In this document: positions 1-56,080 of the stretch, piece by piece
Layout: each line of letters opens with the position of its first letter
Position numbering within the stretch: position 1 is the first letter of the stretch
Assembly: GCA_013361335.1 (NCBI GenBank)
Contig: JABFYH010000179.1
Location: 1-56,080, forward strand
Length of the DNA: 56,080 nt
Source: Gemmatimonadaceae bacterium
GTDB lineage: Bacteria; Gemmatimonadota; Gemmatimonadetes; Gemmatimonadales; Gemmatimonadaceae
Reading direction: 5' to 3'
The notes under the pieces: generated by a model
Told to the model about the DNA's origin: nothing
Seen by the model: the letters and a program-made list of their open reading frames with translations, nothing else
Databases searched by the model: none
Position numbers and translations under genes: made by a program

Positions 1-30
1 GCGTTGCCGTTGTTCGCGTTGCCGTTGTTC
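1..30. repeat. 15-bp tandem repeat coding Asn/Gly-rich tail
   Basis: The unit GCGTTGCCGTTGTTC occurs twice back to back (1-15, 16-30) and a degenerate continuation follows. On the minus strand it encodes an Asn-Gly-Asn-Ala-Asn type repeat at the end of the partial lipoprotein. It touches the window edge, so the copy number is unknown. Confidence 0.7.
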
Positions 31-992
31 GCGACGTTGCCACCGGCGTTGTTGTCCTTCCCGCCGTTGCCGTTGGCTGCACCGGTTCCGGTGCCATTCC
101 CAGGACGGGTGTCGGCCACGTTACCGCCGGTGGTCGGCGGAGCGTCGGGCGTCTGGGTCGGGCCCGGCACGCGGAAGATTCGCGCGACCCCGCCCGGCTC
201 CATCGGACGCGGCACCCGGCGTCCATTGGACGCCACCACCGAATCCGGACGCGATGGCGCCGGCACGTTGCGTCCCTGGCTCTGCCACGGGCACGCCGTG
301 CGATCGATCATCTCGTCGCGCGCGTACACCACCGAGCCATCCGGGCAGTAGATCTTGGCGATGCGCACCGTCACGACGGGGCGCGCGACGTCCATCACGT
401 ACACGTCCTCGCCCCAGTCCTCGTCCTTGCCCGGCGGCACGAAGCGACGCGAGAGCGCAGCCATCGTCTCGTAGGGATCCGCCGCCTGCGTCAGCCGGTA
501 GCCCAGCATCGCGGCGAGGGCCCGGTCGTCGAAGGCGCTGGGAGTGAGCCGCAGCGGACGCTCCGACGCCACGGCGTAGACGTGATGGACCACCGGCGGG
601 CCACGACGGCGGCCGCGCGCGTCGCGCGCATCGTCGTCCATCAGGCCGCGCTCCGACCGCCACGACACGTTCAACCAGTTCGAGCCCGTGAGCGCGAACT
701 GCCGCTGAACCGGCGACGTCGGATACACGAGCGTCACGCCGCGGTTCGGCACGATCTCGAACACCGCGAGGTAGGCAGGCTGGTTCGTGCTCACCAGTAC
801 CTGGCGGTCGTCCACGCGAACGATCGTGACCCCGACCGGGGGCATCGGCGCAGGGATGACCCGGGCCGGCGGGGCGGTGGGCGCAGGGACTGGCGTGGTC
901 GTCGACGCCGGAACCGGCACGTAGACGACCCGGGTGCCGGACGCGCACGCGACCAGCAGCGTTCCGGCGAGGATGGCGATGGGTGTACGCAT
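1..992 (-). CDS. DUF4384-like lipoprotein, C-terminus cut by window edge
   Basis: About 330 codons are visible and the frame stays open to the left edge, so the C-terminus is missing. The start is the ATG at 990-992; the protein opens with a short hydrophobic signal ending in the lipobox LVAC (Cys16), so an exported lipoprotein is predicted. A Thr/Pro-rich linker is followed at about residues 50-110 by a segment resembling DUF4384 (VLVSTNQPAYLAVFEIV, then TLVYPTSP), a fold often found on surface proteins beside kinase domains. The far C-terminus becomes Asn/Gly-rich low complexity. No enzymatic motif was seen. The molecular role is unknown; the lipoprotein call is firm and the domain call is moderate. 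Confidence 0.75.
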   Translation of the reverse strand, partial: MRTPIAILAGTLLVACASGTRVVYVPVPASTTTPVPAPTAPPARVIPAPMPPVGVTIVRVDDRQVLVSTNQPAYLAVFEIVPNRGVTLVYPTSPVQRQFALTGSNWLNVSWRSERGLMDDDARDARGRRRGPPVVHHVYAVASERPLRLTPSAFDDRALAAMLGYRLTQAADPYETMAALSRRFVPPGKDEDWGEDVYVMDVARPVVTVRIAKIYCPDGSVVYARDEMIDRTACPWQSQGRNVPAPSRPDSVVASNGRRVPRPMEPGGVARIFRVPGPTQTPDAPPTTGGNVADTRPGNGTGTGAANGNGGKDNNAGGNVANNGNANNGN

Positions 993-1303
993 GAGACCTT
1001 CCAATAGGGGGTTCACTGCGACAGTGCGGATGTGTCCGCTAAGAGCAATCGGTGCTCCACCCCGCTGGCTCATGCAAGTGCAGGAATGTCAACCATTTGG
1101 AAATAGTCCCGCACCGGGACGGACGTCACCTTCCACGGATGAGGACGATTCGCGTCTCCCCGGCGGCACATTTCCTGGCTCCGGCAGCCCCGTCGACCAG
1201 GTTTGTGATCATGGCGAGCTTCCGCCCGCTCACGTCGATCCATCTGCCCCTGCTGCTGCGCGACCCCGACGTCACCCCGATCCGGACCGACCCGGATCGG
1301 CCG
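993..1303. other. Intergenic region upstream of the edge lipoprotein
   Basis: No convincing coding frame was found. On the minus strand a TTGACA hexamer (1087-1092) could be a -35 element for the lipoprotein starting at 992, but no acceptable -10 lies 16-18 bp from it. Nothing else is recognised. Confidence 0.4.
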
Positions 1304-2023
1304 CTACGGGATGGCCGTCCGGACCGGGTTGTATTTGACCCCGAGCATGAGGCGGTACGACGTCAGCGCGAAGCTCGGCACGGCCGACGCTCCGGTGAAG
1401 TCGCGCGACGTCAGGTGGCTCCGTAGCAGCGACGCACCGCCCGTCAACGAGAAGGTGTACGTCAGGGCGTACTCCATTCCCACACCGGCGATGCCGCCGA
1501 ATCCGCGACTGTAACGGACGCCGCCACTCCCCACCGGGGTGTAGTAGCTGTTGTCGACGAACGAGCCCAGGCCGGCGTCGAAGGCGGAGACATAGCCGAC
1601 GCGAAGGTCGACGAAGGGATACAGGCGGTGCTCCGAGCGCTCGGGTCCGAGCCGTGTGCCGATTTCCGCCGTCTGCACCGTCACCGGTCCGCCGAAGAGC
1701 GACGACGTTAGATCCATCGTTGCCGCGATATGCGGCGTGAGGCGGTACGAGGCGCGCGTTCCGGCACCGAACGACGTCCAGGTCGATGCGCGTCCGCCGC
1801 CCACGCCCCCCGAGGCGTCGATGCGGCTCACCATCGGATAGCTCTCGACCGACAGGTTCAACCGCCGGTAGGCAATCGCGCGGGCGATCGCGGCCGGCTG
1901 TGGCGAGAGGGGCACCGGCTCTCCGGGATGCCGTCCCCCGATGCGCGGCCGCGGCAGCCGCTGGGCGCCCGCAACCGCCGGCAGGAGCAGCACACCGATG
2001 GCGACGACGGTACGAACACGCAT
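1304..2023 (-). CDS. Outer-membrane beta-barrel protein
   Basis: A 239-residue protein with an N-terminal signal peptide ending near AVAGAQ, followed by a Pro/Arg linker and alternating amphipathic strands rich in Gly, Tyr and Ser (for example RASYRLTPHIAATMDL and FVDLRVGYVSAF). This is typical of small 8-10-stranded outer-membrane barrels. The ATG at 2021-2023 is preferred over an upstream in-frame codon because GGAGG lies just before it and the signal peptide starts there. The last residue is not Phe, unlike most barrels. No ligand or partner can be inferred. It lies between two other minus-strand genes but with gaps, so it is probably its own transcript. Confidence 0.7.
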   Translation of the reverse strand: MRVRTVVAIGVLLLPAVAGAQRLPRPRIGGRHPGEPVPLSPQPAAIARAIAYRRLNLSVESYPMVSRIDASGGVGGGRASTWTSFGAGTRASYRLTPHIAATMDLTSSLFGGPVTVQTAEIGTRLGPERSEHRLYPFVDLRVGYVSAFDAGLGSFVDNSYYTPVGSGGVRYSRGFGGIAGVGMEYALTYTFSLTGGASLLRSHLTSRDFTGASAVPSFALTSYRLMLGVKYNPVRTAIP

Positions 2024-2123
2024 GATGACCTCCGGCCAAACGCTCACGTACTCGAGTGCGCGACCACCAGGATAGTCTTGTGTCGACCGCCGGGCACCGC
2101 AAGCTGCAGGCTGCGGCCGCTTG

Positions 2124-4355
2124 TCATCGGGACCTGGCCGCGGAGCGCCTGTCGTCAGCCGTGTCCGCTACTCCGCCGGCCAGCACCGTACGCATCTCCG
2201 CCAGCTCCGCCTCGATCTCCTCCCGCACCACCTCCAGCCGGCCGACCTCGTCCACCTCGGCGGGTGGCGGCGCTGTACCGAGCGCGACGAGCTGTGTCCA
2301 CAACCCGTGGAGGAGGCGCAGCACGCGCCCTCGGTGCGCCGAGAGCATCTCGCACCGCACGCGCATCCGCTGCACGATCTCCTGCTGCGCACGCAGGAGG
2401 TCGACGAGCGCTCGCGTCTCGTCCGAGCCATGCCGCGCCCCCTCGAGGGCGGCAAGCTGCGCGGCGATCCGGTCGCTCTCGGCGATGCTGCTGCCCATCG
2501 AGAGCGCGCCCATCTCCTCGTCGCACCGCGCCAGCTCCGCGACCAGCTGTCGGGCTGATTCCGCCGCGCGCTGCGCTGGACCACGCGTCGCCTCGTCGAG
2601 ATGCATGACGGCATCGGCGATCGCGCGACTGTAGTCGTCCGGCCTGTCGCGCTCCGGAGGACGCACCCCGCCGTGCGCCGGCGCGACGAGACGCCGCAGC
2701 GCCGGAGTGTTCCAGCCCGCGGATGGCGCCGTGGCTCCGAACATCAGCCGCGTCGTGTCGGTCCATGCCAGCCCGCGATGTCGTGCCCAGAGCGTCACCA
2801 TTCCCACCACGGCGACCACCCCGGCGACGAGCGCCGCTTCCGTGGCGCCGAACCACCCGACCCCGGCGCCGGTGACGGCTTCCACCCACTGCCGCGTGAG
2901 AATCAATGCCGGCAGTGCGATGATGAACGCGCTCACCGCGCTGCGTACCAGTCGCGCACGCCAGGGGAGGCGCCGCCACAGGTCGCTCGGCCGACGAAGA
3001 CTGCGTGGCCACCACATGCCCCACCATTCGGGGGGCCAGAAGGCGACACGGGCGAGCTGGGAGAGGGGTGTGCCGCCACCGGCCACGTTCCACAGGTGCA
3101 TCACGAGACCCACGGGAACGAGCAGCCCGATGAACACCAGCAGCGCACGGTCGGCGGAGGAGCGGAAGGGACTCGCCGCGAGCGTCAGCCAGAGCCCCAC
3201 CCAGAGCACCGCGTATGGCCCGAACGACGGCAGGTCGCGCGCGGGCGTGGGCACCACGGTTCCCGTCTCGTCGAGGAGCAGCAGCGCATCGTGCAGTGCG
3301 TGCGCGCTCGCCCACCGGTGCGAGGGCTCTCGGGCCAGGCAGCGCATCAGCACCGCAGCCAGGTCGGCGGGCACGTCGGGCGCGACCTGGCGGACATCGG
3401 GTGGGTCGCCACTCATGCGGCGGACCATCGTCGCACGGTCCGACACCCCGGCAAAGGGCTCGCGCCCGCTCAGCATCGCGTACGCGACCGCGCCGAGCGA
3501 GTACAGGTCGCTGCGCGCATCCACCTCTGCCGCGCCGGCGGCCTGCTCGGGCGACATGAAGCTAGGCGTGCCGACGATCATGCCCGTCGCCGTCAGGCTG
3601 TCCTCGCCCCCCTGCACCTTGGCGATCCCGAAGTCCGCGAGCACCGCGCGCCCCGACTCATCGTCGATGAGGATGTTGGCAGGTTTGATGTCGCGGTGGA
3701 CGACACCACTCCGGTGTGCACAGTCGAGGGCATCGGTCAGCTCGATCAGCATCCGGTACACCTCGCCGCTTGGGAGCCGTCGTTCGATTCGCAGCCGCTC
3801 GGCCAGCGTCACGCCGCGGACGTATCCCATCACGAAGTACCAGATCCCACCCACCTCGCCGAAGGTGTGCAGCGGCACGATGCCGGGATGTGAGAGCTGC
3901 GCCGCCACGCGCGCCTCGCGGCGAAACCGCTCGCGTCCTGCCTGTGCCTCGGCGAGCTCCGGACGCAGCACCTTGATCGCGACGAATCGCTCGAGGGTGC
4001 GCTCGCGTGCGAGGTAGACCGTGCCCATCCCGCCATGCCCCAGCGGACGCACGATCTCGTATTGCTGGCCGAGCGCCGCGTCGAGCGTGGCGCGCAGCGC
4101 TGCATCGTGATCCGGCGTGTCAACATGAGGCGACCGGGCGTCGGGAATGACGGCCTGGCGCGCCGCCGCAATGGCCTGTCGCGCACCGGGAAGGCTCTCG
4201 CTCCCCTCCGCGGCGCGGAGCAGCGACGACACCTCCTCACGCAACCGGGTGTCGCTTCCGCACGCGTGGGCAACGAACGCCTCTCGCTCGTCCGGTGGCT
4301 GCGCGCTCGCTTCGGCGAAGATGGCTTTCACCTTGATCCACCGCTCCGGCGTCAC
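2124..4355 (-). CDS. PknB-type serine/threonine protein kinase with membrane segments
   Basis: A 743-residue membrane kinase. A kinase domain (about residues 98-360) has the glycine loop GHGGMGTVY (106-114), catalytic Lys in VAIK (128), HRDIKPAN (220-227), DFG (241-243) and SPE (268-270), so all catalytic residues are present. It is followed by four hydrophobic segments between about 378 and 560, and a C-terminal region rich in Glu, Arg and Ala that is probably coiled coil. The start is a GTG overlapping the stop of the sigma gene by four bases (GTGA), implying translational coupling. The first 90 residues match the DUF-like helical preface often seen in ECF-linked kinases of Gemmatimonadota and Acidobacteriota. 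It probably phosphorylates the sigma factor or its targets; that is inference. Confidence 0.9.
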   Translation of the reverse strand: MTPERWIKVKAIFAEASAQPPDEREAFVAHACGSDTRLREEVSSLLRAAEGSESLPGARQAIAAARQAVIPDARSPHVDTPDHDAALRATLDAALGQQYEIVRPLGHGGMGTVYLARERTLERFVAIKVLRPELAEAQAGRERFRREARVAAQLSHPGIVPLHTFGEVGGIWYFVMGYVRGVTLAERLRIERRLPSGEVYRMLIELTDALDCAHRSGVVHRDIKPANILIDDESGRAVLADFGIAKVQGGEDSLTATGMIVGTPSFMSPEQAAGAAEVDARSDLYSLGAVAYAMLSGREPFAGVSDRATMVRRMSGDPPDVRQVAPDVPADLAAVLMRCLAREPSHRWASAHALHDALLLLDETGTVVPTPARDLPSFGPYAVLWVGLWLTLAASPFRSSADRALLVFIGLLVPVGLVMHLWNVAGGGTPLSQLARVAFWPPEWWGMWWPRSLRRPSDLWRRLPWRARLVRSAVSAFIIALPALILTRQWVEAVTGAGVGWFGATEAALVAGVVAVVGMVTLWARHRGLAWTDTTRLMFGATAPSAGWNTPALRRLVAPAHGGVRPPERDRPDDYSRAIADAVMHLDEATRGPAQRAAESARQLVAELARCDEEMGALSMGSSIAESDRIAAQLAALEGARHGSDETRALVDLLRAQQEIVQRMRVRCEMLSAHRGRVLRLLHGLWTQLVALGTAPPPAEVDEVGRLEVVREEIEAELAEMRTVLAGGVADTADDRRSAARSR

Positions 4356-4951
4356 GGCTCTCCGAGCTCGCGCCGCAGCCAGGCCCGGGCCACCGCCCAC
4401 TCCCGCTTGACGGTGGCGGGGGAGACGCCGAGTGCCTCGGCTGTGTCCTCGATGCCGAGTCCAGCGAAGTAGCGTAGCTCGACGAGGCGTGCCTGGTCCG
4501 GATCCAGGGCGGCGAGGCGCTCGAGCGCATCGTGCAGCGCGAGCACGTCGAGGTCCCTGTCCTCCCCTGCCGCGGCGCCGAGGCCGGCAAGGCTCACACG
4601 CTGGAACGCGCCGCCGCGCTTGTCGGCGAGCCGCGCCCGTGCGTGATCCACCAACACGCGCCGCATCATCTGCGCGGCCACGCCGTAGAAGTGCGCGCGA
4701 TTGCGCCACTCGACCCGGCGCTGGTCCACGAGGCGCAGGTAGGCCTCGTGCACGACGGCCGTGGCCTGAAGGGTGTGCGCGTCCCCTTCGCGGCGCATGG
4801 CGCGGGCCGCCTGACCGTGCAGCTCGTCGTAGATCGCGGCCAGCAGCCTCTCGCCCGCGCGAGCGTCTCCGCCGCTCCACGCGAGGAGGAGCCCGGTGAC
4901 ATCCGGCGGCGTGGGTGGCGAAGCGGAGTCGTCGGAGGCAAGCGGCATCAT
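4352..4951 (-). CDS. ECF-type RNA polymerase sigma factor, kinase-linked
   Basis: A 199-residue sigma-70-family protein. Region 2 is near residues 25-95, with VVHEAYLRLVDQ and FYGVAAQMMRRVLVDHARA. Region 4 is at the C-terminus, with RYFAGLGIEDTAEALGVS and TVKREW as the helix-turn-helix. The length and motifs fit the sigma group (TIGR02999-like) usually encoded next to Ser/Thr kinases rather than next to an anti-sigma gene. Two ATG codons (4951 and 4948) are equivalent starts. Its stop overlaps the kinase start. No anti-sigma gene is nearby, so control by the kinase is the natural hypothesis. Confidence 0.88.
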   Translation of the reverse strand: MMPLASDDSASPPTPPDVTGLLLAWSGGDARAGERLLAAIYDELHGQAARAMRREGDAHTLQATAVVHEAYLRLVDQRRVEWRNRAHFYGVAAQMMRRVLVDHARARLADKRGGAFQRVSLAGLGAAAGEDRDLDVLALHDALERLAALDPDQARLVELRYFAGLGIEDTAEALGVSPATVKREWAVARAWLRRELGEP

Positions 4952-5304
4952 GGGCACCGGGGAATGACCGCGACCGGCCGTGCGCCGCCGGCCGACGTTA
5001 GGCGCGGTCGACGGGAGCGTCAAGGCACGCCGACGATACCCCGGAGCCATGCATCTCGAGCCGGTTTACTGGTGGTCCGCGCGTTCAGGGTGACGCCGCA
5101 GGACCGTGATCGACTGCGGCCGGCGGACGTCGCCACTCATGCCGCGTGCTCGAAGTGGGGTGTGTCCGCGGGATCGCGCTGCCGGTGCTCGCCGAGCGGT
5201 TGCGCCCGTCGTCGGTCGGGGCCAATGTAGGGGTGGCAGCTTGCCGCGCGCCGTCGCCCGGGCGTCGGGCGGTCGTCGTCATGCGTGTCTTTCCGGAGTG
5301 TCTC
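4952..5304. other. Divergent intergenic region
   Basis: This non-coding stretch separates the minus-strand sigma/kinase operon from the plus-strand lipoprotein. Apart from the possible sigma promoter at 4995-5023 nothing was recognised; an in-frame upstream extension of the lipoprotein exists but lacks coding character. Confidence 0.5.
4995..5023 (-). promoter_or_regulatory. Possible promoter of the sigma/kinase operon
   Basis: On the minus strand TTGACG (5018-5023) is separated by 17 bp from TAACGT (4995-5000), about 45 bp before the sigma start. The -35 and spacing are good and the -10 is weak. Confidence 0.4.
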
Positions 5305-6066
5305 ATGTCGTATTCATCATCACGCCTTCTCCGCGCCGCGGTCGCGGCGGTTCTGGCGTTGGCCGGCGCCTGCTCCGATTCCACCGGACCGTCCAACGTT
5401 CAGCCGGCAGAGCTGAACGACGTGCTCGCCGAGCTGCAGCCGTCGTCGCTGGGATCGGCCGTCGACGCCTTCTCGCCGCTTCCGGTGCCCGGCTTCAGCG
5501 CGCTCGTGCCATCGTCCTGCAGCTATGACGGGGCGTCGAAGAGCTTCGTCTGCCCGAACGTCACCATCAGTGGCATCACGGCGTCGCGCAGCTTCAGTCT
5601 GTTCGATGCCAACGGGATGCCACAGGCGACGTTCGACCGCACCGCCACCGCGGCCGTGGCGTTGAAGACGACTCTCGCCGGCACCATCACGAGTGGTGGA
5701 GCGACGGTGACGATCGATGAGCGGCAGGACGTGACGCTGAGTGGGCTGCTCACCGGCATCCATACGCTGAACGGGACGTCGCTGAGCCACGTGACCGGCA
5801 GCATCGGCACCGGTGCCGCATCGATTCCGCTCAGCACGACGGTCTCGACGACGATCACCAATCTGGTGCTTCCCCGTTCGTCCACCGGCAATCAATGGCC
5901 GCAGTCGGGCACCATCGCCGCGACCATCACGGATACCGACTCCGAGCCGATGAGCGTCACCATCACCTTCAACGGCAAGAGCAAGGCGACGATGACGGTG
6001 ACGATGGGCGGGCTCACGACGACCTCCACGATCGACCTGACGAACCCGTTCCCGGTCCGCGGCTGA
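5305..6066 (+). CDS. Hypothetical lipoprotein, Thr/Ser-rich
   Basis: A 253-residue exported protein. The ATG at 5305 follows GGAG at a good distance and begins a signal peptide ending LALAGACSD, with Cys23 as the likely lipidated residue; STGP after the Cys is a common Gemmatimonadota lipoprotein start. The remainder is Thr/Ser/Gly-rich with short beta-strand repeats (TITSGGATVTI, MTVTMGGLTTTSTI) and two Cys residues (SSCSYD and FVCPN) that could form a disulfide. No known domain was recognised. It is transcribed away from the sigma/kinase operon and may be a target of that sigma factor, which is speculation. Confidence 0.75.
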   Translation: MSYSSSRLLRAAVAAVLALAGACSDSTGPSNVQPAELNDVLAELQPSSLGSAVDAFSPLPVPGFSALVPSSCSYDGASKSFVCPNVTISGITASRSFSLFDANGMPQATFDRTATAAVALKTTLAGTITSGGATVTIDERQDVTLSGLLTGIHTLNGTSLSHVTGSIGTGAASIPLSTTVSTTITNLVLPRSSTGNQWPQSGTIAATITDTDSEPMSVTITFNGKSKATMTVTMGGLTTTSTIDLTNPFPVRG

Positions 6067-6134
6067 CCGCAGGCCGTTCCTCTTCGGCCCGCCGCTTGCT
6101 CCGGGGGTGAGCGTCATCATCCCGGACTGGTCCG

Positions 6135-7019
6135 ATGTGGTTGTTCGTCAAGATCCTCGCCGCTGCCGTCATCTACGGCACGGCGATCGAGCCGCGCATC
6201 CTCCTGCGTGAGGATCACATGGCGCCCATCCCCGCGCTCCCTGCGGTGTGGGAAGGCAAGCAGGTCGCGGTGTTCGCCGACCTTCAGATCGGCATGTGGT
6301 GGGCGAACACCGACGCCGTGCGGCGCGCTGTCGCGAAGACGGTGCAGCTCAAGCCCGCCTTCGTGCTGATCGCCGGCGACTTCGTGTACAAGGCCGAGCA
6401 CGAGGTCGATCCGCTCATGCAGGAGGTCCTCGGCCTGCTCCAGCCACTGATCGATGCCAGGATTCCCACCTACGCCGTGCTCGGGAATCACGACTACGAG
6501 CTGATGAACGAAGGCTCGCGCAAGGAGACGCAGGTGGCGCGACGCGTGCGCTTCGCTCTCGACAGCGCCGGCATTCACATGATGGACAACAAGGCGGTGG
6601 CCGTGTGGGCGCCTGGCGCCGACTCCGCCGCTTCCGGCGCGCTGTACATCGTCGGCGTCGGCGACAAGTGGGCCCGCAACGACTCCGCCGCTGCGGTGCT
6701 GGCGCGGATCCCCGCCGGCGCGCCGCGCATCGTGTTCATGCACGACCCCGATTCGTACGCGCAGATTCCGGCCAATCAGGCACCCGTCGCCGTCGCCGCG
6801 CACACGCACGGCATGCAGCTCGGCATTCCCTGGGTGTCGGACTGGCTCTGGCGCACGCAGTTCAGCGACGAAGGCTCGGGTGTCGCCGGCTGGGTGGACG
6901 ACTACGGACAGCCGGGCAATCGTCTCTACATCAATCGCGGCATCGGGTTCAGCATTCTGCCGATCCGTATCAACGCTTTCCCCGAGCTCACGGTCTTCAC
7001 ATTGACGAAGGCGCCGTAG
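6135..7019 (+). CDS. Metallophosphoesterase with atypical first metal motif
   Basis: A 294-residue calcineurin-like phosphoesterase resembling the YkuE/YaeI type, starting with one hydrophobic segment that probably anchors it in the membrane. Metal motifs appear in order: FADLQIG (Asp49-Leu-Gln51), GDF (81-83), GNHDYE (117-122), MHDP (His203) and HTHG (223-226). The first motif is normally D-x-H; here the His is replaced by Gln, while all later metal ligands are kept. Family members hydrolyse phosphodiester or lipid-phosphate bonds at a two-metal centre; the substrate is unknown. The start is an ATG without a clear ribosome-binding site. It lies 68 bp after the lipoprotein gene. Confidence 0.82.
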   Translation: MWLFVKILAAAVIYGTAIEPRILLREDHMAPIPALPAVWEGKQVAVFADLQIGMWWANTDAVRRAVAKTVQLKPAFVLIAGDFVYKAEHEVDPLMQEVLGLLQPLIDARIPTYAVLGNHDYELMNEGSRKETQVARRVRFALDSAGIHMMDNKAVAVWAPGADSAASGALYIVGVGDKWARNDSAAAVLARIPAGAPRIVFMHDPDSYAQIPANQAPVAVAAHTHGMQLGIPWVSDWLWRTQFSDEGSGVAGWVDDYGQPGNRLYINRGIGFSILPIRINAFPELTVFTLTKAP

Positions 7020-7179
7020 CGGCTGCACGACATGCCGCACGCCGCATCGGCGGACTCGGCGGCGGCCGGCGGTCCCACGCCGCAGCACGGGGTCGGCGCC
7101 TCCATGCCGGAGCTCGGCGAGTCCTAGATTCCGCCCCACGAATGATTACCTTCCTGCTCCCGCTACTGGAGCCCAGGGC

Positions 7180-7629
7180 ATGACCATCCGCAGGCAGCGT
7201 CGGGAAGACCCGGCGTACCTCACCGCGATGCGCGAAGCGAAGGAGCTGTTCGACGCCGAGATGGCGAAGAACAGCATGAAGGGGCGCGGCCGTCCCAAGA
7301 CCGTCGTCGCGGCAGCGCCCGCGGCGGCCGAGGTCGAGATCGACCATGAGGTGGTCGACGAGATCGCCGACCTCTCCGCCGACGACACCGACGCGGCCGA
7401 CGCGGCTGACACTGCCGGGGAAGCGGACATCGAGGACGTGGACATCGAAGAGGTGGCGCTGCCCCGCGCCACGAAGCGTGCGGCAAAGACGGCCGGCGCG
7501 TCGCGCGGCAACGGAAAGGCCGCGAAGTCGGCGGCCAAGGGGTCGGCCAAGGTACCCGTGCGTGCGGTGAAGAAGCCGGCGCCAAAAAAGAAGGCCGCCT
7601 CCGCAAAGAAGACGGCCCGCAAGCGCTAG
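7180..7629 (+). CDS. Small protein with histone-H1-like Lys/Ala tail
   Basis: A 149-residue hypothetical protein in three parts: a charged N-terminal helix (REDPAYLTAMREAKELF), an acidic middle rich in Asp/Ala/Glu, and a C-terminal tail rich in Lys, Ala and Pro (KKPAPKKKAASAKK). Such tails occur in nucleoid-binding, histone-H1-like proteins and in some ribosome-associated proteins, so nucleic-acid binding is plausible. No catalytic motif is present. Its stop lies 10 bp from the stop of the convergent Ig-like gene, inside a perfect inverted repeat. It is a real gene by codon use and its ATG start; the function is unknown. Confidence 0.7.
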   Translation: MTIRRQRREDPAYLTAMREAKELFDAEMAKNSMKGRGRPKTVVAAAPAAAEVEIDHEVVDEIADLSADDTDAADAADTAGEADIEDVDIEEVALPRATKRAAKTAGASRGNGKAAKSAAKGSAKVPVRAVKKPAPKKKAASAKKTARKR

Positions 7630-7648
7630 TCGATCCGGGCTAGCGCTT
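7621..7648. terminator. Shared convergent hairpin made of both stop regions
   Basis: AAGCGCTAG (7621-7629) pairs perfectly with CTAGCGCTT (7640-7648) across a 10-base loop. Both converging genes end Lys-Arg-stop with the same codons, so each arm is the 3' end of one coding sequence. There is no T-run, so termination efficiency is uncertain. Confidence 0.55.
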
Positions 7649-9598
7649 CTCTTTCCTGATCGGAATGGAGCGTGACGACGTCGCGCGCGGTGCGGGCTCG
7701 TGCGCCGCGCCGACCTCGATCGTGTAGGTCCCCCTCACGTCCGTCGACCGCACCGCGCCGCTGAGCATCTGCTCGCCGGCCTTGGTGCCAGGGGTCCACG
7801 TCAACGCGGCGCGGCCGCGCGTGTCACTCACGGCCCGTGCTGGCGTCACGGATCCGGACTTGGTGGTGAAGACCACCGTGACGTCCGGGACGGGATTGCC
7901 GTAGACGTCGGTGACCAGCGCATACAGGTGGTGAGTGCGCTCCTTCGTCCGCCCGGACGCCGGCGCATCGTCGAAGGAGAGGTTGGCCGGGGAGGCGGGC
8001 GTGGTGAGCGCCCCGACCTTGAGCAGGGTCTTCACGCCATCCACGCGCACCCCGAGGGTATGCTCCCCGGCCGAGCGTCCCATCGTCCATCGGACTCTGG
8101 CGATGCCCTGGGCGTCGGTCGTGATCGCGCTGTCCGGCACCGAGCCGCTCGACGGCGCGAGCTGCACCGACGCATTGGCCACACCGCTGCCGTTCGCGTC
8201 GACGACGCGGATCACGATGGGCTTCGCGAGCGCCGCGCCGGCCGGGCCGCGCTGTGCATCGCCACTCGTCACGACGACGCCCGTCGGCGCACCGGCGACG
8301 GCGACGGCGCTGATCGTCACCGGCGGAATGCTCCGCGCGCCCGAGCCGACGCCCACCTGCGCACGCAGCTTCTGCAGGCCCGTCTTCCTGGCGAGCGTCC
8401 AGTGTGCGCGCACCACGCCGAGGGAGTCCGTGCGAGCGGCCAGCGCCTCGACGGCGCCGCCGGCGTCCACCGTCCAGCGCACCGGAATGTCGGAGAGCGC
8501 ACGCCCCGTCGAGTCGGTGACGCGCACCGCCACCGAGTCGGGCAGGACCTCGCCGGCGGGTCCGGTGAGCTGCTCCACCAGCGCCGTCACCCGCGTGTTC
8601 GCGGCGACCGGATCGGACTCCGCCACGATCGCGAGCGCGCTGTCCACGGTCGCCACGCTCGCGAGCAGGGTCTGACGTCCCGGGTAGTCGCCGAGCGTCC
8701 AGGTCGCGCGCACGCGGCCATCGGCATCGGTCACCGCGGTGCGCGGATCCACCGAGCCCTGGCCGTCCGCCACCTTGAAGGTCACCGTCTGACCGGCCGC
8801 GGGGCTGCCGCGGCGGCTCGTCGCCCGCACCACCACCGGCTGCGCGAGGGTGTTCCCCGCGAGGGCTCGCTGATCGCTGCCAGCGACGAGCGTCAACGTC
8901 GACGCCGTTCTGATCACCGAGACGCCGGTACGACCGGCGGTGCCGTCGACCTTGGCGGTCACGTACGTCCGGCCGGCGGTGTTGGCCGTGAGCACGCCGC
9001 CCTTGTCCAGCGCGGCGACGGCGCTGTCGTCCACCGCCCACTCCACGCCGCGTCCGTTCACGAGATGACCGCGCGAATCATAGGCGAGAGCGTTCAGCTT
9101 CATCTCGCTTCCTTCCGGCACGACCACGAAGCTGTCGGACGGCGCACTGGCCACCGTCACGCTGGCGACACGCTGCCGCACGAGGATCTTCGCGTGCGCG
9201 ACCAGCTCGCCGACGACGACGCTCACCGTCGTCGTGCCGGGGCCACGCGCGATCACGGAGCCGTCGGTCCGAACTACCGCGACGTTCGAGTCGCCGGTGG
9301 TCCACGTCGGGCGCGCGCCGACCAGAATGCTGCCGTTGCGGTCCGCGATCGTCGCGGCGTAGTGGGCGGTATCGCCGATCGCGAACGCGGTGTCCATCGA
9401 CGGGCGGAGGCCGACCCACGCCGCGCCGAGATTCCCGATGGAGTTGTGTGATTCGGCCTTGCCGATCACCCCGTACGAGTAGAGCGCGGACACGACCGTG
9501 ACCAGCGCGGCACCGGTCGAGGCGGCGAGGGCGACGATCTTCCCGACCTTGTGGAAGACGGAGGCTTTCTGGATGACGGAAGAGGAGATCTGGCCCAT
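7640..9598 (-). CDS. Membrane-anchored Ig-like (BIG) repeat protein
   Basis: A 652-residue protein beginning with about 20 cytoplasmic residues and one hydrophobic helix (near 22-45), without a cleavage site, so it is probably an N-in anchored protein. After the helix it consists of serial bacterial Ig-like domains. An early BIG_2-like unit (DSNVAVVRTDGSVIARGPGT) is followed by about four Big_1/invasin-type units, each ending in a motif such as GRVRATWTLG, GVVRAHWTL, GIARVRWTMG or GRAALTWTPG. Such domains act as spacers or adhesion modules on surfaces. No catalytic domain is visible. The ATG at 9596-9598 is the only sensible start. It stands alone, divergent from the LysE gene and convergent with the basic-tail protein. 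Confidence 0.75.
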   Translation of the reverse strand: MGQISSSVIQKASVFHKVGKIVALAASTGAALVTVVSALYSYGVIGKAESHNSIGNLGAAWVGLRPSMDTAFAIGDTAHYAATIADRNGSILVGARPTWTTGDSNVAVVRTDGSVIARGPGTTTVSVVVGELVAHAKILVRQRVASVTVASAPSDSFVVVPEGSEMKLNALAYDSRGHLVNGRGVEWAVDDSAVAALDKGGVLTANTAGRTYVTAKVDGTAGRTGVSVIRTASTLTLVAGSDQRALAGNTLAQPVVVRATSRRGSPAAGQTVTFKVADGQGSVDPRTAVTDADGRVRATWTLGDYPGRQTLLASVATVDSALAIVAESDPVAANTRVTALVEQLTGPAGEVLPDSVAVRVTDSTGRALSDIPVRWTVDAGGAVEALAARTDSLGVVRAHWTLARKTGLQKLRAQVGVGSGARSIPPVTISAVAVAGAPTGVVVTSGDAQRGPAGAALAKPIVIRVVDANGSGVANASVQLAPSSGSVPDSAITTDAQGIARVRWTMGRSAGEHTLGVRVDGVKTLLKVGALTTPASPANLSFDDAPASGRTKERTHHLYALVTDVYGNPVPDVTVVFTTKSGSVTPARAVSDTRGRAALTWTPGTKAGEQMLSGAVRSTDVRGTYTIEVGAAHEPAPRATSSRSIPIRKEKR

Positions 9599-9735
9599 GC
9601 TCCTATTGGACGGGGGCCGGACGAGGTCGGTAACAGCGCACGGCGCTATTTTCCCGAGCCTGCCGATCCGCCATGCCGACTAACCCGCTGTTTCGTCGGT
9701 CAACTGGACTCTCCCCTGCATTTCAGGCAGACTTG

Positions 9736-10374
9736 ATGATGCCGACCATGCACTCGCTCGCCCTCTTTCTCGCGGCCGGCCTCGCCCTCAACCTCACACC
9801 CGGCCCCGACATGCTGTACGTCGCCGCGCGCGGCGCCAGCGAGGGACGCTCGGCCGGCGTCGTTTCCGCGCTCGGGATCGGCACGGGGACGCTGGTGCAC
9901 GTGGCGCTCGTCGCGGCCGGCCTCGCGGCCCTGCTCGCGGCCGTGCCGGTGGCATATCTCGCGCTCCGGCTCGTCGGCGCGGCGTATCTCATCTCCCTCG
10001 GCGTGCGTGCGCTGCGCGGCGGACCGACGGCTTCCACCGGCGCGCTCGCTCCTGCTCCGCTGGGCGTCATCTTCCGCCAAGGGGTGATCACGAACGTTCT
10101 CAATCCCAAGGTCGCGCTGTTCTTCCTCGCCTTCCTGCCACAGTTCGTCGACCCGTCGCGCGGCAATGCCGCGCTGCAGGTCGTCGCCCTCGGTCTGTTG
10201 TTCGACGTGAGCGGAACGCTGGTCAATCTCGCCGTTGCGCTGGCGAGCAGTCGCGTCGCCGGTGGGCTCCGCCGGAGCGAGGCGCCCGGCGGTGCGGGTC
10301 GCATGATCCAGCGCGTGACCGGCGGCCTGTTCATCGCGCTCGGTGCGCGGCTGGCTTATGGGGCGCGACCGTGA
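9736..10374 (+). CDS. LysE/RhtB-family amino-acid exporter
   Basis: A 212-residue inner-membrane transporter with about six hydrophobic helices. The N-terminal signature is LNLTPGPDMLYV, followed by GIGTGTLVHV and the mid motif GVITNVLNPKVALFFLAFLPQFV, all diagnostic of the LysE/RhtB superfamily that exports amino acids. The exact substrate cannot be told from sequence. Of several nearby ATG codons the MMPT start at 9736 was chosen; MHSL at 9748 is also possible and no strong ribosome-binding site decides. The stop overlaps the next gene by four bases (GTGA), so it leads a short operon with the acetyltransferase and lipoprotein. Confidence 0.88.
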   Translation: MMPTMHSLALFLAAGLALNLTPGPDMLYVAARGASEGRSAGVVSALGIGTGTLVHVALVAAGLAALLAAVPVAYLALRLVGAAYLISLGVRALRGGPTASTGALAPAPLGVIFRQGVITNVLNPKVALFFLAFLPQFVDPSRGNAALQVVALGLLFDVSGTLVNLAVALASSRVAGGLRRSEAPGGAGRMIQRVTGGLFIALGARLAYGARP

Positions 10375-10823
10375 GCGACGACGAGTTCACGGTGACGAGC
10401 GATCCGGCGGCGGTGGACGTCGACGCCGTGCATGCGTATCTGCGCACCAGCTACTGGGCCGAGGACGTGCCGCGCGACGTCGTGGTGCGCGCGATCGCCA
10501 ACTCCATCCCGTTCAGCGTGCTGCACGGCCAGCGGCAGGTCGCGTTCGCCCGCGTGATCACCGACCGCGCGACCTTCGCCTACCTGTCCGACGTCTACGT
10601 GCTCGAGGCGTATCGTGGGAGGGGATTGGCGCGTCGATTGATGGATGCGGTGATGGGCCATCCGGATCTGCAGGGGCTTCGCCGGTTCAGTCTCACCACG
10701 CGCGACGCGGCGGGGCTGTATCGCCGGTACGGCTTCACGCCGCTCGCGACGCCGGCACGCCACATGGAGATCTTTCGTCCAGGGATGTACCGGCAGGATC
10801 TCGGCTCCAGGACGGGTACATGA
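10371..10823 (+). CDS. GNAT-family N-acetyltransferase
   Basis: A 150-residue cytoplasmic acyltransferase beginning with a GTG that overlaps the LysE stop. The acetyl-CoA loop is YRGRGLARRLM, preceded by the conserved strand YLSDVYVLEAYRG, and the C-terminal GLYRRYGFTPL is the usual GNAT beta6-alpha4 signature. Such proteins acetylate amino groups of small molecules or proteins using acetyl-CoA. Coupling to a LysE exporter suggests the substrate could be the exported compound, for example an amino acid; that is inference. It overlaps the next gene by four bases (ATGA). Confidence 0.87.
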   Translation: MSDDEFTVTSDPAAVDVDAVHAYLRTSYWAEDVPRDVVVRAIANSIPFSVLHGQRQVAFARVITDRATFAYLSDVYVLEAYRGRGLARRLMDAVMGHPDLQGLRRFSLTTRDAAGLYRRYGFTPLATPARHMEIFRPGMYRQDLGSRTGT

Positions 10824-11602
10824 AAGAGGTCGTCGTCGCCGCGATCGCCGCGGCGGTCGTGGTCGCCTGCGCGGACGCACCACGCGGGCCGTCGCTCAAG
10901 GAGCGCATGGCCGCGCAGGCGGCAGCCGTGCCTCCGGTGCCGGTGGCCTACCAGCCGGCGGTGGCGATGTGCACCGACACGTCGGAGGCGGCGGCCATGC
11001 GCTGTGCCGACGGGGTCGCGATGCGCGCGGGCGACACGATCATTCTTCGCTTGAGCACCGTCGGCGCGGCCAAGCGTGTGGACAACCCGCAGGAGGGCGA
11101 TGGATATCGGCGCTACTACTACGCCGGCCGCTTCGGCGGCGACAACGGCACGCCGGCCTTCCACATCCTCGACGTCCGGAACTACGAGGGCGGTGCGATC
11201 GAGCTGATCAACGCGGCGACGGGCGATTCGCTGCTGCTCCGCGGCGTGCCGATTCTCTCTCCCGACGGCGCGCGCTTCGCCGCGGTCGAGGAGCCGGATG
11301 CCTGCGAGCTCGCGTCGCAGCTCGAGGTCTGGCGCGTGACCGGCGACCAGCCGATCCGTGAGCTCAGTCTCCAGCCTTTCGACTGCGACGCGAACACCGG
11401 ATGGGGACCGTCGGATGTGAAGTGGCGGACGCGCGACACGATCGCGCTTGTGCGCAACCGACTGCCCCGCGACTCGACGCGACGCGCGAATGGCGAGCGC
11501 GATGCGTCACCGGCGTTGCTCGTGCGGAGTGCCGGCACATGGGTGCTGGACACCGCATCCAGCGCCGGCCAGCAACGGAAGGTTCGCGCGGACAGTCTCT
11601 GA
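10820..11602 (+). CDS. Hypothetical lipoprotein
   Basis: A 260-residue exported lipoprotein. It starts with an ATG overlapping the GNAT stop and a hydrophobic stretch ending AVVVACADA (lipobox VVAC, Cys17). The mature part contains four further Cys residues (VAMCTD, MRCADG, PDACEL and PFDCDA) that could form disulfides, and a segment with an FHILDVRNYEGG strand. WD40- or beta-propeller-like readings are possible (LINAATGDSLLLRGVPILSPDG) but too short to claim. It sits inside the exporter-acetyltransferase-methyltransferase string; no functional link is evident. Confidence 0.72.
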   Translation: MKEVVVAAIAAAVVVACADAPRGPSLKERMAAQAAAVPPVPVAYQPAVAMCTDTSEAAAMRCADGVAMRAGDTIILRLSTVGAAKRVDNPQEGDGYRRYYYAGRFGGDNGTPAFHILDVRNYEGGAIELINAATGDSLLLRGVPILSPDGARFAAVEEPDACELASQLEVWRVTGDQPIRELSLQPFDCDANTGWGPSDVKWRTRDTIALVRNRLPRDSTRRANGERDASPALLVRSAGTWVLDTASSAGQQRKVRADSL

Positions 11603-11619
11603 TCCCTGGCCACCCCTCG

Positions 11620-12471
11620 ATGCCGATCGAGAACGTTTCCGACACCGCGCGCTGGGTCGCGGTCTATCGCGCCATGGAGACGGCGCGCCCCGACGCGCTG
11701 TTCCGCGACCCGTTCGCCGAGCGCCTCGCCGGTGAGCGAGGGCGGGCGATCGTCGGCGAGATGAAGCAGGGCCATCGGATGGCGTGGGCGATGATCGTCC
11801 GTACGGCCGTGCTCGACGAGCTGATCCTCGACCGCGTCCGAAACGGTGGGGTGGATACGGTAATCAACCTCGCCGCCGGCCTCGATGCGCGCGCCTGGCG
11901 CCTGCCCCTCCCGCCGACCCTGCAGTGGTTCGACGTGGACCTGCCGGCGATGACCGCGTACAAGGCGGAGGCGATGCGGGGCGAGCGGCCGGCGTGCCGC
12001 TACGAAGCCATCGCCGCGGATCTCACGAGCGAGACGACGCGGACCGAGCTGCTGCGTCGGCTGAGTGGTGTGGCGCGCACCGCGCTCGTCGTGAGCGAAG
12101 GGCTGCTCATCTATCTCGAGCAGACGCAGGTGGAGTCGCTCGCCCGCGCGCTGCATGCGCAGCCGAGCATCCGATGGTGGATCGCCGACGTGGCGAGCCC
12201 GCGGCTGCTGGAGTGGATGAACCGGTCCTGGGGGAAGAACGTCGCGGCGGGCAATGCCCCTTTCCGCTTCGCGCCGGCCGACACCGCGGGCTTCTTCGGC
12301 GCCCTCGGCTGGCGCGAGCTCGAGTTCCGCTCGGCGATGGAGGACGCGCGTCGCCTGCGCCGCGAGATGCGCGGCATGTGGTTCTGGCGGCTGGTGAGCC
12401 GTTTCACGAGAGGCGTGCGCCGTGAGGAGTTCCGGCGCATGTCCGGCATCGTGGTGCTCGAGCGGAGCTAG
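11620..12471 (+). CDS. Class I SAM-dependent methyltransferase, LCMT/TIGR00027-like
   Basis: A 283-residue methyltransferase. The N-terminal VSDTARWVAVYRAMET and DALFRDPFAERLAGERG, then VINLAAGLDARAWRLPL as the SAM-binding motif, and WFDVDLPAMTAYKAE, are characteristic of the leucine-carboxyl-methyltransferase-like family found in actinobacteria and related phyla. VVSEGLLIYLE is the conserved post-SAM strand. The methyl acceptor is unknown; carboxyl groups of small molecules are typical guesses. The ATG at 11620 is 17 bases after the preceding stop. It is followed by a strong inverted repeat, so it probably ends the operon. Confidence 0.85.
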   Translation: MPIENVSDTARWVAVYRAMETARPDALFRDPFAERLAGERGRAIVGEMKQGHRMAWAMIVRTAVLDELILDRVRNGGVDTVINLAAGLDARAWRLPLPPTLQWFDVDLPAMTAYKAEAMRGERPACRYEAIAADLTSETTRTELLRRLSGVARTALVVSEGLLIYLEQTQVESLARALHAQPSIRWWIADVASPRLLEWMNRSWGKNVAAGNAPFRFAPADTAGFFGALGWRELEFRSAMEDARRLRREMRGMWFWRLVSRFTRGVRREEFRRMSGIVVLERS

Positions 12472-12480
12472 CACGTGACC

Positions 12481-12504
12481 CGCGCGCCACGGGTGTGGCG
12501 CGCG
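12481..12504. terminator. Convergent hairpin terminator
   Basis: CGCGCGCCAC (12481-12490) pairs perfectly with GTGGCGCGCG (12495-12504), with loop GGGT. It lies just after the methyltransferase stop and just beyond the stop of the converging 72-residue gene. No T-run is present. Confidence 0.55.
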
Positions 12505-12517
12505 TACACACGGATGC

Positions 12518-12736
12518 TCAGCGCTGTGCGCGCGCTTCTGCCTCGGCGGCGATCTCAGCCACCGTCTTCTCGCTGACCTCGTTCGGTGTGGTCGCGCGCA
12601 CGCGCGCGGCCTCCTGACGGTTGGCTTCGCTGTCGGCGTGCACCTGCTCCTGGATCTGCGCGTTGCGCGGATCGCGCGCCGCGGCCTCCGGCTGCGGATG
12701 ACGGACCGTCTCGTCTCGCTGATCGCGATTTTCCAT
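12518..12736 (-). CDS. Small charged hypothetical protein
   Basis: A 72-residue protein made almost entirely of charged and small residues (QIQEQVHADSEANRQEAARV, EIAAEAEARAQR), predicted to be helical and soluble or disordered. The ATG at 12734-12736 is preceded by TGGAGC at a proper distance. Composition recalls small stress-induced hydrophilic proteins, but no family was recognised. It diverges from the SRPBCC gene about 140 bp away and might share regulation with it. Confidence 0.6.
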   Translation of the reverse strand: MENRDQRDETVRHPQPEAAARDPRNAQIQEQVHADSEANRQEAARVRATTPNEVSEKTVAEIAAEAEARAQR

Positions 12737-12877
12737 GGTGTCGCTCCAGGTGGATGAATGGAGTTGCTCGCAGTGCACGTGTAACGGGCAACAAGCATTC
12801 CCTCGCGCGGCGAACGAGGCGTGCCGGTACGCGGTATGCGCGCTTCCGTCGTCCGGATTTCTCTCTCGGAGGAAATG

Positions 12878-13951
12878 ATGGAGACGGCAACACAGCAGGG
12901 CGATGGCGTTGGCTCCGCGGGTGGCGAGCGCTACCTGACAGGCACCGACAAGCCCATCCGCGCGCAGGGCGAAGGGGGACGCGTCACGGGCGACGGCGTC
13001 GAGCGCGAGGTCGACCTTCCGAGGGCACGGCGGGCGGACAAGCTCGCGCAGGGGTTGGGGTGGTTCAGCATCGGCCTCGGCACGGCGCAGATTCTCGCGC
13101 CACGCGCGATGAGCCGACTCGTCGGCGTGAAGAACGCCGACCACAACACGGGACTCATGCGCGCGCTCGGCGTTCGCGAGATCGCCGCCGGCATCGGCCT
13201 GCTCGCCGACCCGAAGCCCACCGGGTTCGCCGTCGCGCGCGTGGCAGGCGATGCGATGGATCTCGCCCTGCTCGTACGCACGCTCGCCACGCCCGAGAAC
13301 GACAAGGGCCGCGCGCTGTTCGCTACGGCGGCGGTGGTCGGCGTGGGGCTGCTCGACGTGCTGGCCAGCGAGGAGCTGTCGACGACGGCGCCGAAGGTCA
13401 CGCATCCCGACCGTTCGGGTGAGGCGCTCTCGGTGAAGCGGAGCGTGACGGTGAGCCGTCCGGTCGAGGAGGTCTATGCGTTCTGGAAGGACTTCGAGAA
13501 CCTGCCGCGGTTCATGAAGCACCTCGACCGCGTTGAGAACACCGGCGAGAGCACCTCGCGGTGGTCCGCCGGCGCGGCGCAGGGCGAGAGCGTGCAGTGG
13601 GAGGTGCAGCTCGTCGAGAGTCAGCCCAACCGCCTGCTCTCCTGGAAGACGATCGGCATCTCCGACATCACCGCGCACGGTCGAGTGGAGTTCGCGCCGG
13701 CACCGGGGGGGCGTGGTACCGAGGTACGCGCGAGCCTGTCGTACCAGGTCCCCGGCGGCGCGGTCGGCAAGCGGATCGCGATGATCTTCCGTGACGTGCC
13801 CGGAGTGAAGATCGAGAACGAGCTCAACGTCTTCAAGCAGATCATGGAGACCGGCGAGGAAGTCCGCTCCGACGCCTCCATCCACAAGGGTCCACATCCC
13901 GCGCAGCCACCGTCGGATCGCGTGAACTTCCAGGACCAGACCACGGCGTAA
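12878..13951 (+). CDS. SRPBCC (cyclase/dehydrase-like) membrane-associated protein
   Basis: A 357-residue protein. The N-terminal part (about 60-170) is a helical, partly hydrophobic region with [17 protein letters not shown] and [12 protein letters not shown], as in COG5637-type proteins. The C-terminal part (about 190-330) is a polyketide-cyclase/START-like SRPBCC domain, with [18 protein letters not shown] and [13 protein letters not shown] at its start. The family binds hydrophobic ligands; the ligand here is unknown. The start is chosen because GGAGGA directly precedes the ATG pair at 12875 and 12878. A negatively charged tail follows. This architecture is frequent in stress-responsive loci next to zinc alcohol dehydrogenases, as here. 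Confidence 0.8.
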
Positions 13952-13957
13952 TTTCGC

Positions 13958-13980
13958 GGCGGCGCCGATGGCGCGCCGCC
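13958..13980 (+). terminator. GC hairpin between SRPBCC and dehydrogenase genes
   Basis: GGCGGCGC (13958-13965) pairs with GCGCCGCC (13973-13980), loop of 7. It lies right after the SRPBCC stop and about 30 bp before the dehydrogenase start. It could be a terminator or an mRNA-processing hairpin; there is no T-run. Confidence 0.4.
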
Positions 13981-14009
13981 TTCGACGGCGACTCAGGGAG
14001 GATCGTTCA

Positions 14010-15182
14010 ATGAAGGCAACCTGCTGGATGGGCAAGAAGAAGATGGAGGTGCGGGACGTCCCGGATCCGCAGATCTTCAATCAACGCGACTGCATCGTGA
14101 AGATCACGTCGACGGCGATCTGCGGCTCCGACCTGCACCTCTACAACGCGTTCATCCCGTTCATGGAGCCCGGCGACATCATGGGGCACGAGTTCATGGG
14201 CGAGGTGGTGGATGTCGGCCGCAACGTGAAGAACCTCAAGGTCGGGGATCGGGTGGTCGTCCCCTTCCCGATCGCCTGCGGCAACTGCAACGCCTGCAAG
14301 GCGGAGCTCTACTCCTGCTGCGAGAACTCCAACCCCAACCGCGCGCTCCCCGAGAAGCTGATGGGGCACTCGCCGGCGGGGATCTTCGGGTACTCGCACC
14401 TCACCGGCGGGTACGCGGGCGGGCAGGCGGAGTATGCGCGGGTGCCCTTCGCCGACGTGGGGCCGATCAAGATTCCCAACGGGCTTACCGACGACCAGGT
14501 GCTGTTCCTGTCCGACATCCTGCCGACGGGGTGGATGGGCGCGGACATGGCGAGCATCAAGCCGGGTGACGTCGTGGCAGTGTGGGGATGCGGTCCGGTG
14601 GGGCAGTTCGCCATCGCCAGCGCCTATCTCATGGGCGCGGAGCGGGTGTACGCGATCGACCGGTTCCCGTACCGGCTCCAGATGGCGCGCGAGAAGTGCG
14701 GCGCCGTCACGATCAACTACGAGGAGGTGGAGAGCGTCGTCGAGACGCTCACCGAGCTCACCGGCGGTCGCGGCCCCGACGCGTGCATCGACGCGGTTGG
14801 GCTCGAGTCGCACAGCCATGGCATCGGGCACGTCATGGATCGCACCAAGCAGGCGCTCAAGATGACGACCGATCGCATCGCCGCGGTGCGTGAGGCGATC
14901 ATGGCATGCAGGAACGGCGGGACGGTCTCCATCATCGGCGTCTACGGCGGCTTCGTCGACAAGTTCCCCCTCGGCTCCGTGATGAACCGGTCGCTCACCA
15001 TTCGTGCCGGCCAGTGTCACGTGCAGAAATACATGCCCATGCTGCTGGAGAAGATCGAGAACGGCGAGATTGATCCAAGCTTCGTCATCACGCACCGCCT
15101 GCCCCTCGCCGAGGCGGCCAAGGGGTACGAGATCTTCACCAACAAGGTGGACAACTGCGAGAAGGTGGTGCTGAAGGTCTGA
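14010..15182 (+). CDS. Zinc-dependent alcohol/formaldehyde dehydrogenase family protein
   Basis: A 390-residue medium-chain dehydrogenase. Catalytic zinc ligands are Cys38 (ICGSDLH) and His60-Glu61 (MGHEFMGEV); the structural zinc site is [15 protein letters not shown] (Cys90, 93, 96 and 103/104). The Rossmann motif is [12 protein letters not shown]. The length and the extended region after the zinc site ([15 protein letters not shown]) fit the group related to glutathione-independent formaldehyde dehydrogenase, which oxidises or dismutates aldehydes with NAD. The ATG at 14010 follows GGGAGGA. An upstream hairpin and a strong downstream terminator suggest that it can be transcribed alone or with the SRPBCC gene. 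Confidence 0.88.
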
Positions 15183-15199
15183 GCAGGGTGATTCGCCGG

Positions 15200-15233
15200 A
15201 AGGGCCGGTCCTCGTTGGGGAGGCCGGCCCTTT
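15200..15233 (+). terminator. Intrinsic-type terminator after the zinc dehydrogenase
   Basis: AAGGGCCGG (15200-15208) pairs perfectly with CCGGCCCTT (15224-15232), followed by TTCG. It lies 18 bp after the stop codon. The loop TCCTCGTTGGGGAGG can fold further by itself (CCTC with GAGG). Confidence 0.7.
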
Positions 15234-15266
15234 CGCCACCAGGCCGGTCGGGCGCAGCTTTCACGA

Positions 15267-16496
15267 ATGACCAGCCGCCACCTCCATCTGCTCGCTCTCG
15301 CCGCGTTCCTGATCGCACCGACGCTTGGCGCCCAGGACAGCTCGATCGTCATCCGCGCGGGCCGTGTCCTCGATGGCCGCGGCGGCACCCTCGCCACGAC
15401 GACCATCGTCGTGCGGGGCGGCACCATCGCCACCGTCTCACCTGCATCGTCGTCAGGCCCGGCGACATATGACCTCTCCCGGTACACCGTGCTCCCGGGC
15501 CTCATCGACGTGCACGAGCACGTCGGCTGGCACTTCAATGCCGCGGGGCGCTTCCACACGAGCGGCGACGGCGAAACGCTCGTCGACGAGACCCTCGCGG
15601 GAGCAGGGAACGCCTACACCGTCCTGATGGCGGGGTGGACGACGATCGCGAGCCCCGGGTCGGCGAGCGACGCGCCACTCCGCGACGCCATCGCCCGGGG
15701 CGTGCTGCCCGGCCCGCGCATCCTCACGTCGCTCGAGCCGCTCAGCGACCCGCGCCTCAGTCCGGATTCCATCCGTGCGCTCGTTCGGCTGCGCAAGGCG
15801 CAGGGTGCGGACTTCATCAAGATCTTCGCGTCGGCCAGCATCCGCGACGGCGGGAAGCAGACCTGGAGCGACGCGCAGCTGGCCGCCGGTTGCGGTGAGG
15901 CCACGCGGCTCGGCCTGCACACGATGGTGCACGCCCACAGCGCAGAGGCGATGCGCGCGGCGACGCTCGCCGGCTGTACGCAGATCGAGCACGGCGTCTT
16001 CGCGACGCAGGAGGTGCTCGATCTCATGGCGCAACGCGGCACCTGGTTCGATCCCCAGTGCAGCCTCGTGTTCCGGAACTATCTGGACAACCGGGCGCGC
16101 TACGACGGGATCGGCAACTACAATGCGGTCGGCTTCGCGTCCATGGAGAAGGCGCTGCCGATCGCGGCGAACGTCGTCCGTGTCGCGTCGCGGACCACGG
16201 GCCTCAAGCTCGCGTATGGCACCGACGCGGTCGCGGGCGCCCATGGTCGGAACGCGGAGGACCTCACCTGCCGCGTGCGATCGGGCGGTCAGCCGCCCAT
16301 GGACGCGATCATGTCGGCCACCTCGCGAAACGCGGAGGCGATGGGGCTGGGGAACCGTATCGGCACCGTGGCGTCGGGGATGCAGGCCGATCTCATCGCC
16401 GTCGACGGCGATCCGAGCGCCGACATCACGGCGCTCGGCCGCGTGGTCTTCGTGATGAAGGGTGGAATCGTGTATCTGAGTCCTCGTGCACCGTAG
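15267..16496 (+). CDS. Secreted amidohydrolase, Xaa-Pro-dipeptidase/imidazolonepropionase-like
   Basis: A 409-residue metal-dependent hydrolase with a signal peptide ending LIAPTLGAQ, so it is periplasmic or secreted. Metal-site motifs in order: HEH (in GLIDVHEHVGWH, normally HxH), Lys in DFIKIFAS (the usually carboxylated bridging Lys), HAH (MVHAHSAEA), His in QIEHGVF and Asp in YGTDAVAG. The C-terminal composite-domain strand GMQADLIAVDGDP is also typical. Members of this set hydrolyse Xaa-Pro or acyl-amino-acid dipeptides and related amides; the true substrate is unknown. A paralogue lies at 34444-35784. Start: the first ATG beginning the signal peptide. Confidence 0.88.
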   Translation: MTSRHLHLLALAAFLIAPTLGAQDSSIVIRAGRVLDGRGGTLATTTIVVRGGTIATVSPASSSGPATYDLSRYTVLPGLIDVHEHVGWHFNAAGRFHTSGDGETLVDETLAGAGNAYTVLMAGWTTIASPGSASDAPLRDAIARGVLPGPRILTSLEPLSDPRLSPDSIRALVRLRKAQGADFIKIFASASIRDGGKQTWSDAQLAAGCGEATRLGLHTMVHAHSAEAMRAATLAGCTQIEHGVFATQEVLDLMAQRGTWFDPQCSLVFRNYLDNRARYDGIGNYNAVGFASMEKALPIAANVVRVASRTTGLKLAYGTDAVAGAHGRNAEDLTCRVRSGGQPPMDAIMSATSRNAEAMGLGNRIGTVASGMQADLIAVDGDPSADITALGRVVFVMKGGIVYLSPRAP

Positions 16497-16627
16497 GCGG
16501 GCGACGTGGCTGCCGGCGCGGAGGCCCCCGCACAAGCCCTCCTTATCCAGGCGCCCCTGACGAAACTCACTCGGGCGCCGCATCTTCGCAGGTCCGCGTC
16601 GTCGATCACCATCTACCCGGTGGCCCT

Positions 16628-17020
16628 ATGTGGCGTGAATTCAAGGCGTTCCTCATCTCGGCGAATGTGCTCGCTCTGGCGATCGCCGTCGTCATCGGCG
16701 CGGCGCTCGCCAAGGTCGTGTCCGCCCTCGTGGCGGACTTCATCATGCCGATCGTCGCGTTCGCCGTGCCGGGCGGTGAGTGGCGCACGGCCACCTGGAA
16801 TGTCGGCCCGGTGAAGTTTCTCGTCGGCGACTTCGCCGGCGCCGTGATCGACTTCCTGATCATCGGCTTCATCGTCTGGCGCATCAGCAAGGCGTTCATC
16901 CGCCCCGCGGCCGCCGCGCCGGTCCGCACCTGCCCCTACTGCCGCATGGCGATCGACGAGGGCGCCACCCGGTGCCCGCACTGCACGAGTGACGTCACCC
17001 GCGCCCGCGCCACTCCGTAA
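16628..17020 (+). CDS. mscL: Large-conductance mechanosensitive channel with C-terminal zinc ribbon
   Basis: A 130-residue inner-membrane channel that opens under membrane tension and releases solutes during osmotic downshock. The N-terminal MWREFKAFLISANVLALAIAVVIGAAL is the MscL S1/TM1 signature (shown here without the amphipathic extension), followed by a periplasmic loop (GGEWRTATWNVG) and TM2 (AVIDFLIIGFIVWRIS). In place of the usual C-terminal helical bundle it ends in CPYC-x9-CPHC, a zinc-ribbon motif (residues about 102-118). This fusion is unusual and may sense metal or redox, or bind a partner. The ATG at 16628 gives the canonical MscL N-terminus; the upstream frame is non-coding. 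Confidence 0.85.
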   Translation: MWREFKAFLISANVLALAIAVVIGAALAKVVSALVADFIMPIVAFAVPGGEWRTATWNVGPVKFLVGDFAGAVIDFLIIGFIVWRISKAFIRPAAAAPVRTCPYCRMAIDEGATRCPHCTSDVTRARATP

Positions 17021-17111
17021 TCAATTGATATTGATGTGACCCCCGGTCAGGCGTGCGGGCGATGACCGCCCGGCGGCGGGCGTCCGCACGCATCTTGCCC
17101 TCGGGTCCGCC

Positions 17112-18053
17112 ATGGCGCGCGCACTCTCTCTTCCCCGCACCGACGGTGACGTCGAGCTCACCCTCGGCGGACGGCGGCTGAAGCTCACCAACCTCGGCAA
17201 GGCCTTCTGGACCTCGCGCGACGACACCATCACCAAGCGCGACCTGCTCCAGTACTACGCCGACGTCTCTACCTGGCTCGTGCCGCACCTCCGCGAGCGG
17301 GCCATGGTCATGAAGCGCTACCCCAACGGCGCCGAGGGCAAGTGCTTCTTCATGAAGCGCGTGCCGCAGCCGCACCCGGACTGGCTCGACACCTGTTCCA
17401 TCGAGCACGACTCGGGGAACGTCATCGACTTCCCGGTGGTGAACGACCTCGCCTCGCTGCTCTGGGTCGTCAACCTCGGCTGCATCGACCTCAACCAGTG
17501 GTACGCACGCTGTGACGACGTCGATCGCCCCGACTACCTGCACTTCGATCTCGATCCGGTGAAGAAGGGGGGCGTCACCTTCCGGAAGGTGCTCGACGCC
17601 GCCCTCGTCGTGCGTGACGCGCTCGCCACGCTCGGCATGAAGCCGCTCGTGAAGACCACCGGCTCCGCGGGCGCACACCTCTACGTCCCCATCGTGCGTG
17701 GCCCGACGCAGAAAGAGGTGTGGACCTTCGCCAAGGCGCTCGCGCAGGCGCTCGCCGCGCAGCACCCGAAGCTGCTCACCGCCGAGTATCGCATCGCCGA
17801 CCGGCCGGCCGGACGCGTGCTCGTGGACTACAACCAGAATGCGTGGGGTCGCACCCTCGCGTCGGTATACTCGCCACGGCCGAGGCCGCGCGCCTCCGTG
17901 TCGACGCCGCTGACCTGGGCCGAGGTGGAGAAGGGGGTGAAGATCGAGGACTTCCGGATCGACAACGTCCCGGCCCGCCTGCGAAAGATCGGCGATCTCT
18001 GGAAGCCGCTCCTGGCGAAGAGCGGCCGCTTCAAGCTGGAGAAGGTGCTGTGA
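17112..18053 (+). CDS. ligD: LigD polymerase-domain protein (NHEJ)
   Basis: A 313-residue archaeo-eukaryotic primase-like polymerase, corresponding to the stand-alone polymerase domain of LigD that fills and extends ends during Ku-dependent non-homologous end joining. The signature segments are LTNLGKAFW at the N-terminus, YHFDLDP-type HFDLDPVKKGG with the metal-binding Asp residues, and TTGSAGAHLYVPI for the nucleotide-binding His/Ser region; the late DYNQNAWGRT is also conserved. No nuclease (PE) domain and no ligase domain are fused. The next gene, a LigD-type ligase, overlaps by four bases. No Ku gene is present in the window. Confidence 0.9.
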   Translation: MARALSLPRTDGDVELTLGGRRLKLTNLGKAFWTSRDDTITKRDLLQYYADVSTWLVPHLRERAMVMKRYPNGAEGKCFFMKRVPQPHPDWLDTCSIEHDSGNVIDFPVVNDLASLLWVVNLGCIDLNQWYARCDDVDRPDYLHFDLDPVKKGGVTFRKVLDAALVVRDALATLGMKPLVKTTGSAGAHLYVPIVRGPTQKEVWTFAKALAQALAAQHPKLLTAEYRIADRPAGRVLVDYNQNAWGRTLASVYSPRPRPRASVSTPLTWAEVEKGVKIEDFRIDNVPARLRKIGDLWKPLLAKSGRFKLEKVL

Positions 18054-19090
18054 GCCTCCCCATCCCGCGCACCTACGCGCCCATGGAGGCGAAGCTCGTC
18101 GACGAGCTGCCCACCGGCGGCGAGTGGCAGTACGAGCCCAAGTGGGACGGCTTCCGCTGCCTCGCCTTCCGCGACGGCGACAGGATCGACCTGATGTCCA
18201 AGGCGGGAAAGCCCCTCGCCCGGTACTTCCCCGAGCTGCTCGAGACCCTCGGCCACGTCAAAGCGAAGCGCTTCGTGCTGGACGGGGAGATCGTCATCCC
18301 GCATGACGGCGCCCTGTCGTTCGACGAGCTGCTCCTTCGCATCCATCCGGCGAAGAGCCGGATCGCCAAGCTCTCGGTCGAGAGTCCGGCATCGCTCATC
18401 GTGTTCGATCTGCTCGTCGACGCGAAGGGAGAATCTCTGGTTGCACAGCCGTTGACGGAACGCCGGCCGGCGCTCGAGGAGTTCGTGGCGGCGAATGTGC
18501 CGAAGGGCGCCGCGATCCGGCTGTCGCCGGCGACGACCCGGATGGTCACCGTGAAGAAGTGGTTCCGCTCCGTCGGCGGTGGGCTCGATGGCGTGATCGC
18601 GAAGCGGCTCGACGTCGCCTACCTGGGCGGCACCCGCGACGGGATGCAGAAGATGAAGAACATGCGCACCGCCGAATGCGTCGTCGGCGGCTTCCGCTAC
18701 GCGTCGAAGGGGCACGTCGTCGGCTCGCTGCTGCTCGGACTGTACGACGACGGCGGGCTGCTGCACCATGTCGGGTTCACGTCGAACATCCCGAACGCCG
18801 AGAAGCCGGCGATCACGAAGCGGCTGGAGAAGCTGAAGCAGGCACCCGGCTTCACGGGGCAGGCGCCCGGCGGCCCGAGCCGCTGGAGCACCGAGCGCTC
18901 CAGCCAGTGGGAACCGCTCGCCCCCGAGCTCGTGCTCGAGGTGCAGTACGATCACTTCTCCGGTGGCCGATTCCGTCATGGGACGTCGTTTCTGCGCTGG
19001 CGACCGGACAAGCCGCCCCGCCGCTGCACCATCGCGCAGGTGGAGCAGGAGGGCCGCTCCGCTCTCACGCTGCTCCCGAAGCGCGCGTAG
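18050..19090 (+). CDS. ATP-dependent DNA ligase, LigD type
   Basis: A 346-residue nucleotidyltransferase that seals DNA nicks. The adenylated Lys is Lys31 in YEPKWDGFR (motif I KxDG), followed by RFVLDGEIVI (motif III area), GLDGVIAKR (motif IV) and FHGT-type C-terminal FRHGTSFLRWR in the OB domain. The start is a GTG overlapping the polymerase-gene stop (GTGA), which implies coupled translation of the two halves of LigD. With the polymerase it would act with Ku at double-strand breaks; Ku must be elsewhere in the genome. The function is firm; the choice between LigC and LigD ligase type is moderate. Confidence 0.9.
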   Translation: MSLPIPRTYAPMEAKLVDELPTGGEWQYEPKWDGFRCLAFRDGDRIDLMSKAGKPLARYFPELLETLGHVKAKRFVLDGEIVIPHDGALSFDELLLRIHPAKSRIAKLSVESPASLIVFDLLVDAKGESLVAQPLTERRPALEEFVAANVPKGAAIRLSPATTRMVTVKKWFRSVGGGLDGVIAKRLDVAYLGGTRDGMQKMKNMRTAECVVGGFRYASKGHVVGSLLLGLYDDGGLLHHVGFTSNIPNAEKPAITKRLEKLKQAPGFTGQAPGGPSRWSTERSSQWEPLAPELVLEVQYDHFSGGRFRHGTSFLRWRPDKPPRRCTIAQVEQEGRSALTLLPKRA

Positions 19091-19100
19091 ACTGTCGTTC

Positions 19101-19931
19101 ATGCACGTCCCTGCGCACGCCGAGTCGCCGCTGCAATCGGTCTGGACGACCATCGACGGTCTGCGGATTCATGCGCGCGTCTCCGAGATCCCGGCGGTCG
19201 CACCGCCGATCGTGTTCGTGCACGGGCTGGGCGTATCGTCGCGCTACATGGAGCCCACGCTGGCCCGTCTCGCCGCCACCCGCCGCGTCGCGGCGCTCGA
19301 CCTGGCCGGCTTCGGCCGCAGCGACACGCCTCGGCGCCCGTTCACGCTGACGCAGCACGCGGAGCTGCTCCTGCGGTGGCTCGATGCGCGCTGGCTCGAT
19401 GCGCGCGGTATCGTCGCGCCGATCCTCGTCGGCAACTCGTATGGCTGCCAGGTGATCGTCGAGTGCGTATCCCGCGCGCCGGCGTGCGCGCAGGGGCTGG
19501 TGCTCAATGCGCCGACGATGGATCCGGCGCACCGCAGCGCCATCGTGATGATTGCACGGGTCCTCGCCGACGTCCCGCGAGAGCCCTGGCGACTCGCCGC
19601 CGTCGTGGCACGTGACTACTGGCGCGCGGGCCCCCGCTGCCTGCTCGTCACCCTCGCCGACGCGCTGCGCGACCGGATCGAGGAGAAGCTGCCGAGCATC
19701 GCGCAGCCCACACTCGTCGTGTGTGGCGCGCGCGACCCCGTCGTCACCGTGCGCTGGGCGAGCGAGTGCGCGCGGCTGATCGGCATCGAGCGCACGGACG
19801 CCGCGGGCGGCACCATGCAGTGCGTCGCCACCGCCGCGCACGCCCTGCCCTACGACGATCCCGACACCTTCGCCGCCATCATCGCCAACTTCGCCGAGCA
19901 TGGCGTCCGCCAGCCGGCGGTGCGCACGTGA
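19101..19931 (+). CDS. Alpha/beta-hydrolase
   Basis: A 276-residue hydrolase with the oxyanion segment FVHGLG, nucleophile elbow GNSYG (Ser113), acid Asp212 (CGARDPVV) and His247 (TAAHALPYDDP), so the catalytic triad is complete. The family includes esterases, haloperoxidases and C-C hydrolases; the substrate cannot be told. It starts 10 bp after the ligase stop and overlaps the following transporter by four bases, so it belongs to that operon. A 15-bp tandem duplication (19377-19406) duplicates the residues WLDAR in the helix before the nucleophile strand, a recent change that keeps the frame. Confidence 0.85.
   Translation: MHVPAHAESPLQSVWTTIDGLRIHARVSEIPAVAPPIVFVHGLGVSSRYMEPTLARLAATRRVAALDLAGFGRSDTPRRPFTLTQHAELLLRWLDARWLDARGIVAPILVGNSYGCQVIVECVSRAPACAQGLVLNAPTMDPAHRSAIVMIARVLADVPREPWRLAAVVARDYWRAGPRCLLVTLADALRDRIEEKLPSIAQPTLVVCGARDPVVTVRWASECARLIGIERTDAAGGTMQCVATAAHALPYDDPDTFAAIIANFAEHGVRQPAVRT
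19377..19406. repeat. In-frame 15-bp tandem duplication
   Basis: TGGCTCGATGCGCGC (19377-19391) is followed directly by TGGCTCGATGCGCGG (19392-19406), differing in the last base only. It adds five residues to the alpha/beta-hydrolase without breaking the frame. Confidence 0.75.
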
Positions 19932-21220
19932 GCGGCGTCGCGGCGCCGTCGGAGGCACGCCGCCTCCGCTCCATCGTCGGCGGCTCCATCGGCAACCTGG
20001 TGGAGTGGTACGACTGGTACGTCTACTCCGCCTTCGCGCTCTACTTCGCGCCGTCGTTCTTCCCGAATGGCGATCAGACAGCCCAGCTGCTGAACAGCGC
20101 GGCGGTGTTCGCGCTCGGCTTCCTCATGCGCCCCGTCGGCGGCTGGGTCATGGGGCGCTACGCCGACCGTCGTGGGCGCCGCGCCGCGCTCAGCCTGTCT
20201 GTCCTGTTGATGTGCAGCGGCTCCCTGCTCATCGCCGCGACGCCGAGCCATGCAGCGATCGGCCTCGCCGCGCCGCTGCTGCTCGTGCTCGCGCGGCTGC
20301 TGCAGGGGCTCAGCGTCGGCGGGGAGTACGGCGCGAGCGCGACCTACCTGAGCGAGATGGCCGGCCGGCGACATCGTGGGTTCTACTCCAGCTTCCAGTA
20401 CGTCACGCTCATCGGCGGCCAGCTCATCGCGCTCGCCGTGCTGCTCGTGCTGCAGCGGCAGCTGTCGGCCGCCGCGCTCGAGCAGTGGGGATGGCGGGTG
20501 CCATTTGCCATCGGCGGAGCTCTCGCGGTGGGAGCGCTCTGGCTGCGTCGAGGGCTCGACGAGACCACGTCGTTCGAGGCGGTCCGCGCCGAGCGGACGA
20601 CACGCGGCGGCGCCGTGCGCGAGCTGCTTCGCTATCCGCGCGAGATCGCCACCGTCGTCGGGTTGACGGCGGGCGGCACGGTGGCGTTCTACACCTTCAC
20701 GACGTACGCGCAGAAGTTCCTGGTCAACACCGCCGGCTTCTCCAAGGCCGCCGCGACCGAGGTGTCGGCGCTGGCGCTGCTGGTGTTCATGGTCGTGCAG
20801 CCGGTCGTGGGCGGGCTGTCCGACCGGGTCGGCCGCCGCCCCGTGCTGATGACCTTCGGCGTCCTCGGTACCCTGGGTACGGTGCCCCTGCTCGACGCAC
20901 TCGGCGCCGCACGGACGGAATCCGCGGCCTTCGCGCTGCTCATGGTGGCGCTGCTCGCCGTGAGCGGCTACACCTCCATCAACGCCGTGGTGAAGGCCGA
21001 GCTCTTTCCGACGTCCATTCGCGCCCTCGGCGTTGCGCTGCCGTACGCGATCGCCGTCTCGGTGTTCGGCGGCACGGCGGAGTACCTCGCGCTGTGGGCG
21101 AAGAGCATCGGGCACGAGCGCTGGTTCTACTGGTACGTCACCGTCTGCGTCGCCGGGTCGCTCGTCGTCTACGCCACGATGCCGGAGACCCGGACGACGT
21201 CGCGCATCGTCGAGGATTGA
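19928..21220 (+). CDS. MFS transporter, metabolite:H+ symporter (KgtP-like)
   Basis: A 430-residue inner-membrane carrier with about twelve helices. The N-terminal GNLVEWYDWYVYSAF is the hallmark of the MHS subfamily (alpha-ketoglutarate permease, proline/betaine and citrate symporters). GRYADRRGRRAAL and LSDRVGRRPVLM are the two MFS loop-2/8 motifs, and LLQGLSVGGEYG is the MHS fourth-helix motif. It probably imports an organic acid or osmolyte with protons. The GTG start overlaps the hydrolase stop. Its genomic coupling with the NHEJ proteins is probably accidental rather than functional. Confidence 0.88.
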   Translation: MSGVAAPSEARRLRSIVGGSIGNLVEWYDWYVYSAFALYFAPSFFPNGDQTAQLLNSAAVFALGFLMRPVGGWVMGRYADRRGRRAALSLSVLLMCSGSLLIAATPSHAAIGLAAPLLLVLARLLQGLSVGGEYGASATYLSEMAGRRHRGFYSSFQYVTLIGGQLIALAVLLVLQRQLSAAALEQWGWRVPFAIGGALAVGALWLRRGLDETTSFEAVRAERTTRGGAVRELLRYPREIATVVGLTAGGTVAFYTFTTYAQKFLVNTAGFSKAAATEVSALALLVFMVVQPVVGGLSDRVGRRPVLMTFGVLGTLGTVPLLDALGAARTESAAFALLMVALLAVSGYTSINAVVKAELFPTSIRALGVALPYAIAVSVFGGTAEYLALWAKSIGHERWFYWYVTVCVAGSLVVYATMPETRTTSRIVED

Positions 21221-21310
21221 ACCGGGTCGGTCGTGAATTGATCGAATCCGATATGTGAAGGCTCTGGGTAGCCCTGGTGAATGCCGTGGTCCGGGCCGAT
21301 CATTCGCGCC

Positions 21311-22222
21311 ATGGAGCTTCGCTATCACCTGCTCGACGTGTTCACCGACGTCCCCTTCGGCGGCAATCAGCTCGCCGTGTTCGTCGACGCGCCGGCGCTC
21401 GAACCGGCCCTCATGCAGCGGATCGCGCGCGAGCTGAATCTCTCGGAGACGGTGTTCGTCGTCCCGCCGAGGGATCGCAGTGCGGCGCGTGCCCTGCGGA
21501 TCTTCACGCCGGGGATGGAGCTTCCCTTCGCCGGCCATCCTACCATCGGCACGGCGCTCCTGCTCGCCTCCCTCGGTGTCGTGCCGGCGGACGATGCCGA
21601 ACGAGGCTTCCTCCTCGAGGAACAGGTCGGGCTCGTGGCCGTGACCGTCCGCACACGAAGCGGCGGGACGCAGATCGCCGAGCTCGTGCCGGCACGCCTG
21701 CCGGAGACGCAAGGCTCGGTTCCAGCGCGACGAGAGCTCGCAGCGCTGCTCGGCATCGACGCGGACGACATCGTGGACGACCCGGATGGCGATGCACCGC
21801 AGGCGGTGTCGGCTGGCGTCCCGTTCCTGTTCGTGCCGGTGCGCGACCGTGCTGTGCTCGCACGCGTCGCGCTCGACCTGGGACGGTGGCGCGAGCTGCT
21901 CGCCTCGACCTGGGCGCCGCACGTGTACCTGTTCTCTCGCGATGCGGAGCAGGGCGCCGACATCCGCGCCCGGATGTTCGCGCCGGCGATGGGGATCACC
22001 GAGGATCCGGCGACCGGGGGCGCCGCCGCGGCGTTGGCCGGCTACCTCGCGTGGCGGGTCGCAGAACGCGAGGCCGAGCTGCGGTGGGTGGTCGAGCAGG
22101 GGATCGAGATGGCGCGTCCCAGCCGACTCGAGGTCATGGCGACGAAGGAGGGCGGCGTGGTGCGTTCGGTGCGGGTCGGCGGGACGGCGGTTCGGGTAGG
22201 CGAGGGGGTGCTGCGCATCTGA
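21311..22222 (+). CDS. PhzF-family isomerase/epimerase-like protein
   Basis: A 303-residue protein of the PhzF/diaminopimelate-epimerase-like fold. The start ELRYHLLDVFTDVPFGGNQLAVF is the family N-terminus, with the catalytic Glu in NLSETVFV, the mid motif PFAGHPTIGTA and the C-terminal half motif EDPATGGAAAALAGYL. PhzF itself isomerises an intermediate of phenazine synthesis, but most family members lie outside phenazine clusters, as here, and act on unknown small molecules. The ATG at 21311 gives the usual N-terminus; an in-frame ATG at 21281 is possible. No phenazine genes are nearby. Confidence 0.88.
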   Translation: MELRYHLLDVFTDVPFGGNQLAVFVDAPALEPALMQRIARELNLSETVFVVPPRDRSAARALRIFTPGMELPFAGHPTIGTALLLASLGVVPADDAERGFLLEEQVGLVAVTVRTRSGGTQIAELVPARLPETQGSVPARRELAALLGIDADDIVDDPDGDAPQAVSAGVPFLFVPVRDRAVLARVALDLGRWRELLASTWAPHVYLFSRDAEQGADIRARMFAPAMGITEDPATGGAAAALAGYLAWRVAEREAELRWVVEQGIEMARPSRLEVMATKEGGVVRSVRVGGTAVRVGEGVLRI

Positions 22223-22298
22223 GGGCGGGGAGGGCGCATCGTCACGGGCCGTGCGGGGTATGCCTTGCGGCAGATCACCCGTGCCGACCGAGGAGCCT

Positions 22299-22847
22299 AT
22301 GCGCCGACACTTTCTGATTCCCGCCGCGTGCGTCGCGATGGGCGCCTGCACCCACGCGGCGCCGCCCGCCGATGCGCCGTCTCCCACACCGCAACCGCAG
22401 CCGGCGCCGGCGACCGCTTCGGCACCAGCACCAGCACCGGCACCGGCACCGGCACCAGCACCGGCACCAGCGCCGGCACCGGCACCAGCGCCGGCACCGG
22501 CACCAGCGCCGGTGATCCAGCCTGCTGGCACCGTTCGGGAGTATCGCGGTGCGTACACCCGCGGCTTCGAGGCGAGCTGGTTCGTGCCCTGTGACGCCCC
22601 GAGGGACGACGCCCTCTGGTGGGTCACCCTCACCGAGGACGCGCGGCTTCAGCGCGACAGCCTGCTCAAGGCCCTGACCCAGCGGGCCACCGGAGCGGTC
22701 GCCGTCCGGTGGCGCGGCACGATCAGCGAACGGATGCCCGCCGGTCAGATGGGTCGCGGCACGCGCTACATGCTCGTGCACCAGGTGCTCGAGGTGCGGC
22801 CGCTGCCCGCGGAAGGCGCGTGTGGCGTGGTGTCCCGCACCTCGTAG
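22299..22847 (+). CDS. Lipoprotein with Ala-Pro repeat linker
   Basis: A 182-residue lipoprotein. The ATG at 22299 follows GAGGAG, and the signal ends VAMGACTHA with the lipidated Cys at residue 17. Next comes a Pro/Ala-rich linker with fifteen perfect Ala-Pro dipeptides, a rigid spacer that could cross the periplasm as in TonB. A C-terminal globular part of about 100 residues follows (FEASWFVPCDAP, AVAVRWRGTIS, RYMLVHQVLEV). No domain name can be given. It converges with the S24 gene, with only nine bases between the stops. Confidence 0.75.
   Translation: MRRHFLIPAACVAMGACTHAAPPADAPSPTPQPQPAPATASAPAPAPAPAPAPAPAPAPAPAPAPAPAPAPVIQPAGTVREYRGAYTRGFEASWFVPCDAPRDDALWWVTLTEDARLQRDSLLKALTQRATGAVAVRWRGTISERMPAGQMGRGTRYMLVHQVLEVRPLPAEGACGVVSRTS
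22422..22511. repeat. Hexanucleotide tandem repeat, 15 units
   Basis: Fifteen consecutive GC[A/G]CC[A/G] units encode Ala-Pro dipeptides. Third-base variants (GCACCA, GCACCG, GCGCCG) are mixed; a GCGCCG-GCACCG-GCACCA pattern recurs, which suggests growth by slippage of 18-bp blocks. In-frame length variation is expected. Confidence 0.85.
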
Positions 22848-22856
22848 CGCCGTCGT

Positions 22857-23549
22857 CTAGCTGCGACTGAAGCGCGCGATCACCGTGCCCAGCACGGTGG
22901 ATGGATCGCGGCGCACCGTGACCGACGGATAAGCGTCGTTGAACGAGGCCAGCTCGACCTGTCTCGCGTTCAACGACGCCACGCGCTTCACGACGAACCC
23001 CGTTTCCGGTCGCCGCGCCACGACGAGATCGTCCACCATCGGGACCGCATCGAGCTGGACCAGGATGACGTCGCGCGGCGCGAGCACCGGTTGCATGCTG
23101 TCGCCATCCACACGCATGGCGACGTAGCGGGCCGACGGGAGATCGGCCGGCAGCTCGACCCAGGTGTCGCAGGGCTCGTCCCAGAGCTCTCGCCCCGATC
23201 CGGCGGCGGCGGAGAGCTCGAGCATCACGGCGCATCCGGCGTCCAGCGCCAGCCCCAGCGACTGCGCGACCGTGGCCGCCACCGGCGCAACCCGACTGCG
23301 TAGCAGCTGTCGCGGGAGCCGTCGCTCTGCGCGCCGCTCGGCGAGCCGCGCCGACTCGCGTCGCGCGAATGCGTCGGCGTCGCGCTCGTCGCGTTCGCGC
23401 TCGGCGGTGGATGCGCCAGCTCGCAGGTCCTGCGCGATCCAGGCGAGCGTCGCCTCGCTCTGGTGCACGGCGTCGGTGTCCCTCCGCTCCAGCTCAGCGC
23501 CCACCAGGCGCATCAGCTCGTCGACGGCGTCGTCGTCAAACTGTGTCAT
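22857..23549 (-). CDS. S24/LexA-like autoprotease domain protein without a DNA-binding domain
   Basis: A 230-residue protein. The C-terminal half (about 110-228) is a LexA/UmuD-type S24 peptidase: RVDGDSM carries the Ser nucleophile (Ser151) and FVVKRV the general-base Lys (Lys188), and a possible Ala-Gly self-cleavage bond lies at AAAGSG (116-117). The N-terminal half has no helix-turn-helix. It is a charged, probably helical region (DELMRLVGAELERR, then a Glu/Arg/Ala-rich stretch to about 80) and a VAATVAQSLGLAL helix. The ATG at 23549 follows GGAGGAAGGG and overlaps the end of the upstream sigma-like gene by 14 bases. It could be a cleavable co-regulator or anti-sigma; that is inference. 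An S24 role in SOS is established only for LexA and UmuD. Confidence 0.8.
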   Translation of the reverse strand: MTQFDDDAVDELMRLVGAELERRDTDAVHQSEATLAWIAQDLRAGASTAERERDERDADAFARRESARLAERRAERRLPRQLLRSRVAPVAATVAQSLGLALDAGCAVMLELSAAAGSGRELWDEPCDTWVELPADLPSARYVAMRVDGDSMQPVLAPRDVILVQLDAVPMVDDLVVARRPETGFVVKRVASLNARQVELASFNDAYPSVTVRRDPSTVLGTVIARFSRS

Positions 23550-24303
23550 CCCTTCCTCCGGCGCGCTCAGCGCGCGGTTCGAGACAGTGCCCTGCCCGGC
23601 GGAGAAAGCGCTCCACCTCGCGTTGTTCCTCCGCATCCAGCGACGTCACGTGCTGCAGCACCAGCTTCCGGAATCGCTCGCGCAGGCGGTGTACGCGCAC
23701 GCGGGCCGCTGCGTACGAGATGCCGAGCTGCGCGGCGAGCTCCCGCATCGGTACGTGATGACTCACCCCCGCCATCAGCGACTGGTCGTCCTCGCGCAGC
23801 GCCTGCGCCGACCACTTCGCGAGCTTCGTTACCGCGGTGTCGAGCGGCGTTGTCTCCTCCGCGCTCGCCGACGACGACCTGCGCAGGTCGTACTCCGAGT
23901 GACACTCGGCCACGACCCGCTGCTCGGTGCCTGGAACCGTCGTGGCAGCGCGCTCGGCGAGCAGGCGCGTCCGGGTGCGGGCGCGGTGATGGTTGCGAGC
24001 GCGATTGCGCACTGCGGCGACGAGATAGCGCCCGACGTCCCGAGGTGGTACCGCCGCGTCCTGCACGTGCAGCACGAAATCGCCGAGCAGCGTGGTGACC
24101 AGGTCGGCGCGTTCGTGGGGCTCGACGCCGAGGCGCCGCGCCTGATCGCGCAGTAGTGGCGCGTAGAAGAGAAAGAGTGCGCGCAGCGCGGACGGCTCGC
24201 CCGCCTTCAGCGCGGCGACGAAGGTCGCCGGCGTGGCGTACGGGGGTGGAACGAGCGGCGTCCGTCCCACACCGTCATCCCGTGTCTGATCGCTCGTCGC
24301 CAC
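23536..24303 (-). CDS. Sigma-70-family (ECF-like) factor paired with the S24 protein
   Basis: About 255 residues. A region-2-like segment (SALRALFLFYAPLLRDQARRLG, DLVTTLLGDFVLHV, YLVAAVRNRARNH) and a region-4-like helix-turn-helix near the end (MRELAAQLGISYAAARVRVHRLRERFRKL) support a sigma-like transcription factor. The linker between them is long, and a 40-residue tail follows region 4, longer than in ordinary ECF factors. The start is uncertain: a GTG at 24303 after a G-rich site is preferred, with alternatives at 24312 or 24357. The gene overlaps the S24 gene, so the two proteins are probably made in fixed proportion. A non-sigma DNA-binding regulator is a weaker alternative. Confidence 0.72.
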   Translation of the reverse strand: MATSDQTRDDGVGRTPLVPPPYATPATFVAALKAGEPSALRALFLFYAPLLRDQARRLGVEPHERADLVTTLLGDFVLHVQDAAVPPRDVGRYLVAAVRNRARNHHRARTRTRLLAERAATTVPGTEQRVVAECHSEYDLRRSSSASAEETTPLDTAVTKLAKWSAQALREDDQSLMAGVSHHVPMRELAAQLGISYAAARVRVHRLRERFRKLVLQHVTSLDAEEQREVERFLRRAGHCLEPRAERAGGRDDTV

Positions 24304-24364
24304 GCTGCCCACCCCCCGCGCTCTGTCGATGGATGCTTCCCTCCGACAGATGCACACCGACCCG

Positions 24365-24943
24365 TTACACGCGGCTGCGCAGCCAGGCGCGCAGCCGGGT
24401 CTCCAGGCGGCGGATGCGCCTGGGGGACAAGGGGACTGCTCCGATGGCCCGCCCGCGCAGGAGCTCGGCGCGGCGCCGCGAGAATCCGCGTCGTTCAGCG
24501 AGGGCGATGAGCTCGAGCAGATCGTGGGTGGCGTTCGCGAGCGCCTGGAGGGGAGGATTGTCGGCGAGCGTGCCGGGAGTGATGGTCAGCCGACGACGGG
24601 CCCGGTCGGCCTTGATCATCTCCTCGCGACTCGGGCGCCGGAGGGAAGCGGTGAAGCCGAGGTTCGCCAGGGCGCGGCCGATGGCCGAGGTCTCGGCGTT
24701 CTCGAGGCAGGCGACCGCGTTGATATCCCCATCGTCGTCCCGCTCGGCGGCCCACCCGGTGGCGGCGGGGTGAGGGTCGTCGTCGTCGCGGAAGGCGAGC
24801 GCGCGAAAGACGGTCTCACCGTCGTGTCGGGAGACGAGCTCGGTGACGAGGCGGCCCTTGGGGTAGCGCTCGTAGAAGAGCTGGATCCGGTCGGCGACGG
24901 GGGCGTAGAGGGCCGGATCGAACTGGGCGTCGGTCTTGGGCAT
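24365..24943 (-). CDS. Rad52/DdrA-like single-strand annealing protein (putative)
   Basis: A 192-residue protein. An N-terminal VADRIQLFYERYPKGRLVTEL, then TGWAAERD, and the diagnostic CLENAETSAIGRALANLGF resemble the phage and bacterial DdrA/Sak/Rad52-like annealing proteins, whose core carries a conserved ETxxxGRAL-type helix. The last 80 residues are Arg-rich helices (RRRAELLRGR, RLETRLRAWLR) that could bind nucleic acid. Such proteins bind single-stranded DNA, protect ends and anneal complementary strands. GGAG precedes the ATG. It lies between the sigma/S24 pair and a second sigma factor, all on the minus strand. Family placement is from motif memory and is moderate; a phage origin is possible. 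Confidence 0.6.
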   Translation of the reverse strand: MPKTDAQFDPALYAPVADRIQLFYERYPKGRLVTELVSRHDGETVFRALAFRDDDDPHPAATGWAAERDDDGDINAVACLENAETSAIGRALANLGFTASLRRPSREEMIKADRARRRLTITPGTLADNPPLQALANATHDLLELIALAERRGFSRRRAELLRGRAIGAVPLSPRRIRRLETRLRAWLRSRV

Positions 24944-24966
24944 GCGGTCGCTCCTGGAGTGACCAG

Positions 24967-24993
24967 TCTATACCCGAATAAAGACCGAAGCAA
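24967..24993 (-). promoter_or_regulatory. Possible promoter of the annealing-protein gene
   Basis: On the minus strand TTGCTT (24988-24993) lies 15 bp from TATAGA (24967-24972), about 23 bp before the ATG. The same TATAGAC box with a 15-bp spacer occurs at the copper promoter (34347-34373). The spacing is short, so it may need an activator or an alternative sigma factor. Confidence 0.4.
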
Positions 24994-25032
24994 GGGCTAG
25001 AAATGTGGTGCCGACCGGCGTTCGACGCGGTG

Positions 25033-25569
25033 CTATCTCGCGAGGAGCGCCGGCAGCCGCTCGCGCAGCGCTTTCGTGGCGCGCGCGACGTGCACTTCGA
25101 CCGTCCGCGGCGAGATGCCGAGCATCTCGGCGATCGCCGCGGTGGAGAGCTGGTGACGCAGGCGAAGCGTCGCTACCTCCCGCTGCCGTGGCGGCATCGA
25201 CGCGAGCACCTGCTCGATCGCACGGATGATGTCGTCGGCCTCGAGCTTCCGCTCCCCCTCGGGCGGGAGCGCGGGCTCCTCTGCCGCGACGCCGCCGGGA
25301 AACGCGCGCACACGGGCGCGCGCCTCGGTGTCCTCATGTCGGATGTAGTTGAGCGCCCACGAGCGCGTCGCGACATACAGGTAGGCGCGCACGCCTGGAC
25401 CTGTCTCGACCGTTTCCCACCCGCGCCACAGACGAAAGAACACATCCTGGACGAGATCCTCCGCCGCCTCCCGCGAGCGCACGAACCTACGCGCATATCG
25501 GCGCAGCGGCTCCGCGTGCGTCTCGAACAGCTGCCCGAATGCCGAGGAGTCCGCGCCATGGTCTGACAT
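25033..25569 (-). CDS. ECF-type RNA polymerase sigma factor
   Basis: A 178-residue sigma-70-family protein. Region 2 is ETHAEPLRRYARRFV, AAEDLVQDVFFRLW and TRSWALNYIRH. Region 4 is LASMPPRQREVATLRLRHQ, with TAAIAEMLGISPRTVEVHVARATKAL as the helix-turn-helix. The length and order are those of classical ECF factors. No anti-sigma gene follows, and the next gene downstream on the same strand is the annealing-protein gene after a 90-bp gap. The ATG has no ribosome-binding site and lies only a few bases after a good promoter, so a leaderless mRNA is likely. The nearby XRE protein is a candidate repressor. Confidence 0.9.
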   Translation of the reverse strand: MSDHGADSSAFGQLFETHAEPLRRYARRFVRSREAAEDLVQDVFFRLWRGWETVETGPGVRAYLYVATRSWALNYIRHEDTEARARVRAFPGGVAAEEPALPPEGERKLEADDIIRAIEQVLASMPPRQREVATLRLRHQLSTAAIAEMLGISPRTVEVHVARATKALRERLPALLAR

Positions 25570-25578
25570 GAGGCGCGC

Positions 25579-25607
25579 ATAATATGTAGACTATAATCCG
25601 AGTACAA
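25579..25607 (-). promoter_or_regulatory. Promoter of the ECF sigma gene, leaderless geometry
   Basis: On the minus strand TTGTAC (25602-25607), a 17-bp spacer and TATTAT (25579-25584) form a near-consensus promoter. Its expected start site falls at about 25571-25573, only 2-4 bases from the ATG (25569). The spacer is covered by one copy of the 17-bp motif described separately. Confidence 0.6.
25586..25602 (+). repeat. 17-bp motif copy 1, in the sigma promoter spacer
   Basis: GTAGACTATAATCCGAG matches 15 of 17 bases of the inverted copy at 25908-25924. It occupies the spacer of the sigma promoter and touches its -35 box, as expected of a repressor operator. Binding by the adjacent XRE protein is inferred. 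Confidence 0.55.
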
Positions 25608-25643
25608 TTCAGCATGTCACTCGGTCGTCACACCATGCAGTGT

Positions 25644-25874
25644 TCAGCGTCGAGACCGGCGTTTCAGTCGATGGTCGTCTTCGACTCGCGCCAGTACGTC
25701 CGACGCTCGCGTCCCCATCGCTCGACACAGCCGGATCAGCATGTCGACCGTGGGCGACTGGAGATTGCGCTCGAGAATGCTCACATAGGTCCGGTCGATC
25801 CCGGCCTTGTCAGCAAGTCGCTCCTGAGTCAATCCGGAGTCGAGGCGTCGTTGCCGTAGCTCATCTCCAAGCAT
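25644..25874 (-). CDS. Small XRE-family transcriptional regulator
   Basis: A 76-residue helix-turn-helix protein consisting of little more than the DNA-binding domain: LRQRRLDSGLTQERLADKAGID, then TYVSILERNLQSPTVDMLIRLCRAM, the Cro/C1-type five-helix fold, with a short basic tail. Such stand-alone proteins usually dimerise on palindromic operators and often regulate restriction-modification or toxin genes, or themselves. Here the only close partners are the ECF sigma gene immediately downstream on the same strand and an upstream broken gene. A pair of inverted 17-bp motifs flanks the gene and may be its operators. Confidence 0.88.
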   Translation of the reverse strand: MLGDELRQRRLDSGLTQERLADKAGIDRTYVSILERNLQSPTVDMLIRLCRAMGTRASDVLARVEDDHRLKRRSRR

Positions 25875-25907
25875 CGCCGCAGCCTACGGAGCAGACGGCG
25901 GTCTGTC

Positions 25908-25924
25908 CTCGGATTATGATCTAC
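25908..25924 (-). repeat. 17-bp motif copy 2, upstream of the XRE gene
   Basis: Read on the minus strand this is GTAGATCATAATCCGAG, the inverted near-copy of 25586-25602; ATAATCCGAG is identical in both. It lies 34 bp before the XRE start and includes CATAAT, a possible -10 box, consistent with autoregulation. Confidence 0.5.
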
Positions 25925-25986
25925 AGTCGTGCCGGGTAGCCGACCTCGCCCGCCTCCGCCCTGACGAGGCACGATGACCCTTCCCG

Positions 25987-26428
25987 TCAATAGAGCCAGT
26001 CGGGGGGCAGCAGCGACATCGCGAGCGGACGTCCGATCAATTCGCGGATGCGGATGATCTGGCCGACGTGGCGCTCCGTGTGATCGGCATAGAGCTCCAG
26101 CAGATTTCGCAGAGTGAGTGGTCCGTACTTGGGATGATTGGCCGCCCGGCTCCCATCGCGTCGGCGTGGCGGCACGCAGCATCGGTGTGACGCTCCGCCG
26201 AAGCTCGGTGAGCAGGGCGAGCGCCGCCTCATGCGTACCGGCAAGCTGCGATTGATAGGCGATCTCCCGCGCCCACGCGTCCTGATCGTACCCGGGCAGA
26301 TCGCACTCCGGTTGCGAGAATGTCTTCGCGACAAGCATGGCGAGTCGTCGGAACCATGCGGCGCATGCATCTGCAGCAGCATCATCGTGGATGGCGATGT
26401 GGATGACGCGCGCGTTCGTGTCGTGCAT
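25987..26428 (-). pseudogene. DinB-like (DUF664-type) protein, frameshifted
   Basis: Two overlapping frames together make one DinB-like four-helix protein. The first (from the ATG at 26428) reads MHDTNARVIHIAIHDD and runs to TRWEPGG. The second carries NHPKYGPLTLRNLLELYADHTERHVGQI and ends DWLY; its HTERH and preceding residues are the typical DinB C-terminal metal motif. The switch needs one extra base to be skipped at about 26140-26150. The family includes metal-dependent enzymes and damage-induced proteins of mostly unknown function (bacillithiol/mycothiol-linked transferases among them). It may be a genuine pseudogene or a sequencing error. Confidence 0.6.
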
Positions 26429-26582
26429 TGCGTATGGTGTCGTCGGGTGTGAATCAGCCTGTTGCGCGACGGACCGGATCACCGTAATTTCGCGCTCCCT
26501 CCGAGTTGGCGACTTCCTGGCCAGGCTGTGTGCAGGCGCATCCGCTGATCGATCACACGCCACTTCAGCCAACGAGGCGCTC

Positions 26583-26909
26583 ATGCTCATGTCGGCATCG
26601 ATCGTGGTTCGCGAGGATCGCGATCCGTATCGCGTTTCGCGCTGGTACGAGGATGAGGGCAGTGAGCGCACCTCGACCGGCGCGATCAACCTGACGCCCG
26701 ATGCGGCCTGGCGAGCGACGCTGTCGGTGCCCCTTCCCGGTGCGGACGCCGTGTTTCTGCGGATCGAGCGGACGGGCCCCTTGCCCGACGGCTACGTCGG
26801 TGCGGAGGAGAGCGCGGGTCTCTCGGTGCCGGTCGAGGAGCTCGACACGGTGATGGCGCTCCTCGCCGGCGTGATCGCACAGGCGCGCAGGCACGGGGTC
26901 GTCGGCTGA
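26583..26909 (+). CDS. Hypothetical protein, 108 residues
   Basis: A small protein starting at an ATG with GAGG eight bases upstream. It contains SIVVREDRDPYRVSRWYED, a central VPLPGADAVFLRIERTG strand pair and a C-terminal helix VEELDTVMALLAGVIAQARRHG. Predicted alpha/beta and soluble. No family or active-site motif was recognised. Codon use fits the neighbours, supporting a real gene. It points toward, and converges with, the lytic transglycosylase, with 35 bp between stops. A second in-frame ATG (26589) is equally possible. Confidence 0.6.
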   Translation: MLMSASIVVREDRDPYRVSRWYEDEGSERTSTGAINLTPDAAWRATLSVPLPGADAVFLRIERTGPLPDGYVGAEESAGLSVPVEELDTVMALLAGVIAQARRHGVVG

Positions 26910-26944
26910 TCGGTCGGCGCCGGCGGAACGAGCGCCGGCGACGT

Positions 26945-27748
26945 TCAGTCGGCCATCGCGAGCCCGTACCGTTCCGGCGCGCTGCCGACGCGGGCCGAGG
27001 CGATGAGCTTCGGCACGTACTCCTGCGTCTCCTTGGGGAGCCTGGGCAGGATCCGGAAGAAGTCGGCATCGGTGCCGGTCGTGCGGCGGGTGACGGTCCG
27101 CAGCGCCTTCGACACGGTGCCCTGCCCGGAGTTGTAGGCGGCGGCGGCGAGATACCAGGAACCGAAGCGGTCGTGCAGCTGGTCGAGGTAGGCGAGCGCG
27201 GCGTCGGTCGCCTTGGCGGGATCCTTCCGCTCGTCGACCTTCCGTCCCACCGACAGCCCGAACTGGCGCGCGGTAGCGCTCATGAACTGCCACAGGCCGA
27301 CCGCTTTGACCGGGGACTTGGCGGTTGGGTTGAAGTTCGACTCGATCAGCGCCAGGTAGATCAGCTCACGCGGCATTCCCCGCGCGTCGAGCTTCGCGGT
27401 GATCATCCCCTCATACTTCTCCATCCGCTGCAGCGACTGCTGGAAGTCGCCCCGAAGCGAGGTCGTCAGCCGCGTGATCCAGCGGTCGATGTGTGGGCTC
27501 TCGACACCTGAGTCGAGGGTGGCATAGGAGCTCGTCGCCGTTCGGCTGCCCGTGATGGCCGCAAGATTGGTCGTCAGGGCGCCAATGGTCGAGCCCGCAT
27601 CGCTTACCTGTTCTACGCCGGCTGCGGTGCCAAGGAACTGCGCCCGCTCGAGTCCGGCAATGACCGTGGCGAGACCCATGGCGGCGCCGAGCAGGGGAAA
27701 AGCCACGCGCCGACGGGCGCGAGACAGTCGATTCAGCAAGTCCTTCAC
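26945..27748 (-). CDS. Membrane-anchored lytic transglycosylase (SLT domain)
   Basis: A 267-residue peptidoglycan hydrolase that cleaves the MurNAc-GlcNAc bond with formation of anhydro-MurNAc. The catalytic Glu is in YLALIESNFNP (Glu136 in this numbering), followed by VGLWQFMSATARQFGL and AAAAYNSGQGTV, the standard SLT (family 1, MltD/Slt-like) motifs. An N-terminal hydrophobic segment (ALPLLGAAMGLATVIAG region) anchors or exports it. The GTG at 27748 is preferred because GGAGGAG is placed correctly before it; an upstream ATG (27769) lacks this. There is no LysM domain, unlike MltD. Confidence 0.88.
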   Translation of the reverse strand: MKDLLNRLSRARRRVAFPLLGAAMGLATVIAGLERAQFLGTAAGVEQVSDAGSTIGALTTNLAAITGSRTATSSYATLDSGVESPHIDRWITRLTTSLRGDFQQSLQRMEKYEGMITAKLDARGMPRELIYLALIESNFNPTAKSPVKAVGLWQFMSATARQFGLSVGRKVDERKDPAKATDAALAYLDQLHDRFGSWYLAAAAYNSGQGTVSKALRTVTRRTTGTDADFFRILPRLPKETQEYVPKLIASARVGSAPERYGLAMAD

Positions 27749-27919
27749 GGCGCACTCCTCCAATCGCATTGATGCAATTGAAGTTACGCCGAAAAATGGA
27801 CGTTTCCAGACTTGCGCTTCGAGGCGAGGCCTGCCCGAGCTCGGTTCGTTCTTGACCGATCGGACAACTGCTGGGCGCGCGATCAGTGGTCGTGATTCAG
27901 CCCTGGCAGACCGTCACTC

Positions 27920-28417
27920 TCAGTGTTCCAGGGAGACCGGCGCCTCCGCCCGAGCAGCGAGCAGCTTCGTCGTGAAGCGCTGCCCCTCGGAGATCCGCTC
28001 GATCTCGATCGCCATCGCGTCCACCGCCTGCTCGATGCGCGCCAGCCGCTCCGCCGACGCCAGGTCCACCTCTCCGCGCCGGCCCCCTCCCTCGAGTCGC
28101 CGAGCGAAGGCGCGCATCAATGGATGGAAGATCGCGACGGCTGCCAACACGACGATCACGAAGCCGGCGAACATCATCTTCTCCTGACGAGGCGACGGGC
28201 CATGAGGCCCCGGGATCTGGATCATCGGCATCGCCTCCCGGCGCATCCGCTCCATGTCACGCGCCATCTGTGCCTGGTCGCGGAGCATCTGGGCCTGCGC
28301 CCGTACCTGCTCCCGCGCGGCCATGGCCGCCTCACGGGCGGCATCGGCCGCCTGGGTACGTGCGGCGGCGGCCTGCTCGCGCGCGGCGGCCTGCCCTTCG
28401 ACGGTCTGGAGAGTCAC
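27920..28417 (-). CDS. Hypothetical membrane protein with coiled coils
   Basis: A 165-residue protein. Residues 1-65 form an Ala/Arg/Gln-rich coiled coil (AAREQAAAARTQAADAAREA, RDQAQMARDMERMRR). A single membrane helix (MFAGFVIVVLAAVAIF, about 81-97) follows, then a second helical region with the heptad-like ARIEQAVDAMAIEIERI. It starts with GTG. No enzymatic motif is present. Similar three-part proteins are common in Gemmatimonadota, where the role is unknown; scaffold or stalk functions are conceivable. It is divergent from the L,D-transpeptidase gene, with which it may share the 200-bp intergenic region. Confidence 0.65.
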   Translation of the reverse strand: MTLQTVEGQAAAREQAAAARTQAADAAREAAMAAREQVRAQAQMLRDQAQMARDMERMRREAMPMIQIPGPHGPSPRQEKMMFAGFVIVVLAAVAIFHPLMRAFARRLEGGGRRGEVDLASAERLARIEQAVDAMAIEIERISEGQRFTTKLLAARAEAPVSLEH

Positions 28418-28624
28418 GGCAAATCCTGTGATGCGGGTGACGATGCTAGATCTTTAGACGGGAGAATGGAGCCCACGGTTTCCTTCGCGCACCATACGCT
28501 GCGCCGCGCGCGACCAAATGGCAATTCCGGGGTAGTGTCGGCCCGGGCCTGGTACCGCTTGTCTCCCCGCGCCCTGTCGTTGCATTCTTCCGGTCCGACT
28601 CTTCCGTCTCCTCCACCGATCGTC

Positions 28625-29167
28625 ATGCGGCTGGCTCTCCTCCTCGGCGCTCTCTCGCTCACCATGGTTTCGGCGGCGCATGCCGCGGGCACCGCGTCGC
28701 CCGACATCGTGGGACCGGGTCGCGGCCCCGGTGGCCCCGTGCCGCTCGCGGACAGCATCGTCATCGAGAAGAAGGCCCGCCGGCTCACGCTCTACCATCA
28801 GGGACGTCCGCTGCGCTCCTACCTGGTGGCGCTCGGCGCCAATCCGGTGGGCGACAAGCGATTCGCCGGCGACCGCCGCACTCCGGAAGGGGTGTTCTTC
28901 ATCGACTACAAGCACGAGAAGAGCGACTTCCACCTCGCGATGCATATCTCGTATCCGGACTCGTCGCACCGCGCGCGGGCGGAAGCAGCCGGGATGTCGC
29001 CGGGCGGCGACATCATGATCCACGGGCTCAAGAACGGCCAGGGCGCCAGTGGCGCCTTTCATCGGACGGTGGACTGGACCGACGGCTGCATCGCCCTCAC
29101 CGACGAGGAGATCGAGGGGATGTGGAGTGTGGTCATGGTCGGCACGCCGGTGGAGATCAAGCCCTGA
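28625..29167 (+). CDS. YafK-like L,D-transpeptidase/peptidoglycan enzyme
   Basis: A 180-residue YkuD-domain protein with a signal peptide ending SAAHAAG, so it is periplasmic. The catalytic pocket is MIHGLKN (His133) with WTDGCIALTDEE (Cys155), the form seen in YafK (DpaA) rather than the SHGCIR of classical L,D-transpeptidases. LYHQGRPLRSYLVALGANPVGDK is the typical N-terminal strand of this fold. YafK cleaves the Braun-lipoprotein/peptidoglycan link; other members make 3-3 cross-links. The exact reaction here is unknown. The start is the ATG heading the signal peptide. A perfect terminator follows the stop. Confidence 0.85.
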   Translation: MRLALLLGALSLTMVSAAHAAGTASPDIVGPGRGPGGPVPLADSIVIEKKARRLTLYHQGRPLRSYLVALGANPVGDKRFAGDRRTPEGVFFIDYKHEKSDFHLAMHISYPDSSHRARAEAAGMSPGGDIMIHGLKNGQGASGAFHRTVDWTDGCIALTDEEIEGMWSVVMVGTPVEIKP

Positions 29168-29206
29168 GTCGATCACACCAGGCGCAATTGATGCGACCTG
29201 AATGAG

Positions 29207-29236
29207 GACGGGGCCCCGAGTCATCGGGGCCCCGTC
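29207..29236. terminator. Perfect 13-bp hairpin between converging genes
   Basis: GACGGGGCCCCGA (29207-29219) pairs perfectly with TCGGGGCCCCGTC (29224-29236) across the loop GTCA. It serves the L,D-transpeptidase on the plus strand and, because it is symmetric, the beta-barrel gene on the minus strand. There is no T-run. Confidence 0.65.
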
Positions 29237-29267
29237 GTGCTTCCGGGCGTTGGTAACCGTGCGCGTC

Positions 29268-29984
29268 TTAGAAGAGGCGCAGGCGCACACCGAGCTCCAC
29301 CACCGGCATGTTCTTGACGTAGCTCTCGTTCGACACCGTCTGCTCCTGCTTCTGACGCTCGGCATCGAGCTGGGCCTGGAAGGACGCATGCGCCGGGTTC
29401 GACGCCTGGCCGTAAGGGCCCGTCGCGCTCAGGGCGAGCTTGACCTGGTCCTGACGGAGGACGCCGATGCGCGAGGTCAGCGAGGCCGGCCAGCTGTTCC
29501 CGAAGGTGTGGTCCCAGCCCAGCCCGTAGAACATGGAGTGCTCGGGGAGCTGGAGCGCGCCGATGACGTTGCCCACCGAGTCCGCCGGATAGGACTGGCC
29601 GTTGAAGGTGTAGCTCCCGTTGGTCGGCGTCCCGGTCAGGGCGATCGTGCTCTTGTTGATCACCGTGCCGGCGCTGACGTAGATGCCGCCGCCGAAGGGG
29701 TGGACGTCGAGCGTGAACGCCCGGTTGTCGGCCTTGGCGAACAGCTCGTAGGGCTGGCTGGAGAGCGACCGGTTGGCGCCGACGCTCCCCGCATGCTGTG
29801 AGCCGCGCACCACGACGAACTTGCCGAGCCCGACCGCAATGTCACCGCCGAGCCCCAGCGTGGAGCCGACCAGGCCGACGGCGATGCGGGGCTTAGGGAT
29901 CGTGCCGAGCTGCGCGTTGGCGGCGGGGGTGACCGAGACGAGCAGGGCCAGCGCGGTCACCCGCGCGAGAGTTCTGGAGGTCAT
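29268..29984 (-). CDS. Outer-membrane beta-barrel protein
   Basis: A 238-residue exported protein ending in the barrel-type residue Phe (VELGVRLRLF). The signal peptide (ARVTALALLVSVTPAANAQ) is followed by glycine-rich strands (AVGLVGSTLGLGGDIAVGLG, FGGGIYVSAGTV). It has the length and pattern of small 8-10-strand barrels. No function-specific motif. The ATG at 29984 begins the signal peptide; an upstream in-frame ATG is not needed. It is divergent from the GntR regulator and could be its target through the repeat-rich 226-bp region between them; that is inference. Confidence 0.7.
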   Translation of the reverse strand: MTSRTLARVTALALLVSVTPAANAQLGTIPKPRIAVGLVGSTLGLGGDIAVGLGKFVVVRGSQHAGSVGANRSLSSQPYELFAKADNRAFTLDVHPFGGGIYVSAGTVINKSTIALTGTPTNGSYTFNGQSYPADSVGNVIGALQLPEHSMFYGLGWDHTFGNSWPASLTSRIGVLRQDQVKLALSATGPYGQASNPAHASFQAQLDAERQKQEQTVSNESYVKNMPVVELGVRLRLF

Positions 29985-30080
29985 GAATTGAGGGAGGGAG
30001 GGAAGCAGAAAGGAGCTCCTCCATGGACAGGGTTGGGCGGCCGGAGGTAACGACCTCAACCGGCGTCGCGGGCGAACAAG

Positions 30081-30203
30081 GGGCGCATTCGCCCGTAGTT
30101 TTTTTTGTTATAGAACGATATAATTCGCGTCGATCTCGCGGGCGATGCGGGTAGTAAACTACCCGATAGCTCAATCTAGCTTTTTTGTTCTATTGTTATA
30201 GAA
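30081..30203. promoter_or_regulatory. Divergent AT-rich control region with repeats and palindromes
   Basis: This stretch is far more AT-rich than its surroundings. It holds a hairpin GGGCG-CATT-CGCCC (30081-30094) followed by eight T (30099-30106), the direct repeat TTGTTATAGAA (30105-30115 and 30193-30203), the perfect palindrome GGGTAGTAAACTACCC (30149-30164) and TTCTAT-TGTT-ATAGAA (30188-30203) a few bases before the GntR start. TATAAT (30119-30124) could be a -10. These are candidate operators for the GntR protein. Confidence 0.55.
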
Positions 30204-30210
30204 TAGTGGC

Positions 30211-31191
30211 GTGACGACGAGACTGAACCCCTCCAGCCCGATCCCGCTCTACCACCAGCTCGCCGAGGCGATCCGCGCCGACATCGCCGCCGGAGCTCTC
30301 GCTCCCGGCGACCGTCTTCCGCCGTTGCGTGCTGCTGCCGATGTCTGGGGCGTCAACCTGCACACCGTGCGTCACGCCTATCGCGCCCTCGCCGAGTCGG
30401 GGCTGGTGCGCACCGCTGGACGTGGAAGCATCGTCCTCCGGGCAGACAGCCCGACGTCGCCGCCAGTCCCGGACGAGGACGTGATCACCCGCTTCCTGCG
30501 CGAGGCGCGGGAGCAGCACGGGCTCTCGCTCCACGACATTCGTCGTCAGCTCGAGCGGCAGATCCGGGGCGCCGGGCCCGAGGTCCCCGACGTGCTCGAG
30601 CCGCGCCCCATTCCCGAGCCGCGGATCGGGTCGACGGTCGTCCACGTGATCGAGTGCAGCACCTGGCAGGCGCTCGATCTCGCGCAGCAGGTCCAGGAGC
30701 GGTGGCAGGTGACGGCCAAGCCGTGGAGCCTCGAGCGGGCCGGTGAGCCCCCGGCCGGCCCGCTGGTCGCCACCTACTTCCACTACAACGACATTCGTGC
30801 CCGCTGGCCGAAGCGCCTCGCCCAGGTGCAATTCGCCAGCATCCGCCCCGATCCGGCGCTGGCGGGTCGCGTCCGTGGCATCGTGCCCACGGAGGCTCGC
30901 ACGACGGTCATCCTCTGCGAGCGGGAAGCCGAGAAGGCGCGCAACATCGCGGCCGACCTGGCGGCGGTGCTGCCGTCACCCACCTTCGAGATCCGGACGC
31001 TGGTGTCCAACAATCCCACCACGGCGCTCCACGTGGCGGGCAAGACCCAACCCGTCCTGTTCGCCCCTCGAATCTGGGGCGCACTCGGTCCCGTCGAGCG
31101 GGCGGATCCCCGCGCGGTCGAGGTGCGCTATCTCTTCGACTCGATCGAGCTCGCCGCGCTCGGAGAACGGTTCCAGTGGTCGGAGCGGTAG
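30211..31191 (+). CDS. GntR-family (YtrA-like) transcriptional regulator
   Basis: A 326-residue regulator. The N-terminal winged helix is PLYHQLAEAIRADIAAGAL, then LPPLRAAADVWGVNLHTVRHAYRALAESGLVRT, a classic GntR helix-turn-helix. The C-terminal 230 residues are not the usual UTRA, FCD or aminotransferase domain; they contain VIECSTWQALDLAQQ, a strand-helix pattern and ATYFHYNDIRARWP, possibly a periplasmic-binding-like or YtrA-type variant. The effector is unknown. It begins with GTG. The divergent beta-barrel gene and the upstream palindromes suggest autoregulation. It converges with csoR, leaving 10 bp between stops. Confidence 0.82.
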   Translation: MTTRLNPSSPIPLYHQLAEAIRADIAAGALAPGDRLPPLRAAADVWGVNLHTVRHAYRALAESGLVRTAGRGSIVLRADSPTSPPVPDEDVITRFLREAREQHGLSLHDIRRQLERQIRGAGPEVPDVLEPRPIPEPRIGSTVVHVIECSTWQALDLAQQVQERWQVTAKPWSLERAGEPPAGPLVATYFHYNDIRARWPKRLAQVQFASIRPDPALAGRVRGIVPTEARTTVILCEREAEKARNIAADLAAVLPSPTFEIRTLVSNNPTTALHVAGKTQPVLFAPRIWGALGPVERADPRAVEVRYLFDSIELAALGERFQWSER

Positions 31192-31201
31192 CTCTCGTCC
31201 C

Positions 31202-31585
31202 CTAGCGGCTGTGCTTGTACAACAGATCCACGAGCTCGTCGTACATCGGCTCCGCGTCCGCCGGGCCGGCCTTGATGGCCGCCGTCGCGCAATGCTTCAG
31301 ATGGTTCCGCATCAGCTCCCGCCCCACCGCGCGCAGCGCCTCGTGCACCGAGGAGATCTGCGTCATGACGTCGGCGCAGTAGCGGTCCTCCTCCACCATC
31401 TTCTGGAGCCCACGCACCTGCCCCTCGATCCGGCGCAGGCGCTTGAGGTTGCGGTCCTTCGCGTCCGGATCGACGGCGACCGCCTTCCGGCCGTCCACCT
31501 CCTCGCTGGGCAAGGCGCAGCCGCATTCGACGGTCGAGGGCGGGCCCTTCGGGCCGGGGGACGTCGTCTTCGCGCTCGGTGTCAT
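31202..31585 (-). CDS. csoR: Copper-sensing CsoR-family repressor
   Basis: A 127-residue all-helical metal-sensing repressor. LKRLRRIEGQVRGLQKMVEEDRYCADV starts the CsoR/RcnR fold; the Cu(I) ligands form the C-H-C pattern Cys70, His95 and Cys99 (NHLKHCA). Residues 1-45 form an extension absent from the minimal family and include CGC (21-23), which could add a metal site. CsoR binds G/C-tract operators and releases on Cu(I). GAGGAG precedes the ATG at 31585 by five bases, favouring it over the GTG six bases upstream. It is the last gene of the cupredoxin-copA-csoR operon and probably represses the promoter at 34347-34373. Confidence 0.9.
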   Translation of the reverse strand: MTPSAKTTSPGPKGPPSTVECGCALPSEEVDGRKAVAVDPDAKDRNLKRLRRIEGQVRGLQKMVEEDRYCADVMTQISSVHEALRAVGRELMRNHLKHCATAAIKAGPADAEPMYDELVDLLYKHSR

Positions 31586-31609
31586 CGCCACTCCTCGGGT
31601 TGAATCGGG

Positions 31610-33922
31610 TCAGGTGAACCGCGCACGCCGCAGCCGCAGGCTGTTCGCCACGACGCTCACCGAGCTGAAGGCCATGGCGGCGCTCGCCAGAATGGGGCTC
31701 AGCAGAACTCCGAAAGCAGGGTAGAGCGCGCCGGCCGCCACCGGGATGCCGACGACGTTATAGACGAACGCCCAGAACAGATTCTGCTTCATCGTGCGCA
31801 TGGTGCGCCGCGAGAGCTCGATCGTGTGCAGCACCCCGACGAGATCCGCGCGCATCAGGGCCACGTCGCTGGCCTCGGCCGCGATGTCGGTGCCGGGCAT
31901 CGAGATGCCGAGGTCCGCCCGCTGAAGCGCCGGTGCGTCGTTGGTGCCGTCGCCGACCATCGCCACCACCCGACCCTCGGACTGGAGCCGCGCCACCTCG
32001 GCCACCTTTCCTTCGGGGAAGACCCCCGCCACCACCCGTTCGATCCCCGCCGCGCGCGCCACCGCCTGCGCCGTGCGCTCGTTGTCGCCGGTGAGCATGA
32101 CCACCTCGAGCCCGAGCCGGCGCAGCCGCTCGATGGCGGCCGGGGAGCTGGCGCGGAGCGGATCGGCGACGGCCAGGAGTCCAACCAGACGGCCGTCGAC
32201 CGCCACGTACATCGGCGTCTTCGCATCGCTCGCCAGGCGCTCGGCGTCGGCGCGAAGCGCAGCGGCGTCGACGTCATGCTCGCGCAGGAGCGCTTCGTTA
32301 CCCACGAGCACGACCCGTCCGTTCACCGTCCCCACCGCCCCCCGTCCCGTGATCGCCTCGAAGTGCTCGACGGGGAGCGTCGTGACGCCGCGACCCAGCG
32401 CGTACTGCACGATGGCGCCAGCGAGCGGGTGCTCGCTCGAGCGCTCGACCGACGCAACCAACATCAATATTTGCTGTTCCGTGTGCGGCCCACCAGGAAC
32501 GAGGCGCAGATCCGTGACCGTCGGCCTGCCTTCCGTGACCGTGCCCGTCTTGTCGAGCACCACGGTGGTCACGTCCCCGGCGCGCTGGAGCGCCTCGCCT
32601 CCCTTGATCAGGACGCCGAGCTGCGCGCCCTTGCCGGTGGCGACCATGACCGCGGTGGGCACCGCCAACCCCATGGCGCAGGGACAGGCGATGATCAGCA
32701 CCGCCACGGCGGCGGCGAAGGCGCGCACCGCGGCCGCGCCCGCCGGTCCGCCGCTCGTATGCACCGCCACGAACCACGTGACGAAGGTGAGCAGCGAGAT
32801 GGTGATCACCATCGGCACGAAGATGCCGCTCACCCGGTCGGCCAGTGCCTGGATGGGTGCACGCGACCCCTGCGCGTCGCGCATCAGCTTCAGGATCCGC
32901 GCGAGGGTGCTGTCGGCGCCGAGGGTGGTCGCCCGCACCCGGAAGGTGCCGGTGGCGTTGATGGTCCCGCCGATGACGCGGTCGCCGACCGCCTTCGCGA
33001 CCGGCAGCGACTCTCCGGTGAGCATCGATTCGTCCACCGCGCTCGCCCCGGCGACGATCTCTCCGTCCACGGGGAGCCGTTCCCCTGGCCGCACGACGAC
33101 GACGTCGTCGTGCCGGACCTGCTCCACAGGGAGGTCCAGCTCGGCACCTGCGCGGACGACGCGCGCCGTCACCGGCTGAAGCTGCGCCAGCGCTCGCAGG
33201 GCAGCCGAGGTCTGCCGCTTGGCCCGCGCCTCGAAGGCGTTGCCGGTGAGGATGAGCGCGATGATGATGATCACCGCCTCATAGAACAGGTCGGGCATCA
33301 CGCCGTGGCTCAGGAAGAAGCCCGGCGCCACGGTAGCGATGACCGAATAGATGAAGGCAGCGCCAGTGCCGACGGCGACGAGCGTATCCATGCTGGCGGC
33401 ATGATGACGGAATGCCGCCCACGCCCGGGTGTAGAAATGCCGGCCGGCCCAGCTCATCACACCGAGCGTGAGCACGAGCAGCGACCAGGCGAGCGCGGGT
33501 GGTGCCGGCTGGCGCGCCACCATCGCCCTGTGCATGAGCGGCATGGAGACGAGCATCGCGATCGCCCCCGCGATGCCGCTCAGGATGGCCTTTCGCCGGA
33601 GATCGGTGAGCTCCTCGGCCGTGGCGCGGTCGCGCGCCGCCTGCTCGTCGAAGGCCGTGCGTTGGGTGGCCGGCAGCTCCGCCCCGTACCCGGTGGCCCG
33701 GATCGTCTCGACGAGCGTGTCGGGCGTGACGGCGCCCGGATCGTAGGCTACAGTCGCGTTGCCCATCATGAGGTTGACCGACGCGTCCGCCACGCCAGGC
33801 GTACGTGACAGCGTTCGCTGCACTCGGCTCTGACAGGCGGCGCAGGTCATTCCCGTCACGGGAATGACGACCTTGCTGGTCTGGTCGGGGGCCGGTGGGG
33901 CGCCGGTGCTGGTCGGTGTCAT
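31610..33922 (-). CDS. copA: Copper-exporting P1B-type ATPase
   Basis: A 770-residue inner-membrane pump that moves Cu(I) out of the cytoplasm using ATP. One N-terminal heavy-metal domain with GMTCAAC (24-30) is followed by eight membrane helices. The actuator motif TGES is at 312-315, the CPC metal motif at 413-415, the phosphorylated Asp in DKTGT (457-461), and later SSEHPLAG (HP locus), GDGTNDAP and the seventh-helix YNVVGIP. The late helix motif with Asn, Tyr, Met and Ser residues fits the Cu(I) class. It lies in the middle of the copper operon. The operon order and CsoR presence support copper rather than zinc or cadmium. Confidence 0.93.
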
Positions 33923-33932
33923 GAGTTGCTCC

Positions 33933-34322
33933 TTACTCGGCGATCAATCGGCCATGGAGCATGCCCATGCCGCAGGTGAAGTCGTAGGTGCCCGGTGCCG
34001 GCGGGGTGATCTCGACGGCCGTCTTCTCGTGGGCGGGCAGGAACTTCCGGACGCCGAATGCCGGAAAGACGACCTCCTCCGAGCAGCTCGACGTTTCCTG
34101 CCGGTCGAAGACCAGTCGCACCGGGCGTCCGGCGGCGACCCGAATGGTGGCGGGTGAGTAGGCCCCGTGGATGACGATGTCGACCTGCTGTGCGCCGGTC
34201 GCGCCGGCGGCGCCGACGGCCAGGGCCTGCACGGCGTTCCGCTCGGCGAGAAAGAAGTACCAGTTGACCCAGGCCCCGGCAGCGAGGCCGGCGGCGATGA
34301 CGAACCAGTCGGTGAGGCTCAT
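33933..34322 (-). CDS. Membrane-anchored cupredoxin-like copper protein
   Basis: A 129-residue protein with one N-terminal membrane helix ([21 protein letters not shown]) and a C-terminal cupredoxin-like beta domain that faces the periplasm. Likely copper ligands are the Cys in [13 protein letters not shown] and the Cys-Met-His group in [12 protein letters not shown], typical of the plastocyanin-like/PF13473 families placed next to CopA. It may hand copper to or from the ATPase or act as a sink. The ATG at 34322 follows GGAGGAA. It is the first gene of the operon and sits directly after its promoter. Confidence 0.82.
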
Positions 34323-34346
34323 TGTGATATTTCCTCCGGCATTGAG

Positions 34347-34373
34347 TCTATATACCCCTCCCCCCTATGTCAA
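34347..34373 (-). promoter_or_regulatory. Copper operon promoter with CsoR-like G-tract operator
   Basis: On the minus strand TTGACA (34368-34373) is followed 15 bp later by TATAGA (34347-34352; TATATA overlaps it). The spacer is a run of G residues, with GGGGTAT matching one half of the CsoR-type operator (ATACCCC/GGGGTAT). The short spacer suits an operator placed inside the promoter. It begins 25 bases before the cupredoxin start. Confidence 0.5.
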
Positions 34374-34443
34374 TCGATCGCTGCGTTGACGGCGCCGGCG
34401 TCGGGCCGTAAGAACATCGGACCTCACTCCGGAGATTCAACGG

Positions 34444-35784
34444 ATGCACCGCCTTGCGCCCCGCCTGTTCGGTCGATCGCTGGTCCTCACCGCTCTCGCC
34501 GCACCGGTGCCCGCCCAGACCGCGCCGAGTGCGCCGGCCGCGGCCGCGGCGCCGATGCGCATCGCCATCCGCGCCGGCCGGCTGATCGATGGATTGGGGG
34601 GCGCTCCGATGGCCGAGGCGGTGATCCTCGTCGAGAACGATCGAATCACGGCGGTCGGACGCGGGCTCGCGATTCCGAACGGCGCGCGGGTGATCGACCT
34701 GAGCCGGTCGACGGTGCTCCCGGGGTTCATCGACGCGCACACGCACGTGACGTCGCAGCCCGAGAACTACATGGAGGATCTCTTCCGGAAGAGTCCCATC
34801 GACGTCGCCGTATCGGCGCACGTGTATGCGCGTCGCACGCTCGACGCCGGGTTCACGACGATCCGGGACGTCGGCGCGGGAGAGTTCATCGACGTCGCGC
34901 TGCGCAACGCCATCAACGCCGGCACCGTGCCCGGCCCGCGGATGCAGGTGGCGACCCTGACCGTCGGTTCGACGGGCGGGCACGGCGACATCACCGGCTT
35001 CTCACCGTATCTCAAGTTCGGTCAGTTCTCCGGCATCGCCGACGGCGAGGCGGAGATCCGGAAGCTCGTTCGCTTCGAGGTGAAGAACGGCGCCGATCTG
35101 ATCAAGATGCTCGCGAGCGCGGGAGTGCTGTCGGAGGAGGAGTCGGTGGGCGCGCCGCAGTTCACGCAGGAGGAGATGAACGCGGTGGTGGACGAAGCGC
35201 GGATGTGGGGGCGCAAGGTGGCGGCCCATGCGCACGGCGCCGAAGCCATCAAGCGTGCGCTGCGCGCCGGCGTGGCCTCCGTCGAGCACGCGAGCCTGAT
35301 CGACGACGAGGGCATTCGTCTCGCGAAGGAGAAAGGCGCCTACCTCGTGATGGACATCTACAACGACGATTACATCATGGCCGAGTACAAGCGGCTCGGC
35401 TATCCGCAGAAGATCCTCGACAAGGAGGCGGCGGTGGGGCGGCTCCAGCGCGAGAGCTTCCGGCGCGCCGTGCAGGCCGGGGTGAAGATGGCGTTCGGCA
35501 CCGACGCCGGCGTGTACCCGCACGGATGGAACGGCCGGCAGTTCGCCAAGATGGTGGAGTGGGGGATGACGCCGATGCAGGCGATCCAGTCGGCGACGAC
35601 GAGCGGCGCGGATCTTCTCGGCTGGTCCGACCGGGTCGGCTCCATCCAGGCGGGGCGCTATGCCGATCTGGTGGCCGTGGACGGTGACCCGCTGCGGGAC
35701 ATCACGGAGCTCGAGCGGGTGAAGTTCGTGATGAAGGGCGGCGTGGTGTACAAGGGCGCCGGGAACGCGGCACCCCTTCCCTGA
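34444..35784 (+). CDS. Secreted amidohydrolase, Xaa-Pro-dipeptidase-like
   Basis: A 446-residue metal hydrolase with a signal peptide (LVLTALAAPVPAQ). Metal-site motifs: HTH (FIDAHTHVT), Lys in DLIKMLASAG, HAH (VAAHAHGAEA), His in VEHASLID and Asp in FGTDAGVYPHG. All expected ligands are present, so it should be an active binuclear-type enzyme. The closest known activities are hydrolysis of Xaa-Pro or arginine-containing dipeptides and related amides. It is a paralogue of 15267-16496, with a more canonical first motif. It is divergent from the copper operon and directly precedes the GH130 gene (11 bp gap), so the two probably form one transcript. Confidence 0.9.
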   Translation: MHRLAPRLFGRSLVLTALAAPVPAQTAPSAPAAAAAPMRIAIRAGRLIDGLGGAPMAEAVILVENDRITAVGRGLAIPNGARVIDLSRSTVLPGFIDAHTHVTSQPENYMEDLFRKSPIDVAVSAHVYARRTLDAGFTTIRDVGAGEFIDVALRNAINAGTVPGPRMQVATLTVGSTGGHGDITGFSPYLKFGQFSGIADGEAEIRKLVRFEVKNGADLIKMLASAGVLSEEESVGAPQFTQEEMNAVVDEARMWGRKVAAHAHGAEAIKRALRAGVASVEHASLIDDEGIRLAKEKGAYLVMDIYNDDYIMAEYKRLGYPQKILDKEAAVGRLQRESFRRAVQAGVKMAFGTDAGVYPHGWNGRQFAKMVEWGMTPMQAIQSATTSGADLLGWSDRVGSIQAGRYADLVAVDGDPLRDITELERVKFVMKGGVVYKGAGNAAPLP

Positions 35785-35795
35785 CCTCGGCCGAC

Positions 35796-36980
35796 ATGAC
35801 GTGCCGCCACGTCGCCATCACCGTCTCGGCGGTGCTGTGCACGCTCGTCGCGGTGCCGGCACGTGCGCAATGGCAGCCCTGGATGCTCGGTCCGTTCGAG
35901 AAGCCGGCGCTGGTGAACCCCGTCATCACACCGGGCGGAGAGCGTGTCTTTCTCTCGCCGATGAACGACAGCGTCGTGCGCTGGGAGGAGTACGCCACCT
36001 TCAACCCCGCTGCCGTCGTGCGCGACGGCAAGGTCCATCTGCTCTATCGGGCCGAGGACGCGACGGGACTGGCGGTGATCGGGCATCACACGTCGCGGAT
36101 CGGGTTGGCCGAGAGCGTCGACGGGCTGCGCTTCACGCGGCGAGCGACTCCCGTGCTGTATCCGGACAAGGATGTGCAGGCTCCGTACGAGTGGACGGGC
36201 GGCGTGGAGGATCCGCGCGTCGTCGCGACGGACGACGGCCGCTACGTCCTCACGTACACCCAGTGGAACCGTGACATTCCTCGACTCGCCATCGCGACGT
36301 CGCGTGACCTCGTGCACTGGACCAAGCACGGGCCTGCGTTCGCGGCGGCCGATAGTGGGAAGTTTCTCAGGATGGAGTCCAAGTCGGGCGCGATCCTGAG
36401 CCGGGTGGATGGAGACCGGATCGTCGCGACGAAGGTGAACGGCAAGTACTGGATGTACTTCAACGTGCCGGACCTCCTCATCGCGACGTCGGACAACCTC
36501 GTGGACTGGACGCCCCTCGAGGATGCGAACGGCAGGCTGGTGAAGGTGCTGTCACCGCGGCCGGGCTACTTCGACTCCTGGCTGGTGGAAGCCGGCCCGC
36601 CCGCGCTGCTCACGGAGCACGGCATCGTGGTGCTGTACAACGCCGGCAACAGCGGGCGCTATGGTGAACCGGATCTGCCGCAGCGCATGTACACGGGTGG
36701 GCAGGCGCTGTTCGACGCGCGCAACCCGATCAAGCTGCTCGCGCGCTCGAGCGAGCCGTTCATCAGGCCGACCGAGCCGTACGAGCGCACGGGGCAGTAC
36801 GTGGAGGGCACGACCTTCGTGGAAGGGCTCGTGCCCTTCAAGGGGCGGTGGTACCTGTACTACGGGACCGCGGACACGCGCGTCGGCGTGGCGGTGTGGG
36901 ACCCCGGCGAGTGGCGCCGCGGCTCGAATGGGGTCCTCCCCATCACGACGAAGCGCCCGAGCAAGCCGCCGGAGCCCTGA
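35796..36980 (+). CDS. Secreted glycoside hydrolase family 130 protein
   Basis: A 394-residue five-bladed beta-propeller enzyme with a signal peptide ending VAVPARAQ. The GH130 hallmarks are EEYATFNPAAVV, SRIGLAESVDG, WTGGVEDPRVV (with the catalytic-type Asp) and TFVEGLVPFKGRWYLYYGTADTRVGVA. GH130 contains beta-mannoside phosphorylases and, where phosphate ligands are lost, beta-1,2-mannosidases; export argues for a hydrolase, since phosphate and energy capture are cytoplasmic. The exact sugar is unknown. It follows the amidohydrolase at 11 bp and converges with the GMC oxidoreductase, whose stop is only four bases away. Confidence 0.86.
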   Translation: MTCRHVAITVSAVLCTLVAVPARAQWQPWMLGPFEKPALVNPVITPGGERVFLSPMNDSVVRWEEYATFNPAAVVRDGKVHLLYRAEDATGLAVIGHHTSRIGLAESVDGLRFTRRATPVLYPDKDVQAPYEWTGGVEDPRVVATDDGRYVLTYTQWNRDIPRLAIATSRDLVHWTKHGPAFAAADSGKFLRMESKSGAILSRVDGDRIVATKVNGKYWMYFNVPDLLIATSDNLVDWTPLEDANGRLVKVLSPRPGYFDSWLVEAGPPALLTEHGIVVLYNAGNSGRYGEPDLPQRMYTGGQALFDARNPIKLLARSSEPFIRPTEPYERTGQYVEGTTFVEGLVPFKGRWYLYYGTADTRVGVAVWDPGEWRRGSNGVLPITTKRPSKPPEP

Positions 36981-36984
36981 GGGA

Positions 36985-38676
36985 TCAGAGCTCGTTCTTC
37001 TTCATCGCCGAGACTGCATGGGACGCGGCCCGAGCGGTCAGCGCCATGTAGGTGATGCTGGGGTTCTGGCAGGCGGTGCTCGCCATGCACGAGCCGTCGG
37101 TGACGAACAGGTTCTTCACGTCCCACGCCTGATTCCACCCATTCAGCACCCCGTCCTTCGGCGTCCGGCTCATCCGCGCGCCGCCCATCTCGTGGATGCA
37201 GTGACCCGGCGGATTCATCCCGTCGTTCGGGCGGACATTCTTGAAGCCGGCGGCGTCGAGCATCTCCGCCATCGTGATCGCCATGTCCTTCTCCATGGCG
37301 CGCTCGTTGTCCGACCACCGCACCTCGATGCGCGCGGCGGGGATCCCCCACGCGTCCTTCACGTCGGGGTCGAGGGTGACGCGATTCGATTCGCGTGGCA
37401 GGGACTCGCCGAACCCGGTGCCCCAGAAGCCCCACTCTCCCAGCTCGTCGATCAGTGACTGCTTGAACGCAGCGCCGTAGCCGGGCATCCACTGGCCGCG
37501 CCCCCAGCCCTGTCGGTCGGCCCCGCCCTGGAAGCCGTAGCCACGCAGGAAATCGGGGTGCTGCGTCTTCACGTTCCGGAAGCGCGCGATGTAGACGCCG
37601 TTGGGGCGATTGCCGATCGTCCGTTTGTCCAGCAGCCCCGTGTAGGAGCCGCCGGCGCCGGAGCCGAAGTTGTGGTCCATGACGTACTTGCCGAGGGTGC
37701 CGCTGGAGTTGGCGAGACCGTCGGGGAAGGTGGCGCTCTTCGAGTTGAGCAGCAGCCGTACCGACTCGATGGTGGAGGCGCAGCAGAAGACGATGCGCGA
37801 GGTGAACACCGTCTCGTGGCGGGTGAGGGCGTCGATCACGCGCACGCCGCTGGCTCGCCCCTTCTTCGGGTCGTACAGGATCTCCGCCACGACGCTGTGC
37901 GGGCGGAGGGTGAGATTTCCCGTCGCCCGCGCGGCGGGGAGCGTGGCTGCGATGCTGCTGAAGTAGGAGTTGGTGATGCAGCCCTTCTCGCACGGGCCGC
38001 AGTAGTGACAGGCGAGGCGGCCGTTGTGATTGTCGGTGAGGATGGCGACGCGGCCGATCGTCATCACCCGCTCGCCGCCGAATGCCTTGAGGATCCTGGG
38101 ACGTGCCGCCGCCTCCACTGCGGTCATCTGCATCGGCTTGAGGAACTCGCCGTCGGGAAGCTGTGACAGCCCCTCGCGCGCGCCGCTCACGCCGATGAAG
38201 CGCTCGACGTGCGCATACCACGGGGCGATGTCGCGATAGCGGATCGGCCAATCGGTGCCGTGCCCGTCCTTGAGGTTGGCCTCGAAGTCCAGGTCGCTCC
38301 ACCGGTAGACCTGGCGCCCCCACATGATCGAGCGTCCGCCGACCTGTCGTCCGCGGAGCCAGTTGAAGGGCGCATCGGCGGGCGTGGTGTAGGGATTCTC
38401 CTTGTCCTTCACGAAGAACTTGTGCCCCACCTCGTCACAGGCGTAGCATCGGCTCTGGATGGGCTGGTCGCGCTCCATCGCCTTGCGGTCGCCGAACCCG
38501 CGGAAGTGCATCTGCCAGGGCTGCACGTGCTCCACGTAATCGGTGAGCGGATCGATCGGCCGGCCGGCTTCCAGCACGAGGGTGCGGAGCCCCGCCTGGG
38601 TCAGCTCCTTCGCGGCCCACCCGCCGCTCATCCCCGAGCCGACGACGATCGCGTCGTAGTCGTAGCTGTCAGCCAT
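36985..38676 (-). CDS. GMC oxidoreductase with Cys-cluster motif, sugar dehydrogenase type
   Basis: A 563-residue FAD-dependent dehydrogenase. The FAD Rossmann motif is VVGSGMSGGWAAKEL (12-26), and the GMC C-terminal His/Asn pair lies in CIHEMGGARMS and TACQNPSITYMAL. A C-x2-C-x2-C-x3-C cluster (Cys223, 226, 229 and 233; CHYCGPCEKGC) resembles the [3Fe-4S] motif of bacterial FAD-glucose dehydrogenase catalytic subunits. Its 8-base-overlapping upstream gene encodes the small (gamma) subunit. Together they oxidise a sugar or sugar acid and pass electrons to a cytochrome or quinone. The catalytic subunit lacks its own signal and probably rides out with the Tat-exported small subunit. Confidence 0.88.
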   Translation of the reverse strand: MADSYDYDAIVVGSGMSGGWAAKELTQAGLRTLVLEAGRPIDPLTDYVEHVQPWQMHFRGFGDRKAMERDQPIQSRCYACDEVGHKFFVKDKENPYTTPADAPFNWLRGRQVGGRSIMWGRQVYRWSDLDFEANLKDGHGTDWPIRYRDIAPWYAHVERFIGVSGAREGLSQLPDGEFLKPMQMTAVEAAARPRILKAFGGERVMTIGRVAILTDNHNGRLACHYCGPCEKGCITNSYFSSIAATLPAARATGNLTLRPHSVVAEILYDPKKGRASGVRVIDALTRHETVFTSRIVFCCASTIESVRLLLNSKSATFPDGLANSSGTLGKYVMDHNFGSGAGGSYTGLLDKRTIGNRPNGVYIARFRNVKTQHPDFLRGYGFQGGADRQGWGRGQWMPGYGAAFKQSLIDELGEWGFWGTGFGESLPRESNRVTLDPDVKDAWGIPAARIEVRWSDNERAMEKDMAITMAEMLDAAGFKNVRPNDGMNPPGHCIHEMGGARMSRTPKDGVLNGWNQAWDVKNLFVTDGSCMASTACQNPSITYMALTARAASHAVSAMKKNEL

Positions 38677-39256
38677 GGAGCATCGCCTCCTCGCTCGGTG
38701 GGACGCGCACCTGTGATGGCTTCTTCTTGATCTGCACCGGGGCTGCGCCCTCGAAGCGGCCTGGCATCACCACGGTCTTGAGGACGTCCTTCATCACCGG
38801 CTCGCTGGTGAAGTAGCCGTGCACGACGAGCCCCTTCAGGCGCCAGTAGGTACGCGCCGGCTGGGCGCCGCGCGGGCCTGTCTCGAGCGCTCCGATCATC
38901 TTGCCGCGCGCATCGGGCGCGAGGCCGGCGAAGGGCGTGTTCGACTCGCTCTGCGCGCGGGCGTCGATCGCGTCGAGGCCCGTGAGAAACGCCGTGCGCT
39001 CCTCGTCGGCGGCGTACTCCGACACGATGACGTTCACGAACTGCTGCACGCCGACGTCGGTGGCGCTGGGCGTCTCCGTGCGCGGGATGATCGTGTCGGC
39101 GATCGCGCGAACGAGCGCCATCTGGGTGTCGCTCAGCCCGTTCGTGGGCGAGAGGCCGGCGGCGACGCGCGACCATGCGGCCATCGCGCGCTCGGAAGGG
39201 AGGAGGCTGAGCGCGGCGGCGGAGGCGAGCGCCCGCAGGAGGTCGCGACGTTCCAT
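38669..39256 (-). CDS. Gluconate 2-dehydrogenase subunit 3-family protein, Tat-exported
   Basis: A 195-residue small subunit. The N-terminus MERRDLLRALASAAALSLLP has the twin-arginine motif with a hydrophobic core, so the folded complex should go through the Tat system. The rest (LVRAIADTIIPRTETPSATDVGVQQFV, DAIDARAQSES, then YFTSEPVMKDVL) matches the gamma/hitchhiker subunit of gluconate and FAD-glucose dehydrogenases. It is needed for export and stability of the partner GMC protein. The ATG at 39256 begins the Tat signal; upstream codons lack coding character. No cytochrome c subunit gene is adjacent in the window. Confidence 0.86.
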   Translation of the reverse strand: MERRDLLRALASAAALSLLPSERAMAAWSRVAAGLSPTNGLSDTQMALVRAIADTIIPRTETPSATDVGVQQFVNVIVSEYAADEERTAFLTGLDAIDARAQSESNTPFAGLAPDARGKMIGALETGPRGAQPARTYWRLKGLVVHGYFTSEPVMKDVLKTVVMPGRFEGAAPVQIKKKPSQVRVPPSEEAMLHG

Positions 39257-39373
39257 GATGGACTTGGGAGAGGAGGCACCTTCATGCTGCCTCCAAAACG
39301 CCCCGCCGTCAACATGGAAGCGCTCGTCGCCGCTCCGGGCCCAGGAGATCAGCACCAGCCGCTCGAACGGCAC

Positions 39374-40336
39374 TCACAGCGCGAGCTCCCACGTCTGACC
39401 AACGAGATCCGTGCCGAAGCTGTGGTGCGGCTCCTCATGCACGAGCCGGTACCCCTCCGCTTCGTAGATCCGCCGGGCCGAAGTCAGCACGCTGTTCGTC
39501 CAGAGCGTCACCGTGTGATATCCCACGTCTCGTGCGAACTCCGTGACTTCGCGGACGAGCCGCCGTCCGAGCCCGAGCCCGCGCGCCGCGGGCTCGACAT
39601 AAAGGAGGCGGAGCTTCGCGACACCGTCGCGCTCGGGATGCCTCACGACGAACACCGCGCCGACGACCGCGCCATCCCGCTCGGCGACCCAGCAACGCTC
39701 GCGCGCGGGGTCGAACCGGTCGAGGAAGTCGGCCATGATGCGGGCGATCAGCGCCTCGTACGCCTCGTCCCAGCCGTACTCCTGATGATAGAGCACCGCC
39801 TGACGGTGGATGATCCACCCCATGTCGCCGGCCCGGTGCGGACGGAGCGAATACGACGGTGTCGCTCCGGGTGTCGCCGCGCGCTCGGGCGAGAGCTCGC
39901 TCTGGATCGCCTGCATCGCGGCGACGACGCGGGCGCGGGCGGTCGGTGCGATGTCGTCGAGCAGGGCGCGGACGTCCGCGCTGGCGCGGCTATCGAGCTT
40001 CGCGAAGGCGCGGCGGCCGCTGGCGCTGAGGGAGAGGAGCGTGCGCCGCCGATCCTCCGTCGACCGTCGCTGGATGAGGAGGCCACGCGCGGCGAGCGAG
40101 CGGAGTAGTCGGCTGAGGTAGCCGGCGTCGAGGTGCAGCTCGTCGCGGAGCGCTGTCGCCGTGGTCTCGCCACGCTGCGCGAGCTCGTAGACGATCCGCG
40201 CCTCGGCGAGCGAGAAGGGCGTGTGATGCAGCCCGTCGTCGAGTACGCCGATCCGACGGGTGTAGAACCGGTTGAACGCGCGTACCGTGGCGACGTCGGG
40301 GGTCGCGGCGGGGGCGGGGGGTGACGGTCGGCGCAT
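39374..40336 (-). CDS. MarR-type regulator fused to a GNAT acetyltransferase
   Basis: A 320-residue two-domain protein. Residues 1-150 form a MarR winged helix (VRAFNRFYTRRIGVLDDGLHHTPFSLAEARIVYELAQ, LRDELHLDAGYLSRLLRSL, STEDRRRTLLSLSASGRRAF); residues about 160-320 form a GNAT domain with LRLLYVEPAARGLGLGRRLV as the acetyl-CoA loop and SARRIYEAEGYRLV near the end. Such fusions sense a ligand and acetylate a small molecule or detoxify it; the actual pair of ligand and substrate is unknown. The ATG at 40336 follows CAGGGAT. An imperfect palindrome near the promoter suggests autoregulation. It is monocistronic. Confidence 0.87.
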   Translation of the reverse strand: MRRPSPPAPAATPDVATVRAFNRFYTRRIGVLDDGLHHTPFSLAEARIVYELAQRGETTATALRDELHLDAGYLSRLLRSLAARGLLIQRRSTEDRRRTLLSLSASGRRAFAKLDSRASADVRALLDDIAPTARARVVAAMQAIQSELSPERAATPGATPSYSLRPHRAGDMGWIIHRQAVLYHQEYGWDEAYEALIARIMADFLDRFDPARERCWVAERDGAVVGAVFVVRHPERDGVAKLRLLYVEPAARGLGLGRRLVREVTEFARDVGYHTVTLWTNSVLTSARRIYEAEGYRLVHEEPHHSFGTDLVGQTWELAL

Positions 40337-40381
40337 CGATCCCTGCGGAATGGGTGGGCCAGGATGCGACCGATGCTTGCT

Positions 40382-40405
40382 TTTGTCAACTATTCGTTCG
40401 CCAAA
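40382..40405 (-). promoter_or_regulatory. Promoter -35 and candidate MarR-type operator
   Basis: Minus-strand TTGACA (40384-40389) lies inside an imperfect inverted repeat: TTTGTCAAC (40382-40390) with GTTCGCCAAA (40396-40405), arms separated by TATTC. The -10 17 bp further (CATCCT, 40361-40366) is weak. Repression by the MarR-GNAT protein at its own promoter is inferred. Confidence 0.45.
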
Positions 40406-40455
40406 CCTGACGGGCCCTCGGCCCAAATCGCGCCCTCGGTGCAGCCGGACGTCGG

Positions 40456-49273: not shown

Positions 49274-49939
49274 TCACCGCATCCCCGTTGGCGCGGGAAG
49301 ACACGGCACCACGCGCACGTCGTCATGGACCTGGGTAGCCCGCTCGAGCCACAGGATCCAGCGCCGGTCGGGATCGGTGAGGCTGTCCACGGCCGGATGC
49401 ACCACCACCTCGGTACGCACGCTCGCGGCCGCTGCCCGCTCGACGACCCGAAGAAGGAGCGCGTCACTGCTGTCGGCCGCCGGGACGATCACCAGCGCGT
49501 GCTTCACTTGTTTGTCGGCCGCGAGCGCCAGCGTCTCACAGGCACGCTCTACCACGGGCTCCGCCTCCGTCCCGTTCATCTCCACCTGCACCAGGGCGAT
49601 CGACGGCAACAGCGCCCGCAGCGCGTCGGGGCGCTGCCCGTCGTGCGCCAGCATCACCGGAATGGGCGCTCCCCCCTGGAACGCCGCCACCAGATACTCG
49701 CTCTCGGCCAACGGATCGCGACCGGCGACGGCGATCGAGTGATACCGCGATCGCGCGACGAGTCGCTTGAGCTCGCCCCTGAGCGCGTCGGCCGTGTACA
49801 GCGTCGCCGTCTCCGCCTCGCTGGCGAAGCGCACGAACAGCTGCCGGCGGCCACTCCAGGGCCCCAGCGCCTGGACTCCCGCGGGGATCCCCGCAAGCGC
49901 TGCCGTCTGGCTCGGCAGCTTGATCCGGCCGGGGCTCAT
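49274..49939 (-). CDS. Hypothetical protein, 221 residues
   Basis: A soluble alpha/beta-looking protein, starting at an ATG that overlaps the Ddl stop by four bases (ATGA), so it belongs to the mutS-ddl operon. Segments such as RSRYHSIAVAGRDPL, GAPIPVMLAHDGQRPDAL, HALVIVPAADSSDAL and RTEVVVHPAVDSL resemble the alternating strand-helix pattern of a Rossmann- or GNAT-like fold, but no signature is complete. Residues near the end (CLPAPTGMR) are basic. Its position as the last gene after cell-wall and repair functions does not reveal its role. No function is proposed. Confidence 0.6.
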   Translation of the reverse strand: MSPGRIKLPSQTAALAGIPAGVQALGPWSGRRQLFVRFASEAETATLYTADALRGELKRLVARSRYHSIAVAGRDPLAESEYLVAAFQGGAPIPVMLAHDGQRPDALRALLPSIALVQVEMNGTEAEPVVERACETLALAADKQVKHALVIVPAADSSDALLLRVVERAAAASVRTEVVVHPAVDSLTDPDRRWILWLERATQVHDDVRVVPCLPAPTGMR

Positions 49940-51006
49940 CGCCCCGCGGCTCCCGATGCCGGGTCGATCGCCAGCCGGGCGATCCGGTCGCAGAGATCGG
50001 GAAAGCTGATCCCCGCCGCGGCGGCGCCCTGCGGCACGAGGCTCGTCGCCGTCATCCCGGGGAGGGTGTTCGCCTCCAGGCAGTAGAACTCCCCCGACGC
50101 CGTCATCCGGAAGTCGATGCGCGCGCAACCGCTCAGCTTGAGCGCCCCGAACGCCCGCACGGCCTGGCTCTGCACCTCGGCCGTCTCCGCCGCCGACAGC
50201 GGCGCCGGAAAGATCTCCTCCGCCATCCCCGGCGTGTACTTGCACTCGTAATCGTAGATCTCGTGCTTGGGGATGATCTCCCCGACCGGCAGCGCCTCCC
50301 CGCCGATGACGGGCGCGCTCAGCTCGCGGCCGGCGATGAAGCGCTCGATCATCACCTCGTCGTCGTGCTTGAACGCTTCGTCGATCGCCGCGCGGAGCTC
50401 GCCCGGCTGCTTCACGATCGACAGCCCCACCGTCGATCCCTGCTTGGACGGCTTCACGATCACCGGCCAGCCGAGTGCGCGTTCGACATCGTCGACCGTC
50501 GGAAAGCCACCCTCTGCCCCGGCGCCGGTGGCGTGCCGGGCGCGGTCGGTAGCCATGAGCCAGTCGGCGGTCCGCACTCCCTGCGCCCGCAGCAGATGCT
50601 TGCTGAGATCCTTGTCCATCGCCAGCGCGCTCGCGAGATGGCCGCTGCCGGTGTACGACACGCCGGCCAGATCGAGCAGCGCCTGGATGGTGCCGTCCTC
50701 TCCGCTGCCGCCATGCAGCGCCAGGAAGGCGACGTCGCAGTCCCCTCGCTTCGGGAGCCGCGCCGCCGTCGCCGTCACCGACTCGGCCCGCATCCGCGCC
50801 AGCTCGTCCGGCGTCGGCGGCGTCGTCTTCACCACCCCTCCGGCGAGCATCTGGCGCTCCTCGGCCTCGGTCACCGGCCCCTTCGCCGTGTCCACCGTCT
50901 TCACGCTATGGCCCTTGGTGCGCAGCGCCTCGGCGATGCGCAGCCCCGACGCCAGGGAGACGTCGCGCTCGGACGAGGTGCCACCCATCAGCACGATGAT
51001 GCGCAT
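49936..51006 (-). CDS. ddl: D-alanine--D-alanine ligase
   Basis: A 356-residue ATP-grasp enzyme that joins two D-Ala for the peptidoglycan pentapeptide, in the cytoplasm. Signatures: MGGTSSERDVSLASG at the N-terminus, AFLALHGGSGEDGTIQALLDLAGVSYTGSG, VKPSKQGSTVGLS for the ATP loop, and LEANTLPGMTATSLVPQGAAAAGISF at the end (ENNTPGMT-like motif). The overall length and order are those of DdlB. The start at 51006 is six bases after the stop of the cystathionine beta-synthase gene on the same strand. Confidence 0.94.
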   Translation of the reverse strand: MRIIVLMGGTSSERDVSLASGLRIAEALRTKGHSVKTVDTAKGPVTEAEERQMLAGGVVKTTPPTPDELARMRAESVTATAARLPKRGDCDVAFLALHGGSGEDGTIQALLDLAGVSYTGSGHLASALAMDKDLSKHLLRAQGVRTADWLMATDRARHATGAGAEGGFPTVDDVERALGWPVIVKPSKQGSTVGLSIVKQPGELRAAIDEAFKHDDEVMIERFIAGRELSAPVIGGEALPVGEIIPKHEIYDYECKYTPGMAEEIFPAPLSAAETAEVQSQAVRAFGALKLSGCARIDFRMTASGEFYCLEANTLPGMTATSLVPQGAAAAGISFPDLCDRIARLAIDPASGAAGR

Positions 51007-51011
51007 TCAGG

Positions 51012-52448
51012 TCACCGCGCCATGAGGTAGGCCAGCATGTCGCTGCGGGTGACGATGCCGTGAATCGTCCCCGCCTCGCGCACCAGCACCGCGGGCGTGG
51101 CCTTGGAGAGCAGCTTCTGCACCGACTCCACCGGCTGCACCGCGTCCACGACCGGGAAGGGCTCGTCCATCACCTCGCCCACCACAGCATCGAGGAAGCG
51201 CGAGCTCTCGAGCCCGCGCTGCGTGAGCGCGTACTCCGTCACGCTCCCCACGCACTGCCCTTCGTCGAGCACGGGGAGCTGCGAGACGTCGTGCAGCCGC
51301 ATGAGGCCGAGCGCCTGGCGCACGAGCTGACCAGGCGCCGCGCTGACCAGCGTCGCCGGCGCGCCGTCGCCCTTCTCGTCGAGGAGATCGCCGAGGGTGA
51401 TCCGATCCGGCTCGAGGAGCTGGTTCTCACGCATCCATTCGTCGTTGAACAGCTTCGAGAGATAGCGCTCGCCGGTGTCGCACAGGAAGGTCACGACGAA
51501 CGCGTCGGGATCGTCGATCTCGCGCGCCACCTGCAGCGCCAGATGCGCGATCAGCCCCGACGAGCCGCCGACGAACAGCCCCTCCTCGCGGGTGAGCCGG
51601 CGCGCCATCGCGAACGAATCGCGGTCGCTGACGGTGCGGAAGTCGTCGATGAGCGAGAGATCGAGAGTGCCCGGCAGCTTGTCCTGTCCGATTCCTTCGA
51701 CCTTGTACGGCGCGCCGTCGATCTTGTGCTTGCCCTTGCTCCGCCAGAGCTCGGCCAGAATCGAGCCGTGCGGATCGCCGGCGATGATCCTGATCTTCGG
51801 ATTGCGCTCCTTGAGGTAGCGCCCGACGCCGGTGATCGTGCCACCGGTGCCCGCCGCGGCCATGAAGTGTGTGATGCGCCCCGCCGTCTGCTCCCACAGC
51901 TCGGGGCCCGTGGTGGCGTAGTGGGCGTCGGGGTTCGCGTCGTTGTAGAACTGGTTCGCGAGAATGGCGTTCGGCGTCTCCTCGGCGATCCGCTTGGCCA
52001 TCATCACGTAGTTGTCCGGATGATCGGGGGCCACCGCGGTCGGCGTGACGATGACCTCGGCACCGAAGGCCTTGAGCAGGCGCACCTTCTCCTGCGACAT
52101 CTTGTCGGGCATCGTGAAGATGCACTTGTAGCCCTTGAGCGCGGCGGCGATCGCCAGGCCGACGCCGGTGTTGCCGCTCGTCCCCTCGACGATCGTCCCG
52201 CCCGGCTTGAGCCGGCCCTCGCGCTCGGCGCGCTCGATGATCGGGAGGCCGATGCGGTCCTTCACCGAGCCGCCGGGGTTGAAGAACTCCGCCTTCCCGT
52301 AGACGGGCGTGCGCATGCCGCGCGTGACACGATTCAACCGGATGAGCGGCGTCCACCCGATCGTGTCGAGCACGCTGTCGTAGGGACGCGCGTTGCGCAC
52401 TGCCGTCGCGGTAGCGGTGCCGGCGGGGGTGGTGGTCGAGGCGCTCAC
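51012..52448 (-). CDS. Cystathionine beta-synthase/cysteine synthase with CBS domains
   Basis: A 478-residue PLP enzyme. GSVKDRIGLPIIE carries the PLP Lys, EGTSGNTGVGLAIAAAL binds the substrate carboxyl and PLP, and AAGTGGTITGVG holds the phosphate. A linker (TLGDLLDEKGDGAPATLVS) leads to two C-terminal CBS motifs (RLHDVSQLPVLDEGQCVG and ATPAVLVREAGTIHGIVTRSDMLAYL), which in this family bind adenosyl ligands. It condenses serine with homocysteine, or O-acetylserine with sulfide; the CBS pair favours the beta-synthase. The GTG start at 52448 overlaps the TonB-like gene's stop by four bases, so expression is coupled to that operon. Confidence 0.92.
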   Translation of the reverse strand: MSASTTTPAGTATATAVRNARPYDSVLDTIGWTPLIRLNRVTRGMRTPVYGKAEFFNPGGSVKDRIGLPIIERAEREGRLKPGGTIVEGTSGNTGVGLAIAAALKGYKCIFTMPDKMSQEKVRLLKAFGAEVIVTPTAVAPDHPDNYVMMAKRIAEETPNAILANQFYNDANPDAHYATTGPELWEQTAGRITHFMAAAGTGGTITGVGRYLKERNPKIRIIAGDPHGSILAELWRSKGKHKIDGAPYKVEGIGQDKLPGTLDLSLIDDFRTVSDRDSFAMARRLTREEGLFVGGSSGLIAHLALQVAREIDDPDAFVVTFLCDTGERYLSKLFNDEWMRENQLLEPDRITLGDLLDEKGDGAPATLVSAAPGQLVRQALGLMRLHDVSQLPVLDEGQCVGSVTEYALTQRGLESSRFLDAVVGEVMDEPFPVVDAVQPVESVQKLLSKATPAVLVREAGTIHGIVTRSDMLAYLMAR

Positions 52449-52921
52449 GGGCTCACCCCTGTCGTGTCGGCGCGCCGGAGGATCGTGTCACCCGGCAGCG
52501 CATGCGCGTCGGGGTGACGGAAGTACACGGGAAAGAGGATCGTCACCGGCATCGGCTCACCACGGAGCTTGGCGGGGATGAAGTGGAGCTCCTGCGAGCC
52601 CTTCACGGCAGCGGAGTCGAGGGCGGCGTAGCCGCTGGACTCCTCGATGCGCGTCGAATCGACGCTCACCTGGCCGTCGCGATCGATGCGCAGGCGGAGC
52701 GTCACGTTGCCCTGCACCTTTCGGGCGTAGAGCGCGGCGGGATAGCGGAACGGGAGATCGGTGTTGAGCATGCGCGGCACCTCGTCCGGCGTCGGAGTGC
52801 CGGCCTGAAAGGCCTGCGCCACGCGCTGCGAAGTCTCGCGGTCGCCGCACGCGACGGTGCCCGAGAGTGCCACGAGCAGCATGGGCCGAACGACGAGCGA
52901 AGCGACGAGCGCGTGCGACAT
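52445..52921 (-). CDS. TonB C-terminal-domain lipoprotein
   Basis: A 158-residue (or 177-residue) lipoprotein. The signal MLLVALSGTVACGD ends in a lipobox Cys. The mature part has PFRYPAALYARKVQGNVTLRLRI, DGQVSVDSTRI and SSGYAALDSAAVKGSQ, which is the TonB_C/energy-transducer fold, but it has no Pro-rich spacer or inner-membrane anchor, so it is not a normal TonB. Such proteins in Gemmatimonadota are of unknown role. The ATG at 52921 is preferred, since it starts the signal peptide; the ATG at 52978 overlaps the mutS stop (ATGA) and cannot be excluded. Confidence 0.78.
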   Translation of the reverse strand: MSHALVASLVVRPMLLVALSGTVACGDRETSQRVAQAFQAGTPTPDEVPRMLNTDLPFRYPAALYARKVQGNVTLRLRIDRDGQVSVDSTRIEESSGYAALDSAAVKGSQELHFIPAKLRGEPMPVTILFPVYFRHPDAHALPGDTILRRADTTGVSP

Positions 52922-52974
52922 GCGACCAATGTAGCCCGCGCCGGCACGTCGGCGTACCCGCGCCGCACGCCAAA

Positions 52975-55602
52975 TCATGTGCGCGCCTGGTCGGCGAGCT
53001 CGGCCACCAGCTGGAGCGCGGCCAGCGGCGTGAGCGTGTTGGCGTCCACCTGCCGCAGCCGGTCGACGACGATGTGCGGCGCCGCGCCGAACAGCGCGAG
53101 CTGATCGACGTCCGGCGCCGGCGCCGCCCGGGCGGCGCGCCCCGCCGGTGCGAGGGCGGGCACGAGATGCTCGGCTTCCCCCTCGAGCAGGGCGAGCACC
53201 TCGCGGGCGCGGCCGATCACCGCCGGCGGCAGGCCGGCGAGCCGCCCCACCTCGATGCCGTACGAGCGGTCCGCCCCACCGGGCTGCAGCCGGTGCAGAA
53301 AGAGGATCTGATCCCCGACCTCGCGCACACCGACATTATAGTTTCGAACGGCTACCAATTCGTCCGCCAGCTGCACCAGCTCGTGATAGTGGGTAGCGAA
53401 GATGGTCTTGCAGCGCACGCGCTCGTGCAGGTGCTCGCTCACCGCCCAGGCGATCGAGACGCCGTCGTAGGTGCTCGTGCCGCGGCCGATCTCGTCGAGC
53501 AGCACCAGGCTGCGCCGCGTCGCCGTGTGCAGGATGGCGCTCGTCTCGGCCATCTCCACCATGAAGGTGGACTGTCCGCGCACGAGGTTGTCGCTGGCGC
53601 CGACGCGCGTGAACACGCGGTCGCACACGCCGATCGTCGCGGCCGACGCGGGCACGAAGCTCCCCGTCTGCGCCATCAGCACGATCAGCCCGACCTGACG
53701 GAGGATCGTGCTCTTGCCGGCCATGTTCGGTCCGGTGAGGATGATCAGACGCGCGTCGTCCACCAGCCGCACGTCGTTCGGGATGAACTTGTCGCGCGGC
53801 ATCATACGCTCGACCACCGGATGCCGCCCACCGGTGACGTCGAGCGCGAAGTCGTCGGTGAGCGTCGGCCGCACGTAGCCCTCGCGCGCCGCGACGTCGG
53901 CGAACGCCGCCAGCACGTCGAGCTCGGCCACGATGCGCGCCGCGCATTGCACGCGCACGATGGCTCGCCCCACGGCGAGCCGCAGCGCGTCGAACAGCTC
54001 GCGTTCGCGCGCCTCGATCCGCTCGGCAGCCGAGAGCACCTTCTCCTCGTACTCCTTGAGCGCGGGGGTGACGAAGCGCTCCGCGCCCGTCAGCGTCTGG
54101 CGCCGCTGATAGTCCGGCGGCACGAGATCGCGATTCGCGTTCGTGATCTCGATGAAGTAGCCGAACACCTTGTTGAAGCCGACCTTGAGCGACGAGATGC
54201 CGGTGCGCGCCCGTTCGGCGGCCTGAATGGCGGCGATGGCATCCTTGCCCCCGTCGCGCAGCTCTCGAAGGGCATCCAACTCCGGATCTATTCCCGCAGC
54301 GATTGTCGCCTCGTCTCCACCGAGCTGCAGCGGCGGGCGCTCGACGAGTGTGTCGAGCACCGAGGCCGCCAGCTCGGCGCATGCATCCCAGCGCTCGAGC
54401 AGGCCGTCGACCAGCGCGGCGGTCCGTACGCGGAGCGCGGCGCGTTCCACCTCGGGCAGCCGGCGCAGCGAGGCGCCGAGCGCCACGAGCTCGCGTGGTG
54501 TCGCACGGCCAGCGGCGGCCTTGCCGCCAAGTCGCTCCACGTCGCGCACGCCGTCCAGCGCGCTCCGGAGCGCGTCGCGCGCGCTGGCGTCGCGGAGCAG
54601 CGCGTCCACGGCGTCGAGGCGCGCGTCGATCCGCGAACGCTCCACGAGCGGCGCGAGGAGCCACTGGCGCAGGAGCCGAGCGCCCATCGGCGTCGTTGTG
54701 CGGTCCAGCACGGCGAGCAGCGTGCCGCTCGTGTCGCCGCCGCGCAGCGATTCCACGAGCTCGAGGTTGCGGCGCGTCATCTCGTCGAGCGGCATCGTGC
54801 CGCCGGCGCGTTCGACGATCGGCCGCGCGAGGTGCGGCACGCCCGCCGGCTGCATCTCCTTGAGGTAGCGGAGCAGTGCGCCCGCAGCGCCCACCGCGGC
54901 GCCATCCTCGCTGTCGATGCCGAGTCCATCGAGCCCGCGCACGGCGTACTGCCGCGCAAGATCGTCGCGCGCCATCGGCTCGTCGAACTCCCACGCGTCG
55001 CGCTCGGTCACGAGCACGCCGTCGAGCGCGGTGGAGCGGTGGAGCGCATCGGCGCCACGCGGGACGAGGAGCTCGCGTGGGGCGAAGCGGGCTATCAAGG
55101 TGTCAAGCTCCCCTGTAGCGACAGTACACAGCCGCAGCTCGCCGGTGGACACATCCGCCGCGGCGACACCGACCGTCCCCGCCTCGCTGCGTGGCGATGG
55201 GCGCACGAGGGCGACGACGAAGTTGTTGCGGGCGCCGTCGAGCAGCTCGTCCGCGAAGGCGACGCCGGGAGAGATCGTCTCCACCACTTCGCGCCGCACG
55301 ATCCCCTTGGCGAGCTTGGGATCCTCCACCTGCTCGCAGATCGCCACGCGATAGCCGTGCTGCACGAGCCGGCGGACGTAGTCGGGACCCGCCTTCACCG
55401 GGACGCCGGCGAGCGGGACCTCGGCCGCCCCGCCGTTGTTGCGCGCGGTGAGGGTCAGCCCCAGCACGCGCGCGGCGGTCTCGGCGTCCTCGTAGAACAT
55501 CTCGTAGAAGTCGCCCATCCGGAAAAACAGGATCGCGCTCTGGTGGCGCGCCTTGATCTCCCGGTACTGCTGCATCAGCGGCGTCGACGCCGGCGCGCTC
55601 AC
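52975..55602 (-). CDS. mutS: DNA mismatch repair protein MutS
   Basis: An 875-residue protein that recognises base mismatches and small loops. The mismatch-probing motif FFRMGDFYEMFYED (the F-x-E motif) is near residue 30, and the ATPase has GPNMAGKST (Walker A), followed by the signature region LVRGQSTFMVEMAETSAIL, then LVLLDEIGRGTSTYDG (Walker B) and ATHYHELVQLA. All expected elements are present at the usual length. The GTG at 55602 overlaps the stop of the SPOR-domain gene by four bases, and its own stop overlaps a potential start of the TonB-like gene. No mutL is in the window. Confidence 0.96.
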   Translation of the reverse strand: MSAPASTPLMQQYREIKARHQSAILFFRMGDFYEMFYEDAETAARVLGLTLTARNNGGAAEVPLAGVPVKAGPDYVRRLVQHGYRVAICEQVEDPKLAKGIVRREVVETISPGVAFADELLDGARNNFVVALVRPSPRSEAGTVGVAAADVSTGELRLCTVATGELDTLIARFAPRELLVPRGADALHRSTALDGVLVTERDAWEFDEPMARDDLARQYAVRGLDGLGIDSEDGAAVGAAGALLRYLKEMQPAGVPHLARPIVERAGGTMPLDEMTRRNLELVESLRGGDTSGTLLAVLDRTTTPMGARLLRQWLLAPLVERSRIDARLDAVDALLRDASARDALRSALDGVRDVERLGGKAAAGRATPRELVALGASLRRLPEVERAALRVRTAALVDGLLERWDACAELAASVLDTLVERPPLQLGGDEATIAAGIDPELDALRELRDGGKDAIAAIQAAERARTGISSLKVGFNKVFGYFIEITNANRDLVPPDYQRRQTLTGAERFVTPALKEYEEKVLSAAERIEARERELFDALRLAVGRAIVRVQCAARIVAELDVLAAFADVAAREGYVRPTLTDDFALDVTGGRHPVVERMMPRDKFIPNDVRLVDDARLIILTGPNMAGKSTILRQVGLIVLMAQTGSFVPASAATIGVCDRVFTRVGASDNLVRGQSTFMVEMAETSAILHTATRRSLVLLDEIGRGTSTYDGVSIAWAVSEHLHERVRCKTIFATHYHELVQLADELVAVRNYNVGVREVGDQILFLHRLQPGGADRSYGIEVGRLAGLPPAVIGRAREVLALLEGEAEHLVPALAPAGRAARAAPAPDVDQLALFGAAPHIVVDRLRQVDANTLTPLAALQLVAELADQART

Positions 55603-56080
55603 GGCGATCGCGCTCCGGGGGGCGGCACCTCTTCAGCCACGAAGCCGACGATTCCGCGCGCCTTCAGCGCCGCGACCTCGGCCGATGCCTCCTGACGCGT
55701 CTTGTAGAAGGCGAGCCGCACGCGGAAGGGCTTCGCCGTTCCACTCACCCGCGCCTTCACGCCACGCGTGGCGAGCTTGGTCACGAGCGCTTCCGCCGGC
55801 GGACGGGTGTCGTACGCCGCGACCTGGATGGTGAACATGCTGCCGGGTGCGGCGCGCGGCGGAGCGCCGTGCGCCGATGCGCTCGGTGTCGTGCTCGCCG
55901 CGGCTCGCACTGGCTCGCGCCTCGGCGCGGGCTTCGTCGGCTCGGAGGGACGCGGCTTCGGCGTCACCGGCGCCGGCATCGTCGAGACGGGGGCGCGGGT
56001 GCTGGTCGTGGGTGTGGCAGTGCGTGGCGGCGTGACCGCTGGCGTCGTCGCGCGCGACGTCGTCGGGGTGCCGGGCCCCG
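55599..56080 (-). CDS. SPOR-domain protein, N-terminus cut by window edge
   Basis: The frame remains open to the right edge, so the N-terminus lies outside. About 160 codons are seen: a Thr/Pro/Ala-rich, Arg/Lys-containing linker (PKPRPSEPTKPAPRREPV), then a C-terminal SPOR domain (FTIQVAAYDTRPPAEALVTKLATRGVKARV, PFRVRLAFYKTRQEASAEVAALKARGI) that binds denuded peptidoglycan at division sites. A membrane or signal sequence presumably precedes it. Pro-rich linkers of this kind reach from the inner membrane to the wall. The stop overlaps the mutS start (GTGA), so it is the first visible gene of that operon. An internal ATG at 55979 is unlikely to be the start. Confidence 0.82.
   Translation of the reverse strand, partial: GPGTPTTSRATTPAVTPPRTATPTTSTRAPVSTMPAPVTPKPRPSEPTKPAPRREPVRAAASTTPSASAHGAPPRAAPGSMFTIQVAAYDTRPPAEALVTKLATRGVKARVSGTAKPFRVRLAFYKTRQEASAEVAALKARGIVGFVAEEVPPPGARSP

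Follow-up and report, generated by a model that had tools for sequence, protein, structure and literature searches.

An SOS-box operon of Gemmatimonadaceae pairing an ECF-type sigma factor with an S24 autoprotease-like protein, a putative self-cleaving anti-sigma factor

A gene for an S24 autoprotease-like protein starts inside the end of a sigma-like gene in the window (the whole 56,080-nt stretch of Gemmatimonadaceae DNA that was analysed), which raises the question of whether the S24 protein could hold a sigma factor inactive and release it by cleaving itself, as the initial annotation had suggested. From the reading of ORFs, three genes lie in a row on the minus strand in the order ORF3, sigma and S24. 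ORF3 (24365..24943, 192 aa, core motif ENTETSAIGRALANLGF) is the best-conserved gene of the operon, and it is followed by the gene for the ECF-type sigma factor (23536..24303, about 255 aa), which starts either with the GTG at 24303 or with a GTG close by, and by the S24 gene (22857..23549, 230 aa), whose product is proposed here to be a self-cleaving anti-sigma factor. The described start of S24 within the end of the sigma-70-like gene was found again as a 14-nt overlap (23536-23549), with the S24 ATG at 23549 and the end of the sigma-like ORF at 23536, both on the minus strand. A strong ribosome-binding site, GGAGGAAGGG (23550..23559, minus strand), is located directly 5' of this ATG.

The Pfam domain Peptidase_S24 (PF00717) was matched on residues 113-224 of the S24 protein (E=4e-14, 52.7 bits, cut-off 23.3), and by Pfam and fold match the protein belongs to peptidase family S24. 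No substitution was found at A115-A116-G117, G149, S151, M152 or K188 among 25 S24 homologs, so that the Ser151/Lys188 dyad and the Ala-Gly pair at 116-117 named initially hold across the family, with numbering that is exact from the ATG. On the minus strand, the codons of Ala116-Gly117, the predicted self-cleavage site, lie at 23199..23204, that of the catalytic Ser151 at 23097..23099 and that of the catalytic Lys188 at 22986..22988. The spacings of 34 residues from Gly to Ser and 37 from Ser to Lys are those of E. coli LexA, in which the corresponding positions are G85, S119 and K156. In an AlphaFold2 model built on the 25 sequences (mean pLDDT 84), a low-confidence, flexible stretch falls exactly at 116-118, and the C-terminal half was matched by Foldseek to the autoprotease domains of LexA, UmuD and CI, with alignments of about 90-150 columns for the 230-residue query.

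The N-terminal helical region (residues 1-77; 23319..23549, minus strand) is the proposed sigma-binding part. Helices were modelled at 6-23, 32-45 and 48-77, the last being 30 residues long, followed by a beta-alpha-beta part and the LexA-like C-terminal domain, with only moderate confidence for the first 40 residues. These three helices, together with the lack of a Pfam match, agree with the earlier description of a charged helical region in place of the helix-turn-helix. Even at E<=10, no credible Pfam match was obtained when the first 110 residues were searched for six homologs, and neither a helix-turn-helix nor any other DNA-binding fold, the finding that had been named as a refutation of the idea, was recognised in the model, the fold search or Pfam; judging from the model, an unusual DNA-binding fold is unlikely. 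Pfam also returned no known anti-sigma domain for this region, and the fold search no anti-sigma match. A near-invariant Trp is the single exception in the otherwise poorly conserved N-terminus. Among family-level matches, the S24 protein showed an NCBIfam match to the UmuD family, and its best PHROG match was a transcriptional repressor family, via the C-terminal domain only. The possibility that it is a degenerate LexA was rejected, since it scored 17.8 bits against the TIGR00498 (LexA) cut-off of 110.95 and two other genes in the genome code for canonical LexA.

The sigma-70-like gene was recognised as a divergent ECF-type gene. It was matched by the NCBIfam sigma70-ECF superfamily at E=1.5e-8, under the curated cut-off, and by Pfam Sigma70_ECF at 21.2 bits (cut-off 21.1), and a profile of 23 homologs matched the solved structures of the ECF sigma factors CnrH and SigH in the PDB. 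Regions 2 and 4 are recognisable and region 3 is absent, as defines ECF factors, indicating by sequence comparison that the product is a genuine but sequence-divergent ECF-type sigma factor. No conserved cleavage site was noticed within it.

To follow the pairing in relatives, a profile search was performed over 179 genomes of Gemmatimonadaceae, mostly metagenome assemblies. About 28 true members of the S24 family were found in roughly 25 of them, in many genera (E<=6e-21), well apart from LexA-like matches (best near 1e-11, most near 1e-8). In a motif scan of 85,000 species genomes all matching records were from Gemmatimonadota except for a single one from a bacterium that carries no lineage name, and no homologs were found in IMG/VR; on these searches the family is patchy in distribution and was found only in Gemmatimonadota. 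The source genome (G000) carries a second sigma-S24 copy on contig C143 (72% identical), and the pair of Gemmatirosa kalamazoonensis is on a 1.04 Mb replicon, a megaplasmid (NZ_CP007130.1). The check proposed in the initial annotation, for the same gene order in other genomes, gave a clear answer: sigma is directly 5' of S24 at all loci with a readable region, with an overlap of 4-17 nt in nearly all, so that the S24 gene adjoins an ECF sigma gene as the genes of class I anti-sigma factors do. A chance overlap of two unrelated genes was rejected on account of this conserved pairing. The exceptions are a disrupted sigma frame at L031 and a disrupted S24 frame at L037; a broken or shortened sigma was seen at L031:8220-8985 and L035:10498-11157 and an in-frame stop or frameshift of S24 at L037:9832-10371, which may represent decay or assembly errors.

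Mean identity was 52% for ORF3, 51% for the S24 C-terminus, 32% for sigma and 29% for the S24 N-terminus. Distances of the S24 N-terminus correlated with those of sigma at 0.83, compared with 0.70 for the C-terminus, a weak test in which relatedness was not controlled. This suggests joint divergence of sigma and the S24 N-terminus, and shared ancestry also raises such correlations.

Three features beyond the initial annotation were found: an SOS operator, a pair of candidate sigma promoters and RHS neighbours. The operator TTCGGTCTTTATTCGG (24974..24989, minus strand) is a direct repeat TTCGG-N6-TTCGG with period 11; it lies in a promoter that resembles those of sigma70, 46 nt ahead of ORF3. 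The repeat precedes the operon in 24/24 readable loci. It was present in all 20 regions 5' of ORF3 (0.01 expected from shuffles), where it sits between promoter-like -35 and -10 elements, and it precedes sigma instead in the three loci in which ORF3 is absent (L039, L040 and L081). In the source genome, 37 sites matched the pattern with <=2 mismatches, as against 6 for a reversed control. Sites with 0-1 mismatch precede lexA, which carries two boxes, recA, uvrA, uvrB and gyrB, and also genes for two radical SAM proteins, one a TIGR03916-like repair protein and the other Rv2578c-like. The candidate SOS boxes are at C43:24387-24426, C4:15414-15454, C183:12857, C141:2593, C149:18875, C226:18520, C189:58064 and C149:28752 (loci L089-L091, L094, L096-L098 and L100). 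At the C143 copy, the operator is common to the operon and a divergent imuA-like gene, beyond which lie imuB-like and dnaE-like genes; matches in this polymerase region were strong for PHP and DNA_pol3_alpha, and weak, below cut-off, for RecA-like and IMS_C.

From these positions, TTCGG-N6-TTCGG is almost certainly the LexA operator of the source organism. Since it is also found at lexA, recA, uvrA and uvrB, the ORF3-sigma-S24 operon would belong to the SOS regulon, and its SOS control is regarded as very likely. No description of an SOS box or LexA motif of Gemmatimonadetes was found in the open-access literature, and the operator gives Gemmatimonadaceae a testable SOS box. The candidate regulon also includes a topoisomerase IB-looking gene with no NCBIfam match. 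Two genes of this genome score above the LexA family cut-off (C43:24505-25104 and C59:11461-12060), and boxes were seen at the first only.

ORF3 is located 5' of sigma in 20 loci and is absent from three that keep the operator, sigma and S24. It matched phrog_11717 (7e-26), and its relatives are unannotated phage proteins, including ones in Bacillus and Lactobacillus phages (KU160496.1, NC_025415.1); those of Lactobacillus phages are near exonuclease, SSB, NinB and RusA genes. The ORF3 model has an alpha-beta-beta-beta-alpha core, for which the fold search pointed to double-stranded-RNA-binding-like folds without any match reaching significance (best E 0.02), and there was no sequence match in the PDB. 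A role in DNA recombination may perhaps be considered, and the topology and phage neighbours offer an annealing protein as a lead. A prophage origin of the operon was rejected, as phage relatives were found for ORF3 only.

A candidate sigma-dependent promoter element, TGTAACGGGTCGGTGTGCATCT (24348..24369, minus strand), was observed in the ORF3-sigma gap. Its TGTAAC motif occurs in 8 of 20 such gaps (0.07 expected) and within 150 nt 3' of S24 in 5 of 29 loci (0.16 expected), and about half of the loci have a recognisable element. The TAA of TGTAAC doubles as the ORF3 stop codon in several loci, and in some a variant -35-like element, TGTCAC, is found. A longer exact pattern matched only two C143 sites, and a looser one, TGTAAC-N6-GKGTGC-N-Y-CT, was used for the genome count; it has exactly three perfect sites in the genome, all at the two sigma-S24 loci (5' of the window sigma, 5' of the C143 sigma and 3' of the C143 S24). 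In a descriptive comparison of five loci chosen for having both copies, 10-16 of the variable 16 nt were identical within a locus, compared with a mean of 7.4 between loci, and the true pairing was the best of 120. The TGTAAC-type motif would be recognised by the operon's own sigma. A copy of the promoter with one mismatch (C47:6563-6584, L122) is found before a gene for a small predicted membrane protein, possibly a further sigma target.

Genes for giant, secreted RHS-repeat proteins were observed 3' of S24 in nine loci, about a third of all (L030, L032, L033, L070, L071, L076, L082 (partial), L084 and L085), and a gene whose small product looks secreted and has a DKPVVV-type motif was observed there in L030, L032, L071, L072, L076 and L084. 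In the source genome (assembly 84% complete), RHS repeats were found only on C143, immediately 3' of the second sigma-S24 pair; no RHS gene is present at the window copy, where the next gene converges on S24. Unrelated genes follow S24 in the remaining loci. Control of the downstream genes by sigma is considered probable. At L084, a second short sigma-like ORF (4608-5129) is found after S24, followed by an ORF for a small protein that looks secreted and by three RHS-like ORFs (5720-16345).

A sigma switch gains in plausibility from the SOS operator, the conserved upstream gene, the candidate sigma promoter and the RHS genes, and the following mechanism is proposed. LexA would repress ORF3-sigma-S24 at the TTCGG-N6-TTCGG operator, and DNA damage, by destroying LexA, would allow the operon to be transcribed. 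Made in step with sigma by coupled translation, the S24 protein would act as an anti-sigma factor and keep sigma inactive via its helical N-terminal domain. RecA filaments, still present, would then stimulate its self-cleavage at Ala116-Gly117 by Ser151/Lys188, which would split the sigma-binding part off the C-terminal core and free sigma; sigma would then amplify its own operon from the TGTAAC-type promoters and also turn on the adjacent secreted-protein and RHS-repeat genes where these are present. What the DNA shows directly is the operon, its operator and the occurrence of that operator at SOS genes, the catalytic residues with the motif for cleavage, the promoter-like sites in pairs and the neighbouring RHS genes; it is inferred that LexA binds the operator, that S24 binds and inhibits sigma, and that RecA stimulates a cleavage by which sigma is released. 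As a counterpoint, an operon that is repressed by LexA and also carries the gene for its own inhibitor would require this additional, putative cleavage step. An anti-sigma function of S24 is moderately likely and a RecA-triggered release of sigma has about an even chance. For an SOS-induced ECF sigma with a self-cleaving S24 anti-sigma factor as a whole, the balance tips slightly in favour; the stricter form, in which RecA-triggered self-cleavage frees sigma directly and LexA derepression and sigma release form a two-step switch driving secreted RHS proteins, is held tentatively, at just short of even.

Several known systems can be compared with this scheme. The class I anti-sigma factors of ECF sigma factors (RseA, ChrR and RsiW) are a precedent for the gene order and the helical N-terminal domain, as they too are encoded next to an ECF sigma gene and combine N-terminal helices with a C-terminal module for sensing or processing (PMC7406223). 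By this analogy, a sigma gene upstream of and overlapping S24 is the classical ECF sigma/anti-sigma arrangement. Unlike them, S24 has no recognisable anti-sigma domain and its release module would be the S24 domain, not a membrane or zinc module; the class I domain is a three-helix bundle plus a fourth helix, and the S24 model has three N-terminal helices of moderate confidence with no Pfam match. For the LexA-sigma-feedback part, SigN of Bacillus subtilis pBS32 is a precedent, with a LexA-repressed promoter and its own sigma-dependent promoter, so that DNA damage is followed by positive feedback (PMC6751061); the host and target genes are different, and no S24 partner was seen in its description. 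The ECF41 promoter, TGTCACA-n16-CGTC, likewise has a similar -35-like element before sigma and an adjacent target gene (PMC3426412); the present sigma has an S24 partner, and the likeness is one of promoter motif, with sigma not shown to be ECF41.

LexA and phage CI share with the S24 protein the C-terminal S24 domain, the Ser/Lys dyad, the Ala-Gly site, its equal spacing and the fold matches, but no helix-turn-helix was found here, the helical N-terminus is of another kind and the S24 gene overlaps that of an ECF sigma factor. DNA-binding repressors account for most of the long S24 proteins, so that S24 might be a repressor with an unrecognised DNA-binding N-terminus, acting like LexA or CI on the operon or on sigma-dependent promoters and not binding sigma. 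This is unlikely: the charged, helical N-terminus and the best PHROG match, through the C-terminal domain only, would suit it, but the model lacks a helix-turn-helix, Pfam gave nothing at E<=10, the poor conservation (29% against 51% for the C-terminus) would be unusual for a DNA reader, and a canonical LexA already accounts for the upstream operator. UmuD, a subunit of DNA polymerase V, is likewise an S24 protein under SOS control in which no DNA-binding domain is recognised, and a similar accessory of error-prone repair, SOS-induced and self-cleaved and acting on a DNA polymerase or ORF3 in place of sigma, would fit the SOS operator, the UmuD-family match and the operator shared at C143 with the divergent imuA-like, imuB-like and dnaE-like genes. 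Polymerase genes, however, were seen beside the C143 copy only, whereas sigma, not umuC, is the partner gene in all readable loci; the 115-residue N-terminal region far exceeds the short UmuD arm, and the RHS and TGTAAC arrangement is left unexplained, making this explanation quite improbable.

The genetic coupling would be the same if S24 were a positive partner or processing protease that cleaves, stabilises or co-activates sigma, and S24 domains and signal peptidases do have a common fold. The conserved Ala-Gly at LexA spacing inside S24 points to self-cleavage instead, and no conserved target site was noticed in sigma, so that such a role is given little credence. That the module belongs to a cassette which was recently mobile or came from a phage and has been retained for the sake of ORF3, with sigma and S24 as passengers, has very little probability: it agrees with the patchy occurrence (about 28 members in roughly 25/179 family genomes), the phage relatives of ORF3 and the megaplasmid member, but three loci without ORF3 retain the operator, sigma and S24, the catalytic residues are invariant and IMG/VR contained no relative.

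Membrane proteolysis, partner switching and conformational change are the routes by which the known ECF anti-sigma factors are removed. If the proposed anti-sigma switch is true, a LexA-type self-destroying anti-sigma factor links RecA directly to a sigma factor, S24 self-cleavage has a third use beside repressors and UmuD, and DNA damage is tied, in these soil bacteria of a phylum that has been little studied, to the secretion-type RHS proteins. A search of the open-access literature found no paper on an S24 peptidase and an ECF sigma factor together, which is not proof of novelty.

Around the operon, a lipoprotein-like ORF with a long Ala-Pro repeat (window 22299-22847) is convergent to the S24 gene. 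Upstream of ORF3 and outside the conserved module, genes for a canonical ECF sigma and a small XRE-type regulator were observed (window 25033-25569 and 25644-25874), and two ORFs at 17112-19090 resemble, by eye, the polymerase and ligase halves of LigD-type end-joining proteins.
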